64,000 bases of DNA from positions 15,316,440-15,380,439 of the forward strand of contig CP136061.1 of assembly GCA_032622095.1 (NCBI GenBank). Direction: 5' to 3'. Position numbers and translations under genes: made by a program. The DNA comes from Siphonodentalium dalli. Taxonomy: Eukaryota > Mollusca > Scaphopoda > Gadilida > Siphonodentaliidae. Of this stretch, positions 1 to 64,000 are shown one piece after another (positions within the stretch are counted from its first letter, which is position 1; each line of letters begins with the position of its first letter). The notes below the pieces were generated by a model. The model was given only the letters and a program-made list of their open reading frames with translations. It had not been told where the DNA came from and made no database searches.

Positions 1-392
1 ATTAATAATGATATATCTCTTCATATAACAAGTTTTATACAGTTTACTGGTATAAAATAATAATTATGATTCAAAGACTCTTGTCTGGAAACGCTTCCAT
101 CAATTAATATTGATTTTATTTCAGAATTTTACGGTATAATATGCAAACAATCAGTTTGGGATAATATACGTCTCGTGTTCGTTCGGAGAGTACCATGCGG
201 GATAGCTCTATCTAAAATACTAAATATAGTAACGAAAAAATGTCCCACTTGATTATCGCATTATAAGAATACAGATGTATCAATCACTATTAATTGATAG
301 AAGCGTTTCCGGACAGGTGTCTTCGACTCATCTATTATTTTTTGCCCCGGAAACTATATAAAACAATGATTAGGAAGAGAAAGACCATCTTG
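1..392. repeat. Inverted-repeat element (family C), possibly cut by the window edge
   Basis: Two imperfect arms of about 105 bp face each other, at roughly 10-112 and 282-391. Both carry the motif GGAAACGCTTC(C/T)ATCAATTAA and a CTATATAAAAC-like outer part. A single diverged arm of the same family lies at about 33327-33445. No transposase frame is visible, so this looks like a foldback or MITE-type element of unassigned superfamily. Its left end may continue outside the window. Confidence 0.6.
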
Positions 393-412
393 AACTCTTC
401 CATGACTGGAGC

Positions 413-579
413 TACAGTAATGACCTAAATAATCGACTCCTTAACCACAGCAGAATTATGGGTAACTTTTCAGGATTTAGTCGGAAATATGGTTTGTTGC
501 CATATTTCCGACTAAATCCTGAAAAGTTACCCATAATTCTGCTGTGGTTAAGGAGTCGATTACTTAGGGCATTACTGTA
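413..579. mobile_element. mariner-like MITE (family A), full palindromic copy nested in a family B MITE
   Basis: The ends are TA-CAGTAATG(A)CCTAA and TTAGGGCATTACTG-TA. The two arms of about 75 bp are near-perfect reverse complements through CGACTCCTTAACCACAGCAG and the GGATTTAGTCGGAAATATGG inner part. The flanking TA and CAGT-type end suit a Tc1/mariner MITE. It sits inside family B at GAGC-TA-CCTGAA. Confidence 0.8.
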
Positions 580-612
580 CCTGAAATTTTTTGAAAACCC
601 TAACATATTCAC

Positions 613-1909
613 TAGAGATGGGCGGTATTGACATTTCAATCTCGGTATTGGTATCGGTAAATTTTCGTCGATTTACCTCGGTATCGGTACGGTAATCGGT
701 ATTGCTATTAAATTATAAGACTAGAGCAGATATTCCCGGTAAATTGTTGTAATTCAAGTTTTTAGCTGAACAATATGCGTGTATACAGGTATATGACCAC
801 GGTCCACGGATTTACTACATTCGTGACAATAGCTAAATTAGGCAATAAAATGACCAACGCAATTAAGTAATATTCACAAATTTCTTTGATGATTTACACG
901 CATGTCGTTGCACTGATTTGAAAAGAATAAGAGCATGACTACAATATTTTTTCATGTCAATTTGATTTCCGTAACATTTCAATGAGTGAATAAAATTGTG
1001 ATTAGTAATCTGTAATCACAATTCACAAATTTATGAAAGTTCGCGCGATGTCATGAAAATCGGCAAACGATGGCAATTTCCGAACTGCAGATGTCCAAAC
1101 CCGCGTGTGGTTCATAATCTCCTCATTGTAGCGTAATTTATACCATCCATGTACATGTCCCTCTTATTTATAGCAGGCAAATTACCGGTAGCACATGGTG
1201 CCCAAATGTTAAATTAAAGTTATCACGCAACCTTTTTTTTTTGGTCAAATATAGCCACATATGTATAATATGCCGGTAAATATATGTTTAATTTATAGTA
1301 GGATAAAAACATATTTGTACCGACATATATGTGCACAACTTTCCGAGAAGATGTGCTATTTGCAACTGACAAGATCAGTATCTGCAATGCGTATATCAAA
1401 TCGTCATTGCATCACCGTCTAATTATAAAGTAACATGTGGGGGTTTCAATTTGGTGTGCACGGGGACCCCACATAACACATGCTTCGATCCAACTTGGAA
1501 CACGGATTAAAGACTTGTGGCCTGTACCGAGTTACCCACGCATTTTCCAGTTTGCACGGATACAGAAATTGACACATAACGATCCAGCTATGAGTAGTCA
1601 AACGTCATGATGTTAGTTACATTGTCATTAATATGTCGTAAAGATCAGAGATGCCGTCGGGCAGCTGTGCCCTTTATGTAACAAGTTGCAATATTGTAAT
1701 ACATGTTGTACCGACTTGTTACACTGAGTTATCATAATTATCCGATTCCCATTGATTATATACGGTGACAAGCCACACACATACGCTGGCAACACATGAA
1801 TAATTTCATTACCGAAAATACGGTATTTTTAGTTTTGATTCGGTACGGTAAATCGGTATTACGCTGATACCGATACCGCACGGTAAATACCGAGTACCGC
1901 CCATCTATA
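613..1909. mobile_element. Non-autonomous hAT-like element, 1.3 kb, nested in a family B MITE
   Basis: The terminal inverted repeats are TAGAGATGGGCGGTA on the left and, read inward from the right, TATAGATGGGCGGTA. It is flanked by an exact 8-bp target duplication ATATTCAC at 605-612 and 1910-1917. Both subterminal regions are rich in GGTATCGGTA-type motifs. No transposase frame is visible in about 1.3 kb, so it is a deletion derivative. An 8-bp duplication is typical of hAT transposases; the superfamily call rests on that and the inverted repeats. Confidence 0.8.
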
Positions 1910-2351
1910 ATATTCACCTTGACCTTGTAAGCCAGTGTATTCTCTTATATATGCGAGGCTCCTTATGGGAATGCACTGGCACAGGATCTTTAATGCTGCA
2001 CCAGTGCAGTTCCCATCATGAAAGGGTTAATTTATTAACGTGTTTAAGAAGAGATAGACCATCTTTAAGTCTGGTCTCATTAAAGATGTATTCATGATTC
2101 CAGTCTAACACCTATTTTTATTTAGATTTTAGAGTATAAAATAAACATGTTTGGAATGATAAGTGCTGCATGATAGACTTTTGGTTTTTACATTCCCTTT
2201 ATTTTGGTTTTTACATTCCCTTTATTTCGGTTTTTACATTCCCTTTCAATTTATTTCACATTGTTTTGATGTTTTAGTGGGACACCGCAAATATTTTGTT
2301 AATATTTCAATAACAAAATTATATTCTTTGGTATTTATAGGTCTATTTTAC

Positions 2352-2437
2352 AGCAATGCTCCAAGTAATCGACTTCTTAACCACAGCAGAATTATAGGTA
2401 ACTTTCTAATTCTGCTGTGGTTAAGAAGTTGATTCCA
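2352..2437. mobile_element. mariner-like MITE (family A), shortened copy
   Basis: The two outer arms (AATCGACTTCTTAACCACAG and its complement) remain. The inner GGATTTAGTCGG part is missing, leaving a compact hairpin. Just upstream, 2187-2245 holds three copies of a TTTTTACATTCCCTTTATTT-like 22-bp repeat. Confidence 0.65.
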
Positions 2438-2997
2438 CAAGGACAAAGCATAAATTGTTATTAAATTAGATATTGTTTATGTTGTTGTGACTGGAGGTCT
2501 GGAACCCTGAATACATCTTTAAAATAAGCGTACAGTGTTTTTATCAGCATCAATTTGCCCCACCAACATCAGTTATCTTACCAACATCATAGTTATCACA
2601 GGTGGGTCCACCAACATCATAGCTTTATAAAAGGACCAGGAAACTTGGATATACAGTGCTTATTAGAGTAGTGGTGAACAATTCATAACCAGGAACCACA
2701 GACTCGACAAGAGAGATCTCGACAATAACTAGGGATGGGAGATAGGATATGGATAGCAATACGACATGTATCTTGATACTTGGTTCGCAATACAAATATG
2801 TGTCTTCATATGGTCAGTGTTCCAAATCATATGCTTTTAACTTTTATAATCCAGTAAAGAAATAATTGTGAAATATTTTAATTGGAAATTAGAATATTAA
2901 AATTTTAAGAACTGTGGGATAAATGCTTGGTGAAGACTTCATATTAGCTAGAGTTACTATATAATATACATTGATGTTTTTCTTATTGCTGACTGTT

Positions 2998-3251
2998 CAA
3001 GCCTTGAAATAGGGTGTCTGTCATTTGCAGAATGAGGTCCCCAGAGGGTGAATTTAGTAATGCTACCCTGCATAGCGGGCTAGCATCACCAAATTCACCC
3101 TCTGGGGACCTCATTCTGCTGAGGTGTAAGCAGAATGAGGTCCCCAGAGGGTGAATTTGGTGATGCTAGCCCACTATGCGGGGTAGCATCACTAAATTCA
3201 CCCTCTGGGGACCTCATTCTGCAAATGACAGACACCATATTTCAAGGCTTG
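2998..3251. mobile_element. hAT-like MITE (family D), full double-palindrome copy
   Basis: The ends are CAAGCCTTGAAATAG and CTATTTCAAGGCTTG (the right one reads CCATATTTCAAGGCTTG). The element is two hairpins in a row joined by GAGGTGTAAG. It contains four alternately inverted copies of a segment of about 50 bp with CAGAATGAGGTCCCCAGAGG. The target duplication is unclear for this copy but is exact in the copies at 31388, 36314 and 49114. Confidence 0.75.
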
Positions 3252-3467
3252 CACACTGGCAAGATTAAGTCCAGGTACTGAAATAAAGTCCAACAAAAAT
3301 AACTTTAGGTGACTTTACACAACCTGAGAAGAAGTCTTGAAAAACTTCTATTCTCACACTGAAAACCTGTAGTCAGATATATCATGATACATGTATCTCA
3401 GCATTCCATATTTTGATTCTCCTCTTGTACCTCCCATATCTAAATAGTAACACTTACAAGAATGTAG

Positions 3468-4133
3468 TCCCGTTGATGAATGTTAATTTGTGTGTGAATG
3501 TGCTCCCCCTCAATGAATGTTCATTTGTGTGTGAATGTGCTCCCCCTCAATGAATGTTCATTTGTGTGTGAATGTGCTGCCCCTCAATGATTGTTATTAA
3601 TTTGTGTGTGAATGTACCCCCCCTTGATGAATGTTAATTTGTATGTGAATATATCCCCCTTGATGAACGTTAATTTGTATGTGAATATATCCCCCCTTGA
3701 TGAACGTTAATTTATGTGTGAATGTATCCCCCCTTGATGAACATTAATTTATGTGTGAATGTATCCCCCCTTGATGAATGTTAATTTATGTATATGTGAA
3801 TGTATCCCCCCTCAATGAATTTTAATTTGTGTATGAATGAACCCCCCCCCTTGATGAACGTTAATTTATGTATGAATGTATCCCCCCTTGATGAACATTA
3901 ATTTATGTGTGAATGTATCCCCCCTTGATGAACGTTAATTTATGTATGAATGTATCCCCCCTTGATGAACATTAATTTATGTATGAATGTATCCCCCCTT
4001 GATGAACGTTAATTTATGTATGAATATATCCCCCCTTGATGAACATTAATTTATGTATGAATGTATCCCCCCTTGATGAACGTTAATTTATGTATGAATG
4101 TATCCCCCCTTGATGAACATTAATTTATGTCTG
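3468..4133. repeat. Minisatellite, about 38-bp unit, about 17 copies
   Basis: The unit reads roughly TTGATGAACGTTAATTTATG followed by TATGAATGTATCCCCCC. The left copies are more diverged (TTAATTTGTGTGTGAATGTGC) and the right copies nearly uniform, which suggests growth from the right side. Confidence 0.9.
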
Positions 4134-4324
4134 GAATGCATGCAGTGGATGAGCTCGATATTTGTTGTAGGGGTTATTGTACTTACAAGTGAAAGGGATT
4201 ATGTGCATTTTACAAACATCTATGAAATCGTTGGGGTGTGTTTAAAATCGGGGCACAACCCATACCTATATTCCGTGTAAATTTTAGTTATAAATATGAG
4301 TTTAACGATTACTGATGAGGCCAA

Positions 4325-4432
4325 AGAAGAATGAGGTCCCCCAGAATGTGAATTTGGTGATGCTAGGTCGCTTTGTGAAGTAGCGTCACTAAATTCACCC
4401 TCTGGGGACCTCATTCTGCAAATGTCAGACTC
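4325..4432. mobile_element. Family D hAT-like MITE, half-element hairpin
   Basis: A single hairpin carries AGAATGAGGTCCCCCAGAAT and CTCTGGGGACCTCATTCTGC arms with the GTGATGCTA / TAGCGTCAC centre. Terminal CAAGCCTTG motifs are not evident, so it is an incomplete or related copy. Confidence 0.5.
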
Positions 4433-4487
4433 ACTATTTCCAGACTTTCTTATTACAACTAATTTTCATGTTATATTTGCCTTTTAT

Positions 4488-5078
4488 TAAAGGTACTCAA
4501 TCCGATTCGATGGTCCCCATATAAACAGATTCCAACAACAACATTTTTAGAAATGCCGCTTCAGTTATCAGTCGATTAATTGCCCAAAAATAATGCTAAC
4601 CACTGTCAAATATAGTATAAAATTATTTAATTATTTTTTATCAACATGTTGCACGACGAGACTCTTGATTTTAGAGGTATCCATCTTCATCCTCAATTTG
4701 GTCCAAGAACGTCGGCTCATCAACGTTTTACTGGGCCACTAATAAGTCTTGATGGTGAAAAATAATATATTTCAAATAATGATATCTAATAACCCTGAGT
4801 TTTGATAGGTGGGTTCCTCGACTTGAATCAATTATTTTTTACCCCCAAATCCAAATAAATAGTAATTGAGGGGCATCAAGCCTTGAAATAGTGAGCCTGT
4901 CAATTGCAGAATGAGGTTCCCAGAGGGTGAATTTAGTGATGCTATCCCACACAGTGGATTATGCTAGCCTGCTGTGCGGGATAGCATCACTAAATTCACC
5001 CTCTGGGGACCTCATTCTGCAAATGACAGGCTCACTATTTCAAGGCTTGAGGGACATTTAATCGGATTATGCATCTTT
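4488..5078. mobile_element. Dispersed inverted-end element (family E), interrupted by family D
   Basis: The left end is TAAAGGTACTCAATCCGATT. The right end, read inward, is TAAAGATGCATAATCCGATT. A second copy sits at 29556-29910 with the same internal landmarks (TTGGGTTCCT(T/C)GACTTGAAT-like and TTTTTTACCCC). The family D MITE at 4877-5049 is inserted in it. No coding frame is seen. Confidence 0.6.
4877..5049. mobile_element. hAT-like MITE (family D) nested in family E
   Basis: It has CAAGCCTTGAAATAG ... CTATTTCAAGGCTTG ends and a single central hairpin. The flanks AGGGGCAT (4869-4876) and AGGGACAT (5050-5057) form an 8-bp target duplication with one mismatch. Confidence 0.75.
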
Positions 5079-5201
5079 AAGAAATTTGACCAATTTGTGG
5101 TTAATTCGGTTCAGGCATATTTATTATTCAAAGCCATGATAACTAGATATTCTCTGGTGAACGATATCTTCAAGGCTCATAATATGGTGCTGGTCATTTG
5201 C

Positions 5202-5402
5202 AGAATGAGGTCCCCTGAGGGTGATTTTACTAACACAACCCACACAGCGGGCTAGCATCACTAAGTTCATACTCTGGCAACCTCATTCTGCATGGCTTCA
5301 TCTGCTATGGGACACGTAGACACAGATTTAAATTCCCAGATGGTGAATATGGTCATGTGTACCCATCGGGCACCTCAAGTATGATTGTGTCGTCTGCCAA
5401 TT
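5202..5402 (+). repeat. Family D-related repeat with unique tail
   Basis: A hairpin with GCAGAATGAGGTCCCCTGAGG is followed by a tail (GCTTCATCTGCTATGGGA ... CCAGATGGTGAATATGGTCA ... GTCGTCTGCCAATTTG). The same tail follows the related hairpin at 8836-9055. The pair therefore marks a longer dispersed element that shares the family D end. Confidence 0.5.
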
Positions 5403-5724
5403 TGTTGAGAAACTAAACTAAAAAAGGAAAAACAAAACTTTCTAAAGAAGTTTCTGAAGAAACTAAAAAAATGGTTAATTTGATAATACAGATTCTTTCT
5501 ATGGCACCCCTTCAGATTTTCTATTTATATTTTGAGGCATGTGATTGTATGATAGATGAATGGTATATGACATCCCTCGTGATTTTCTATTTATAAGTCT
5601 TTTTTGTCAGTTGTATATTATTAATCTAGTCGTATATTTGAACAATCAGATTGAATTAAAACATTCCATCAGAGCTAGTCTACAGATGAGAAATTACTGC
5701 TAATAATACTTCCAAGTCAATATA
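5403..5724. other. Unremarkable AT-rich stretch
   Basis: I see no convincing coding frame or known repeat here. It holds only short local direct repeats (ATTTTCTATTTATA occurs twice). Confidence 0.4.
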
Positions 5725-5865
5725 CAGTAATGCCCTAATTAATCGACTCCTTAACCACAGCATAATTATGGGTAACTTTTCAAGATTTAGTCGGAAATAT
5801 GGCTTGTTGAAAAGTTACCCATAATTCTGCTGTGGTTAAAGGATCGATTACTTAGGGCATTACTG
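5725..5865. mobile_element. mariner-like MITE (family A)
   Basis: The ends CAGTAATGCCCTAAT and TTAGGGCATTACTG are flanked by TA on both sides. The right arm is shortened in the centre (it lacks the GGATTTAGTCGG part). Confidence 0.8.
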
Positions 5866-6597
5866 TAGATCTAACGGGGTAGGGCTGTAATGATTCATCA
5901 TGATTTCAATGTACATATATCGTATTGTGTCATGTGTATCGCGATACAGGAAATCAAGAAATTTCTGAAGATGCGCATGCGTAAAAAGCTAAATCTGCAA
6001 AGTTCTGTAAAGTTTACATGTCTATTTGAATTATCTCGCGAACTATTAGTTTGAAATGAACTCTATCTCCAGTTACATCTATCAACATGTTGGTTCTCAT
6101 AACTCTGGTGGTATTCATTAGGGAATACTAATTTAGTGTATCATGATATGTGATTCATATCTTATTGTGACCAAGTGTACAGCCCTAATAATGGGGACTA
6201 TGGTGGTTTAGTTCATCACATGCATAGTGGATTAGACTAACATGAGACATCCAGCGACGGCAAAGCGTGTTCTATTTCTGATCAAGCCGGGAAATAATGT
6301 GTCGGTCATTTGCAGAATGAGGTCCCTAAAGGGTGAATTTATATACTGACTCTATCCCACACAGCTACCCTTCCCAGATGCGGTGAGGAGAACGTGTCAT
6401 GTGATTTATGTGAAATTATTAAATTTATTCGTAAATTATTACATGATGATATTGAATGTCTATTAAATAAGTCTAAATCATCTGATCTCTTGTTTATTTA
6501 TCGGCAACTGAACATGAAGCTAATATTTACTTATAAATTGACAGTGAGTTATTTCTCAATTTAAATTAATCCTTCGATCAGTTGCCTTAACCAGTGT
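5866..6597. other. No gene seen; contains a family D-like fragment
   Basis: At 6300-6362 a fragment carries GGTCATTTGCAGAATGAGGT and GGGTGAATTT of family D but no partner arm. The rest is AT-rich without a supported feature. Confidence 0.4.
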
Positions 6598-6844
6598 TTG
6601 ACCCTTTCATGGCAGAAGCTGCGCTGGTGCAGCATTAAAGATCCTGGGTGCCAGTGCATTCTTTTATATATGCGGGTCTCCCATGGAGCCTCGCATATAT
6701 AAGAGAATGCACTGGCTTACAAGGTCAAGGTAAATATTGTTAGGCCAATGTATTCTCTTATATATGGGACGCGCCCTATGGGAGACTAGCATATAAAAGT
6801 TAATGCATTGGCACAGGGTTTTCAAAAAATTTCAGAAGGGTCAA
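6597..6844. mobile_element. piggyBac-like MITE (family B)
   Basis: It begins TTGACCCTTTCATGG and ends AAGGGTCAA, a mutated version of the TTAA-CCCTTTCATGAC ends. The two hairpins built on GCATTCTCTTATATATG are present, joined by GGCTTACAAGGTCAAGGTAA. The right end has lost about 14 bp. Confidence 0.7.
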
Positions 6845-7139
6845 CATGCTGTGATTAAGACTGGATTTCTGGGACGACGGGATGACATCACTTTCACCTA
6901 AACAGTGCTGAAAGTTACACATGTTTTGAAAGTGTGTTGAAGGTTACATATGTTTTTCTATTGGTGCTAACATAGTAATGTCAACTATGCTCCAGAAAGT
7001 CTGACGGCACCCATCAGCAGTTTGTTTTTCATTTTAATTTTCATTGGTGTCGTTAAAAATTATTCTCTAACAGAAATCGTGGCAGACTCGAAGCGTCATT
7101 TTGAAAGAGATTTCAAAATTTGTGTTCCCTTCAGCAAAT

Positions 7140-7740
7140 TTTCAAAACGTGTACCCTTCAGCTTGTTTGGTGAGAGCCCTTCAGCCATAATAAATTGTTT
7201 CTATATATGGAGCCACGCCTGGTGGTTGGTGTATAGTATGGGGAAATTGTAGTATTTTGTAGTTGCTATAAAAACAACAGGAGGCGAATGGATAATCAGT
7301 TATAAATACAGTAATGCCCTAAATAATCGACTCCTTAACCAAAGCAGAATTATGGGTAATTTTTCAGGATTTAGTTGGAAATATGGCTTGTTGAGAGCTT
7401 TCCGATGAATGGCAACAAGCCATATTTCCGACTAAATCCTGAAAAATTACCCATAATTCTGCTGTGGTTAAGGAGTCGATTATTTAGGGCATTACTGTAG
7501 AAGAAACTGTACTAACCAATTGACTGATAGAACTAAAAAATAATGTTTCTTAGATTGTGATGAGTATAATTATGAATATGTCGCCTGTGTTCTGAATTAC
7601 AAAATAGATCCTTAACACCCCTCCAAAATAAATAATAGACCATTCCAATGCTCTTGTTTATGAATGAATGGGAGTATCCATTCAGTTTAGAAAGAGTTAA
7701 AAACTTTTTATTGCCAAATAATTGAATTGTTATTGTGAAT
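7140..7740. repeat. Dispersed repeat (family J), interrupted by family A
   Basis: The segment matches 36640-36865 in order (CATAATAAA(T/C)(C/T)(A)TTTC, GTAGTATTT, GATAATCAGT, GATGAGTATAA, TCGCCTGT(G/A)TTC). A weaker partial match is near 44490-44825. The family A MITE at 7309-7497 splits it. No transposase frame is recognised. Its superfamily is unknown. Confidence 0.45.
7309..7497. mobile_element. mariner-like MITE (family A), longest copy
   Basis: The CAGTAATGCCCTAAATAATC and TTTAGGGCATTACTG ends are flanked by TA. The arms are near perfect, and the loop has the extra GAGCTTTCCGATGAATGGCA segment also found in the copies at 7755 and 9325. Confidence 0.85.
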
Positions 7741-7754
7741 GTGATATACTTGTA

Positions 7755-7874
7755 CAGTAATGCCCTAAATAATCGACTCCGATGAATGGCAACAAGCCAT
7801 ATTTCCGACTAAATCATGAAAAGTTACCCATAATTCTGCTGTGGTTAAGGAGTCGATTATTTAGTGCATTACTG
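7755..7874. mobile_element. mariner-like MITE (family A), left arm deleted
   Basis: It begins CAGTAATGCCCTAAATAATC, then jumps from CGACTCC straight into the loop segment GATGAATGGCAACAAGCCAT. The right arm is complete to GCATTACTG-TA. Confidence 0.8.
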
Positions 7875-8162
7875 TAGCTGTAACTTGTGGGCGATATACA
7901 TGTAAACAGGAAGCCAAAGTGTTAGAGTGTAAACTCCGTAAGTAGGGTATTACTCATTCATAACTGGGTAAATAATTGTGGCTTTAAGTCACACCATGTC
8001 GTTGTCTTCGTTGATTGGGTTGAACAGTGAGAGATTAATTCTTGTGGCTTTGTCGCACCATCTCATTGTCTTTGTTGATTGGTTGAACAGCGAGGACATT
8101 CATTCTTGTTAATTTTGATTCCTTCCGTGACACATCCTTTCCCACAACAAATGATTTTCTTT

Positions 8163-8552
8163 TTAACCCTTTACCCATCAGAACGGCCCTGTGCCAATGC
8201 ATTCTCTTATATATGCGAGTCGACCATAGGTCGCCTCGCATATATAAGAGAATGCATTGGCTTAACACATTAAAAATTATAAAATTGTTAAAGAATGTAA
8301 GAAAAAATGGTAAAAAGTGTTAAAAAAAGATTGTTTTTAGGCCAATGCATTCTCTTATATATGCGAGGCGACCTATGGTCGACTCGCATATATAAGAGAA
8401 TGCATTGGCACAGGGCATAACTGTAACTATCACAATGTGGTCAAGGAGCCGGTTCCAATGATATCCATATTTGTATGGATCTATTGAGACAATCCGAAGA
8501 TATTTTAGGCTGTTGAAGCTTTATTTGGCCGGTTTGTTGGGTAAAGGGTTAA
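8163..8552. mobile_element. piggyBac-like MITE (variant B')
   Basis: It begins TTAACCCTTTACCCATCAGA and ends TTGGGTAAAGGGTTAA. It has two long hairpins of GCATTCTCTTATATATGCGA and complement, separated by an AAAATTGTTAAAGAATGTAA-type spacer. The right subterminal part has GAGCCGGTTCCAATGATATC. A full copy in the opposite orientation is at 45545-46007. It shares its right TTAA with the next family B element. Confidence 0.8.
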
Positions 8553-8749
8553 ACCTTTCATGACTGGAGCTTCCTGAAATCTTGAAAAAAACCATAGGGA
8601 GCCTCACATATATAAGAGAATACATTGTCCTAACAATATTTACCTTGACCTTGTAAGCCAGTGCACTCTATTATATATGCAAGACTCCCTATGGGAGACT
8701 CGCATATATAAGAGAATGCACTGGCACAGGATCTTTAATGCTGTGTTAA
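8549..8749. mobile_element. piggyBac-like MITE (family B), truncated, abutting B'
   Basis: It begins TTAAACCTTTCATGACTGGA directly at the end of the B' element. One hairpin is reduced to a single arm and the second is intact. The right end stops after ATCTTTAATGCTGTG, followed by TTAA. Confidence 0.65.
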
Positions 8750-8835
8750 CTTGGAATTTTTATGAATAATTTTTTCAGGCATTGGTTGAAACTAATGCAC
8801 TTAAAGGAACCAAGGCCTTCACACATGCCTGAGAA

Positions 8836-9055
8836 TTTGCAGAATGAGGTCCCCAGAGGGTGATTTTAGTAATGCTACCTCACACAGCAGGCCAGCTTCA
8901 CCAAATTCACCCTCTGGGGACCTCATTCTGCATCGCCTCATCTGCTATGGGAGATCGAGACTAAGATATAAGTTCCCAGATGGTGAAGATTGTCATCTGC
9001 ACCCAGTTGGGAGCCTCAACTGTGCAATGTGTCGTCTGCCAATTTGGGGACTAAA
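8836..9055 (+). repeat. Family D-related hairpin with unique tail
   Basis: It has GCAGAATGAGGTCCCCAGAG / CTCTGGGGACCTCATTCTGC arms followed by the tail GCCTCATCTGCTATGGGAGA ... AGTTCCCAGATGGTGAAGAT ... GTCGTCTGCCAATTTG, shared with 5202-5402. Confidence 0.55.
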
Positions 9056-9138
9056 CTAAAAAGAAATAGAATTTTGCTGAAGAAGTTAAAAAATCTTGTT
9101 AATTTGATGATAAAGATACATTCCAGAGAAGATGAGGT

Positions 9139-9245
9139 CTAAGCAGAATGAGGTCCCCAGACGATGAATTTCGTGATGCTAGCCAACTGTGCGGGGTGGT
9201 GTCACTGAATTCACCCTCTGGGGACCTCATTCTGCAAATGTCCAG
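9139..9245. mobile_element. Family D hAT-like hairpin, partial
   Basis: The arms AAGCAGAATGAGGTCCCCAG and CTCTGGGGACCTCATTCTGC enclose GTGATGCTAGCC. It lacks the CAAGCCTTG termini. Confidence 0.55.
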
Positions 9246-9324
9246 CACCTTATTCTCAGGCCTGGGCTTGTCAGTGGGTAAATATGCAAAAACATATAAA
9301 AGAACACAAAAAGAGCATCACAGA

Positions 9325-9431
9325 GCTTTCCAATGAATGGCAATAAGAAGCCATATTTCTGACTAAATCCTGAAAAGTTACCTATAATTCTGCTGTGGTT
9401 AAGGAGTCTATTATTTAGGGAATTAGTGTAG
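9325..9431. mobile_element. mariner-like MITE (family A), right half only
   Basis: The loop and right arm remain, from AGCTTTCCAATGAATGGCAA to GATTTAGGG-like sequence (TTATTTAGGGAATTAGTGTA). The left arm is absent. Confidence 0.65.
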
Positions 9432-9793
9432 TTATATTAGTGATAGTTCTCCAATAAGAACATTTCATTTGTTGAAGACATTGTTTTGAAAAGTTTGAAA
9501 ACTATACAAGAAAATCGCAAATCTTAGCATCTTGACTGGCCTCAACTGAAACTTTCTTAGTGTTGGAAATTTCAAACCTCATACTCCCCTCAGGTTGGAA
9601 AATTCTTCAACTGATGACCATTTCTGTCCACAAATGCGCTTGAAAAAAACTAAATGGGGACAGACACCATTTCATTTCAGGGTAAGAATGTTTGTTTATC
9701 TTTTGACATCTGTATATTGGAAACAACCAAAAACTTAAGGTCTTAAGTGATCTGTCAAACAAAATAAAATACTACAACTTTATGTCAAAGGTA

Positions 9794-9967
9794 CAGTAAT
9801 GCCCTAAGTAATCGACTTCTTAACCACAGCAGAATTATGGGTAACTTTTCAGGATTTAGTCGGAAATATGGCTTGTTGCCATTCATCGGAAATATTTCCG
9901 ACTAAATCCTGAAAAGTTACCCATAATTCTGCTGTGGTTAAGAAGTCGATTACTTAGAGCATTACTG
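9794..9967. mobile_element. mariner-like MITE (family A), complete
   Basis: The CAGTAATGCCCTAAGTAATC and CTTAGAGCATTACTG ends are flanked by TA. Both arms are almost perfectly complementary over about 80 bp. Confidence 0.85.
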
Positions 9968-10039
9968 TAACTAAGGCCAAATAGAAAACAATTCTGTGTT
10001 CTCAGGCACCTCCCTTGTCACTGAATTTTTTAGTTTTAA

Positions 10040-11990
10040 AAAGTCTCGTCGAATATTTTTTCAATATTGTTGGAACTATTGGATTTGAACACCTAAAATT
10101 AATGTTTTGTTTATGATGTATGTTGGAGTATGTTATCCAGACTTAGAGAGAGAAAATATATATTAATAGCCTCCCTCCCTCATTTCAAAATGATTAAGAT
10201 CCAATTGCTTGATAATGCATATAATGTACTTTAAAGTATATATATATTTACATTGCATATACATTTTGCCGTGCCACACATTATCTTGAAATTGTGTGTC
10301 TGACATTTGCAGAATGAGGTCCCCAGAGGGTGAATTTAGTGATGTTATCCCGCACGGTGGGCTAGCGTCACCAATTTCACCTTTGCAGAGCTCATTCTGC
10401 TTAGGACTCAACTGCTATGGAAAACCTAGTATCAGATTGAAGTTCCCTAGATCATGCCATGAATCTCTACTCTGGCTAACACCCAAAGAGATTGTCGAAA
10501 AATAATGCAGGGAATATATTTATTAGTTATTACCCCTTCCTTAATAATGTACTCTACTGCAGGTGAAGGTCCTGTTGTGGAATTTCTGCTGGGTAATTAA
10601 TTTGATGTATATTGCAATATCGGCTCACAAAAGTCAGAGAAAAGCATGCAATTTCGAGTTGGGACATTCACCTACAATGAAGTATATTATTGAGGAACAG
10701 ATAACAACTGAGACATATATTCACTAACACCGCATTATTTTTCGGCTTTATAAGGTTCCCCATCAAAACTCCAAAAAGTTCCAAGGTTTTGTACTGGTGG
10801 AATATGATCTTTACGGGCGTTAGCCAGAGTAGAGATTAAAGACATATTGTGCACTTGTTCGGGTGCGTGAAACTGATAAATTATGCCAACTGGGAGAATG
10901 TAGCATTCTACTAACATCGTCAAGATTCTCAAAGGAATCGACCATATAATTCCATAGAAAACACCGTCTGAACTACGCTCAATTGTAAATATTTACATCT
11001 CGATTTGGGACGCAACAATCGCCGATAAACTAACGCAAATGATTTTGCCATCAGTACTCGTGTTGTAAATTTGGATTAATATTCATAAACATAACTAATT
11101 TGAGCAAGATTATTCTCCATTTCTATTTGATCACCCAACCACAGTGGCTGCTTACGACACCCCGACCGAGAACTAGGTCGTCTACGAATGATTTTACGCT
11201 CCGACGTCCGGTGGGTTGGTTATCGCATTGGTTATCGCATTGTTTAACATCACTTTAATGGCATGGTTTAGACATTCCCCAGTTGAAGTTGGGTGATGTT
11301 CATCCATATGCATTTTATCTTCTGCAAATTAGTGGATTTTTAAACTGAACATAAGGGAAAAAGTAATAAAGCAATGTTCTTTTGAGACTATAGATACTTC
11401 CCAGAAGATGAGGCCTAAGCAGAATGAGGTCCCCAGAGAACTTGTTGGTAAGAATTTACTAAGAAAAATATGCGTTTTCTCCAAAAATAGGAAGTTGAAT
11501 CTAATGTACTTAATATATCGTCACATCCTTCTTTCTCAGAAGAAACCATTTTCATTTTAAGATGGCACGTTTATGAATAATTTCTTCAGCATAAGCATTA
11601 TGAAGTATTAATGTCCACTTGTTGGTAAGAATTTACTAAGAATAATAAATAGACTTTATCTCCAGAAATAGGAAGTGTCATTTTGAAGAATTGTGCAAAT
11701 TTGCCCAAAGTGTTTTTCCTGTAACATGAACATTACTCATAGTTGCACTAACTAACTGACTGCCTCAGCTTCCCAGTGATATAAAGTTATCCCAGAAAGA
11801 ATTCCAATAAACATGCAGGGAAGTTTATTAATATGTTTTAAAATTTCCACCCTACGCTATGCTTATTTGGGCCTGCATGTGTGTCAACAAACTATAGCTA
11901 GATTAGAAACAAATGCACTTGAACGAAACTAAAAGGGGACAGACACCATTTCAGGCTAAGGATGTTTGTTTATCTTTTGACATCTGTATA
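10040..11990. repeat. Complex dispersed repeat, copy 1 of 3
   Basis: The unit has a family D-like hairpin at 10306-10402, a tail (GGACTCAACTGCTATGGAAA), and a large imperfect palindrome around 10480-10730 (GCAGGGAATATATTTATTAG facing GACATATATTCACTAACACC). An AT-rich second half follows, with AACTTGTTGGTAAGAATTTA twice. Copy 2 is offset by about 1869 bp in the first part. This copy has about 90 bp (11140-11230) not found in copy 2. No transposase is visible. Confidence 0.75.
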
Positions 11991-12052
11991 TTGGAAACAA
12001 CCAAAAACTTAAGGTCTTAAGTGATCTGTCAAACAAAATAAAATACTCAAGC

Positions 12053-12124
12053 CTTGAAATAGCGTGTCTGTCATTTGCAGAATGAGGTCCCCAGAGGGTG
12101 AATTTGGTGATGCTAGCCCGCTAT
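12053..12124. mobile_element. Family D fragment at the start of copy 2
   Basis: CAAGCCTTGAAATAGCGTGT through GCTAGCCCGCTAT is the left quarter of a family D element. It is cut off exactly where the second copy of the complex repeat begins (CATATACATTTTGCCGTGCC). Confidence 0.65.
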
Positions 12125-13815
12125 CATATACATTTTGCCGTGCCACACATTATCTTGAAATTGTGTGTCTGACATTTGCAGAATGAGGTCCCCAGAGGGT
12201 GAATTTAGTGATTCTATCCCACACGGTGGGCTAGCGTCACCAATTTCACCTTTGCAGAGCTCATTCTGCTTAGGACTCAACTGCTATGGAAAACCTAGTA
12301 TCAGATTGAAGTTCCCTAGATCATGCCATGAATCTCTACTCTGGCTAACACCCAACGAGATTGTCGAAAAATAATGCAGGGAATATATTTATTAGTTATT
12401 ACCCCTTCCTTAATAATGTACTCTACTGCAGGTGAAGGTCCTGTTGTGGAATTTCTGCTGGGTAATTAATTCGATGCTTATTGTGATATCGGCTCACAAA
12501 AGTAAGAGAAAAGCATGCAATTTTGAGTTGGGACATTCACCTACAATGAAGTATATTATTGAGGAACAGATAACAACTGAGACATATATTCACTAACACC
12601 GCATTATTTTTTCGGCTGTATAAGGTTAGGTTCCCCATCTAAACTCAAAAAAGTTCCAAGGTTTTGTACTGGTGGAATATGATCTCTACAGGTGTTAGCC
12701 AGAGTAGAGATTAAAGACATATTGTGCACTTGTTCGGGTGCGTGAAACTGATAAATTATGCCAACTGAGAGAATGTAGCATTCTACTAACATCGTCAAGA
12801 TTCTCAAAGGAATCGACCATATAATTCCATAGAAAACACCGTCTGAACTACGCTCAATTGTAAATATTTACATCTCGATTTGGGACGCAACAATCGCCGA
12901 TAAACTAACGCAAATGATTTTGCCATCAGTACTCATTGCATTTAATCAATATATGACTGACGGTGTGTGTTGTAAATTTGGATTAATATTCATAAACATA
13001 ACTAATTTGAGCAAAATTATTCTCCATTTCTATTTGATCACCCAACCAGATTGTTTAACATCACTTTAATGGCATGGTTTAGACATTCCCCAGTTGAAGT
13101 TGGGTGATGTTCATCCATATGCATTTTATCTTCTGCAAATTAGTGGATTTTTAAACTGAACATAAGGGAAAAAGTAATAAAGCAATGTTCTTTTGAGACT
13201 ATAGATACTTCCCAGAAGATGAGGCCTAAGCAGAATGAGGTCCCCAGAGAACTTGTTGGTAAGAATTTACTAAGAAAAATATGCGTTTTCTCCAAAAATA
13301 GGAAGTTGAATCTAATGTACTTAATATATCGTCACATCCTTCTTTCTCAGAAGAAACCATTTTCATTTTAAGATGGCACGTTTATGAATAATTTCTTCAG
13401 CATAAGCATTATGAAGTATTAATGTCCACTTGTTGGTAAGAATTTACTAAGAATAATAAATAGACTTTATCTCCAGAAATAGGAAGTGTCATTTTGAAGA
13501 ATTGTGCAAATTTGCCCAAAGTGTTTTTCCTGTAACATGAACATTACTCATAGTTGCACTAACTAACTGACTGCCTTAGCATCCCAGTGATATAACGTTA
13601 TCTCATAGTCACACTAACTGACTGCCTCAGCTTCCCAGTGATATAAAGTTATCCCAGAAAGAATTCCAATAAACATGCAGGGAAGTTTATTAATTTGTTT
13701 GAAAATTTCCACCCTACGCTATGCTTATTTGGGCCTGCATGTGTGTCAACAAACTATAGCTAGATTAGAAACAAATGCACTTGAACGAAACTAAAAGGGG
13801 ACAGACACCATTTCC
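12125..13815. repeat. Complex dispersed repeat, copy 2 of 3
   Basis: It is very similar to 10257-11945, including the hairpin, tail, central palindrome and the AACTTGTTGGTAAGAATTTA pair. It carries a 37-bp insertion (about 12935-12972) and a local duplication of TGACTGCC(T)CAGC(T)TCCCAGTGAT-like sequence at about 13556-13650. Confidence 0.8.
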
Positions 13816-14130
13816 GATGTTCATAAACCAATAAATGTCGATACTTCAATTATTGGCTGCTGAACGAAACGCCTATATATACGTCACCTCAAGCCGACCG
13901 TGCGCACCCGCTCGCTGCTGTGTGGTTGTTATTGGGAGACTGGGTTGGAATTTGAACAATATGTTACTGACAATTGTTGTGGTAGTTTTGAAAAGTTGTT
14001 CAAATGATTAATGTTCTATTAACATGTGCTGGTATACGATTATGAGAAATGACTTACAGATCGATTGGGGTCATTGGTTTTGACCAGTAGAGTATTAAAT
14101 AAAGTTCGTATGAATCCCTTGTTTTGTTTT
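13816..14130. other. GC-richer patch with a TATA-like box
   Basis: CCTATATATACGTCACCTCA at about 13871-13890 is followed by a CpG-rich run (CCGACCGTGCGCACCCGCTC). This is unlike the AT-rich surroundings and resembles a core promoter in composition. No downstream reading frame supports a gene. Confidence 0.25.
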
Positions 14131-15130
14131 AAAAAGCCTTGTCAAACATTTTTTCAATATTGTTGGAACTATTGGATTTGAACACCTAAAATTAATGTTT
14201 TGTTTATGATGTATGTTGGAGTATGTTATCCAGAATTAGAGAGAGAAAATATATATTAATAGCCTCCCTCCCTCATTTCAAAATGATTAAGATCAAATTG
14301 CTTGATAATGCATATAATGTACTTTAAAGTATATATATATTTACATTGCATATACATTTTGCCGTGCCACACATTATCTTGAAATTGTGTGTCTGACATT
14401 TGCAGAATGAGGTCCCCAGAGGGTGAATTTAGTGATGTTATCCCGCACAGGGGGCTAGCGTCACCAATTTCACCTTTGCAGAGCTTATTCTGCTTAGGAC
14501 TCAACTGCTATGGAAAATCTAGTATCAGATTGAAGTTCCCTAGATCATACCATGAATCTCTACTCTTAGATTGTCGAAAAAATAATGCAAGGTTATATAT
14601 TTATTAGTTATTACCCCTTCCTTAATAATGTACTCTACTGCAGGTGAAGGTCCTGTTGTGGAATTTCTGCTGGGTAATTAATTTGATGTTTATTGTGATA
14701 TCGGCTCACAAAAGAAAGAGAAAAGCATGCAATTTTGAGTTGGGACATTCACCTACAATGATGTATATTATTGAGGAATAGATAACAACTGAGACATATA
14801 TTCATTGACACCGCATTATTTTTTCGGCTGTATACGGTTAGGTTCCCCATCTAAACTCCAAAAAGTTCCAAGGTTTTGTACTGGTGGAATATGATCTCTA
14901 TGGGTATTAGCCAGAGTAGAGATTAATGGCATGGTTTAGACATTCCCCAGTTGAAGTTGATGTTCATCCTTTAGTCATCTCAATTAATATGCATGTTATC
15001 TTCTGCAAATTGGGGGATTTTGAAACTGAACATTAGGGAAAAAGTAATAAAGCAATGTTTTTTGAGACAAAAGATATTTCCCAGAAGATGAGGCCTAAGC
15101 AGAATGAGGTCCCCAGAGGGTGAATTCGGT
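14131..15130. repeat. Complex dispersed repeat, copy 3 of 3 (internally deleted)
   Basis: It matches copy 1 from the AAGCCTTGTCAAACATTTTT-like start through the hairpin and palindrome. It then jumps from AGAGATTAA to TGGCATGGTTTAGACATTCC, losing about 400 bp. It ends in a family D arm (GAATGAGGTCCCCAGAGGGT) at about 15105. Confidence 0.75.
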
Positions 15131-15796
15131 GATTCTCTCGCTCTGTTTTTTCTCAATACAAAAATGTCACCAAATTCAAACTTACTATATTGCTGCCTCC
15201 ATTTGAATGTGATTTATTAGTGATTTAAAGATTAATTTGAAAGTGACTCGCATTAAAGCTTAAGCATATCGGTGGCCATCGCACTGTGTACAGCTTCTCT
15301 CTACCACCAGATTATTTTTACACATTCTGCTGCAAGTTGGGCCGATATCTCAAAATGTGTAGCTTTGGCACCGTAAATCCCATGACTTCCCTTCAAGTGT
15401 ATATCCATAGGTACCATAGTATCACATGTTTCAAATTACAATTAGGTGTGGATAAACCTGGCTAATAACGATCTGATAACAAGATTTCACCCATCATAAC
15501 CATTGTTATGTAAACATTACTGTTCAATGGCAAATTAATCCAATAAGTTTCGTCAAAACTTGACATAAAACATCGGAAAGCAGTAAAATATTTTCTGAAA
15601 TAATACCATTACTGATGTTTGTTGATAAATCACTGTTTTTGTTAAGATAATGGTTTTAATATGCAATATTTCATTATTGGAGATCTATAATTAATAAATA
15701 TAAGAATAAATTTTATCTATTTCTCCATGTTCTTCTTAGTAGTAATATTTTTTACAGACTTTTATAATTTTTGCACATTTGGGTCTTGGCTCCACC
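15131..15796. other. No feature seen
   Basis: The stretch is AT-rich with short frames only. No exon-like segment, repeat arm or known element was recognised. Confidence 0.4.
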
Positions 15797-18185
15797 TTAA
15801 ACCTTTCATGACGGGAGCTGCACTGGTGCAGCATTAAAGACCTTCTGCCAGTACATTCTCTTATATATGCGAGTCTCTGCACTGGCTAACAAGGTCAAGG
15901 TAAATATTGTTAGGCCAATGTATTTTCTTATATATGCAAGGATCCCTATGGCAGACTCGCATATATAAGAGAATGCATTGGCACAGGGTTTTCGCAAAAT
16001 ATCAGGAAGCTCCAGGGCCCTGTTTCATGAAAGCAACTTATGACATAGTTGGGACTTAAGATGGTCATAAGTTCAAACTTCAGTCATAAGTGCGTTTCAC
16101 GAACAAGGTCTTAACTTAAGATGGTCTTAACTTTGGTCTTAACTTTAAGACTGCTGTGAGGTGTCATAAGATAATCTTAAAGTTAAGACCCACGTGATAA
16201 GTGGCATATCGATCACACGTATGGCGGCCTATGTTATTTTGCAATTACGGAGATATCTGTACTTTGTCTGGGTGGGCAATTCGTCGTCTGGTATACAGGG
16301 TCGTGGCTACAGAGTGAGATGGGGTGTTCGCCTCGAAATGTCCAACTACACCCCCTTAAACAACACCAAATTCTCTGGTACCTCAAACATTCCAAAACCT
16401 AAGTTTGGAGAGGGCAACCCCCCCCCCCCACCGTATAACCATAGAGTTAATTTGGTAAAAACAATTCAGAGTACAGACTTATCATCAGGGACGTGCGAAT
16501 GGGGTTTGTGTGTTGTCTACCCCCCCCCCCCCCCCAACCACACACACACACTTTGGTCAAAATGTTTAGCAATTGGAAAATTTCATGCCTGACAAGAACA
16601 TTAATCGTACACTATATATAGGTTTCAATTGTTTGAATATCTAACTAAAGGAATGTGTTGTTTTAGACAAACAGCAGCAACCGAAAATCACCAACTTTAG
16701 GGCGTCAGGTTAGAAATTTCGAACTGTTGGAATATTTGAGATACCAATTGGAAAGTTTAAATCAAACGTGTGTGGTAGACATGGCATTTCGCGAACATGG
16801 AAGTTTGGCCCGGTTCAATTAAGGGGCGGATGCAGTTGGAAATTGCACGATGTACCCCCCTCCCAACAGAGACCAACTAGCCACCCCGAGCCTCGTCGAA
16901 TGTAGGATATAATCAATTATCAGCTGTGTATGTGACCTATAGATAATATATATTATAAAATTGTATTACCCACGAATTAAACTTTTGATAAGAATTATGG
17001 CCTAGCTCAAAGCTCACAATCTCCTCTATGTTATTCCATGTGTGTGTGGGAGATGGGGTAAAATGAGATCAATTAATGTGTTGATTCTTTCCTCTTTCCA
17101 AATTTCCGTCGGCTGTTTACAAAGCAGATATGTCATATAGGAAAGGTAACATAAACGCTCTTTATCAAAATATGTTTTAGAAATAGTGACAATTTTCTAT
17201 AGAGAATATTATTTTTATTGAGTTTATGCCCACGCCCCACGCCCATAGGTCGTGATTTTCAAGGCTGTCCAAATTTTTGTTATGTTCTTTTTTGCAGGGG
17301 TGGGATAACCGTTGTACAGCATACTGTATATATGATATACACACCCATAACGATGACACCCCTTAATACGAGTGTGCTAACGAAAACGTAGCTTTATATA
17401 TATATATACATGGTATGACAACCACATGAAACATCTGCATAAAAATAATTAAAAAGTTACTCTAACAAATATTTTTCATTTCCCTTTGAATCGAAAAATG
17501 ACATATGTGTGTCCTGATGACATCGCCGATTTTTTGTATTATTGCTACACGTAGAGAGCGGTGGTCGATAATATACGAGTTATGTCGGCTCACATAAAAA
17601 AAATCGCCGCCTGATCATTGCTCTCAGTGGATTAACTCGGCGTGAATGCATGGTCGCAGTCATGCATCGATCCATATACTTATATTGTCTTATTTCTGAC
17701 ACCACCACTCGTCAGTAAACGCAAAGCTCGTCATTTTAAGAGCCTGCGATGTACTCATGTTCGAATTCACATCGTGGAACTCATACAAGTCTAAGATCCA
17801 TATGCGAATATAAGGCCACTGACTATATACACTAAGATACATGCGCTGATTCGCCCACCCCACCCCAGCCGCTATCCAGCATCCCTGTCACACAATAATG
17901 TCAACTCGGACTCGGCTCTTTCTCGATAACCTCTCAATGCCGTACATAAAGATTGCACAAGCCCACATTTTTTCGTTCCGGACTGTAGAAAATTGTCGAT
18001 AACCAGTCTAAATGAGCGGGAACTTAACTTACTACTTAAGTAGGACTTAATCTTGTTTTGTGAAACGCGTTCTTGAAACGGAAAAGTTACATCATAAGAT
18101 CCACCTTAGATCTTAGATTAAGTCCATCTTAAGATAATCTTATGACCTTGCTTCATGAAACAGGCCCCAGTTATGTAAGGGTTAA
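15797..18185. mobile_element. piggyBac-like MITE (family B) split by a 2.15-kb element
   Basis: It begins TTAAACCTTTCATGACGGGA and carries the two hairpins, the first shortened. It reaches CAGGAAGCTCCAG at 16015, and after the insertion finishes as CAGTTATGTAAGGGTTAA at 18168-18185. The uninterrupted family reads GAAGCTCCAGTCATGAAAGG. Confidence 0.8.
16016..18167. mobile_element. 2.15-kb DNA transposon-like element with GGGCCTGTTTCATGAA ends
   Basis: The left end is GGCCCTGTTTCATGAAAG and the right end read inward is GGGCCTGTTTCATGAAGC. Both ends also carry mirrored CTTAAG(A)TTAAGTCC-type subterminal motifs and a second inner pair (GTTTCACGAACAAGGTC / GTTTTGTGAAACGCGTTC). The flanking CAG at 16013-16015 and 18168-18170 suggests a 3-bp target duplication. 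A 3-bp duplication with GGGCC ends is reminiscent of PIF/Harbinger-type elements, but no transposase domain is recognisable in the 132-residue frame at 16194-16592 or elsewhere. Confidence 0.65.
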
Positions 18186-18263
18186 GGGATATGTAGATCA
18201 TTTTATAGAATATATTCACATCATTGAGTGAGATATGCACTGTCATTGTTACTAAATGCTGCG

Positions 18264-18367
18264 CAATTACGACTATTAGTTCATGGCAACGGACCATGAC
18301 TGGGGTGCCAAAGTCTGTACGACTATTAGTTCATGGGAACCGACCATGACTCGGGTGCTAAAGTCTA
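18264..18367. repeat. Two direct copies of a 53-bp unit
   Basis: ACGACTATTAGTTCATGG(C/G)A ... CCATGACT(G/C)GGGTGC(C/T)AAAGTCT occurs twice, back to back. Confidence 0.8.
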
Positions 18368-18490
18368 TATTAAATCAGTTATGAAAGTGCTGATGGATCT
18401 GAAGTTCAAGTTGACATCTGTCACGATGGGCCCAGCCTTACAATAATGAGTCATGGCATCAAAGTTACTAAATATTATGCTTGGTCGTGT

Positions 18491-21400
18491 GACAATGCTA
18501 ACCCCCAACCAACCAAGATTAAAGTGTGACACTGTGGGGATATGGGATACAGCCTACAGGCCGACACAATGCTAACCCCCAACCAACCAATATGAAAGTG
18601 ATACTGTGGTGATATGGGATACAGCCTACAGGCCGACACAATACTAACCCCCAACCAACCAAGATTAAAGTGATACTGTGGTGATATGGGATACAGCCTA
18701 CAGGCCGACACAATCCTAACCCCAACCAACCAAGATTAAAGTGATACTGTGGGGATATGGGATACAGCCTACAGGCCGACACAATACTAACCCCCAACCA
18801 ACCAAGATTAAAGTGATACTGTGGTGATATGGGATACAGTCCGAGACAATGGTAACCCCCAACCAACCAAGATTAAAGTGATACTGTGGTGATATGGGAT
18901 ACAGGCCGACACAATACTAACCCCCAACCAACCAAGATTAAAGTGATACTGTGGGGATATGGGATACAGCCTACAGGCCGACACAATACTAACCCCCAAC
19001 CAACCAAGATTAAAGTGATACTGTGGTGATATGGGATACAGTCCGAGACAATGGTAACCCCCAACCAACCAAGATTAAAGTGATACTGTGGTGATATGGG
19101 ATACAGTCCGAGACAATGGTAACCCCCAACCAACCAAGATTAAAGTGATACTGTGGTGATATGGGATACAGGCCGACACAATACTAACCCCCAACCAACC
19201 AAGATTAAAGTGATACTGTGGGGATATGGGATACAGCCTACAGGCCGACACAATACTAACCCCCAACCAACCAAGATTAAAGTGATACTGTGGTGATATG
19301 GGATACAGTCCGAGACAATGGTAACTCCCAACCAACCAAGATTAAAGTGATACTGTGGTGATATGGGATACAGGCCGACACAATACTAACCCCCAACCAA
19401 CCAAGATTAAAGTGATACTGTGGGGATATGGGATACAGCCTACAGGCCGACACAATACTAACCCCCAACCAACCAAGATTAAAGTGATACTGTGGTGATA
19501 TGGGATACAGTCCGAGACAATACTAACCCCCAACCAACCAATATTAAAGTGATACTGTGGTGATATGGGATACAGCCTACAGGCCGACACAATACTAACC
19601 CCCAACCAACCAAGATTAAAGTGATACTGTGGTGATATGGGATACAGCCTACAGGCCGACACAATACTAATCCCCAACCAACCAAGATTAAAGTGACACT
19701 GTGGTGATATGGGATACAGCCTACAGGCCGACACAATACTAACCCCCAACCAACCAAGATTAAAGTGATACTGTGGTGATATGGGATACAGCCTACAGGC
19801 CGACACAATACTAACCCCCAACCAACCAAGATTAAAGTGATACTGTGGGGATATGGGATACAGCCTACAGGCCGACACAATACTAACCCCCAACCAACCA
19901 AGATTAAAGTGATACTGTGGTGATATGGGTTACAGCCTACAGGCCGACACAATACTAACCCCCAACCAACCAAGATTAAAGTGATACTGTGGTGATATGG
20001 GATACAGCCTACAGGCCGACACAATACTAACCCCCAACCAACCAAGATTAAAGTGACACTGTGGTGATATGGGATACAGCCTACAGGCCGACACAATACT
20101 AACCCCCAACCAACCAAGATTAAAGTGATACTGTGGTGATATGGGATACAGCCTACAGGCCGACACAATACTAACCCCCAACCAACCAAGATTAAAGTGA
20201 TACTGTGGGGATATGGGATACAGCCTACAGGCCGACACAATACTAACCCCCAACCAACCAAGATTAAAGTGATACTGTGGTGATATGGGATACAGCCTAC
20301 AGGCCGACACAATACTAACCCCCAACCAACCAAGATTAAAGTGATACTGTGGTGATATGGGATACAGCCTACAGGCCGACACAATACTAACCCCCAACCA
20401 ACCAAGATTAAAGTGACACTGTGGTGATATGGGATACAGCCTACAGGCCGACACAATACTAACCCCCAACCAACCAAGATTAAAGTGATACTGTGGTGAT
20501 ATGGGATACAGCCTACAGGCCGACACAATACTAACCCCCAACCAACCAAGATTAAAGTGATACTGTGGGGATATGGGATACAGCCTCCAGGCCGACACAA
20601 TACTAACCCCCAACCAACCAAGATTAAAGTGATACTGTGGTGATATGGGATACAGCCTCCAGGCCGACACAATACTAACCCACAACCAACCAAGATTAAA
20701 GTGATACTGTGGGGATATGGGATACAGTCCGAGACAATGCTAACCCCCAACCAACCAAGATTAAAGTGATACTGTGGTGATATGGGATACAGTCCGAGAC
20801 AATGGTAACCCCCAACCAACCAAGATTAAAGTGATACTGTGGTGATATGGGATACAGTCCGAGACAATGGTAACCCCCAACCAACCAAGATTAAAGTGAT
20901 ACTGTGGCGATATGGGATACAGTCCGAGACAATGCTAACCCCCAACCAACCAAGATTAAAGTGATACTGTGGTGATATGGGATACAGTCCGAGACAATGG
21001 TAACCCCCCAACCAACCAATATGAAAGTGACACTGTGGTGATGGGATACAGGCCAAGACAATGCTGACCCCTAACCACCCAATATGAAAGTGATACTGTG
21101 GCGATATGGGATACAGGGCGAGACACTTCTAACCCCTAACCAATATGAAAGTGACACTGTGGTGATGGTATACAGGTCGAGACAATGCTAACACCTAACC
21201 AATCAAGATGAAAGTGACACTCGTGATATGGGATACAGTCCGAGACAATGCTAACACCTAACCAATCAAGATGAAAGTGATACTGTGCTGATATGGGATA
21301 CAGGGCGAGACAATGCTAACCCCTAACGAACCAAGATTAAAGTGACACTGTGGTGATATGTGATACAGAGCGGGACAATGCTAACCCCTAACCAACCAAG

Positions 21401-22971
21401 ATTAAAGTGACACTGTGCTGATATGGGATACAGTCCGAGACAATGGTAACCCCCAACCAACCAAGATTAAAGTGATACTGTGGCGATATGGGATACAGTC
21501 CGAGACAATGGTAACCCCCAACCAACCAAGATTAAAGTGATACTGTGGCGATATGGGATACAGGGCGAGACACTTCTAACCCCTAACCAATATGAAAGTG
21601 ACACTGTGGTGATGGGATACAGGCCAAGACAATGCTGACCCCTAACCACCCAATTTGAAAGTGATACTGTGGCGATATGGGATACAGGGTGACACTTCTA
21701 ACCCCTAACCAGTATGAAAGTGACACTGGTGATGGTATACAGGTCGAGACAATGCTAACACCTAACCAATCAAGATGAAAGTGATACTGTGCTGATATGG
21801 GATACAGGGCGAGACAATGCTAACCCCGACCAAGATTAAAGTGATACTGTGGTGATATGTGATACAGAGCGGGACAATGCTAACCCCTAACCAACCAAGA
21901 TTAAAGTGACACTGTGCTGATATGGGATACAGGGCGAGACAATGCTAACCCCTAACGAACCAAGATTAAAGTGATACTGTGGTGATATGGGATACAGGGC
22001 GAGACAATGCTAACCCCCAACCAACCAAGATTAAAGTGACACTGTGGTGATATGGGATACAGGTCGAGGCAATGCTAACCCCTAACCAACCAAGATTAAA
22101 GTGACACTGTGGTGATATAGGATACAGTCCGAGACAATGCTAACACCTAACGAACCAAGATTAAAGTGATACTGTGGTGATATGTGATACAGGGCGGGAC
22201 AATGCTAACCCCTAACCAACCAAGATTAAAGTGATACTGTGCTGATATGGGATACAGGGCGAGACAATGCTAACCCCTAATGAACCAAGATTAAAGTGAC
22301 ACTGTGGTGATATGGGATACAGGGCGAGACAATGCTAACCCCCAACCAACCAAGATTAAAGTGACACTGTGGTGATATGGGATACAGGTCGAGGCAATGC
22401 TAACCCCTAACCAACCAAGATTAAAGTGACACTGTGGTGATATGGGATACAGGTCGAGGCAATGCTAACCCCTAACCAACCAAGATTAAAGTGACACTGT
22501 GGTGATATGGGATACAGGTCGAGGCAATGCTAACCCCTAACCAACCAAGATTAAAGTGACACTGTGGTGATATAGGATACAGTCCGAGACAATGCTAACA
22601 CCTAACCAATCAAGATGAAAGTGATACTGTGCTGATATGGGATACAGGGCGAGACAATGCTAACCCCCAACCAAGATTAAAGTGACACTGTGGTGATATG
22701 GGATACAGGGCGAGACAATGCTAACCCCCAACCAACCAAGATGAAAGTGACACTGTGGTGATATAGGATACAGTCCGAGACAATGCTAACCCCCAACCAA
22801 CCAAGATTAAAGTGACACTGTGGTGATATGGACACAGGGCGAGACAATGCTAACCCCTAACGAACCAAGATTAAAGTGATACTGTGGTGATATGGGATAC
22901 AGGGTGAGACAATGCTAACCCCCAACCAAGATTAAAGTGGTACTGTGGTGATATGGGATACAGGCCGAGAC
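18491..22971. repeat. 65/72-bp satellite array, left block
   Basis: The consensus includes GGATACAGTCCGAGACAATG, CTAACCCCCAACCAACCAAG and ATTAAAGTGACACTGTGGTG. Two monomer lengths mix: 65 bp with CAGTCCGAGAC, and 72 bp with CAGCCTACAGGCCGACAC. Between 19.3 and 20.7 kb the 72-bp form is nearly uniform with a 5-monomer (360-bp) higher-order period. From about 21 kb the units diverge (CCCCTAACC variants, short deletions). Long minus-strand frames here, up to 446 codons, follow from the 72-bp period. Confidence 0.95.
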
Positions 22972-22978
22972 CCAGGAA

Positions 22979-25113
22979 ATGAAAGACTTTCGAAGTGTCA
23001 GTTTGTCACAGAATCGACATACACCCCTTTCCACTTCACAGTACAGTGAATTGAATGCATTACATAAACTTTCTCAGCTCAGTAAAGATATGTTACACCA
23101 TAATATTGGTTACCTTACAGAGCTTCGTACTTTGGACCATTATCGATTCACACTTAATAAAGAAGATATAACTGACCGCCAGAAGGTTTTTAACTTTATA
23201 CCCTGGCATTTACCTGATAACCTTATTGATACTCTGAGTAAGGGAGGTAACTTTATCCCTACTCCACTATGGGACCGCAATAAACAAACTGCAAACCTTA
23301 AACAAATGGTTTATGATAGCCTTGAACGTATCAATAACCGTACAATTCGTCACATATCATCACAATCCTTGTGTCGTACACCTTCATCTAACGTACTGTT
23401 ATACACACATGTTAACCATCCTGACTTACCACAAACCTTGATTAATTCTACGCTTGACAGCATCAATAGTGTAAACAATCATTGTAATTTGCACCATGCT
23501 TCGCATCGACTATATTTCAAAAATATCTCCAAGTTTGAAACCAAGACAATTGATTTCTATGCTAACCACCCTGGCATTATTATCTCACCAAGTGATAAAA
23601 ATCTTGGCATCTCTATTAATACCACTGCCTGGTACGCCCATGAATATCGTCGGCAACTCGATGATACTACAACCTATGAAAGGCATCCATATGATACCTT
23701 ACCTGATTTAAATAACACAGGTGTCTCTAACATGCATTTAATTGCTTTTCAATATAAAGATTCTACCATAGATAAGGACTTTCTTATGAAGCTTATTAAA
23801 GTCAAGGCTTCAGATATTATTATACCCTCTCTCAATATTGTACCTAAGGTACATAAACTTAAACAGTTTCCAACCCCTGACCTTGAAATGAGCCTTAAGG
23901 CGCGGCCAATTTTGAACGCACATTCTGCTATTTCGACGACAGCGTCACATATATTAGGCGATATGCTTGATGAATATCTTAAGAAGTTGCGTTACTACTT
24001 TGATTGTCATAATTTACAATATACTATATGTAAAGATTCTTTGCATGCTATTCATGAATTCCAAACCATACATGTTGAACCTAAATTACTATCACAATAT
24101 TGGTTCATTTCATTTGATTTCAGTGCATTGTATACATCTATTAGAAATACTGATCTATATCTTGCATTTGATTTTATCAAAGAAATCCTTAATATTGATC
24201 AAGACCAATATAACTTCATGGTCTCATTATTTGAGTTTATCCAGAGTACTTCATACTTTCATGTTGGTTTTAAACACCTCTTCCGGTAAAAAAACGGTTT
24301 GAGTATGGGTTCCTATTTTAGCTCGCAAGCCGCGAATGTCATTTTATTAAGATGTGAATACTATATGTATCAGAATATTGAGTTCAGTAAATACATACAT
24401 ATATTTCTTCGATATATTGATGACGGCATCATGTTTATTCAAATGGATTATAATAACCTTTGTGTGTTCTTGAATCAGCTCCGAACATACTACCCCTTAC
24501 ATAGATTTGGAAATATCTGTCAGCAAGTTTTATGTAAATTTTCTGGATATTACATTCAGTATTAACCATATGTTATGGTTTCAAAACAGCTTGCACATTG
24601 GTTTGTACCAAAAACCATTCAACACATATTCATATACACATTTCACCAGTGATCATCCTATTAGTGTATTCAAAGGTATTGTGGCCACTGAATGTTTTAG
24701 ATATTACCGCCATGCTTCATGTAAAGAGGACTATATATATTACACCAACCTTTTCCTTATCAGACTTTTGAAATGTGGTTACCCTGAAGTTTTTAATGAA
24801 GCATATCTTACCTTATGATACGGTTATGCTTAAGGATATGGCTAAATCAGTCGCTACCGATCAACAGGGTACTTCTCATGATACTTCTGAATTGCCCACT
24901 AGTACAAGTGTGGCCGACATGCAAAGTAATAATGATCTCCCTACAGTTTATGTGCCTTTGCACTTTTCCAAGACTATACGCAATAACTTTGTTGCTAAGC
25001 AACTCATTCGTCACCATAATAAAGTTAGATTTTGTAACACTGTAGGTACCAAGTTAAACCAGAAGTTACTCACAAAAAAACGCCTACACAAGAAATTATT
25101 TGATTATATGTAA
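22979..25113 (+). pseudogene. Reverse transcriptase, Penelope-like type, disrupted
   Basis: The first frame (436 codons, 22979-24289) holds the SPSDKNLGISI motif (Asp at residue 206), PKVHK at 289-293, ARPI at 308-311 and catalytic motif A FDFSALYTSI with Asp 380. A TAA at 24287-24289 interrupts. The same frame then continues with motif B (GLSMGSYFSSQAAN) and the catalytic YIDDG (24413-24427) to 24565. The thumb part (VNFLDITFSIN, GLYQKP, VFKGIV) follows in another frame at 24507-24818, and a basic C-terminal part in a third frame at 24775-25113. PKVHK with KNLG and YIDD is typical of Penelope-like and related cellular reverse transcriptases, which copy their RNA into a nicked or terminal DNA end. 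One stop and two frame changes imply a dead copy. The ATG at 22979 lies 8 bp inside the insertion. The true start is uncertain. Confidence 0.75.
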
Positions 25114-25299
25114 CTCTGCACGAAATATAATAATACACATTATATTCTATAAGAAAACCCCCCCCCATATGATAAAATTTTTTATCACGATATTATCCAC
25201 TGTGTTCAGTACAGAACCTATTTTTCAGATGCCCCCACCCCAACTCATTTTTATATATAGTATTATTGCAACCATATACTATACCTTTATCCAGATAAC

Positions 25300-25698
25300 A
25301 TGGATTGGGAAAGCGAGGTCCTCGCATACTTGACCAGCAATTGCAAAACTACAGCAGAGTATTTATCTACTGAAGAACTGTGGAACTTGAATCTACAGGA
25401 TATTCTCTCCTCTAAAAGTTATATAGAGGTTTTCGACCCATTTAACAATGTTTTCAAACTTAAGCGAATACCTAACTACAGCTCATTCATTCATATGTAT
25501 ACTGGTATCAGATTTAGTACCATAGACTTTCGACTCATTAGCCAGTTTCATATTTTTATCTACAAAGTCACCAGCGACATTGTCATAAAAATCACATGCC
25601 CTTATGATCGTATATGTAAACGATTCCATGTAAACATGTACCCAGAATGTAAAAAAACGAATTCTATACAAATTGTACCATTACTACCTGTTCACTGA
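25300..25698 (+). CDS. Small frame of unknown function in the retroelement insertion
   Basis: This is a 132-codon frame starting MDWESEVLAYLTSNCKTTAE. The first half is acidic and leucine-rich, and the middle has a hydrophobic and aromatic stretch. I recognise no domain. It lies downstream of the reverse transcriptase in the same orientation, so it could be an accessory frame of the element, a remnant of its C-terminal domain, or chance. Confidence 0.25.
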   Translation: MDWESEVLAYLTSNCKTTAEYLSTEELWNLNLQDILSSKSYIEVFDPFNNVFKLKRIPNYSSFIHMYTGIRFSTIDFRLISQFHIFIYKVTSDIVIKITCPYDRICKRFHVNMYPECKKTNSIQIVPLLPVH

Positions 25699-25813
25699 CA
25701 TAGATTTTTCCACTCCCATGGACTGAAACATTTTTGACAGACCACCCACTTTAACTATCTATTTACCCCTTAAACAACATTATTATCGCCTTTAATATAA
25801 ACCATATGGCCGC

Positions 25814-25975
25814 TTAGGTCACGTACATTAACTTCAAATACACCCCCTGTTCAAATGAAATGTAAAAACAATGTTTTTACTTTTATATTTCCTTAGGTTA
25901 TGTGCATTAACTTCAAATGCACCCCCTGTTGAAATGGAAATATAAAAACAATATTTTTATTTTTGTATTTCTTTT
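25814..25975. repeat. Two direct copies of a 79-bp unit inside the retroelement
   Basis: ATTAACTTCAAAT(A/G)CACCCCC ... AAAAACAAT(G/A)TTTTTA occurs twice in tandem. Short tandem duplications are common in untranslated parts of retroelements. Confidence 0.7.
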
Positions 25976-26506
25976 CTCGACTAAAGAGTTTTCTAAAAAC
26001 CACGCAGTTGGCCTCCCGTTTTTATCGGCGCATGCGCGACCTCGGCCCATGCATTTAGCAGACGCTCCATTGTAACCTTCACAAAATCTCGATGATTTCT
26101 CTCCTGATTTATATAATTCTCACGTGAGTGCACTGTGTATTTACTGGTTGTTCATATGCATTTATACTTATAGCACATCTAGGCACATTAATTTCAATTT
26201 ATCAGATGGTAATTTGTCTAATATTCCTCTTCTAAAATCACCCCGTTTGAAATACTTGTCTGCACAACTTTTGATGACATCATCACACTTTTACTGCCAA
26301 ACTCAACTGTAAATTTCTATGTCCCCATGTGAACTTCACCTTGTATTTACAATAATTCTGTAATGGCATTCTCACACTTGTATCAACAGCGATGGTCTGT
26401 TGTTTAAACACTCCATCACCAGGTACATAACTGACGACGATTCCAGTGAAATTTAGCATTTTACTTCAGACTTACACCTACACTTACATTCTACAACTGC
26501 TTACTC

Positions 26507-27001
26507 ATGTACATAACTATAAATTTCAAAATTAACCCTTTTGAAAACTCGCGGCCTATGCTTACGTTCCTAATTTCAAAAATTGTAACACCTAACTATG
26601 TACCACGCTCCCATCTTTTACTGAAACTACCGATATGGGACAATCATGAAACTAAAGAATATTTTAATACTCTACGTATAACTAGTTCATTTATGATAGT
26701 GCGTGATTCTACGATACTGGTACGCATACTCTGTCATAGGTATACCTATATTTTCCAAATTTCAAAACACCAGGCATACCTCTATTATGCTCCTGTTTTT
26801 AATTTTACTGACTATGGAATTGTCCAAGTGGTGCTTCGGAATGTGTACCTAGATAATGATCACCTCTGTCCATGTTACCGAAGACATGTTTACCCTTGTA
26901 TTCTGTGGTGTTCCCAGCCCCCCCAGGATCTCTATATTTTACAACAATATAGGATACAGTCCGAGACAATGCTAACCCCCAACCAACCAAGATTAAAGTG
27001 A
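26507..27001 (+). CDS. Frame of unknown function running into the satellite
   Basis: This is a 164-codon frame starting MYITINFKINPFENSRPMLT. Its last 17 or so codons are satellite sequence, so the stop is not its own. The protein is rich in Ile, Tyr and Phe, and no domain is recognised. It is probably the 3' part of the element or a chance frame. Confidence 0.2.
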   Translation: MYITINFKINPFENSRPMLTFLISKIVTPNYVPRSHLLLKLPIWDNHETKEYFNTLRITSSFMIVRDSTILVRILCHRYTYIFQISKHQAYLYYAPVFNFTDYGIVQVVLRNVYLDNDHLCPCYRRHVYPCILWCSQPPQDLYILQQYRIQSETMLTPNQPRLK

Positions 27002-29357
27002 CACTGTGCTGATATAGGATACAGTCCGAGACAATGCTAACCCCCAACCAACCAAGATTAAAGTGACACTGTGCTGATATAGGATACAGTCCGAGACAAT
27101 GCTAACCCCCAACCAACCAAGATTAAAGTGACACTGTGCTGATATAGGATACAGTCCGAGACAATGCTAACCCCCAACCAACCAAGATTAAAGTGACACT
27201 GTGCTGATATAGGATACAGTCCGAGACAATGCTAACCCCCAACCAACCAAGATTAAAGTGACACTGTGCTGATATAGGATACAGTCCGAGACAATGCTAA
27301 CCCCCAAGATTAAAGTGACACTGTGCTGATATAGGATACAGTCCGAGACAATGCTAACCCCCAACCAACCAAGATTAAAGTGACACTGTGCTGATATAGG
27401 ATACAGTCCGAGACGATGCTAACCCCCAACCAACCAAGATTAAAGTGACACTGTGCTGATATAGGATACAGTCCGAGACAATGCTAACCCCCAACCAACC
27501 AAGATTAAAGTGACACTGTGCTGATATAGGATACAGTCCGAGACAATGCTAACCCCCAACCAACCAAGATTAAAGTGACACTGTGCTGATATAGGATACA
27601 GTCCGAGACAATGCTAACCCCCAACCAACCAAGATTAAAGTGACACTGTGCTGATATAGGATACAGTCCGAGACAATGCTAACCCCCAACCAACCAAGAT
27701 TAAAGTGACACTGTGCTGATATAGGATACAGTCCGAGACAATGCTAACCCCCAACCAACCAAGATTAAAGTGACACTGTGCTGATATAGGATACAGTCCG
27801 AGACAATGCTAACCCCCAACCAACCAAGATTAAAGTGACACTGTGCTGATATAGGATACAGTCCGAGACAATGCTAACCCCCAACCAACCAAGATTAAAG
27901 TGACACTGTGGTGATATGGGACACAGGGCGAGACAATGCTAACCCCTAACGAACCAAGATTAAAGTGACACTGTGGTGATATGGGATACAGTCCGAGACA
28001 ATGCTAACCCCCAACCAACCAAGATTAAAGTGACACTGTGGTGATATGGGACACAGGGCGAGACAATGCTAACCCCTAACGAACCAAGATTAAAGTGACA
28101 CTGTGCTGATATAGGATACAGTCCGAGACAATGCTAACCCCCAACCAACCAAGATTAAAGTGACACTGTGGTGATATGGGACACAGGGCGAGACAATGCT
28201 AACCCCTAACGAACCAAGATTAAAGTGACACTGTGCTGATATAGGATACAGTCCGAGACAATGCTAACCCCCAACCAACCAAGATTAAAGTGACACTGTG
28301 GTGATATGGGACACAGGGCGAGACAATGCTAACCCCTAACGAACCAAGATTAAAGTGATACTGTGGTGATATGGGACACAGGGCGAGACAATGCTAACCC
28401 CCAACCAACCAAGATTAAAGTGACACTGTGGTGATATGGGACACAGGGCGAGACAATGCTAACCCCTAACCAACCAAGATTAAAGTGATACTGTGGTGAT
28501 ATGGGATACAGGCCGGGACAATGCTAACACCTAACCAATAAAGATGAAAGTGACACTGTGGTGATATGGGATACAGGTCAAGATAATGCTAACACCCAAC
28601 CAACCAAGATTAAAGTGACACTGTGGTGATATGGCATACGCCCCAACCAATCAAGATTAAAGTGACACTGTGGTGATATGGGATACAGGTCAAGACAATG
28701 CTAACCCCGAACCAACCAAGAATAAAGTGACACTGTGGTGATATGGGATACAGGTCAAGACAATGCTAACCCTGAACCAATCAAGATTAAAGTGACACTG
28801 TGGTGATATGGGATACAGGTCGAGACAATGCTAACCCCGAACCAACCAATATTAAAGTGACACTGTGGTGATATGGCATACGCCCGAACCAATCAAGATT
28901 AAAGTGACACTGTGATATGGGATACAGGTCAAGATAATGCTAACCCCCAACCAACCAAGATTAAAGTGACACTGTACTGATATGGGATACAGTCCAAGAT
29001 AATGCTAACCCCCAACCAAGATTAAAGTGACACTGTGGTGATATGGGATACAGGTCGAGACAGTGCTAACCCCCAACCAACCAAGATGAAAGTGACACTG
29101 TGGTGATATGGGATACAGTCCGAGACAATGATAACCCCCAACCAACCAAGATTAAAGTGACACTGTGGTGATATGGGATACAGGTCGAGACACTGCTAAC
29201 CCCCAACCAACCAAGATTAAAGTGACACTGTGGTGATATGGGATACAGGTCGAGACAATGCTAACACCTAATCAACAAATATGAAAGTGACACTGTGGTG
29301 ATATGGGATACAAGCTGACACAATGCTAACCCATAACCAACCAATATGAAAGTGATT
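26947..29357. repeat. 65-bp satellite array, right block
   Basis: From 26947 to about 27905 it consists of some 15 nearly identical 65-bp monomers (CTGATATAGGATACAGTCCG ...). Alternating CCGAGAC/GGCGAGAC variants follow to 28.5 kb, then diverged monomers to 29357. The orientation is the same as the left block. The uniformity of the first part implies recent amplification. Confidence 0.95.
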
Positions 29358-29555
29358 TGCCGTATAACACTATTCTTCAAGAATCTTTGTAATATCTGAT
29401 TTTGGATTACCTTTCTCATATTTAAATTCGAGCAGTACTATTTTTTGCTTAGTTTTAAATTTAAAATTTTGGCCCGTTTCCGATGACAGTTTTGGTTCTA
29501 AATTGTTCTTGCAGGCAGATCAACCATCACGGTGTACAAAAGAAGAAGTTAACAA

Positions 29556-29912
29556 TTAAAGGTACGCAATCGGATTCGATGGTCTCCATATCAGATTGCA
29601 ACAACAACATTTCTTCAAAAGAAACTTAGTTATTATTTTATGGCAATTAATTGGTTCTGATGCTAACCACTTTCAACTCTAGTATAAAGTTTTCCAAAAC
29701 GTGTTATCTATCAACATTATGTTCAACGCAATTTGGTATCGAGAGTATGTCGGTCGGCTCAAATATTTTTTGCTTTGCCGGCATATATTCCAGGTGGTTA
29801 AAAAAAGTCTGAGCTTTGATGGGTGGGTTCCTTGACTTGAATGAAATATTTTTTACCCCGGAAGCCAAAGAAATAGTACTTTTGGAGCTTTAATTCAGAT
29901 TATGTATCATTA
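29556..29912. mobile_element. Dispersed inverted-end element (family E), second copy
   Basis: It begins TTAAAGGTACGCAATCGGAT and ends near TTTAATTCAGATTATGTATC. It shares TGGTGGGTTCCTTGACTTGA-like and ATATTTTTTACCCC landmarks with the copy at 4488-5078. It is uninterrupted. Confidence 0.55.
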
Positions 29913-29915
29913 ATT

Positions 29916-30310
29916 ATCCCCCGCAAAATGAAATTTTAGGGGGATATAGGAATGGGTTCCGTCTGTCCGTACCGAATTTGTAAGAGTCATAACTTGAACA
30001 AATGTCAACCGATTTCAAAGATGTTTGGTATATGAGTTCACCTGACCATTACCTAGAATGAGTTCGCAAGCCAGGTCCGGCCGGATATTTTTACCGGAGT
30101 TATTATTTTTGACGAATTTACCAAATAGCAAATAGACGACGCCACAGGGCTCATTTCAACAAATGTCAAAGGATTTAAAAGATTTTTGGTACCTAAAATG
30201 AGTTCGCACGCCAGGCTTTTTGACAAAATCCCACCACTTGTTTAGAATATACTGAGAATGCAAACATTATTGAGAATGCACTTCCCCAACTGCACAATTT
30301 GGCGGGGGAT
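29916..30310. repeat. Dispersed repeat with ATCCCCCGC / GCGGGGGAT ends
   Basis: It begins ATCCCCCGCAAAATGAAATT with GGGGGATATAGG just inside, and closes ATTTGGCGGGGGATACCGCC. An internal segment (CAAATGTCAACCGATTTCAA) is partly repeated at about 30155. No coding frame is seen. Confidence 0.45.
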
Positions 30311-31080
30311 ACCGCCGTCTGCGACTGCTTGATATTCATTTGTGATGGGAATTTCTGCTATTCTTGGTCCAATTATATACCGCAGTAATGGATATCATTA
30401 TCATGAAATAGAATAGAAAGAAGTACATTGGCCATGTAATATATGTAGGCACTGAAAAGTCACCAATTAGTTTATAGTTAAAGGTACTTAATCTGACCAG
30501 ACGGTCCCAATATCATCAATTTACAAAACATTTCTCATTCATGTTTCCAAATTCTGTCTATTTAATTTTGAAGGAGGTAAAGTATTGGTTTACAAATACA
30601 AGAAATATTGATATTCTGGCTTCATATGCTCTGAAAAATACTTGCCATTGTCACAGTCATAACAAAAGATCTTTATTTTTACCATATCGGGAATATAAAA
30701 ACACAGAATGCTCATTTATGATCCATGCCATGTAAATGGCTGTTTTGTATTTGGGACCCAAAGATGGTGTTCAAAGTTTTTTTTATGACTTCAAAGAAAG
30801 TTTTTATCAACCTATTTCGATACTGGGAAAAATTCAAATTAAAAAGCAAGCATTATTAGGTATATTTTGGAGTGCCACCCACCAAGTGGCATTAAGCTTT
30901 AAGCCTTTTCACATATTTCATTTAGCTATTCCCCATTTTCCTTTCATCATCTCCCATTTCCCTTTACCCCCCCCCCCCCCCCCCCCCCCCCCCCCACCCC
31001 CCCAAATATTTTTTAGCCATCCTTGTTTTTAAAATTGGCCATCCTACCATTCTGTTCTCTTTGGTGTGAATCTGTATAGT
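30311..31080. other. No gene seen; TAAAGGTAC-type start and a poly-C tract
   Basis: TTAAAGGTACTTAATCTGAC at about 30478 resembles the family E end but no partner was found. A run of about 31 C with one A is at 30966-31003. Two short frames at 30541-31032 have no recognisable content. Confidence 0.35.
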
Positions 31081-31173
31081 TCTGTTATAACACGCTTGGG
31101 TATGTGTTCAAGAAACACAGACTGTGGGGATACGCTCCTTGGTCCGTATTCATTGTGCAGATACCCCAAGCAT
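31078..31173. repeat. Small inverted-repeat element
   Basis: GTTATAACACGCTTGGGTAT and ATACCCCAAGCATGTTATAA face each other across about 50 bp, a MITE-like hairpin of unknown family. Confidence 0.55.
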
Positions 31174-31387
31174 GTTATAACCTATACTTAATGAGGGTAA
31201 TGAAGATTCAGACACAGAATATAATTTGGATACAGTTTATTCTCTCAAAACTGTAAAAGCAATTATGTCATGATTCCATTTCTCATAACGGAAAAATATT
31301 AAAATTAAGTTGCTTTGAATTACATCAATAATCTCTCAACCTGAAGCCAAAGTTTGTCCAAACAATATGTATACGGTAAACTGTAAA

Positions 31388-31641
31388 CAACCCTTGAAAT
31401 AGGGTGTCTGTCATTTGCATAATGAGGTCCCCAGAGGGTGAATTTAGTGATGCTACCCCGCATTGTGGGCTAGCATCACCAAATTCACCCTCTGGGAACC
31501 TCATTCTGCCGAGGTGTAAGCAGAATGAGGTCCCCAGAGGGTGAATTTGGTGATGCTAGCCCGCTATGCGGGGTAGCATCACTAAATTCACCCTTTGGGG
31601 ACCTCATTCTGCAAATGACAGACACTCTATTTCAAGGCTTG
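31388..31641. mobile_element. hAT-like MITE (family D), full double-palindrome copy
   Basis: The ends are CAACCCTTGAAATAG and CTATTTCAAGGCTTG. It is flanked by an exact 8-bp target duplication ACTGTAAA (31380-31387 and 31642-31649). It has four alternately inverted copies of the AATGAGGTCCCCAGAGGG segment. Confidence 0.85.
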
Positions 31642-31670
31642 ACTGTAAAGCATAGCAAAATTAAAACACA

Positions 31671-32160
31671 TAGGATGAATGCTTGTAATTGACTAGATCA
31701 TGTTATGGATCTACGCTAGCTACTCCCGTAGAGATCATATTCCACCAGCACAAAACCTGGGAACTTTTTTATATTCTGATGTACTGACAGGGAACTTTAT
31801 AACATTGAACAAACAATGCAGGGAATATATTTCTTTGTTAATACTTGTTCCTCAATAATCTATAACACAGTAGGGGGTGGTCCCAGCTGGAGATTGCTTT
31901 TTATGGCTATCGTGAGCTGATATTTGCATTAAACATTGAATTAATTACCTGTTAGAAATTCCATGATTGTAAGCGAAGCAAAGCAAAATAGCTCACAAAA
32001 TCACTTAAATCGTACAATTTTGAGTCAGTACCTTCACATATAGTGAAATTCATTATTAAGGAACAGGTATTAACAACAAAACATATTACCTGCACTGCTT
32101 TTTCAATGTCATAAACTTCTCTGTCACAACATCAAAACGTGCCCAGGTATTTTACAGGTG
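31671..32160. repeat. Diverged relative of the 10-15 kb complex repeat
   Basis: CTAGATCATGTTATGGATCT ... GCAGGGAATATATTTCTTTG ... TTCCTCAATAATCTA, and later ATTATTAAGGAACAG ... GGTGGAATATGATCTCTACA, repeat the landmarks of the palindrome in copies 1-3, but with much lower similarity. Confidence 0.5.
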
Positions 32161-32233
32161 GAATATGATCTCTACATGCGTATCTAGCAAATGACTTGTT
32201 ACAAGCAATTCACTCTAAGTGCCACCAAATAGG

Positions 32234-32645
32234 CAGCTGTTCTAATTTGGCTGTACGATTCGCTGTTCTAATTTGGCTGTACAATTTGCTGTTCTAATTT
32301 GGCTGTACGATTTGCTGTTCTAATTTGGCTGTACGATTCGCTGTTCTAATTTAGCTGTACGATTTGCTGTTCTAATTTGGCTGTACGATTTGCTGTTCTA
32401 ATTTGGCTGTACGATTTGCTGTTCTAATTTGGCTGTACGATTCGCTGTTCTAATTTGGCTGTACGATTTGTGTTCTAATTTGGCTGTATGATTCGCTGTT
32501 CTAATTTGGCTGTACGATTTGTGTTCTAATTTGGCTGTACGATTCGCTGTTCTAATTTGGCTGTACGATTTGTGTTCTAATTTGGCTGTACGATTTGTGT
32601 TCTAATTTGGCTGTACGATTTGTGTTCTAATTTGGCTGTATGATT
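32234..32645. repeat. Minisatellite, 25-27-bp unit, about 16 copies
   Basis: The unit is TTCTAATTTGGCTGTACGAT plus TTGCTG or TTGTG. Length variants of the last part alternate in the second half. Confidence 0.9.
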
Positions 32646-32880
32646 CGCATGCGACTGATGAGGAAGTAACATCAACTTTCATTCAAGAAGTTAATTTGAT
32701 TGAGTTCCATGGAGTATGGATGCAAGTTGGTCTCACATTTTGTGTGGAACGACAAACTTACATCTATACTCAATAGACTGCAACAAAATGAACATCCACA
32801 CTTAATTACACTCAACTGGCAGATTCAAAGATTGCATTTATCACCTATTTTTAATGATGTGCTGGTAGCACATTAAAAGT

Positions 32881-33528
32881 AGCAAAATACACTCATGTGC
32901 TCTATGAATGATGTAAACAAACAACATGGTAATTATAATGAAATTGAGTTTATGGTTCGAGTCATAAACTCATTTTCATTATAATTACTATATGTTGTTT
33001 ACATCGGAAGGTCGTAATACCAAGCTGAACCAAGCTGAGGGAAATTAGGCGGAACATGACATTTAAAGCATATTTTGTGGTGTATAATGAAGAAATAAAA
33101 CAAAATAATGCTACATGGCGTAATTTTATTTGAGTTTTGATGACATAACGAGCGTGAATCTATAGAAAACAGTGCGGCGATCGCGAAAACTTCAGCTTGG
33201 TATTTCGTCATTTACAGGTACTGCTTGGTGCATCAGAGACAGGTGGTAATTAATTTTCCTCAGCATAATGGTATCCTTTGTTGTTGATTCAATTACCGAT
33301 GTGCAATCGCGGATTAGCTGGCTTACCAATAAGATTGGTCTATCTCTTTGTAAACATGTATTATATAGTTACCGGGGTATAAAATATTAGATATGAATCG
33401 AAGACCCCTGATACAGAAATGGTTCTATTGATTAATATTATTTTCCTCCAGCTTGGTGCTGCTTGGTTCAGCTTGGCATTTTGACGCACCTGTTTACATC
33501 ATTCATAGAGCACATGAGTGTATTTTGC
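32881..33528. mobile_element. Inverted-repeat element with a perfect 37-bp terminal repeat
   Basis: GCAAAATACACTCATGTGCT ... GATGTAAAC at 32882-32918 is exactly complementary to 33492-33528. Inner mirrored motifs (AGCTGAACCAAGC / GCTTGGTTCAGCTT) and a separate hairpin at about 32928-33003 (TAATTATAATGAAA...) lie inside. The block 33327-33445 is one arm of family C. No transposase is visible. Confidence 0.65.
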
Positions 33529-33719
33529 AGCACTCATCCATGGATCAAATTGATTAATTTGTGTATATCCTGTTGAGTATAATAAGAGATGTCCCCATAA
33601 ATGGCCAGATTTAGTGCATAGTCCCCCCTTAAACAAACATGGTCAAAATTTACTCTGAGTTTGCGAATGCTTAGTACAATACAACAGCTGACCAAAACAG
33701 TTTGATTTAACATTTTCGT

Positions 33720-33905
33720 CATTGGAGTCCATCCACTGTGTTTAGCACCAACCATAATATTATGGTATTTGCCATCCACTGTGTTTAGCACCGACCATAA
33801 TATTATGGTATTTGCCATCCACTGTGTTTAGCACTGACTATAATATTATTGTACAGTCCATCCACTGTGTTTAGCACTGACCATAATATTATGGTATTTA
33901 TAGAA
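33720..33905. repeat. Short tandem repeat, about 54-bp unit, four copies
   Basis: CATCCACTGTGTTTAGCACC ... CATAATATTATGGTATTTGC recurs four times, the third copy diverged. Confidence 0.85.
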
Positions 33906-33950
33906 TAGGTCGAGTCAGATTATACAGGTACAATTCAAAGCAACTTTTAC

Positions 33951-34076
33951 AATCTCATATCGTGAGTAGCCTCTCAGCGTGAGTACACATTAACCAATGT
34001 GTGGAGGACATTAATATCTCATATCGTGAGTAGCCTCTCAGCGTGAGTACACATTAACCAATGTGTGGAGGACATT
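33951..34076. repeat. Two direct copies of a 63-bp unit
   Basis: ATCTCATATCGTGAGTAGCC ... ATGTGTGGAGGACATT is repeated exactly, back to back. Confidence 0.85.
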
Positions 34077-34136
34077 GATAAAGATCGATCTCCGAACACA
34101 AATAAAACAAGATGTAGCGGAAATTTAGTCGCTGTT

Positions 34137-34398
34137 TTAACTCTTTCATGATGGGATCTGCACTGGTGCAGCATTAAAGATCCTGTGCCAGTGCATTATC
34201 TTATATATGCGAGTCTCCCATAGGGCGTCTCACATATATAAGATAATGCAATGGCTTACAAGTCAAGGTAAATATTGTTATTATAATGCATTCTCTTGTA
34301 TATGCAAGGCTCCCTATAGGAGACTCGCATATATAAGAGAATAGATTGGCACATGGTTTTCAAAAAATTTCAGGAAGCTCCAGTCATGGAAGGGTTTA
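34137..34398. mobile_element. piggyBac-like MITE (family B), complete
   Basis: It starts TTAACTCTTTCATGATGGGA and ends TCATGGAAGGGTTTA (mutated TTAA). It has both hairpins and the central GGCTTACAAGTCAAGGTAAA spacer. Confidence 0.8.
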
Positions 34399-34561
34399 TA
34401 GGTCATAATAATTTCAATTTGCACAGGGACAAGTTTTAGCACTTAATGCCTTCACAGAGGGCAGATTGTGTTAATTATAAAAGTCGGTAAATCCATCAAG
34501 ATAAATGTGGGAAAATGGAGACTATTTCTTTATTTTTACTATAATTAATTCACAAACAAAG

Positions 34562-34822
34562 TTAACCCTTTCATGGCTGGAGCTTCTTGAAATTTTGCGA
34601 AAACCCTGTGCCAATGCATTCTTATATATGTGAGTCGCCCATAGGATGCCTCGCAAAAATAAGAGAATGCATTGGCCTCACAATATTTGCCTTGATTTTG
34701 TAAGCCAGTGCATTCTCTTATATATGCGAGCCTCCCTATGAGAGACTCGCATATATAAGAGAATGCACTGGCACAGGGTCTGTTATGCTGCACCAGCACA
34801 GCTTCCATCATGAAAGGGTTAA
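34562..34822. mobile_element. piggyBac-like MITE (family B), complete, opposite orientation
   Basis: It has TTAACCCTTTCATGGCTGGA ... CCATCATGAAAGGGTTAA with intact TTAA on both sides. Its module order is reversed relative to the copy at 34137. It is the best intact example of the family in the window. Confidence 0.85.
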
Positions 34823-35802
34823 TATATTTTCCATGTTGATCTTATGATTTTACAAACTATGATTTTTCAGATTTACCAACTGTGAAGGTTTTATGTCCCT
34901 TTAACTGATCACTGTGAAGGTTTATGTCCCTTTAACTGATCACTGAATGGATTTTCCCACTCATAAGTATACATTGGAATAGTCTACTCTACATTTGTAG
35001 GGATGTCCAGACAATTGACAGAAAAATCTCCATCAATTCCCACTTATTCATTTGTCGGGATATTCAGACTATACAAGACATGGACAGAAAATTGCCATCA
35101 ATTCCCATTCATTTGTTTGTAGGGGTTTTGTAGTGCCTCGCCTTGGGGACAGTGGCCATGTTGGATGCCATCTTGTCTTGTGTCTGCACAGCCACTTTTT
35201 TTCCTTGTTAACATTGCTTAGAAGTTGAGGGACATGGTGCTGAGGATGAGTAGGGTGAAGTTGGGTCCTGTGGTGGGGGTGCAGGAGTGCCCTGTCGGTT
35301 CCCAGACTATTGTATTTGTGTTTTCATGGAAATTTCAATACCTTTTGACATCTGGTGGGGGCATCAAGGACAAAAGTCATATTTTGCTTGCTGCCGTTGT
35401 ATATAGAGTTCAAATGCCTACAAGGTTAAAGGTCGCCTGTTGGGTCTATAATTAGTTTGTTTGTTGAACTTATTAGCTGAACCTATGAACAAATGAGTTT
35501 ACAACAATCAAGTAACTACCCATCAGTGACTACCCAGTTGTAAACAGATAACACAGGATATCAGTTTCATTAGGAACCTTCTGACTATCACTGCATCTTT
35601 ATCAACATAACACGGTGAAAGTCACATATTAGGAGTGTTATCCATAGAACTCCTCAGACATATTAATTGTGAGACAGTTTAGAAGTTAACGTCCATACAA
35701 GTTTCATTTATAACCCTCCAAATATGTGATTTGCATTAAGCTGTGCCATCAGCTTGTGATGGTTATAAAAGCTTTGGCAACAGACTTTCTATGTTTAACA
35801 TA
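34823..35802. other. No gene seen
   Basis: Minor tandem copies of TTATGTCCCTTTAACTGATC lie at about 34890-34945. A single 67-bp satellite-like monomer (TTGTTGAACTTATTAGCTGA ... CTACCCA) is near 35461-35545. The short plus frame at 35225-35455 has no recognisable domain. Confidence 0.35.
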
Positions 35803-35955
35803 TCCATTATGGGAGCTGCGCTGGTGCAGCATTAAAGATCATGTGCCAGTGCATTCTCTTATATATGAGAGGCTCCCTATGGTAGACTCCCATATATAAG
35901 AGAATGCACTGGCACAGGGTTTTCGCAAAAAATCAGGAAGCTCCTGTGATGGTAA
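35803..35955. mobile_element. piggyBac-like MITE (family B), one-hairpin deletion copy
   Basis: GGGAGCTGCGCTGGTGCAGC ... one hairpin ... GGGTTTTCGCAAAAAATCAG ... AGCTCCTGTGATGG. The second hairpin and spacer are absent and the TTAA ends are lost. Confidence 0.65.
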
Positions 35956-36313
35956 TGTTGACACTTTAATAATAAGATACACACTGAACTGTCACTGTCA
36001 GGTAGAAGTTACTTGATCTTCATTTTCCCATATAGTTATAATCATAGAATGAGTTCAACAAACAGAGTTGAACCAATCTAAACATCCATAACATTAATGA
36101 ATGGGAATACCCAGGGATTTGTTCTGCTTGTGGTTTATTACATAGTAGTTATATTATCTGAACATACCAGCGAAAGAAGAATAGATCATTACAATGTAGG
36201 CCTTTAACTGACAGGAAAAATCCATTCACAGATTGTCTGATTAGGACAAATTCTCACAGAGCCTGACAGAGCTACATGTATTTTATACCGTCTCCCACAG
36301 ACCAGCCTAGAGG

Positions 36314-36442
36314 CTTGAAATAGTGTGTCTGTCATTTGCAGAATGAGGTCCCCAGAGGGTGAATTTGGTGATGCTAGCATCACTAAATTCACCCTCTGGG
36401 GACCTCATTCTGCAAATGACAGACACACTATTTCAAGGCTTG
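36314..36442. mobile_element. hAT-like MITE (family D), single-hairpin copy
   Basis: It has CTTGAAATAGTGTGTCTGTC ... ACACACTATTTCAAGGCTTG with an exact 8-bp target duplication CCTAGAGG (36306-36313 and 36443-36450). The left end lacks the first five bases of the terminal repeat. Confidence 0.85.
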
Positions 36443-36890
36443 CCTAGAGGACGACTTTGGAGATATCTGCTCCCTGAAATGTGCCTTCTTTCTCGTATAC
36501 CAGTATACATATTTCAAAACAGCATATTTAAAGTGTATTTACTAACTATAATGGTGTACCGACTCACCCAGTCTCTTTGAAAAGCAGACGATAATCATAA
36601 CGGATGTACGTCTCTAGAGGTGACCATTATATTTCATTTCTACAATGACGCGCCATTCCCAACATGACATAATAAACCATTTCCAAATATGGAGTGCATT
36701 CCTGGCGTAAATGTTTGTGAGAATCGTAGTATTTAGAAATAGTAATAAATGCAACAAGATGCGAAAGAATAATCAGTCACGAATATCATTGACTGATAAA
36801 AACTTAAGATGATGTTTCCTATATTGCGATGAGTATAAACAATTATGGATATATCGCCTGTATTCAGTTTTCAGTTGAGTTTGACTATGC
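36443..36890. repeat. Dispersed repeat (family J / family I parts)
   Basis: The first part (CCTAGAGGACGACTTTGGAG ... ATACCAGTATACATAT ... ACTAACTATAATGG) matches 51361-51500 and 46025-46195. The second (36640-36865) matches 7150-7610. Confidence 0.45.
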
Positions 36891-37110
36891 GTGGGAAACA
36901 TGTAAACACGTCGTTGACCTCAGATCTGTGAAGTGATCTGTTATGCCATAAACCAATGAAATCACGCATGTGCTTCGTCACTCTCCAATGAAATGGAGGG
37001 ATTTCCCATCAATTCAGTAACTGATTATGAATGAGATATCCAGAGACGTAATTATTGTAAAATCATCGTCGGCTTTATAAAGAGACTGTGACTCATTATA
37101 ATGGTATCAT

Positions 37111-37783
37111 TAGGGTTCGCGCTGCCGATCGCCAATTCATCAAATTGCTATACAAAAATTGAAACGGCTCCAAATAAATCCCAATTGGCCACAAAAATTG
37201 GCACTATGCTTTTTGGATTTTGGCAATTGATACCCATCGGCCATATAATAAAGCTTGCAGTCAATCAGTCGGAAACAAAACACACATCGATATCCGGTCA
37301 TGACATAGCTAATTGGGTCCTAATTGAAAGCGCATAATAGATTCGCGGATTATGCCAGATGAACTTATTTTTTCACTGGGATGAATGGGTTTCGAATTGC
37401 TACGATTATAACACCGAGTATGGCCATTGACTCAAATTTGACAAACATTAGCCAAACAAAGGGCTTCCTGAAGTCTACATCATTAGGAAACTGTGTATTG
37501 ATAGTAGGTGTTATGATAAATATCATAAATATGTCCTTCGAAACTCAGCTTTCACAAACTGTGACATACAGCAAATATGGATCGCAAGCGTAAGTTCTCA
37601 ACTGTTATGATTGCTTTGTATTTCTTGCTAATTGTTGCACATCATTGATAAACCAAATTCAAAAGTGGCACCAAAACATATTGGTTGGAAAAAAGTGGCA
37701 ACAGAAAGTATAAAGTGGCTATAAAAATAATGCAATTGGCAACAGTGTTGGCACCTGGGAATTTTGGGACAGCGCGAACCCTG
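37111..37783. mobile_element. Non-autonomous hAT-like element, 673 bp
   Basis: The left end TAGGGTTCGCGCTG is complementary to the right end CAGCGCGAACCCTG apart from the first base. The flanks GGTATCAT (37103-37110) and AGTATCAT (37784-37791) form an 8-bp duplication with one mismatch. The internal sequence has several AATTGGCA/TTGGCAC motifs. Frames of 78 and 70 codons have no transposase similarity that I can recognise. Confidence 0.75.
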
Positions 37784-37829
37784 AGTATCATAAAGGAGCT
37801 GAGAGAAGAGACTATTCCCAAATTAAATT

Positions 37830-37921
37830 CTCTAGGCTGGTCCCTGCCATCTCATGCGAGTATACCCCCCTAAAACTAGGCTGGTCCCTGCCATCTCATG
37901 AGAGTATACCCCCCTAAAACT
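37830..37921. repeat. Two direct copies of a 46-bp unit
   Basis: CTAGGCTGGTCCCTGCCATC ... TATACCCCCCTAAAACT occurs twice with one difference. It abuts the hAT-like element. Confidence 0.8.
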
Positions 37922-38087
37922 GGCCGTGGAATTGTCGTTTTATCTCTTCTTACGGTAATTATTACACGAACTGTTTTGTGATGCAGATCAGAGACAGCTG
38001 ATCAATAAATGAATTGTTTGTGATGCCGTGAGGTGTTACGTGACAATGTGAGCTGATTTGTAGCATTGTAAAGAGTTCTCATGCCAA

Positions 38088-38196
38088 AGCTGATGCAGCA
38101 AATTTGACGGCAGCTCAGATCTGAGATAGCTGATGCAGCAAATTTAACGGCAACTCAGATCCGAGATAGCTGATGCAGCAGATTTGACGGTAGAAT
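38088..38196. repeat. Three tandem copies of a 38-bp unit
   Basis: AGCTGATGCAGCAAATTTGA followed by CGGCAGCTCAGATCTGAGAT is repeated three times with small changes. Confidence 0.8.
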
Positions 38197-38332
38197 GGCT
38201 TCGAGCTTCTCGAGGATGTAACTGATAGGAAGATATATCCAGTTCAAGAACTGAAACAAAATAAACAAATAGAGATTAAACGGACATGGCTAATTTAAAC
38301 ATTAGTAGGTTAGTAAGAGTTAGTAGGGAAAT

Positions 38333-38522
38333 ATTTGTTGATAAATACACTAAACACCCGTATACAAACCTTATAAACTTGTGTTGATAAATACACTAAA
38401 CACCTGTATACAAACCTTATAAACTTGTGTTGATAAATACACTAAACACCTGTATACAAACCTTATAAACTTGTGTTGATAAATACACTAAACACCCGTA
38501 TACAGACCTTATAAACTTGCCA
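38333..38522. repeat. Four tandem copies of a 46-bp unit
   Basis: GTTGATAAATACACTAAACA followed by CC(C/T)GTATACAAACCTTATAA is repeated four times, nearly identical. Confidence 0.9.
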
Positions 38523-38764
38523 AAGTCATATCAATTTTCCGAACTGATATAAACGCTCTTTATTATTACCATATAAGGATTGGATTAATAAATGCTCTAT
38601 ATTGTTTATTACCTAATTTTTCTGACTCCTATGACTTGAATTGGTCTTTCTGTGGCTGCATGAGGCCATCCATAATTAAATATTTCTTTGGCCCGCATTG
38701 ATCATTTTTATCAGAGATGCAAAATATTGTGTTGTGGACTTCCATACAAAACCAACAAAATTTG

Positions 38765-38995
38765 GCATTAAAATTGTAGAAAAACACTTCTGGAAAGTAT
38801 CTATAGTCTCAAATTAACATTGTTTTTAGTTATTTTTTCCATTCTGTTCAGTTTCTGTATCTCCTAATTTGCAGAAGTTAAAATGGATAATCGATGTGAC
38901 TAATGGGTGAACATCACCAACTTCAATTGGGGAACTTCAATCTGATCCTTGGTCTCTCATAGCAGTTGAGGCCTAAGCAGAATGAGGTTCCCGCA
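38765..38995 (-). repeat. Inverted fragment of the 10-15 kb complex repeat
   Basis: On the minus strand it reads CTTCTGCAAATTAGG, ACTGAACAGAATGG and GAGACTATAGATAC, which match 11310-11420. A copy of the AACTTCAATCTGATCC / GCCTAAGCAGAATGAGG tail follows. Confidence 0.5.
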
Positions 38996-39037
38996 CTTGA
39001 CTGAGAAGTAATCAATAAATTAATATAATATACCCCA

Positions 39038-39364
39038 TTAACCCTTTGGAGAGTATCTGTTATGAGTAAATTTAACGTCAACGTCATAGCAATAATTATT
39101 AACAAGTTCGGGTCAAAAGGGTCCAATAATTCGTTTTAATTTTATATGTGAATTTTTTGTTAATGTGTGTTATCATAATCGATTGCACTTATACATTAGG
39201 GACATTATATTAATCAAAATAACTCCTATACAAATCATTTATAAATCAGATGATTTATTGAAGTTATGTCTACATAAAATAACACTTCCTGAAACGACAT
39301 ATATGTTGTTCTACTCCTCAACCGATAGACGACATATATGTCGTTCTACTCGCCAAAGGGTTAA
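39038..39364. mobile_element. piggyBac-like MITE with TTAACCCTTTGG ends
   Basis: It starts TTAACCCTTTGGAGAGTATC and ends TCGCCAAAGGGTTAA. Inside the right half ACGACATATATG(T)TGTTCTAC is repeated, and GTTCTACTC occurs twice. The ends share CCCTTT with family B but the interior is unrelated, so it is a separate family. Confidence 0.65.
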
Positions 39365-39639
39365 TATGATATACCTATTTAAGAACAGAAAAAATTTGAA
39401 CAAATATAGATTAATATGTATGCTGTATATATATGTATGGTATATACTCCAAGGTAAAGATAATCCCCGAATCTATCATTTGATACAGTTATAAAATAGT
39501 CTAAGCATAAGTAATTCCGTTGACATAGAGTTATCTCTCTTGGACAGTCTCCATTGGTTTCATAAAATCAAAGGATGCAAAGTTCACAGCTACTTTGGTT
39601 ATTGATGATTATAAACCTACAGGTCACAGGTCAACATCT

Positions 39640-40850
39640 TATGTGTTCTACCCTATCAATGTGTTCTACCCTATCAATGTGTTCTACCCTATCAATGTGT
39701 TCTACCCTATCAATGTGTTCTACCGTATCAATGTGTTCTACCCTATCAATGCGGTACATATTGTTTATCTACACACCGTTACATCTTATGTTTTCTACCC
39801 TATCAATGCGGTACATAATGTTTATCTACATACCGTTACATCTTATGCTTTCTACCCTATCAATGTGTTCTACCCTATCAATGCGGTACATAATGTTTAT
39901 CTACACACCGTTACATCTTATGCTTTCTACCCTATCAATGTGTTCTACCCTATCAATGCAGTACATATTGTTTATCTACATACCGTTACATCTTATGCTT
40001 TCTACCCTATCAATGTGTTCTACCCTATCAATGCGGTACATAATGTTTATCTACACACCGTTACATCTTATGCTTTCTACCCTATCAATGTGTTCTACCC
40101 TATCAATGCAGTACATAATGTTTATCTACATACCGTTACATCTTATGCTTTCTACCCTATCAATGTGTTCTACCCTATCAATGCGGTACATAATGTTTAT
40201 CTACACACCGTTACATCTTATGCTTTCTACCCTATCAATGTGTTCTACCCTATCAATGCAGTACATATTGTTTATCTACATACCGTTACATCTTATGCTT
40301 TCTACCCTATCAATGTGTTCTACCTTATCAATGCAGTACATAATGTTTATCTACATACCGTTACATCTTATGCTTTCTACCCTATCAATGTGTTCTACCC
40401 TATCAATGCGGTACATAATGTTTATCTACACACCGTTACATCTTATGCTTTCTACCCTATCAATGTGTTCTACCCTATCAATGCAGTACATATTGTTTAT
40501 CTACATACCGTTACATCTTATGCTTTCTACCCTATCAATGTGTTCTACCCTATCAATGCGGTACATAATGTTTATCTACACACCGTTACATCTTATGCTT
40601 TCTACCCTATCAATGTGTTCTACCCTATCAATGCAGTACATAATGTTTATCTACATACCGTTACATCTTATGTTTTCTACCCCATCACTGCGTTCTACCC
40701 TATCAATGCGGTACATAATGTTTATCTACACACCGTTACATCTTATGTTTTCTACCCTATTATATTGTTTATCTGCATACCAATGTTATCTACCCTATCG
40801 ATGCGGTACATATTGTTTATCTACATACCATTTTGGTGACAATGCCCATT
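39640..40850. repeat. About 90-bp tandem array in the intron after ST7 exon 42262-42401
   Basis: The unit is TTCTACCCTATCAATG (1-2 times) + GCGGTACATAATGTTTATCT + ACACACCGTTACATCTTATG, about 13 copies. It starts with six short TCTACCCTATCAATGTGT repeats. On the minus strand each unit contains AACG-GT(G/A)TGTAGATAAAC, matching the exon-end-derived sequence at 42057 (AACG-GTATGTAGATAAAC). The array closes at 40806-40855 with TTTTGGTGACAATGCCCATT, another exon-end copy. Two long plus frames (426 and 414 codons) are by-products of the 90-bp period. Confidence 0.85.
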
Positions 40851-41032
40851 GGTAATGATGGTGGTGCGTTTAAAAATGGATGTTGATTTGCTTGGGTTCC
40901 AAAGAGTATGGATGCAAGTTGGTTTGACAAGAAAATGTCAGGCCATCTGGCATCCATACTATGTGAAACGCAACAAAATCAACATCGCATCTACACAAAA
41001 ATGGAAGCAAGTAGGGGTCATCGTGTGATGTC

Positions 41033-41512
41033 CAGACCTGTTAACCTCACAAAATATTTTCCGGGAGATTGGTCACGATTTTCCGTGAGATTGTGGTCAT
41101 CATCCGGGAGATTTAAAAAAGTTTTATTCCTCAGATTCCTTTTGAATTTTCATAATTTTGACCAAAAAAAATAAAAAAATATGATCAGCTACCACACAGA
41201 AACATGCAAGTTTGATGGCAAATTAACATGTATTCTTAAGAAAAACATTTACTGTGTAGTTTTTACTTTTATTGTATCACTTATAGAGAAAATATCGTAA
41301 GCTACCAGAGTATGTATATGAATATTAAACTGTAAACTACTTTCTATTTCATTAAATCTCGTGAGATTTCAAATGTCACATTAAAAAGTACAACTCAGGA
41401 ATGGATTCCGAAAGTTTAAAGCCAGAACATGTGCTTCTTTTGTCCGGGAGTGCGGGAGATCGTGCTCAAATCCGGGAGTCTCCCGCACAATCCGGGAGAG
41501 TTAACAGGTCTG
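41033..41512. mobile_element. Non-autonomous hAT-like element, 480 bp
   Basis: It has CAGACCTGTTAACCTC ... GAGAGTTAACAGGTCTG with an exact 8-bp target duplication GTGATGTC (41025-41032 and 41513-41520). The interior repeats CCGGGAGAT/TCCGGGAG near both ends. No transposase frame is seen. Confidence 0.85.
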
Positions 41513-41545
41513 GTGATGTCATGTGATGTAACTTCAACCAAAAAC

Positions 41546-41947
41546 GTTCTGCATATGTTCCACAGTCCATGTGAATGCATGTAGGAGGGTAAAGATACTG
41601 TGTTCTGCATATGTTCCACAGTCCATGTGAATGCATGTAGGAGGGTAAAGATACTGTGTTCTGCATATGTTCCACAGTCCATGTGAATGCATGTAGGAGG
41701 GTAAAGATACTGTGTTCTGCATATGTTCCACAGTCCATGTGAATGCATGTAGGAGGGTAAAGATACTGTTTTTGGCATGCCATATGTTCCACAGTGCATG
41801 TGAATGCATGTAGGAGGGTAAAGATACTGTGTTCTGCATATGTTCCACAGTCCATGTGAATGCATGTAGGAGGGTAAAGATACTGTGTTCTGCATATGTT
41901 CCACAGTCCATGTGAATGCATGTAGGAGGGTAAAGATACTGTTTTTG
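41546..41947. repeat. 56-bp tandem array, seven copies
   Basis: The unit is GTTCTGCATATGTTCCACAG + TCCATGTGAATGCATGTAGG + AGGGTAAAGATACTGT. The fourth and last junctions carry TTTTTGGCATGCC instead of TGTTCTGC, which on the minus strand reads GGCATGCCAAAAACAGTAT and resembles the exon-end copies nearby. The minus-strand frames of 152-200 codons here are not genes. Confidence 0.9.
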
Positions 41948-41969
41948 GCATGCCCATTGATATGATGCT

Positions 41970-42240
41970 GGTACGTACCGTTTTGGTGACAATTCCCATC
42001 GATTATTACGTCTATCATATCATGCTAGCTATAGATACATATTGTTTATCTACATACCGTTGTTTGGCAACAATGCCCATTGTTATGATGGTGATACATA
42101 CTGTTTGGAGACAATGCTTATTGTTATGGTGGTACATACCGTTTTGGCGACAATGACCATTGATATGACGGTGGTAAATACCGTTTGGCGATGATGCCCA
42201 TTAGTATGGTCGTACATACTGTTTTGGTGACAATGCCCAT
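41970..42240 (-). repeat. Tandem copies of the ST7 exon 42262-42401 end with its 5' splice site
   Basis: On the minus strand ATGGGCATTGT(T/C)(G/A)CCAAAAC(G/A)-GTATGTAC recurs about every 40 bp. Donor-like GT follows the repeated exon end at 42219, 42181, 42139, 42101, 42057 and 41978 (the real donor is at 42261). The first copy is 42 nt away and in frame; later copies have drifted. See the findings. Confidence 0.85.
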
Positions 42241-42261
42241 TGTTATGATAGCGGTACGTAC

Positions 42262-42401
42262 CGTTTTGGCAACAATGCCCATTGGTTCTGGATACTGATG
42301 TGTGAGGAGAGCAAGAAGAGCAGTAAATGAACACAATCCAGCAGTGAACAGAATAAAGAAAGGTAACTCCTTCTTGGGGTAAACCGATACCTCATGGAAT
42401 G
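42262..42401 (-). CDS. ST7: ST7 family protein, exon coding [15 protein letters not shown]... (sixth in window)
   Basis: The exon is 140 nt. The acceptor is TCTCTATTTCAG at 42402 and the donor ACG-GTACGT at 42261. It completes a Ser codon (T from the upstream exon + CA), then encodes 46 residues from [18 protein letters not shown] to [14 protein letters not shown] and ends in phase 0. The hydrophobic run [19 protein letters not shown] is the family's C-terminal membrane segment. Compared with the vertebrate protein as I know it, nearly every position is conserved. The next vertebrate exon codes a short C-terminal tail, which I could not find in the window. Both borders of this exon are duplicated into the flanking introns. 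Confidence 0.9.
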
Positions 42402-42402
42402 C

Positions 42403-42482
42403 TGAAATAGAGAGTATAAAGAATGACAAATCTTTCTTAGGGTAAACAATTACCTCGTGAAATGCTGTAATAGTGATTATAC
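42403..42482 (-). pseudogene. Duplicate of the ST7 exon 5' half with its own acceptor
   Basis: On the minus strand TATTACAG at 42465 is followed by 63 nt that translate [20 protein letters not shown] and run without a stop into the true exon at 42401. It corresponds residue for residue to [20 protein letters not shown]. The offset is 63 nt, so use of the upstream acceptor would keep the frame and repeat 21 residues. It may be an alternative exon part or a decaying duplicate. Confidence 0.75.
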
Positions 42483-42489
42483 TTACAGG

Positions 42490-43255
42490 AAAAAGTGACG
42501 ATTAAGGCGACTTTGTGGTTTTAACTCAAAATTACACCTAATAATATTTGTTTTTATATATTTCTGGGCACAAAAATAGGTTGAGTCTGGTTGACAGATA
42601 CTTGAAACACTAAAAATCCCACAAAGACAATATTGAACGACACCCAAGAATGTGCGGTTGTCTCTGAAATTTTTTGTGAAGTGGTGTAAAATGTACTGAA
42701 TGAAATGGTGTCGTGCAATAAAACAGGAAAGTGAATCCTAATTTTACAGATTAGATTTTCATCTGAATCTATTTAAGAAAACTCATGCAGTTTGCCGGAC
42801 ACAACTCCGAAACGATACCAAATTTACAAAAAAACGTAAGAAACAAAACACATTTTTCAGTGCTATATTTAGAGTTCATTTAGATTCCTCTTACCAAATT
42901 ACATGTTCATAATTTTGTGATTTGACCGAGCCATGTTTGTTTAATTATCTTGCAATTTGGGGTAATTTTATGAGAATATAGTCTGTATATAGGTATTTCA
43001 TGTATTTATCCACCTATTTTCATGAGCACCAGAGGAGAGCAGGGCAGCAGGGGGCAACTGCCACTAATGCCTCCCACAAGGGGGGGGGGGGGGGGGGTCA
43101 GGGTGTACAAGTGCCCTGTCATCCTTTGTGTAATGGCAAGAATTACCCCATTATCAGCAGGCGTTTATGCCAGTACCTCGGACTGAAAACAATGCCTTTC
43201 TTGCAGTCCAGCCCTCTTGCCACCGGCACCCCTGCTTGTTTTCATTCTTAGAATG
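42490..43255. other. Intronic sequence (ST7), no feature apart from a poly-G tract
   Basis: A run of about 18 G lies at 43080-43098. The 83-codon plus frame at 43000-43251 overlaps the G tract and has no recognisable content. Confidence 0.4.
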
Positions 43256-43261
43256 TGACAT

Positions 43262-44400
43262 AATAAGTCCATTTAACCCTTTCTATAATAAATACTCATT
43301 GACAAGTCGTTATCCCTTAGGAAATGTTCAGATAATAAGTTAACCCTTTCTATAATAAATACTCATTGACAAGTCGTTATCCCTTAGGAAATGTTCAGAT
43401 AATAAGTTAACCCTTTCTATAATAAATACTCATTGACAAGTCGTTATCCCTTAGGAAATGTTCAGATAATAAGTTAACCCTTTCTATAATAAATACTCAT
43501 TGACAAGTCGTTATCCCTTAGAAAATGTTCAGATAATAAGTTAACCCTTTCTATAATAAATACTCATTGACAAGTCGTTATCCCTTAGGAAATGTTCAGA
43601 TAATAAGTTAACCCTTTCTATAATAAATACTCATTGACAAGTCGTTATCCCTTAGGAAATGTTCAGATAATAAGTTAACCCTTTCTATAATAAATACTCA
43701 TTGACAAGTCGTTATCCCTTAGGAAATGTTCAGATAATAAGTTAACCCTTTCTATAATAAATACTCATTGACAAGTCGTTATCCCTTAGGAAATGTTCAG
43801 ATAATAAGTTAACCCTTTCTATAATAAATACTCATTGACAAGTCGTTATCCCTTAGGAAATGTTCAGATAATAAGTTAACCCTTTCTATAATAAATACTC
43901 ATTGACAAGTCGTTATCCCTTAGGAAATGTTCAGATAATAAGTTAACCCTTACTATAATAAATACTCATTGACAAGTCGTTATCCCTTAGGAAATGTTCA
44001 GATAATAAGTTAACCCTTTCTATAATAAATACTCATTGACAAGTCGTTATCCCTTAGGAAATGTTCAGATAATAAGTTAACCCTTTCTATAATAAATACT
44101 CATTGACAAGTCGTTATCCCTTAGGAAATGTTCAGATAATAAGTTAACCCTTACTATAATAAATACTCATTGACAAGTCGTTATCCCTTAGGAAATGTTC
44201 AGATAATAAGTTAACCCTTTCTATAATAAATACTCATTGACAAGTCGTTATCCCTTAGGAAATGTTCAGATAATAAGTTAACCCTTACTATAATAAATAC
44301 TCATTGACAAGTCGTTATCCCTTAGGAAATGTTCAGATAATAAGTTAACCCTTTCTATAATAAATACTCATTGACAAGTCGTTATCCCTTAGGAAATGTT
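43262..44400 (-). repeat. 67-bp satellite, about 17 copies, inside an ST7 intron
   Basis: On the plus strand the unit is GTTAACCCTTTCTATAATAA + ATACTCATTGACAAGTCGTT + ATCCCTTAGGAAATGTTCAG + ATAATAA. Read on the minus strand it is the same monomer as the array at 57776-64000 (TTATTATCTGAACATTTCCT ... AAAGGGTTAAC). Copies are almost identical; only CTTTC/CTTAC and one GAAAATG variant occur. Confidence 0.95.
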
Positions 44401-44875
44401 GTTTGTTGAACATTTCTTGTTGAACATTTCCTTCCAATAATTATGATTCCTTCTGCACTTTTATTATCTGTCGTCTGCTTATTTTTTCCTGAAAACCCCT
44501 CCAGATGAATAATAGACCATTCCGATGTATACTTCTATAACTGAGTTGGAGAATCCATTTAGAATAGAAAGTGCAAGGAGTAATACGGTCAGATATAGCA
44601 CTAATAGTCAAATACAAAACTGAACATGGGAGCTGATGTGAGGTGCATAAACATTGTTATATATCACATCTAGCATATTTATGCATAAAATCACTGCGGC
44701 TTCAACAGCATAATCAAGTCACGATTAAAGCATAGAATAAAACATGTTTAATAACGTGATGCCATCAACATGAAACGGAGGTAATAAATACAATCGGGAA
44801 GCCGTTTGTAGTATTGGATTGTATCAATAACAGTCATTAATAATTAATCAATAACGGTCATTAATAATTAATCAA
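44401..44875. other. ST7 intron, dispersed-repeat remnants
   Basis: It contains a family J-like stretch (AATAATAGACCATTCCGATG at about 44505, as at 7630), and ATCAATAAC(A/G)GTCATTAATA twice near 44830-44870. No coding exon is recognised. Confidence 0.4.
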
Positions 44876-45445
44876 AGTCTAGACTGCAGATTTTCACAGG
44901 TCTCGTGGAAGTACCTCTATATTCACCGTCCCCGGGGAAGCCAGGAAATCACAGTAATAAACATGTACCCAGTCTAAGCCGTAAGTTATCACAGGTCTCG
45001 TGTGAAAGTACCGATTGTATTCACTGACAACTGAAAAGCTGAGAAATCACATTATAACCATTTACACAGTCTAAGCTGTAAGTTATCACAGGTCTCGTGT
45101 GAAAGTACCGATTGTATTCATTGACAACGGGGAAGCTGAGAAATCACATTAATAACCATGTAACCAGTCTAAGCCGTAAGTTATCACAGGTCTCGTGTGA
45201 AAGTACCATCTGTATTCACCGTCCCCATGTACCCAGTCTAAGCTGTAAGTTATCACAGGTCTCCTGTGAAATTACCATCTGTATTCACTGACAACCGGAA
45301 ATCTGAGAAATCACATTAATAAACATGTACCCAGTCTAAGCTGTAAGTTTCACAGGTCTTGGGTGGAAGTACCGTCTGTATTCACCATCCCCGGGGAAGC
45401 CAGGAAATTAACCATGTACCCAGTCTAAGCTGTAAGTGCCTCAGG
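44876..45445. repeat. About 100-115-bp imperfect tandem repeat, six copies
   Basis: The landmarks CAGTCTAAGC(T/C)GTAAGTTATC, ACAGGTCTCGTGTGAAAGTA and GAAATCACATTAATAA(C)CAT recur in order about six times, with deletions in some copies. Confidence 0.8.
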
Positions 45446-45544
45446 TGGTGTCTGGTATTATATTGTCTCTATGGGGATTGTAAGTCGTATCAGCCTTGAA
45501 TGATATTATTTGGGCTTCTGGGAGACCCAGTCTTATTTCCAATG

Positions 45545-46007
45545 TTAACCCTTTACCCAACAAACCGGCCAAAAACGCCCAAATAAAGCTTCAACAGCCT
45601 AAAATATCTTCGGTCTGTCTCAATAACACCATACAAATATGGATATCATTGGAACCGGTTCATTGACCACATTGTGATGGTTACAGTTATGACCTGTGCC
45701 AATGCATTCTCTTATATATGCAAGTCGACCATAGGTCGCCTCGCATATATAAGAGAATGCATTGGCCTAAAAAAAATCTTTTTTTAACACTTTTTACCAT
45801 TTTTTCTTGCATTCTTTAACAATTTTGTAATTTTTTCTTACATTTTTTAACAATTTTTATAATATTTTTCTACATTCTTTGACAATTTTATCATTTTTAA
45901 TATGTTAAGCCAATGCATTCTCTTATATATGCGAGGCGACCTATGGTCGACTCGCATATATAAGAGAATGCATTGGCACAGGGCCGTTCTGTTGGGTAAA
46001 GGGTTAA
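45545..46007. mobile_element. piggyBac-like MITE (variant B'), complete, inverted relative to 8163-8552
   Basis: It has TTAACCCTTTACCCAACAAA ... TGTTGGGTAAAGGGTTAA. Two GCATTCTCTTATATATGC hairpins are separated by an ATTTTTTAACAATTTT-type spacer with three tandem versions. The subterminal GATATCATTGGAACCGGTTC is shared with 8163-8552. Confidence 0.85.
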
Positions 46008-46010
46008 ACC

Positions 46011-46310
46011 TGTGGTAGGGACCTGACTGGAGATATTTTGTTCTAAGTCTTAAGTGACTTCTCTCCCATATCCCTGTAGTATGTTTGAAGTATATTTACT
46101 GATTATAATCGTGTTCTTACTGATTATAATGGTGTTCATACTGATTATAATCGTGTTCTTACTGATTATAATCGTGTTCTTACTAACTATAGTGGTTTTA
46201 TAAATGAGCTCTTGTGTTGCATGATTAAATAATAGAGAGCTGATGTTGGGGTGTAAACTGAACTTCAGCCATTGTTGCTTCTCTCTCATAACAGTTCACT
46301 TCTCCCTATT
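46011..46310. repeat. Dispersed repeat (family I) with 21-bp tandem part
   Basis: ACTGATTATAATCGTGTTCTT is repeated five times at 46097-46190. This is followed by GCTCTTGTGTTGCAT ... GATGTTGGGGTGTAAACTGA, which also occurs at 51480-51735. Confidence 0.65.
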
Positions 46311-47030
46311 AAAGGGACCGGGCGGTCTTCATTGTAGGTTATAATTTAGAAATAACATTTATCAAATTATTATAATTTCCTCAAGAATATACCAATAGTA
46401 TAGCATAATGATGATATGGATGTGATATTATTCACAAAACACACTTTGTGTCAGAGAAAATGTAGGTTGAGCGTTGTTTAGTTTCTAGCAAAAAGTGCAG
46501 TGAATTGTTTATAAGGAGAGTCATGATATTGCATCATTTCCTTATATGAATTCACGCGCATTATACGTCAGTTGTAAAACCCCTAATTTGGTGCGTCTAC
46601 AACTTACAACTCACAGTAAATTCCTTACTTGGTATGTATTACCAAATATATGTTATGTCAAAATACCAAATGGATTGAAAAATATTCATCTCTTTGCAAG
46701 AACAATTATATTATGTACACATTTTCTGTCTGATCATTTCCCAATCATGAAGTAACGTGGATTAGCTGGATTTTGAACTAACAGCAGGTAAAATTGGTCG
46801 ATTAAAATAAAATTTGGCGTGATTTGAATGCGATTGTTGATTGCGCAATAATTTTATCTTATTTTCATTGGACGATCTAGTCGTTCCGAGTGTTTGCCTA
46901 TAAACAAATGGTCAGTAACGTTTTTGATGTTTGTTTACATCACGAAGCATACATACGTGACAATAAGATGCAATCTACACAATATTTATGATTTGTATAA
47001 GAACAACATATATCCTTCGTGAAGTGAATA
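46311..47030. other. ST7 intron, dispersed-repeat fragment only
   Basis: 46873-47010 (CTAGTCGTTCCGAGTGTTTG ... TGACAATAA ... TTGTATAAGAACA) matches 55870-56010. A 69-codon plus frame at 46546 has no recognisable content. Confidence 0.35.
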
Positions 47031-47041
47031 AACAAACTTAC

Positions 47042-47134
47042 AAGGTAGCAGTTCTCTGTCGGCGTTCTCTGTGCATGTGGGATAAGGATAAAACAGATGT
47101 CCCTTCTCTAGTGGATACGGGATCATTCTAAATG
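47042..47134 (-). CDS. ST7: ST7 family protein, exon coding [18 protein letters not shown]... (fifth in window)
   Basis: The exon is 93 nt, with acceptor TTATTTCAG at 47135 and donor CTT-GTAAGT at 47041. With the preceding A it completes Thr (A+CA), then encodes 30 residues from [12 protein letters not shown] to [11 protein letters not shown] and leaves T for the next Ser codon. The segment is among the most conserved of the family. Unlike its neighbours, neither border of this exon shows a duplicated copy. Confidence 0.92.
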
Positions 47135-47213
47135 CTGAAATAAATAACAAGAGGTGTTTACTACACATTAGTTTATTACACACTAAGCCGTGAATTATAT
47201 AGAGGATCTCACA

Positions 47214-47350
47214 TGAGTTTCTATTTTATACGGAATTTATCAACCGAGTTCACTAAATTCGATTTGAGCTGAGGTTTACCGAGGCTCAAATAGAATTTAG
47301 TGGACGAGGTTGATAAATTACGTATAAAATATGACGAGTGTGAGATACTT
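47214..47350. repeat. Palindromic element in an ST7 intron
   Basis: ATTTTATACGGAATTTATCA with ACCGAGTTCACTAAATTC faces GAATTTAGTGGACGAGGTTG with ATAAATTACGTATAAAAT. The outer parts are CTCACATGAG / CGAGTGTGAG. It is MITE-like and of unknown family. Confidence 0.55.
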
Positions 47351-48000
47351 TTTATCACATGATCAAAAAAACGCGAAGCAATGCGAAATATCCATCGAAA
47401 ACAACGATAATAAATTGCAGCGATCGCAAGTCATTTGAAGAACGATGTGACGTCATCGCACGCGCTGATATTAAACGTGTCTCTTATCGATAATTATGAA
47501 ACTGCTTTTATGGGCAAATTATGTGATAAAAGTATTTCTTGGTGAATTAAGTGATAATGTCACACCTGCGAATTAAGTTCCAACGAATTTTGATAGCTCA
47601 GATAGCCCCACCCCAAGACTTAATATTTTTTGTCATGTATATACGAAGTGCTTGATTTGAATCAGACCAAAGTGAATCGTTACATCACAAATATTTAACT
47701 GGTTGGGGTTCAAAATGGAAGATTCAGCTGATGGGGACTATTTCTTCACATACTAACTTTAGAATTAGCGCCTTTGAGTGGTGGAAAGTGCATAATAAAC
47801 AGAATAATCAATTGGTTTTGATGATTACTAGTACGTGAAATATTCACCAGGTACCAAACAGGAAATTTTGCGGATGCAATAAATATGTCACCTGGACAAG
47901 TAAATCAGTTGCTTGGAGTTTGTTTTTTTCCGTAACAAGTTATTAGCAAGGGACAGAGTGCCATTCCATATCTTTTCAAGGAAGGGAAAATAATTCCATG
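47351..48000. other. ST7 intron, no feature seen
   Basis: No exon-like segment or repeat was recognised. GTGATAA(A)-type short motifs only. Confidence 0.4.
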
Positions 48001-48497
48001 GCATTTGCATTGCGTTGAGGCATATACTTACTTCTGTCCCATGTACAGAGAAATAGATGCCACTTTAATCAGACAGGGAGGGAGATAGATGGGAGGGGTG
48101 GGAGAGGAGATGAGTGGGGGTGGGAGAGGAGATGAGTGGGGGTGGGAGGGGAGATGGGTGGGTGTGGTACATGTACTTACTTCCTTCCCATGTACAGTGT
48201 AAGAGATTCGGGGCTCCTTCTACCCGCTTTAATCAGACAGGGAGGGAGAGGAGATGAGTGGGGGTGGGAGGGGAGATGGGTGGGGAGGGGAGATGGGTGG
48301 GGGTGGTACATGTACTTACTTCCTTCCCATGTACAGTGTAAGAGATTCGGGGCTCCTTCTACCCGCTTTAATCAGACAGGGAGGGAGAGGAGATGAGTGG
48401 GGGTGGGAGGGGAGATGGGTGGGGAGGGGAGATGGGGTGGGAGAGGAGATGAGTGGGGGTGGGAGGGGAGATGGGTGGGTGTGGTACATGTACTTAC
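48001..48497 (-). repeat. Tandem copies of the ST7 exon 48498-48648 end plus intron start
   Basis: On the minus strand the exon end (GGTAGAAGGAGCCC ... CTGTACATGGGAAGGAA) with donor GTAAGTACATGTACC and a CCCACCCATCTCC-rich spacer recurs at donor positions 48319 and 48180. A shorter copy has its donor at 48031; the real donor is at 48497. The plus strand of the spacer is strongly G-rich (GGGTGGGAGGGGAGATGGGT). Confidence 0.88.
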
Positions 48498-48648
48498 TTC
48501 CTTCCCATGTACAGTGTAAGAGATTCAGGGCTCCTTCTACCCGTTTCCAATGCGGCAGATGGAAGAACGCATACGCCACAGCTTCACTGTCGCCGCGCTT
48601 TAATATGTGTTCTGGAGGAAGTATGAGACACTTCATTTCTAAAAGATA
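48498..48648 (-). CDS. ST7: ST7 family protein, exon coding [19 protein letters not shown]... (fourth in window)
   Basis: The exon is 151 nt, with acceptor TTTCTTCAG at 48649 and donor GGAA-GTAAGT at 48497. It starts in phase 0 and encodes 50 residues: [40 protein letters not shown] and [10 protein letters not shown]. It leaves one A that forms Thr with the next exon. It corresponds to a highly conserved helical repeat-like stretch of the family. Its 3' end is copied downstream (48001-48497). A 25-bp piece of its 5' end (TCTTTTAGAAATGAA) is copied upstream at about 48699-48727 without a usable acceptor. Confidence 0.92.
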
Positions 48649-48892
48649 CTGAAGAAAAAAACACATCATGCTTTAGTAAATTTTTTGGACGTAGAATGAA
48701 ACATTTCATTTCTAAAAGATGTGAATTGAATGATATACACATTATGTTACTGACAAGTACTTTAAGGCATAAAATTAGGTTAATGTGAGGCCATCAGCCT
48801 CAAGTGCTATCCTTTTAGAATAAGCTATCAGACAGTTACATACATGTGTAGTTCTTTGTTAAATGCACGCACAACCGTCATCTTGTAACTGA

Positions 48893-49025
48893 TTATTTCT
48901 GAGGAATTGTTCCACATTATTTCTGATTTTTCTGAGGAATTGTTCCACATTATTTCTGATTTTTCTGAGGAATTGTTCCACATTATTTCTGATTTTTCTG
49001 AGGAATTGTTCCACATTATTTCTGA
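48893..49025. repeat. Four tandem copies of a 33-bp unit
   Basis: TTTCTGAGGAATTGTTCCAC + ATTATTTCTGATT is repeated exactly. The inner AGGAATTGTTCCAC is close to palindromic. Confidence 0.9.
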
Positions 49026-49113
49026 CCTTGTCATATATGATGATACTGTTACCTTAAAGTTGCAGTTTCAATGTAGATGTGAACATAATTTAGTGTTGTG
49101 TGACGTCAATAGT

Positions 49114-49366
49114 CAAGCCTTGAAATAGTGTGTCAGTCATTTGCAAAATGAGGTCCCCAGAGGGTGAATTTAGTGATGCTACCCTGTATAGTGGGCTAGC
49201 ATCACCAAATTCACCCTCTGGGAACCTCATTCTGCTGAGGTGTAAGCAGAATGAGATCCACAGAGGGTGAATTTGGTGATGCTAGCCCGCTATGCGGGGT
49301 AGCATCACTAAATTCACCCTCTGTGGATCTCATTCTGCAAATGACAGTCACACATTTCAAGGCTTG
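49114..49366. mobile_element. hAT-like MITE (family D), full double-palindrome copy in an ST7 intron
   Basis: It has CAAGCCTTGAAATAGTGTGT ... CACATTTCAAGGCTTG with an exact 8-bp target duplication TCAATAGT (49106-49113 and 49367-49374). Four alternately inverted segments are present; the two right-hand ones share the changes GATCCACAGAGG / CTGTGGATC. Confidence 0.9.
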
Positions 49367-49543
49367 TCAATAGTGTTCATTCCACACATATGTGCAAACA
49401 GCTTGAATAAAATGACATGGGCTGGGCTGAGGAACTACGTTTTTTTAAGTAATAAAGTGAAGATACAACACACACTCCTCTACTAAATAACTTATAGGAT
49501 ACTCAAATTTCCCTAATGTTATTGTTTGCGTTGATTGGCTCCA

Positions 49544-50032
49544 TTAACCCTTTCAGTGCCAGGGGCCGATCTCATCGGCACTAATTTACGGTCTGTAAAA
49601 TGGGCCCTAAAAATATTTAAAATATTTGTTTGTGTTTTTTTTTAGATTTTTGTTTTTTGTTTGGGTTTAATATTTTTTGGGTATGCTTAAGCATGCTATA
49701 GCGAATTTAAAAACAATCTGGTTAAAACCTTAGGGGCATGTTATAACTCAAAACTATCACCAAGTATTCATAGTAATAATTTTGATGCCCATGAAAAACG
49801 TAAGATTCCCTGGCACAAAACCTACACAATAAGTCTGGCACTGAAAGAGAGTAGAATATAAGAAAAAATTATTAAAATTGTAAAAAATAATAACAAATGA
49901 TGAAAAATTGTTAGGCCAATGCATTCTCTTATATATGCGAGGCGACCTATGGTCGACTCGCATATAAAAGAGAATGCATTGGCACAGGTTATATGGGTTG
50001 ATACAAATCGGACCTGGCACTGAAAGGGTTAA
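49544..50032. mobile_element. piggyBac-like MITE (variant B'')
   Basis: It has TTAACCCTTTCAGTGCCAGG ... CCTGGCACTGAAAGGGTTAA. One GCATTCTCTTATATATGCGA hairpin lies near the right end, while the left two thirds is unrelated to B or B' (GGGCCGATCTCATCGGCACT, ATTTTTTGGGTATGCTTAAG). A fragment of its end is at 56116-56165. Confidence 0.8.
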
Positions 50033-50599
50033 AACATTTACTTGAGCTGCCTTTTTGAGAGGCATTATTTCATTGGCGTATAGCCGTCATGTGACCGCGT
50101 TAGCATTCACGTGACTGCAAAAGCTCAGTCACGTGATGTTTACATCGTTCTAAATTTAACTGCATAACAACAACACACCGGTGATCATGCGTTAAAGTAC
50201 TCGTCGTGAATGCAAAAATAATTTTACTTCATAAATATCCTTTATGCTCTAACTCCCGATTGATGGTCCGATGAATTTATTTCTCCTCTGGTTGTTAATA
50301 GTCCAGCCTTGATAAGCATGGAATATTCTATTACATAATAATTATTACAATTGTAATTTAGAGGTTCTGAATGAATAAAACCTTGCTGATACATTGATGT
50401 TACCCATTTGTGGGTGTAAACTGCCACTATGGCTGAAATTTATAGATGGTCTATAAAATGTCAGCGATACACCCACAGAAAATAGGAGTTAAGAGCATTA
50501 ATAACTAGTTACTCACTGATTGAAAGAATGTTCAGTTGATAAGTTCAACAAACCTATATGTTTTTTTTTTTTTTAAAGAGGTGGTATAATTACAGGGTA

Positions 50600-50684
50600 T
50601 TATGACTAACCTTTGGTACATGTGTATTATAGGGTATTATGACTAACCTTTGGTACATGTGTATTATAGGATATTATGACTAAC
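50600..50684 (-). repeat. Tandem copies of the ST7 exon 50685-50787 end with its 5' splice site
   Basis: On the minus strand CACATGTACCAAAG-GTTAGTCATAATA recurs with a 37-bp period. The real donor is at 50684 and copies are at 50647 and 50610. Each unit contains 14 nt of exon end plus about 23 nt of intron. Confidence 0.88.
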
Positions 50685-50787
50685 CTTTGGTACATGTGGA
50701 TTGAATTCGACAGCTCTGTGTATTGCTTCCACTGCTGTCATCTCTGCTGTACTTAAACCCCGCTTACTCGCAGCGTCTGGTGAAAAT
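50685..50787 (-). CDS. ST7: ST7 family protein, exon coding [19 protein letters not shown]... (third in window)
   Basis: The exon is 103 nt, with acceptor CTCCCTTCAG at 50788 and donor AAAG-GTTAGT at 50684. Its first base completes Lys (AA+A). It then encodes 34 residues, [20 protein letters not shown] followed by [14 protein letters not shown], and ends in phase 0. The [14 protein letters not shown] part is a tetratricopeptide-like helix conserved from invertebrates to vertebrates in this family. A decoy acceptor (CTCCAG-ATTTTCACACC) lies 28 nt upstream at 50816 and copies the exon start. Confidence 0.92.
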
Positions 50788-50835
50788 CTGAAGGGAGGAA
50801 ATTCGGTGTGAAAATCTGGAGAAGGCCAGAAACTT

Positions 50836-51160
50836 AATGTTTATATAATAAAACAGGTAACGGTCACAAGGTTCATAATGTTTATATAATAAAACAGGTA
50901 ACGGTCACAAGGTTCATAATGTTTATATATTATAACAGGTAACGGTCACAAGGTTCATAATGTTTATATATTAACACAGGTAACGGTCACAAGGTTCATA
51001 ATGTTTATATATTAAAACAGGTAACGGTCACAAGGTTCATAATGTTTATATATTAAAACAGGTAACGGTCACAAGGTTCATAATGTTTACATATTAACAC
51101 AGGTAACGGTCACAAGGTTCATAATGTTTATATATTAACACAGGTAACGGTCACAAGGTT
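50836..51160. repeat. 41-bp tandem array, eight copies
   Basis: The unit is AATGTTTATATA(A/T)TAAAACA + GGTAACGGTCACAAGGTTCAT, with TAAAACA/TTAACACA variants. It lies in the ST7 intron upstream of the exon at 50685. Confidence 0.9.
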
Positions 51161-51225
51161 CGCTTAGTGTCAGCATAGGGCAAACGAAATAAGGTAGCAA
51201 TCCGAAATCTTTCAATCTTTCTTCA

Positions 51226-51378
51226 GACCAGAGACCAGCCTAGAGGGCAACTTGAGAGACAGGGACCAGCCTAGAAGGCGACTTGAGACAGGGACCAGCC
51301 TAGAGGGCGACTTCAGAGACAGGGACCAGCCTAGAAGGCGACTTGAGACAGGGACCAGCCTAGAGGGCGACTTGAGTG
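51226..51378. repeat. Five tandem copies of a 29-31-bp unit
   Basis: GAGACAGGGACCAGCCTAGA + (G/A)GGCGACTT is repeated. The last copy leads into the family I dispersed repeat. Confidence 0.85.
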
Positions 51379-51735
51379 ACATCTCCCTAAAATGTTCTAT
51401 TTTTGTCCCAGGGAGAAGTCACTTCTCTCATATACCAGTATGCATATGACCCAGAATCATGTTTATAAATATTTACTGATTATATTGGTGTTCTTACTCA
51501 CTATAGCGGTTTTACAAATGGGCTCTTGTGATGCATATTACTTATTAATGGATCATAGAAGGGTGATGTTGGGTGTAAATGAGCTCTTGTGTTGCATAAT
51601 AATTAATGGATCATAGAAGGGTGATGTTGGGGTGTAAATGGGTTCTTGTGTTGCATAATAATTAATGGATCATAGAAGGGTGATGTTGGGGTGTAAACTG
51701 AACTTCAGCCATTACTTCTCCCTGATAACACAACA
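51379..51735. repeat. Dispersed repeat (family I) with about 60-bp tandem part
   Basis: ATACCAGTATGCATATG ... ACTCACTATAGCGG, then three copies of GATGTTGGGGTGTAAATGGG ... TAATGGATCATAGAAGGGT (51510-51690), ending GTAAACTGAACTTCAGCCATT as at 46265. Confidence 0.7.
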
Positions 51736-51767
51736 CAAGTATGCACACTAGTCCACCCGTCATTTAC

Positions 51768-51895
51768 ACCTCAGCAGAATGAGGTCCCCAGAGGGTGAAT
51801 TTGGTGATGCTAGCCCGCTAAGCGGGGTAGCATCACTAAATTCACCCTCTGGGGACCTCATTCTGCAAATGACAGACACCCTATTTCAAGGCTTG
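51768..51895. mobile_element. hAT-like MITE (family D), right half
   Basis: It runs from the central ACACCTCAGCAGAATGAGGT to CTATTTCAAGGCTTG and ends 25 bp downstream of an ST7 donor site. The left hairpin is missing. Confidence 0.75.
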
Positions 51896-51920
51896 TGAAC
51901 ATCCATCTACTATAACATAC

Positions 51921-51993
51921 TTGTCTGCCACCGCTCTGGCTTTGAGAAGCGCTGCAGTGTAACATATTGTAGCTGACTTTGGCAAGCTGATGT
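51921..51993 (-). CDS. ST7: ST7 family protein, exon coding [19 protein letters not shown]... (second in window)
   Basis: The exon is 73 nt, with acceptor CTATTTTCAG at 51994 and donor ACAA-GTATGT at 51920. With the G left by the upstream exon it completes Asp. It encodes [18 protein letters not shown] and RAVAD and leaves AA for Lys. Conservation with the vertebrate protein is near complete across these residues. No duplicated border was found next to this exon; a family D half-element sits in the intron 25 bp after the donor. Confidence 0.92.
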
Positions 51994-52299
51994 CTGAAAA
52001 TAGAAAAATTCCGAAATGCATCAATGTTGTGGCAGTCATTCTGAGAGGTGACAACAAAATGGGAAATTGTATAACAACACTTATGATACTGATTCTAAAA
52101 AAATTTGGGACAAAAGGAGCAGTCCGAGGATAATTAGAGATAATCATTGATACGTAGACATTCTATTCAAGCTGTCGTGGTCAATTAGAGACGCAGAAGG
52201 TCAGACATGCCACAATCCTCGTAACCAAGTCTCAAATGATCTCAGATTTTACTCCTCATTTCCGTCATGATAATCAAATTGGCTTAAAGTAGTCCGTAT

Positions 52300-52475
52300 A
52301 AAGACCAACTTTAACTTAGGAACTTCAATCTGATCCTACATGTAGGTTTCTCATAACAATTGAGGCCTAAGCAGAATCAGTTCACCAGAGAGCGAATTTG
52401 GTGATGCTAGCCCACCGTGCGGAATAGTTAAAATTCACCCTCTGGGGACCTCATTCTGCAAATGTCAAACACATT
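52300..52475 (-). repeat. Fragment of the 10-15 kb complex repeat / family D hairpin
   Basis: AACTTCAATCTGATCC ... GGCCTAAGCAGAATCAGTTC, followed by CTCTGGGGACCTCATTCTGC and AAATGTCAAACACATT, corresponds to the complement of 10296-10460. Confidence 0.55.
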
Positions 52476-52485
52476 AAATCCATTC

Positions 52486-54212
52486 TTGCTTGTATAATTC
52501 CTGTATCTCGAATAGTACGACATAATATCATATTTAGCAAGTACTGCTTGCTTATAATGCCTGTATTTCTAATAGTGCCACTTACCATCGTATTTAGCGA
52601 GGACTGCCTGCTTATAATGCCTGTATTTCTAATAGTGCCACTTACCATCTTATTTAGTGAGGACAGCTTGCTAATAATGCCTGTATTTCTAATAGTGCCA
52701 CTTACCATCGTATTTAGCGAGGACAGCTTGCTTATAATGCCTGTATTTCTAATAGTGCCACTTACCATCGTATTTAGCGAGGACAGCTTGCTAATAATGC
52801 CTGTATTTCTAATAGTGCCACTTACCATCGTATTTAGCAAGGACAGCTTGCTAATAATGCCTGTATTTCTAATAGTGCCACTTACCATCGTATTTAGCGA
52901 GGACAGCTTGCTAATAATGCCTGTATTTCTAATAGTGCCACTTACCATCGTATTTAGCGAGGACAGCTTGCTAATAATGCCTGTATTTCTAATAGTGCCA
53001 CTTACCATCGTATTTAGCAAGGACAGCTTGCTAATAATGCCTGTATTTCTAATAGTGCCACTTACCATCGTATTTAGCGAGGACAGCTTGCTAATAATGC
53101 CTGTATTTCTAATAGTGCCACTTACCATCGTATTTAGCGAGGACAGCTTGCTAATAATGCCTGTATTTCTAATAGTGCCACTTACCATCGTATTTAGCGA
53201 GGACAGCTTGCTAATAATGCCTGTATTTCTAATAGTGCCACTTACCATCGTATTTAGCGAGGACAGCTTGCTAATAATGCCTGTATTTCTAATAGTGCCA
53301 CTTACCATCGTATTTAGCGAGGACAGCTTGCTTATAATGCCTGTATTTCTAATAGTGCCACTTACCATCGTATTTAGCGAGGACAGCTTGCTAATAATGC
53401 CTGTATTTCTAAAAGTGCCACTTACCATCGTATTTAGCGAGGACAGCTTGCTAATAATGCCTGTATTTCTAATAGTGCCACTTACCATCGTATTTAGCAA
53501 GGACAGCTTGCTAATAATGCCTGTATTTCTAATAGTGCCACTTACCATCGTATTTAGCGAGGACAGCTTGCTAATAATGCCTGTATTTCTAATAGTGCCA
53601 CTTACCATCGTATTTAGCGAGGACAGCTTGCTAATAATGCCTGTATTTCTAATAGTGCCACTTACCATCGTATTTAGCGAGGACAGCTTGCTAATAATGC
53701 CTGTATTTCTAATAGTGCCACTTACCATCGTATTTAGCGAGGACAGCTTGCTAATAATGCCTGTATTTCTAATAGTGCCACTTACCACCGTATTTAGCGA
53801 GGACAGCTTGCTTATAATGCCTGTATTTCTAATAGTGCCACTTACCATCGTATTTAGCGAGGACAGCTTGCTAATAATGCCTGTATTTCTAATAGTGCCA
53901 CTTACCATCGTATTTAGCGAGGACAGCTTGCTAATAATGCCTGTATTTCTAATAGTGCCACTTACCATCGTATTTAGCGAGGACAGCTTGCTAATAATGC
54001 CTGTATTTCTAATAGTGCCACTTACCATCGTATTTAGCGAGGACAGCTTGCTAATAATGCCTGTATTTCTAATAGTGCCACTTACCATCGTATTTAGCGA
54101 GGACAGCTTGCTAATAATGCCTGTATTTCTAATAGTGCCACTTACCATCGTATTTAGCGAGTACTGCTTGCTAATAATGCCTGTACATTGTATTTCTAAT
54201 AGTGCCACTTAC
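52486..54212 (-). repeat. 60-bp minisatellite made of an ST7 exon end and its 5' splice site
   Basis: On the minus strand the unit is GTAAGTGGCACTATTAGAAA + TACAGGCATTATTAGCAAGC + TGTCCTCGCTAAATACGATG. The last 17 nt (CTCGCTAAATACGATG and one more) equal the end of the exon at 54213-54327, TATTAGAAATACAGGCA equals another part of that exon, and GTAAGTGGCACTATTAGAAA equals its intron start. 27 copies keep a donor (two with a change next to it), plus one worn copy at 52486-52560. The unit length is a multiple of three, which keeps both strands open (585 and 558 codons), but neither frame is the exon's frame. Confidence 0.95.
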
Positions 54213-54327
54213 CATCGTATTTAGCGAGTACTGCTTGCACATCTGCATATGCCTGTATTTCTAATAAAGCTTCTATTAAATTTTCATGGATGTTGAAGAG
54301 ATTCATCATTGGAAATTCTTTCATAAG
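54213..54327 (-). CDS. ST7: ST7 family protein, exon coding [19 protein letters not shown]... (first in window)
   Basis: The exon is 115 nt, with acceptor TTTTTTTTCAG at 54328 and donor GATG-GTAAGT at 54212. It starts in phase 0 and encodes 38 residues, [20 protein letters not shown] then [18 protein letters not shown], leaving G for Asp. It is homologous to the middle-to-C-terminal part of vertebrate ST7, a multi-pass membrane protein with tetratricopeptide-like helices whose biochemical role is not settled. The upstream exons, including the N-terminal membrane segments, are not recognisable to the right of this point within the window. Its donor region seeded the adjacent 60-bp array. Confidence 0.92.
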
Positions 54328-54457
54328 CTGAAAAAAAATTCAGATTCTAGTATATTTTGGAGCCTAATGCACAAACAATATTACATAAATAAAGTACAAT
54401 TAATGAGAAAAATGCTAAATTTGACAAACATATATTCATTTATGGTCTATTGTTACT

Positions 54458-54510
54458 ATAACCCTTCCATGACTGGAGCTTACTGAGAAAACCCTGTGCC
54501 AATACTATAA
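54458..54510 (+). mobile_element. piggyBac-like MITE (family B), left-end fragment
   Basis: TAACCCTTCCATGACTGGAG ... GAGAAAACCCTGTGCCAATA, cut at the first hairpin by the element that follows. Confidence 0.6.
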
Positions 54511-54517
54511 AGTTATT

Positions 54518-54662
54518 ATACAATGTTGCAGCCCTCATAATTGGCTACGGCAATCGGCAATGCCGAAGCCATTTGCTGAAGAAAGCTGGGCCACGATAAA
54601 GGGTTGACGTAGCAGATTGCCGAAGCCAAACAATCTGAATTAAAAGGGCTGATGTTGTGTAC
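54518..54662. repeat. Small inverted-repeat element
   Basis: ACAATGTTGCAGCCCT ... TGGCTACGGCAATC faces GATTGCCGAAGCCA ... AGGGCTGATGTTGTGT. It is of unknown family. Confidence 0.5.
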
Positions 54663-54700
54663 AGTATGTGTTTTTCTTGTACGAGTCCAGGTTGTGGTGA

Positions 54701-54783
54701 AAAGCCATATTTCCGACTAAATCCTGAAAAGTTACCCATAATTCTGATGTTGTTAAGGAGTCGATTATTTAGGTCATTACTGT
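54701..54783. mobile_element. mariner-like MITE (family A), right arm only
   Basis: GCCATATTTCCGACTAAATC ... GGAGTCGATTATTTAGGTCATTACTG-TA; no left arm. Confidence 0.65.
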
Positions 54784-54877
54784 AACCAGAGACTTGATCA
54801 ACGAAAAAGGATATCTCACTTCATGGCACATTTCTTCAGCTTCTTTCAATATTTTTGGTGGATTGAATTACAATGGG

Positions 54878-55003
54878 TCTATCATTCATTTGGAGGGGGG
54901 GGGGGTCTATCATTAATTTGGAGGGGGGGTCTATCATTCATTTGGAGGGGGGGGGGTCTATAATTCATTTGGAGGGGGGGTCTATCATTCATTTGGAGGG
55001 GGT
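54878..55003. repeat. G-rich tandem repeat, about 27-30-bp unit, five copies
   Basis: GGGTCTATCATTCATTTGGA followed by a G run of 5-11. Length differences lie in the G runs. Confidence 0.9.
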
Positions 55004-56115
55004 GTCCAGGAAACATTATCAGATGACAGGTGTATGAAAAGACAAGACTTGTGCAGAAGGATTACTATTAATTGGTGGGAAATGTTCAGATAACCTGTTA
55101 AAAAAATAACCTATGGTCATTTGTTGAACTTATTATCTGAACATTTCCAAAGGGAACTACTCATCAATGAGTAGTTAGTAATCAAAGGGTTATTACAAAC
55201 TACAACCACATTCTTTCTACGCTAAGTGAGGCTATTTCGAGCTTACCAGTGTTTGGGACTGAGATCATTTTTTAAATCAGACAATACAAATCATATACCT
55301 TTAAATAAAACATCTGCTTCATCTGCTTGAAAACAGTATTATTATTAATTTGCCATGTTAATATACAGATAATATATTGAGAAGGATTTCTGGAGCTAAG
55401 TGGCTAATATATCAGGTTCTATTTCATTCGCCTAAATTTGAGTTGTAATCGTATGTGTCAAATATTGCTCCTGATGCTGACTAATGTGGGGTAAATTTGT
55501 GTGGAAGCAAGTAAAGTCAAAATCAATAGTAGTTCATTAAACAACCGAGATCACTTTATAATCACACCAATAATTTACAGACGTCTCGGAGTCACCAGGG
55601 ATTCTTAAGAAAATTTACTGAATTAGTAATGTTAATGAGCCGCTCCCCACTCTGTGCCCCATTATACAGTATTTTTATATCTTTTAACCCTCTACTAAAC
55701 GGATTCACCCACTGAGATGTAAAATAATACATTGGATTTATTCATCTGGAGAGGGCCTGCGAAATTTGGCTTCATTTGGGGGTCGGGGCTTTTTAGAAAT
55801 AAATCAACAAGGACCATAACTCTGGTAAAAATAGGCAGACGGAATCCAAATTCGAACTTGACCTTCAGCTAGTTCCGAGCGTTTGTTTGTGTACAATAGA
55901 TTCTTTCTGTAACAGAATTTGCCTTTTGTTTACATAACACAGCGTATGAACTTGACAATAACATGCTACATGTATTTGCGTGATATTTTTGATTGGTATA
56001 AGAACAGATGTCTCTATATTTTAATACACCGATATTTCACCGACGTCACTGAGTCACCAGGGATTCTTAGGGAAATTTACTGAATTAGTAATTTTAATCA
56101 GGGACCAGATTCTCC
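55004..56115. other. No gene seen; a 60-bp direct repeat and dispersed fragments
   Basis: One isolated 67-bp satellite monomer is at about 55110-55195. GAGTCACCAGGGATTCTTA(A/G) ... ACTGAATTAGTAAT(G/T)TTAAT occurs at 55583-55634 and again at 56049-56100. 55870-56010 matches 46873-47010. I looked here for upstream ST7 exons and found none. Confidence 0.45.
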
Positions 56116-56326
56116 TTAACCCTTTCAGTGCCAAGTCCGATTTTTGTATCAACCCATATTTCCTTGATCATTTTTCAAATTTATTGATTATAATAATGTG
56201 ATACATTGATGGAAAGAGCTCTAAGAGCATTAGGTGGGAGTTGGACATTAGTTGGTCGATCATGTCAAATGTTCTATTGTCTTAATCTCCTCCCCTGATC
56301 ACCTGAGGCTCAAATGTGCAACCGTC

Positions 56327-57672
56327 ACCATGGATGGACAGACGGCACCATGGATGGACAGACGGCACCATGGATGGACAGACGGCACCATGGATGGACG
56401 AACGGCACCATGGATGGACGAACGGCACCATGGATGGACGAACGGCATCATGGATGGACGGACGGCACCATGGATGGTCGGACGGCACCATGGATGGACG
56501 GACGGCACAATGGATGGACGGACGTCACAATGGATGGACAGACGGCACCATTGATGGACGGACGGCACCATGGATGGACGGACGTCACAATGGATGGACG
56601 GACGGCACAATGGATGGACGGACGGATGGCACCATGGATGGACGGACGGCACCATGGATGGACAGACGGCACCATGGATGGATGAACGGCACCATGGATG
56701 GACAGACGGCACCATGGATGGACGGATGGCACCATGGATGGACGGATGTCACCATGGATGGACAGACGGCACCATGGATGGACGGATAGCACCATGGATG
56801 GATGAACGGCACCATGGATGGACAGACGGCACCATGGATGGACGGATGGCACCATGGATGGACGGATGTCACCATGGATGGACGGACGGCACCATGGATG
56901 GACAAACGGCACCATGGATGGACGGACGGCACCATGGATGGACGGACGTCACCATGGATGGACGGACGTCACCATGGATGGACAGACGGCACCATGGATG
57001 GACGGACGGCACCATGGATGGACGGATGGCACCATGGATGGACGGATGTCACCATGGATGGACGGACGGCACCATGGATGGACGGACAGCACCATGGATG
57101 GACAGACGGCACCATGGATGGACGGACGGCACCATGGATGGACGAACGCCACCATGGATGGACGGACGTCACAATGGATGGATGGACGGCACCATGGATG
57201 GACGGACGGCACCATGGATTGACGGACGGCACCATGAATGGACAGACGGCACCATGGATGGACGGATGGCACAATGGATGGACGGACGGATGACACCATG
57301 GATGGACGGATGGCACCATGGATGGATGGATGGCACTATGGATGGACGGATGGCACCATGGATGGACTGACGGCACCATGGATGGACAGACGGCACCATG
57401 GATGGACAGACGGCACCATGGATGGACAGACGGCACCATGGATGGACAGACGGCACCATGGATGGACAGACGGCACAATGGATGGACAGACGGCACCATG
57501 GATGGACGGACAGCACCATGGATGGATGGACGGCACCATGGATGGACAGACGGCACAATGGATGGACGGAAGGCACCATGGATGGACGGAAGGCACCATG
57601 GATGGACGAACGGCACCATGGATGGACGAACGGCACCATGGATGGACGGACGCCACCATGGATGGACGGATG
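56327..57672. repeat. 20-bp minisatellite, about 67 copies
   Basis: The unit is GGATGGAC(G/A)GACGGCACCAT with limited variation (GTCAC, GGCACAA, GATGG) and two 4-bp expansions. It gives long open frames on both strands (up to 266 codons) because the unit contains no stop in most frames. These are not taken as genes. Confidence 0.95.
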
Positions 57673-57775
57673 CAGCTGATTACAATATTCATCCAAAAAG
57701 TTTGGGGGACAATAATCAGATATACCGAGAATACTATTACAGAAAAATTCCTGTTCATTTGAGTCTATGGTCGTT

Positions 57776-60700
57776 CGTTGAACATATTTATCTGAACAAG
57801 GTACTCGTAAATGAGTATTTATTAAATAAAGGGTTAAACTTATAAGTTATTATCTGAACACTTCCTAAGAGAACTACTCATCAATGAGTATTTAGTAATG
57901 AAAGGGTTTTAACTTATTATCTGAACACTTCCTAAGGGATCTACTCATCAATGAGTATTTAGTAATGAAAGTGTTTTAACTTATTATCTGAACTCTTCCT
58001 AAGGGAACTACTCATCGATGAGTATTCAGTAAAGAAATGGTTAAACTTATTATTTGAACATTTCCCATGGGATAACTACTCATCAATGATGCTTTAGTAT
58101 AGAAAGGGTTAAACTTATTATCTGAACATTTCCCATGGGATAAATACTCATCAATGATACTTTAGTATAGAAAGGGTTAAACTTATTATCTGAACATTCC
58201 CATGGGATAACTACTCATCAATGATACTTTAGTATAGAAAGGGTTAAACTTATTATCTGAACTTTTCTTTGGGATAAATACTCATCAATGAGTATTTAGT
58301 AATGAAAGGGTTTTAACTTATTATCTGAACTCTTCCTAAGGGAACTACTCATCAATGAGTATTTACTAATGAAAGGGTTTTAACTTATTATCTGAACATT
58401 TCCTAAGGTAACTACACATCAATGAGTATTTAGTAAAGAAAGGGTTAAACTTATTATCAGAACATTTCCTAAGGTAACTACTCATCAATGAGTATTTAGT
58501 AAAGAAATGGTTAAACTTATTATCTGAACATTTCCCATGGGATAACTACTCATCAATGATACTTTTGTATAGAAAGGATTAAACTTATTATCTGAACATA
58601 TCCTATATGATAACTATTCATCAATGATGCACTAGTATAGAAAGGGTTAAACATATTATATGAACATTTCCTAAGAGATAACTGCTCATCAATGATACTT
58701 TAGTATAGAAAGGGTTAAACTTATGATCTGAACATTTCTTACGGGATAAATACTCATCAATGAGTATTAATAGTAATGAAAGGGTTTTAACTTATTATCT
58801 GAACACTTCCTAAGAGAACTAGTCATCAATGAATATTTAGTAATGAAAGGGTTTTAACTTATTATCTGAACACTTCCTAAGAGAACTACTCATCAATGAA
58901 TATTTAGTAATGAAAGGTTTTTAACTTATTATCTAACATTTCCTAAGAGAACTACTCATCAATGAGTATTTAGTCTACTCATCAATGAGTATTTAGTAAT
59001 GAAAGGGTTTTAACTTATTATCTAACATTTCCTAAGGGAACTACACATCAATGAGTATTTAGTAATGAAAGGGTTTTAACTTATTATCTGAACTCTTCCT
59101 AAGGGAACTACTCATCAATGAGTATTTAGTAATGAAAGGGTTTTAACTTATTATCTGAACTCTTCCTAAGGGAACTACTCATCAATGAGTATTTAGTAAT
59201 GAAAGGGTTTTAACTTATTATCTGAACATTTCCTAAGGTAACTACACATCAATGAGTATTTAGTAAAGAAAGGGTTAAACTTATTATCAGAACATTTCCT
59301 AAGGTAACTACTCATCAATGAGTATTTAGTAAAGAAATGGTTAAACTTATTATCTGAACATTTCCCATGGGATAACTACTCATCAATGATACTTTTGTAT
59401 AGAAAGGATTAAACTTATTATCTGAACATATCCTATATGATAACTATTCATCAATGATGCACTAGTATAGAAAGGGTTAAACATATTATCTGAACATTTC
59501 CTAAGAGATAACTGCTCATCAATGATACTTTAGTATAGAAAGGGTTAAACTTATGATCTGAACATTTCTTACGGGATAAATACTCATCAATGAGTATTAA
59601 TAGTAATGAAAGGGTTTTAACTTATTATCTGAACACTTCCTAAGAGAACTAGTCATCAATGAATATTTAGTAATGAAAGGGTTTTAACTTATTATCTGAA
59701 CACTTCCTAAGAGAACTAATCATCAATGAATATTTAGTAATGAAAGGTTTTTAACTTATTATCTAACATTTCCTAAGAGAACTACTCATCAATGAGTATT
59801 TAGTCTACTCATCAATGAGTATTTAGTAATGAAAGGGTTTTAACTTATTATCTAACATTTCCTAAGGGAACTACACATCAATGAGTATTTAGTAATGAAA
59901 GGGTTTTAACTTATTATCTGAACTCTTCCTAAGGGAACTACTCATCAATGAGTATTTAGTAATGAAAGGGTTTTAACTTATTATCTGAACATTTCCTAAG
60001 GTAACTACACATCAATGAGTATTTAGTAAAGAAAGGGTTAAACTTATTATCAGAACATTTCCTAAGGTAACTACTCATCAATGAGTATTTAGTAAAGAAA
60101 TGGTTAAACTTATTATCTGAACATTTCCCATGGGATAACTACTCATCAATGATACTTTTGTATAGAAAGGATTAAACTTATTATCTGAACATATCCTATA
60201 TGATAACTATTCATCAATGATGCACTAGTATAGAAAGGGTTAAACATATTATCTGAACATTTCCTAAGAGATAACTGCTCATCAATGATACTTTAGTATA
60301 GAAAGGGTTAAACTTATGATCTGAACATTTCTTACGGGATAAATACTCATCAATGAGTATTAATAGTAATGAAAGGGTTTTAACTTATTATCTGAACACT
60401 TCCTAAGAGAACTAGTCATCAATGAATATTTAGTAATGAAAGGGTTTTAACTTATTATCTGAACACTTCCTAAGAGAACTACTCATCAATGAATATTTAG
60501 TAATGAAAGGTTTTTAACTTATTATCTAACATTTCCTAAGAGAACTACTCATCAATGAGTATTTAGTCTACTCATCAATGAGTATTTAGTAATGAAAGGG
60601 TTTTAACTTATTATCTAACATTTCCTAAGGGAACTACACATCAATGAGTATTAAGTAATGAAAGGGTTTTAACTTATTATCTGAACTCTTCCTAATGGAA

Positions 60701-63700
60701 CTACTCATCAATGAGTATTTAGTAATGAAAGGGTTTTAACTTATTATCTGAACTCTCCCTAAGGGAACTACTCATCAATGAGTATTTAGTAATGAAAGGG
60801 TTTTAACTTATTATCTGAACATTTCCTAAGGGAACTACACATCAATGAGTATTTAGTAAAGAAAGGGTTAAACTTATTATCAGAACATTTCCTAAGGTAA
60901 CTACTCATCAATGAGTATTTAGTAAAGAAATGGTTAAACTTATTATCTGAACATTTCCCATGGGATAACTACTCATCAATGATACTTTTGTATAGAAAGG
61001 ATTAAACTTATTATCTGAACATATCCTATATGATAACTATTCATCAATGATGCACTAGTATAGAAAGGGTTAAACATATTATCTGAACATTTCCTAAGAG
61101 ATAACTGCTCATCAATGATACTTTAGTATAGAAAGGGTTAAACTTATGATCTGAACATTTCTTACGGGATAAATACTCATCAATGAGTATTAATAGTAAT
61201 GAAAGGGTTTTAACTTATTATCTGAACACTTCCTAAGAGAACTAGTCATCAATGAATATTTAGTAATGAAAGGTTTTTAACTTATTATCTGAACACTTCC
61301 TAAGAGAACTACTCATCAATGAATATTTAGTAATGAAAGGTTTTTAACTTATTATCTAACATTTCCTAAGAGAACTACTCATCAATGAGTATTTAGTCTA
61401 CTCATCAATGAGTATTTAGTAATGAAAGGGTTTTAACTTATTATCTAACATTTCCTAAGGGAACTACACATCAATGAGTATTTAGTAATGAAAGGGTTTT
61501 AACTTATTATCTGAACTCTTCCTAAGGGAACTACTCATCAATGAGTATTTAGTAATGAAAGGGTTTTAACTTATTATCTGAACATTTCCTAAGGTAACTA
61601 CACATCAATGAGTATTTAGTAAAGAAAGGGTTAAACTTATTATCAGAACATTTCCTAAGGTAACTACTCATCAATGAGTATTTAGTAAAGAAATGGTTAA
61701 ACTTATTATCTGAACATTTCCCATGGGATAACTACTCATCAATGATACTTTTGTATAGAAAGGATTAAACTTATTATCTGAACATATCCTATATGATAAC
61801 TATTCATCAATGATGCACTAGTATAGAAAGGGTTAAACATATTATCTGAACATTTCCTAAGAGATAACTGCTCATCAATGATACTTTAGTATAGAAAGGG
61901 TTAAACTTATTATCTGAACATTTCTTACGGGATAAATACTCATCAATGAGTATTAATAGTAATGAAAGGGTTTTAACTTATTATCTGAACACTTCCTAAG
62001 AGAACTAGTCATCAATGAATATTTAGTAATGAAAGGGTTTTAACTTATTATCTGAACACTTCCTAAGAGAACTACTCATCAATGAATATTTAGTAATGAA
62101 AGGTTTTTAACTTATTATCTAACATTTCCTAAGAGAACTACTCATCAATGAGTATTTAGTAATGAAAGGTTTTTAACTTATTATCTGAACATTTCCTAAG
62201 GGAACTACTCATCAATGAGTATTTAGTAATGAAAGGTTTTTAACTTATTATCTAACATTTCCTAAGGGAACTACACATCAATGAGTATTTAGTAATGAAA
62301 GGTTTTTAACTTATTATCTGAACATTTCCTAAGGGAACTACTCATCAATGAGTATTTAGTAATGAAAGGTTTTTAACTTATTATCTGAACATTTCCTAAG
62401 GGGACTACACATCAATGAGTATTTAGTAATGAAAGGTTTTTAACTTATTATCTAACATTTCCTAAGGGAACTACTCATCGATGAGTATTTAGTAATGAAA
62501 GGTTTTTAACTTATTATCTAACATTTCCTAAGAGAACTACTCATCAATGAGTATTTAGTAATGAAAGGTTTTTAACTTATTATCTGAACATTTCCTAAGG
62601 GAACTACTCATCAATGAGTATTTAGTAATGAAAGGTTTTTAACTTATTATCTAACATTTCCTAAGGGAACTACACATCAATGAGTATTTAGTAATGAAAG
62701 GTTTTTAACTTATTATCTGAACATTTCCTAAGGGAACTACTCATCAATGAGTATTTAGTAATGAAAGGTTTTTAACTTATTATCTAACATTTCCTAAGGG
62801 AACTACTCATCAATGAGTATTTAGTAATGAAAGGTTTTTAACTTATTATCTAACATTTCCTAAGGGAACTACTCATCAATGAGTATTTAGTAATGAAAGG
62901 TTTTTAACTAATTATCTAACATTTCCTAAGGGAACTACACATCAATGAGTATTTAGTAATGAAAGGGTTTTAACTTATTATCTAACATTTCCTGAGGGGA
63001 CTACTCATCAATGAGTATTTAGTAATGAAAGGGTTTTAACTTATTATCTAACATTTCCTAAGGTAACTACACATCAATGAGTATTTAGTAATGAAAGGGT
63101 TTTAATTTATTATCTAACATTTCCTAAGGTAACTACACACCAATGAGTATTTAGTAATGAAAGGGTTTAAGTTATTATCTAACATTTCCTGAGGGGACTA
63201 CACATCAATGAGTATTTAGTAATGAAAGGTTTTTAACTTATTATCTAACATTTCCTGAGGGGACTACACATCAATGAGTATTTAGTAATGAAAGGTTTTT
63301 AACTTATTATCTAACATTTCCTGAGGGGACTACACATCAATGAGTATTTAGTAATGAAAGGGTTTTAACTTATTATCTGAACACTTCCTAAGGGAACTAC
63401 ACATCAATGAGTATTTAGTAATGAAAGGGTTTTAACTTATTATCTGAACACTTCCTAAGGGAACTACACATCAATGAGTATTTAGTAATGAAAGGGTTTT
63501 AACTTATTATCTGAACATTTCCTGAGGGGACTACTCATCAATGAGTATATAGTAAAGAAAGGGTTTAACTTATAATCTGAACATTTCCTATATGATAACT
63601 ACTCATCAATGAGTATTTAGTAATGAAAGGTTTTTAACTTATTATCTGAACATTTCTTATGGGATAAATACTCATCAATGATACTTTAGTATAGAAAGGG

Positions 63701-64000
63701 TTAAACTTATTGTCTGAACATTTCTTATGGGATAAATACTCATCAATGAGTATTTAGTATAGAAAGGGTTTAACTTATAATCTGAACATTTCCTATATGA
63801 TAACTACTCATCAATGATACTTTAGTATAGAAAGGGTTAAACTTATTATCTGAACATTTCTTATGGGATAAATACTCATCAATGAGTATTTAGTAATGAA
63901 AGGGTTAAACTTATTATCTGAACTCTTCCTAAGGGAACTACTCATCAATGAATATTTAGTAATGAAAGGGTTTTAACTTATTATCTGAACATTTCCTAAG
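57776..64000 (+). repeat. 67-bp satellite array with higher-order structure, running off the window
   Basis: The unit is AACTTATTATCTGAACATTT + CCTAAGGGAACTACTCATCA + ATGAGTATTTAGTAATGAAA + GGGTTTT, over 90 copies. Between 58.4 and 62.0 kb variant monomers recur as a block. The marker TCCTAAGG(T/G)AACTACACATC before AGTAAAGAAAGGG is at 58401, 59231, 59994, 60824 and 61587, so spacing alternates 830 and 763 bp. From 62.1 to 63.5 kb a simpler two-type pattern (with or without GA in ATCTGAACATT) dominates. It is the inverted relative of the array at 43262-44400. Confidence 0.95.

Follow-up and report, generated by a model that had tools for sequence, protein, structure and literature searches.

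Minisatellites overlapping exon borders of the ST7 gene in the scaphopod Siphonodentalium dalli

Border copies in the ST7 gene

In the scaphopod Siphonodentalium dalli, several borders of the ST7 gene are overlapped by tandem arrays, which we regard, with a probability of roughly three in four, as minisatellites born independently in array-dense introns and tolerated because the exon-proximal splice site stays intact. The analysed DNA, called here the window, is a stretch of 64,000 nucleotides (GenBank assembly GCA_032622095.1, contig CP136061.1, positions 15,316,440 to 15,380,439); the coordinates given below are positions within it, and all the features described lie on its reverse strand.

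The gene was identified as animal ST7 by its match to Pfam PF04184, a match that the predicted peptide joined over exons a to g sustains without a break from profile position 279 to 533. These exons are a (54213..54327), b (51921..51993), c (50685..50787), d (48498..48648), e (47042..47134), f (42262..42401) and g (38155..38250, the coding part up to the stop codon), the last being a seventh exon, additional to the six of the sequence-only reading. The start adopted for exon f is the second copy of a 63-bp unit, the copy that lies inside the Pfam match, with an alternative start at 42464; its acceptor was placed at 42464 in the coverage counts and at 42401 in the array-counted tests. Six more ST7 exons are found upstream of the window. 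A splice-site matrix served to place the borders, and some calls are surely wrong; array units and copy numbers are those given by TRF on one assembly.

For each border, 50 nt were locally aligned to the 300 nt of flank beyond it and the result was set against 500 dinucleotide shuffles. Tandem copies of the 3' end and donor occur at exons a, c, d and f (0/500 shuffles as good in each case), and exons b and e have none (301/500 and 294/500, respectively). Upstream copies of the 5' end were detected at exons c, d and f, again with 0/500 shuffles each, and none at a, b and e in the same 300-nt flank. Thus, the earlier description, which from the letters alone had counted 3'-end copies at four of six exons and 5'-end copies at three, two of them keeping an acceptor, is borne out.

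The largest array follows exon a, whose own 3' end and donor (ATG/GTAAGT) are repeated in a 60-bp minisatellite (52494..54238) of 29 copies by TRF, 98% identical throughout, the GT being kept in 27 of the 28 copies matched to the border window. Open reading frames of 585 and 598 aa that run through it were interpreted as a side effect of its stop-free 60-nt period. The end and donor of exon c are repeated in a 37-bp array (50589..50702, 3.1 copies), and 13 of 14 nt of its start recur upstream (50808..50821) with the AG kept, a short match with a score of 23, the shuffles reaching 20 at most. Three matched copies of the end and donor of exon d lie in 48096..48497, which comprises an array of 139-bp units (48096-48441, 2.4 copies) and the stretch reaching the exon; the upstream copy of its start (48683..48720, 32/38 nt) has no acceptor AG at the junction. 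Exon f is flanked on both sides, by a 42-bp array (42051..42284) of 5.7 diverged copies of its end and donor, and by an upstream 63-bp copy of its acceptor and start (42402..42481, x2.0 by TRF), which, measured from 42401, matches in 37 of 46 nt, keeps the acceptor, is in frame, and would add 21 aa if its own acceptor were used. Further into the intron, a 75-bp array of 13 copies with adjoining pieces (39641..40870) includes 14 sites of the form ACG/GTATGT or ACG/GTGTGT; judging by eye from sequence common to 40801-40870 and 42030-42100, this region may descend from the donor copies of exon f. Finally, a 40-bp array (38088..38190, 2.6 copies) covers the last codons of exon g, the stop codon and 3' flank.

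The unit lengths (60, 37, 139, 42 and 63 bp by TRF) are unrelated, as previously remarked, which points to several events and not to a single one. The ST7 introns are array-dense, since 1387 of 2971 points (47%) meet the copy criterion. Among the ST7 exons upstream of the window, none of the 10 scored borders has a copy of at least 22/30; one donor there has a 20/30 copy, located on the exon side. Hence the proposal that borders are amplified at most exons of the gene stands for the part in the window and fails for the gene as a whole.

The donor copies continue unbroken across the exon-intron junction. They therefore look like DNA duplications, minisatellites whose first unit overlaps the border, and an RNA-mediated duplication from spliced RNA is ruled out. 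Intron gain by tandem duplication was likewise discarded, as no new intron is seen and the copies are intronic, the exons on either side forming one uninterrupted match to profile positions 279-533.

Exon borders compared with intron points

A control sample of 154 exons was taken from the 246 matches listed (ST7 6/12, dynein 82/96, CCT 42/53, myosin 24/85), the remaining six ST7 rows lying in the window; copies lacking introns and close paralogs were excluded, as were additional rows for myosin and CCT, and 261 of the 308 possible borders passed the score and distance filters. When points are simply counted (coverage), copies occur at 12/261 of these borders, at 1800/23681 intron points (7.6%) and at 20/3055 points inside exons (0.7%); the expectation from the 300-nt intron flank is 20.4 for the 261 borders. 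Matched by locus and with the ST7 borders of the window included, 17/273 borders have copies against 24.7 expected, the ST7 part contributing 5/12 against 4.3. Taken as the sole null, coverage suggested a depletion at borders. It is, however, too generous, because any of the n copies of an array may contain a random intron point, and a border can be located in none but the terminal one.

With each array counted once, a weak excess appears instead: 16 against 12.2 expected at a cut-off of 20 (P 0.15), 12 against 7.6 at 22 (P 0.07), 9 against 5.1 at 24 (P 0.07), 7 against 3.3 at 26/30 (P 0.047), 7 against 2.5 at 27/30 (P 0.015), 4 against 2.1 at 28/30 and 3 against 1.6 at 29/30, where the P values assume independent borders and several cut-offs were tried. 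By local alignment, the 261 borders yield 15 events where 10.7 (P 0.11) or 9.1 (P 0.035) are expected; the exact Poisson limits for 15 events (8.4-24.7) make ratios from about 0.8 to 2.7 compatible. The ST7 part in the window, counted in the same way, reaches 6/12 borders against 1.46 expected (P 0.001), for a gene that was picked for its pattern. The 44 gene clusters of the sample show no overdispersion among them, which marks ST7 as an outlier.

The array-counted distance profile has no clear peak at the border. The border bins (acceptor 34/766, donor 29/797) are slightly above those of the next 15-100 nt, the first of which hold 16/509 and 15/642, and below the intron bins at 105-160 nt. 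Nor does the border occupy a fixed place within the copy, the ratio of exon part to offset ranging from 0.07 to 0.88 over 21 events, some of whose offsets are unit multiples and some of whose alignments stop at the edge of the segment compared. The genome itself is array-rich: the copy criterion is met at 599 of 4384 points in 16 random 2-kb pieces, a few of which supply most, and at 530/1874, 364/1874 and 377/1574 points in three pieces inside CCT genes. Two paralog pairs were examined; in one, 99.3% identical over the alignment, a border copy is missing from one member owing to a 21-nt insertion or deletion, and in the other the copy is kept in both.

Taken together, the 261 borders show at most a weak excess, and slower divergence of exons could produce an excess of this kind. 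The idea that exon-intron borders are a target of duplication finds no clear support, given the absence of excess by coverage, the weakness of the array-counted excess, and the lack of both a clear peak and a fixed border place. The sequence-only reading had staked its recurring border process on such a scan: borders are no richer than random points by coverage, the outcome it had named as contrary to the process, whereas the array-counted comparison leaves some room for it.

Origin of the arrays and alternative readings

In the reading that we prefer, independent tandem duplications of DNA in the array-dense ST7 introns would have generated minisatellites, certain founder units of which happened to overlap an exon border. 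A duplication spanning a donor would leave an intact donor adjoining the exon and place the spare exon end and donor in the intron, while one at an acceptor would leave the spare copy upstream of the exon. As long as splicing takes the exon-proximal site, a choice of site that we infer, the protein would be unchanged, and border arrays would for this reason escape the kind of selection that purges duplications inside exons; they could then expand into the intron, presumably by slippage or unequal exchange.

Splice borders might alternatively be places where tandem duplication is mildly favoured, for instance by R-loops, by polymerase that is paused or bound by U1, or by stalled replication, and border-crossing founders would then be commoner than founders elsewhere in introns. 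This is unlikely on present evidence, even though the array-counted excess of about 1.3-1.8 fold was obtained on borders chosen irrespective of the pattern, reaches 2.8 fold at one cut-off, 27/30, and is accompanied by the strong ST7 figure and by border bins exceeding the next intron bin. Against it stand main-test P values of 0.035-0.11 with several cut-offs tried, the wide span of ratios (about 0.8 to 2.7) that 15 events allow, the lack of excess by coverage, the higher bins deeper in the intron and the variable place of the border in the copy; moreover, the exon half of a border copy would diverge more slowly and stay detectable longer, predicting a spurious excess. If true, this reading would imply recurrence at half of the scored ST7 borders in the window, introns filled with dozens of spare donors, and a birth of minisatellites tied to splicing or transcription. 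Isoforms are another matter, compatible with our preferred explanation and in themselves rather improbable: alternative forms of ST7 could arise through use of donors in the arrays or of the acceptor that precedes exon f by 63 nt. The upstream exon-f copy is in frame with its acceptor kept, and 9 of the 12 differences between the two copies in the first 51 nt fall at codon position 3. Nevertheless, such a codon bias is partly expected if constraint acts on the real copy alone, the 37- and 139-bp units are not divisible by three, translation of exon a continued beyond its donor runs into a stop codon after GKWHY, and the Pfam match is continuous with the second exon-f copy as start, the scan having covered this shorter form.

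We consider it very improbable that the extra donors are held by selection as decoys, binding U1 so as to protect introns from premature polyadenylation or to tune splicing. Donor-like sites of at least 6 bits are certainly abundant in intron a-b (29, against 3 on the opposite strand) and in intron f-g (18 against 6), the 75-bp array has its 14 sites (39776-40733) at 7.2-7.6 bits, and GT is kept in 27/28 copies of the a array and 4/4 of the f array; yet intron e-f has 8 such sites against 9 on the opposite strand, exons b and e go without copies, and, given its uniform 98% identity, the a array keeps GT no better than the remainder of its unit. Array L043 retains GT in 5/9 copies, and the 42-bp array has weakened donors in 3/5 (two at 3.3 bits, one, GTATTT, below 3). 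The GT excess in donor copies at 10 donor borders gives P 0.045 by resampling and 0.13 in a rank test, not clearly above the intron controls, so that the selection for U1-binding decoys proposed earlier does not gain ground; acceptors have no excess at 8 borders (P 0.43 and 0.51, respectively). Constraint on the real border alone would also improve the match of its copies at the splice site. Conservation of GT or AG was therefore set aside as a sign of decoy selection, being inseparable from this constraint, and central columns match best in the controls too.

Similar arrays in human genes

Known systems offer close parallels, described here as far as the cited accounts present them. Intron 7 of human F7 (IVS7) contains a variable number of near-identical 37-bp repeats, the real donor lying in the first, and according to a review that cites Borensztajn 2006, oriented scanning selects the most upstream of these donors exclusively (PMC6627357). 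In both genes the exon-proximal unit overlaps the exon end and the donor (in ST7 at exons a, c, d and f), and later array units in ST7 introns carry donor-like sites of the F7 intron 7 kind. F7 is described with one such border, whereas in ST7 four donors and two or three exon starts are involved and an array can reach 29 copies; for F7 the choice of the first donor is a reported result, for ST7 an assumption. In human IFI6 (6-16), a minisatellite is said to provide several donor sites in the transcript (PMC4526556, citing Turri 1995), its downstream units acting as donors of several mRNAs, while in ST7, known from DNA, several of the units would disrupt the reading frame.

For human genes that lie in segmental duplications, De Grassi and Ciccarelli (2009) reported internal tandem repeats situated at the boundaries of exons and introns (PMC2812944). 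Minisatellite expansion at these boundaries is thus shared with ST7, theirs emerging from a scan of many genes; the repeats they present vary from one paralog to another and have been connected with novel introns, whereas no alteration of the exon structure is seen in ST7, and the comparison of borders with intron points is made in the present study. Tandem duplications that copy splice signals are also described in ATP2A1 and in potato RdRp, the latter across one intron-exon boundary (PMC4974935), but those of ST7 lie inside introns between exons and have made no new intron. Among the matches listed, titles and the beginnings of abstracts describe no comparison of border duplications with intron points, subscription papers being mostly outside this search.

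Significance

Most likely, ST7 is an unusually rich case of the border-overlapping minisatellites already known in human genes. A caution follows for similar findings: duplicated borders seen in one gene rich in repeats argue only weakly for a splicing-linked mutational process as long as each array has not been entered once and set against the introns nearby. What the genome brings out is the extent to which splicing appears to tolerate these arrays: 15 of the 261 scored borders (5.7%) have a tandem self-copy within the adjacent 300 nt of flank, and downstream of exon a its end and donor recur in 28 matched copies. This genome would provide a ready-made natural series in which to study the spliceosome's choice between identical donors.

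Splice-border copies in ST7

The minus-strand gene is ST7 (PF04184), and in the searched genome (2.23 Gb, nine contigs) its 12 exon matches fall on contig 1 only, six of them inside the window. Joined together, the peptide of exons a-g matches PF04184 profile positions 279-533 in a single stretch (E 5e-149), and exon g (38250-38155) is an addition to the exons described in the sequence-only reading.

The duplications which that reading reported at the borders of this gene are real. Nearby copies exist for the donors of exons a (54327-54213), c (50787-50685), d (48648-48498) and f (42401, or 42464, to 42262), i.e., four of six, and for the 5′ ends of c (only 14 nt), d and f, three of six; for neither set were any of 500 shuffles as good. 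Unit lengths are 60, 37, 139, 42 and 63 bp. The donor copies cross the exon-intron junction without a break, with an aligned exon part of 54 nt in a (first offset 67 nt), 18 nt in c (offset 37), 49 nt in d and 23 nt in f. The 5′-end copy of exon d has lost its AG; at 42402-42481, a 63-nt in-frame copy of the acceptor and start of exon f retains the acceptor. Over the first 51 nt it differs from the second copy at 12 positions, nine of them at codon position 3, so this upstream copy may be translated, adding 21 residues. A 40-bp array at 38088-38190 spans the last codons, in exon g, and the stop, duplicating both into the 3′ flank; because an intact end remains, the logic of the border copies also applies where the coding sequence ends.

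A tandem duplication at a donor would keep the exon intact, provided that the proximal donor is used. For F7 intron 7, with its 37-bp repeats, a review describes oriented scanning in which only the most upstream donor is used (PMC6627357), and we infer that ST7 would obey the same rule. In exon a, the first spare donor, if used, adds 67 nt, and reading through the exon's own donor leads to a stop codon once GKWHY has been added. Two paralog pairs were compared: in one (99.3% identity) the border copy is missing from one paralog through a 21-nt indel, and in the other both paralogs carry it.

Other repeats were also observed. An inverted-repeat element (GCAGAATGAGGTCCCCAGAGGGTGAATTT...), MITE-like by its shape, recurs at 3027-3222, 31417-31612, 49143-49338 and about 51770-51870 (by eye and in TRF rows). 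Large 65-bp minisatellites occupy 18491-22963 (67 copies) and 26947-28639 (26 copies). Related 67-bp minisatellites on opposite strands (local score 138 in reverse complement vs 15 on the same strand) flank the ST7 window exons on both sides, at 43273-44400 and 57847-64000, the latter reaching the window end.

Are borders preferred?

The duplications had been proposed to reflect a recurring process, linked perhaps to splicing or replication. As a control, 154 exons were fetched from dynein, CCT, myosin and upstream ST7, and borders were called on them (261 in the sample). Open frames of 738-1553 aa enclose several of the myosin exon matches (contig positions C4:223733926, C3:221201302, C4:274514179 and others in the searched genome, G000); these may be arrays that cross the exon edge and whose period is a multiple of three.

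By coverage (30-nt window, at least 22 matches within 300 nt), 6/128 acceptors and 6/133 donors of the sample pass, as do 1800/23681 intron points and 20/3055 exon-interior points. Among points in the window's ST7 introns, 1387/2971 pass, or 941/2517 once border-anchored arrays are set aside, and in 16 random genome pieces 599/4384 pass the copy criterion, mostly from a few pieces. With the 300-nt intron flank as a locus-matched null, 17 among 273 borders pass vs 24.7 expected (sample alone, 12 vs 20.4; window borders alone, 5 vs 4.3).

Because only the terminal unit of an array can hold a border, a stricter null was also used, of intron points that have a copy to one side alone. Thus counted, the sample (n = 261) gives 16 vs 12.2 expected at cut-off 20 (P 0.15), 12 vs 7.6 at 22 (P 0.07) and 9 vs 5.1 at 24 (P 0.07), and over these three cut-offs the window gives 5/12 borders vs 1.2-1.5 (P 0.003-0.009). 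When closer matches are required, the sample gives 7 vs 3.3 at 26/30 (P 0.047), 7 vs 2.5 at 27 (P 0.015), 4 vs 2.1 at 28 and 3 vs 1.6 at 29. Local alignment across the junction finds 15 in the sample, where one cut-off leads to an expectation of 10.7 (P 0.11) and another to 9.1 (P 0.035), and 6/12 in the window vs 1.46 (P 0.001). By coverage no border enrichment is seen; when arrays are counted, there is a weak, cut-off-dependent excess. This excess can be inflated, as the exon half of a border copy would diverge one-sidedly and stay detectable longer, and the examination of several cut-offs may push it further upward. Array-counted frequencies at donors run 29/797 (bin -15 to +10), 15/642, 23/773, 37/776 and, from +105, 55/778; at acceptors, 34/766 at the border, 16/509, 8/747, 19/741 and, from 105, 43/739. 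This is a small local rise over the following 15-100 nt, yet values are higher deeper in the intron, and we do not call it a peak.

The suggestion that copies are selected as U1-binding decoys could draw on the donor-like sites (at least 6 bits), which number 29 vs 3 on the other strand in intron a-b (b, 51993-51921) and 18 vs 6 in f-g; these are dense because the arrays copy them, and intron e-f (e, 47134-47042) is not dense (8 vs 9). GT is retained in 27/28 copies at a, 4/4 at f and 5/9 at a CCT locus of the sample (L043). In donor copies its excess amounts to 0.132, compared with 0.035 in intron controls (resampling P 0.045, rank test P 0.13); acceptor copies show none (0.066 vs 0.047; P 0.43, 0.51). 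Together, these values give no evidence for such selection.

ST7 as a rich example

The 15 sample events divide into dynein 8/139, CCT 6/70, myosin 1/42 and upstream ST7 0/10, and the 44 gene clusters of the sample show no overdispersion. Six of 12 borders would have a probability of about 3e-5 under the sample fit, or 7e-3 given a correlation of 0.1. Among 20,000 genes of such size, a round number, about 0.6 to 140 would then be expected at 6/12. ST7 was, moreover, singled out for its pattern, and its part in the window is also dense in arrays. That borders are targets of duplication is unproven and the less likely reading; most likely, the mechanism is an ordinary one, of which ST7 constitutes an unusually rich example.
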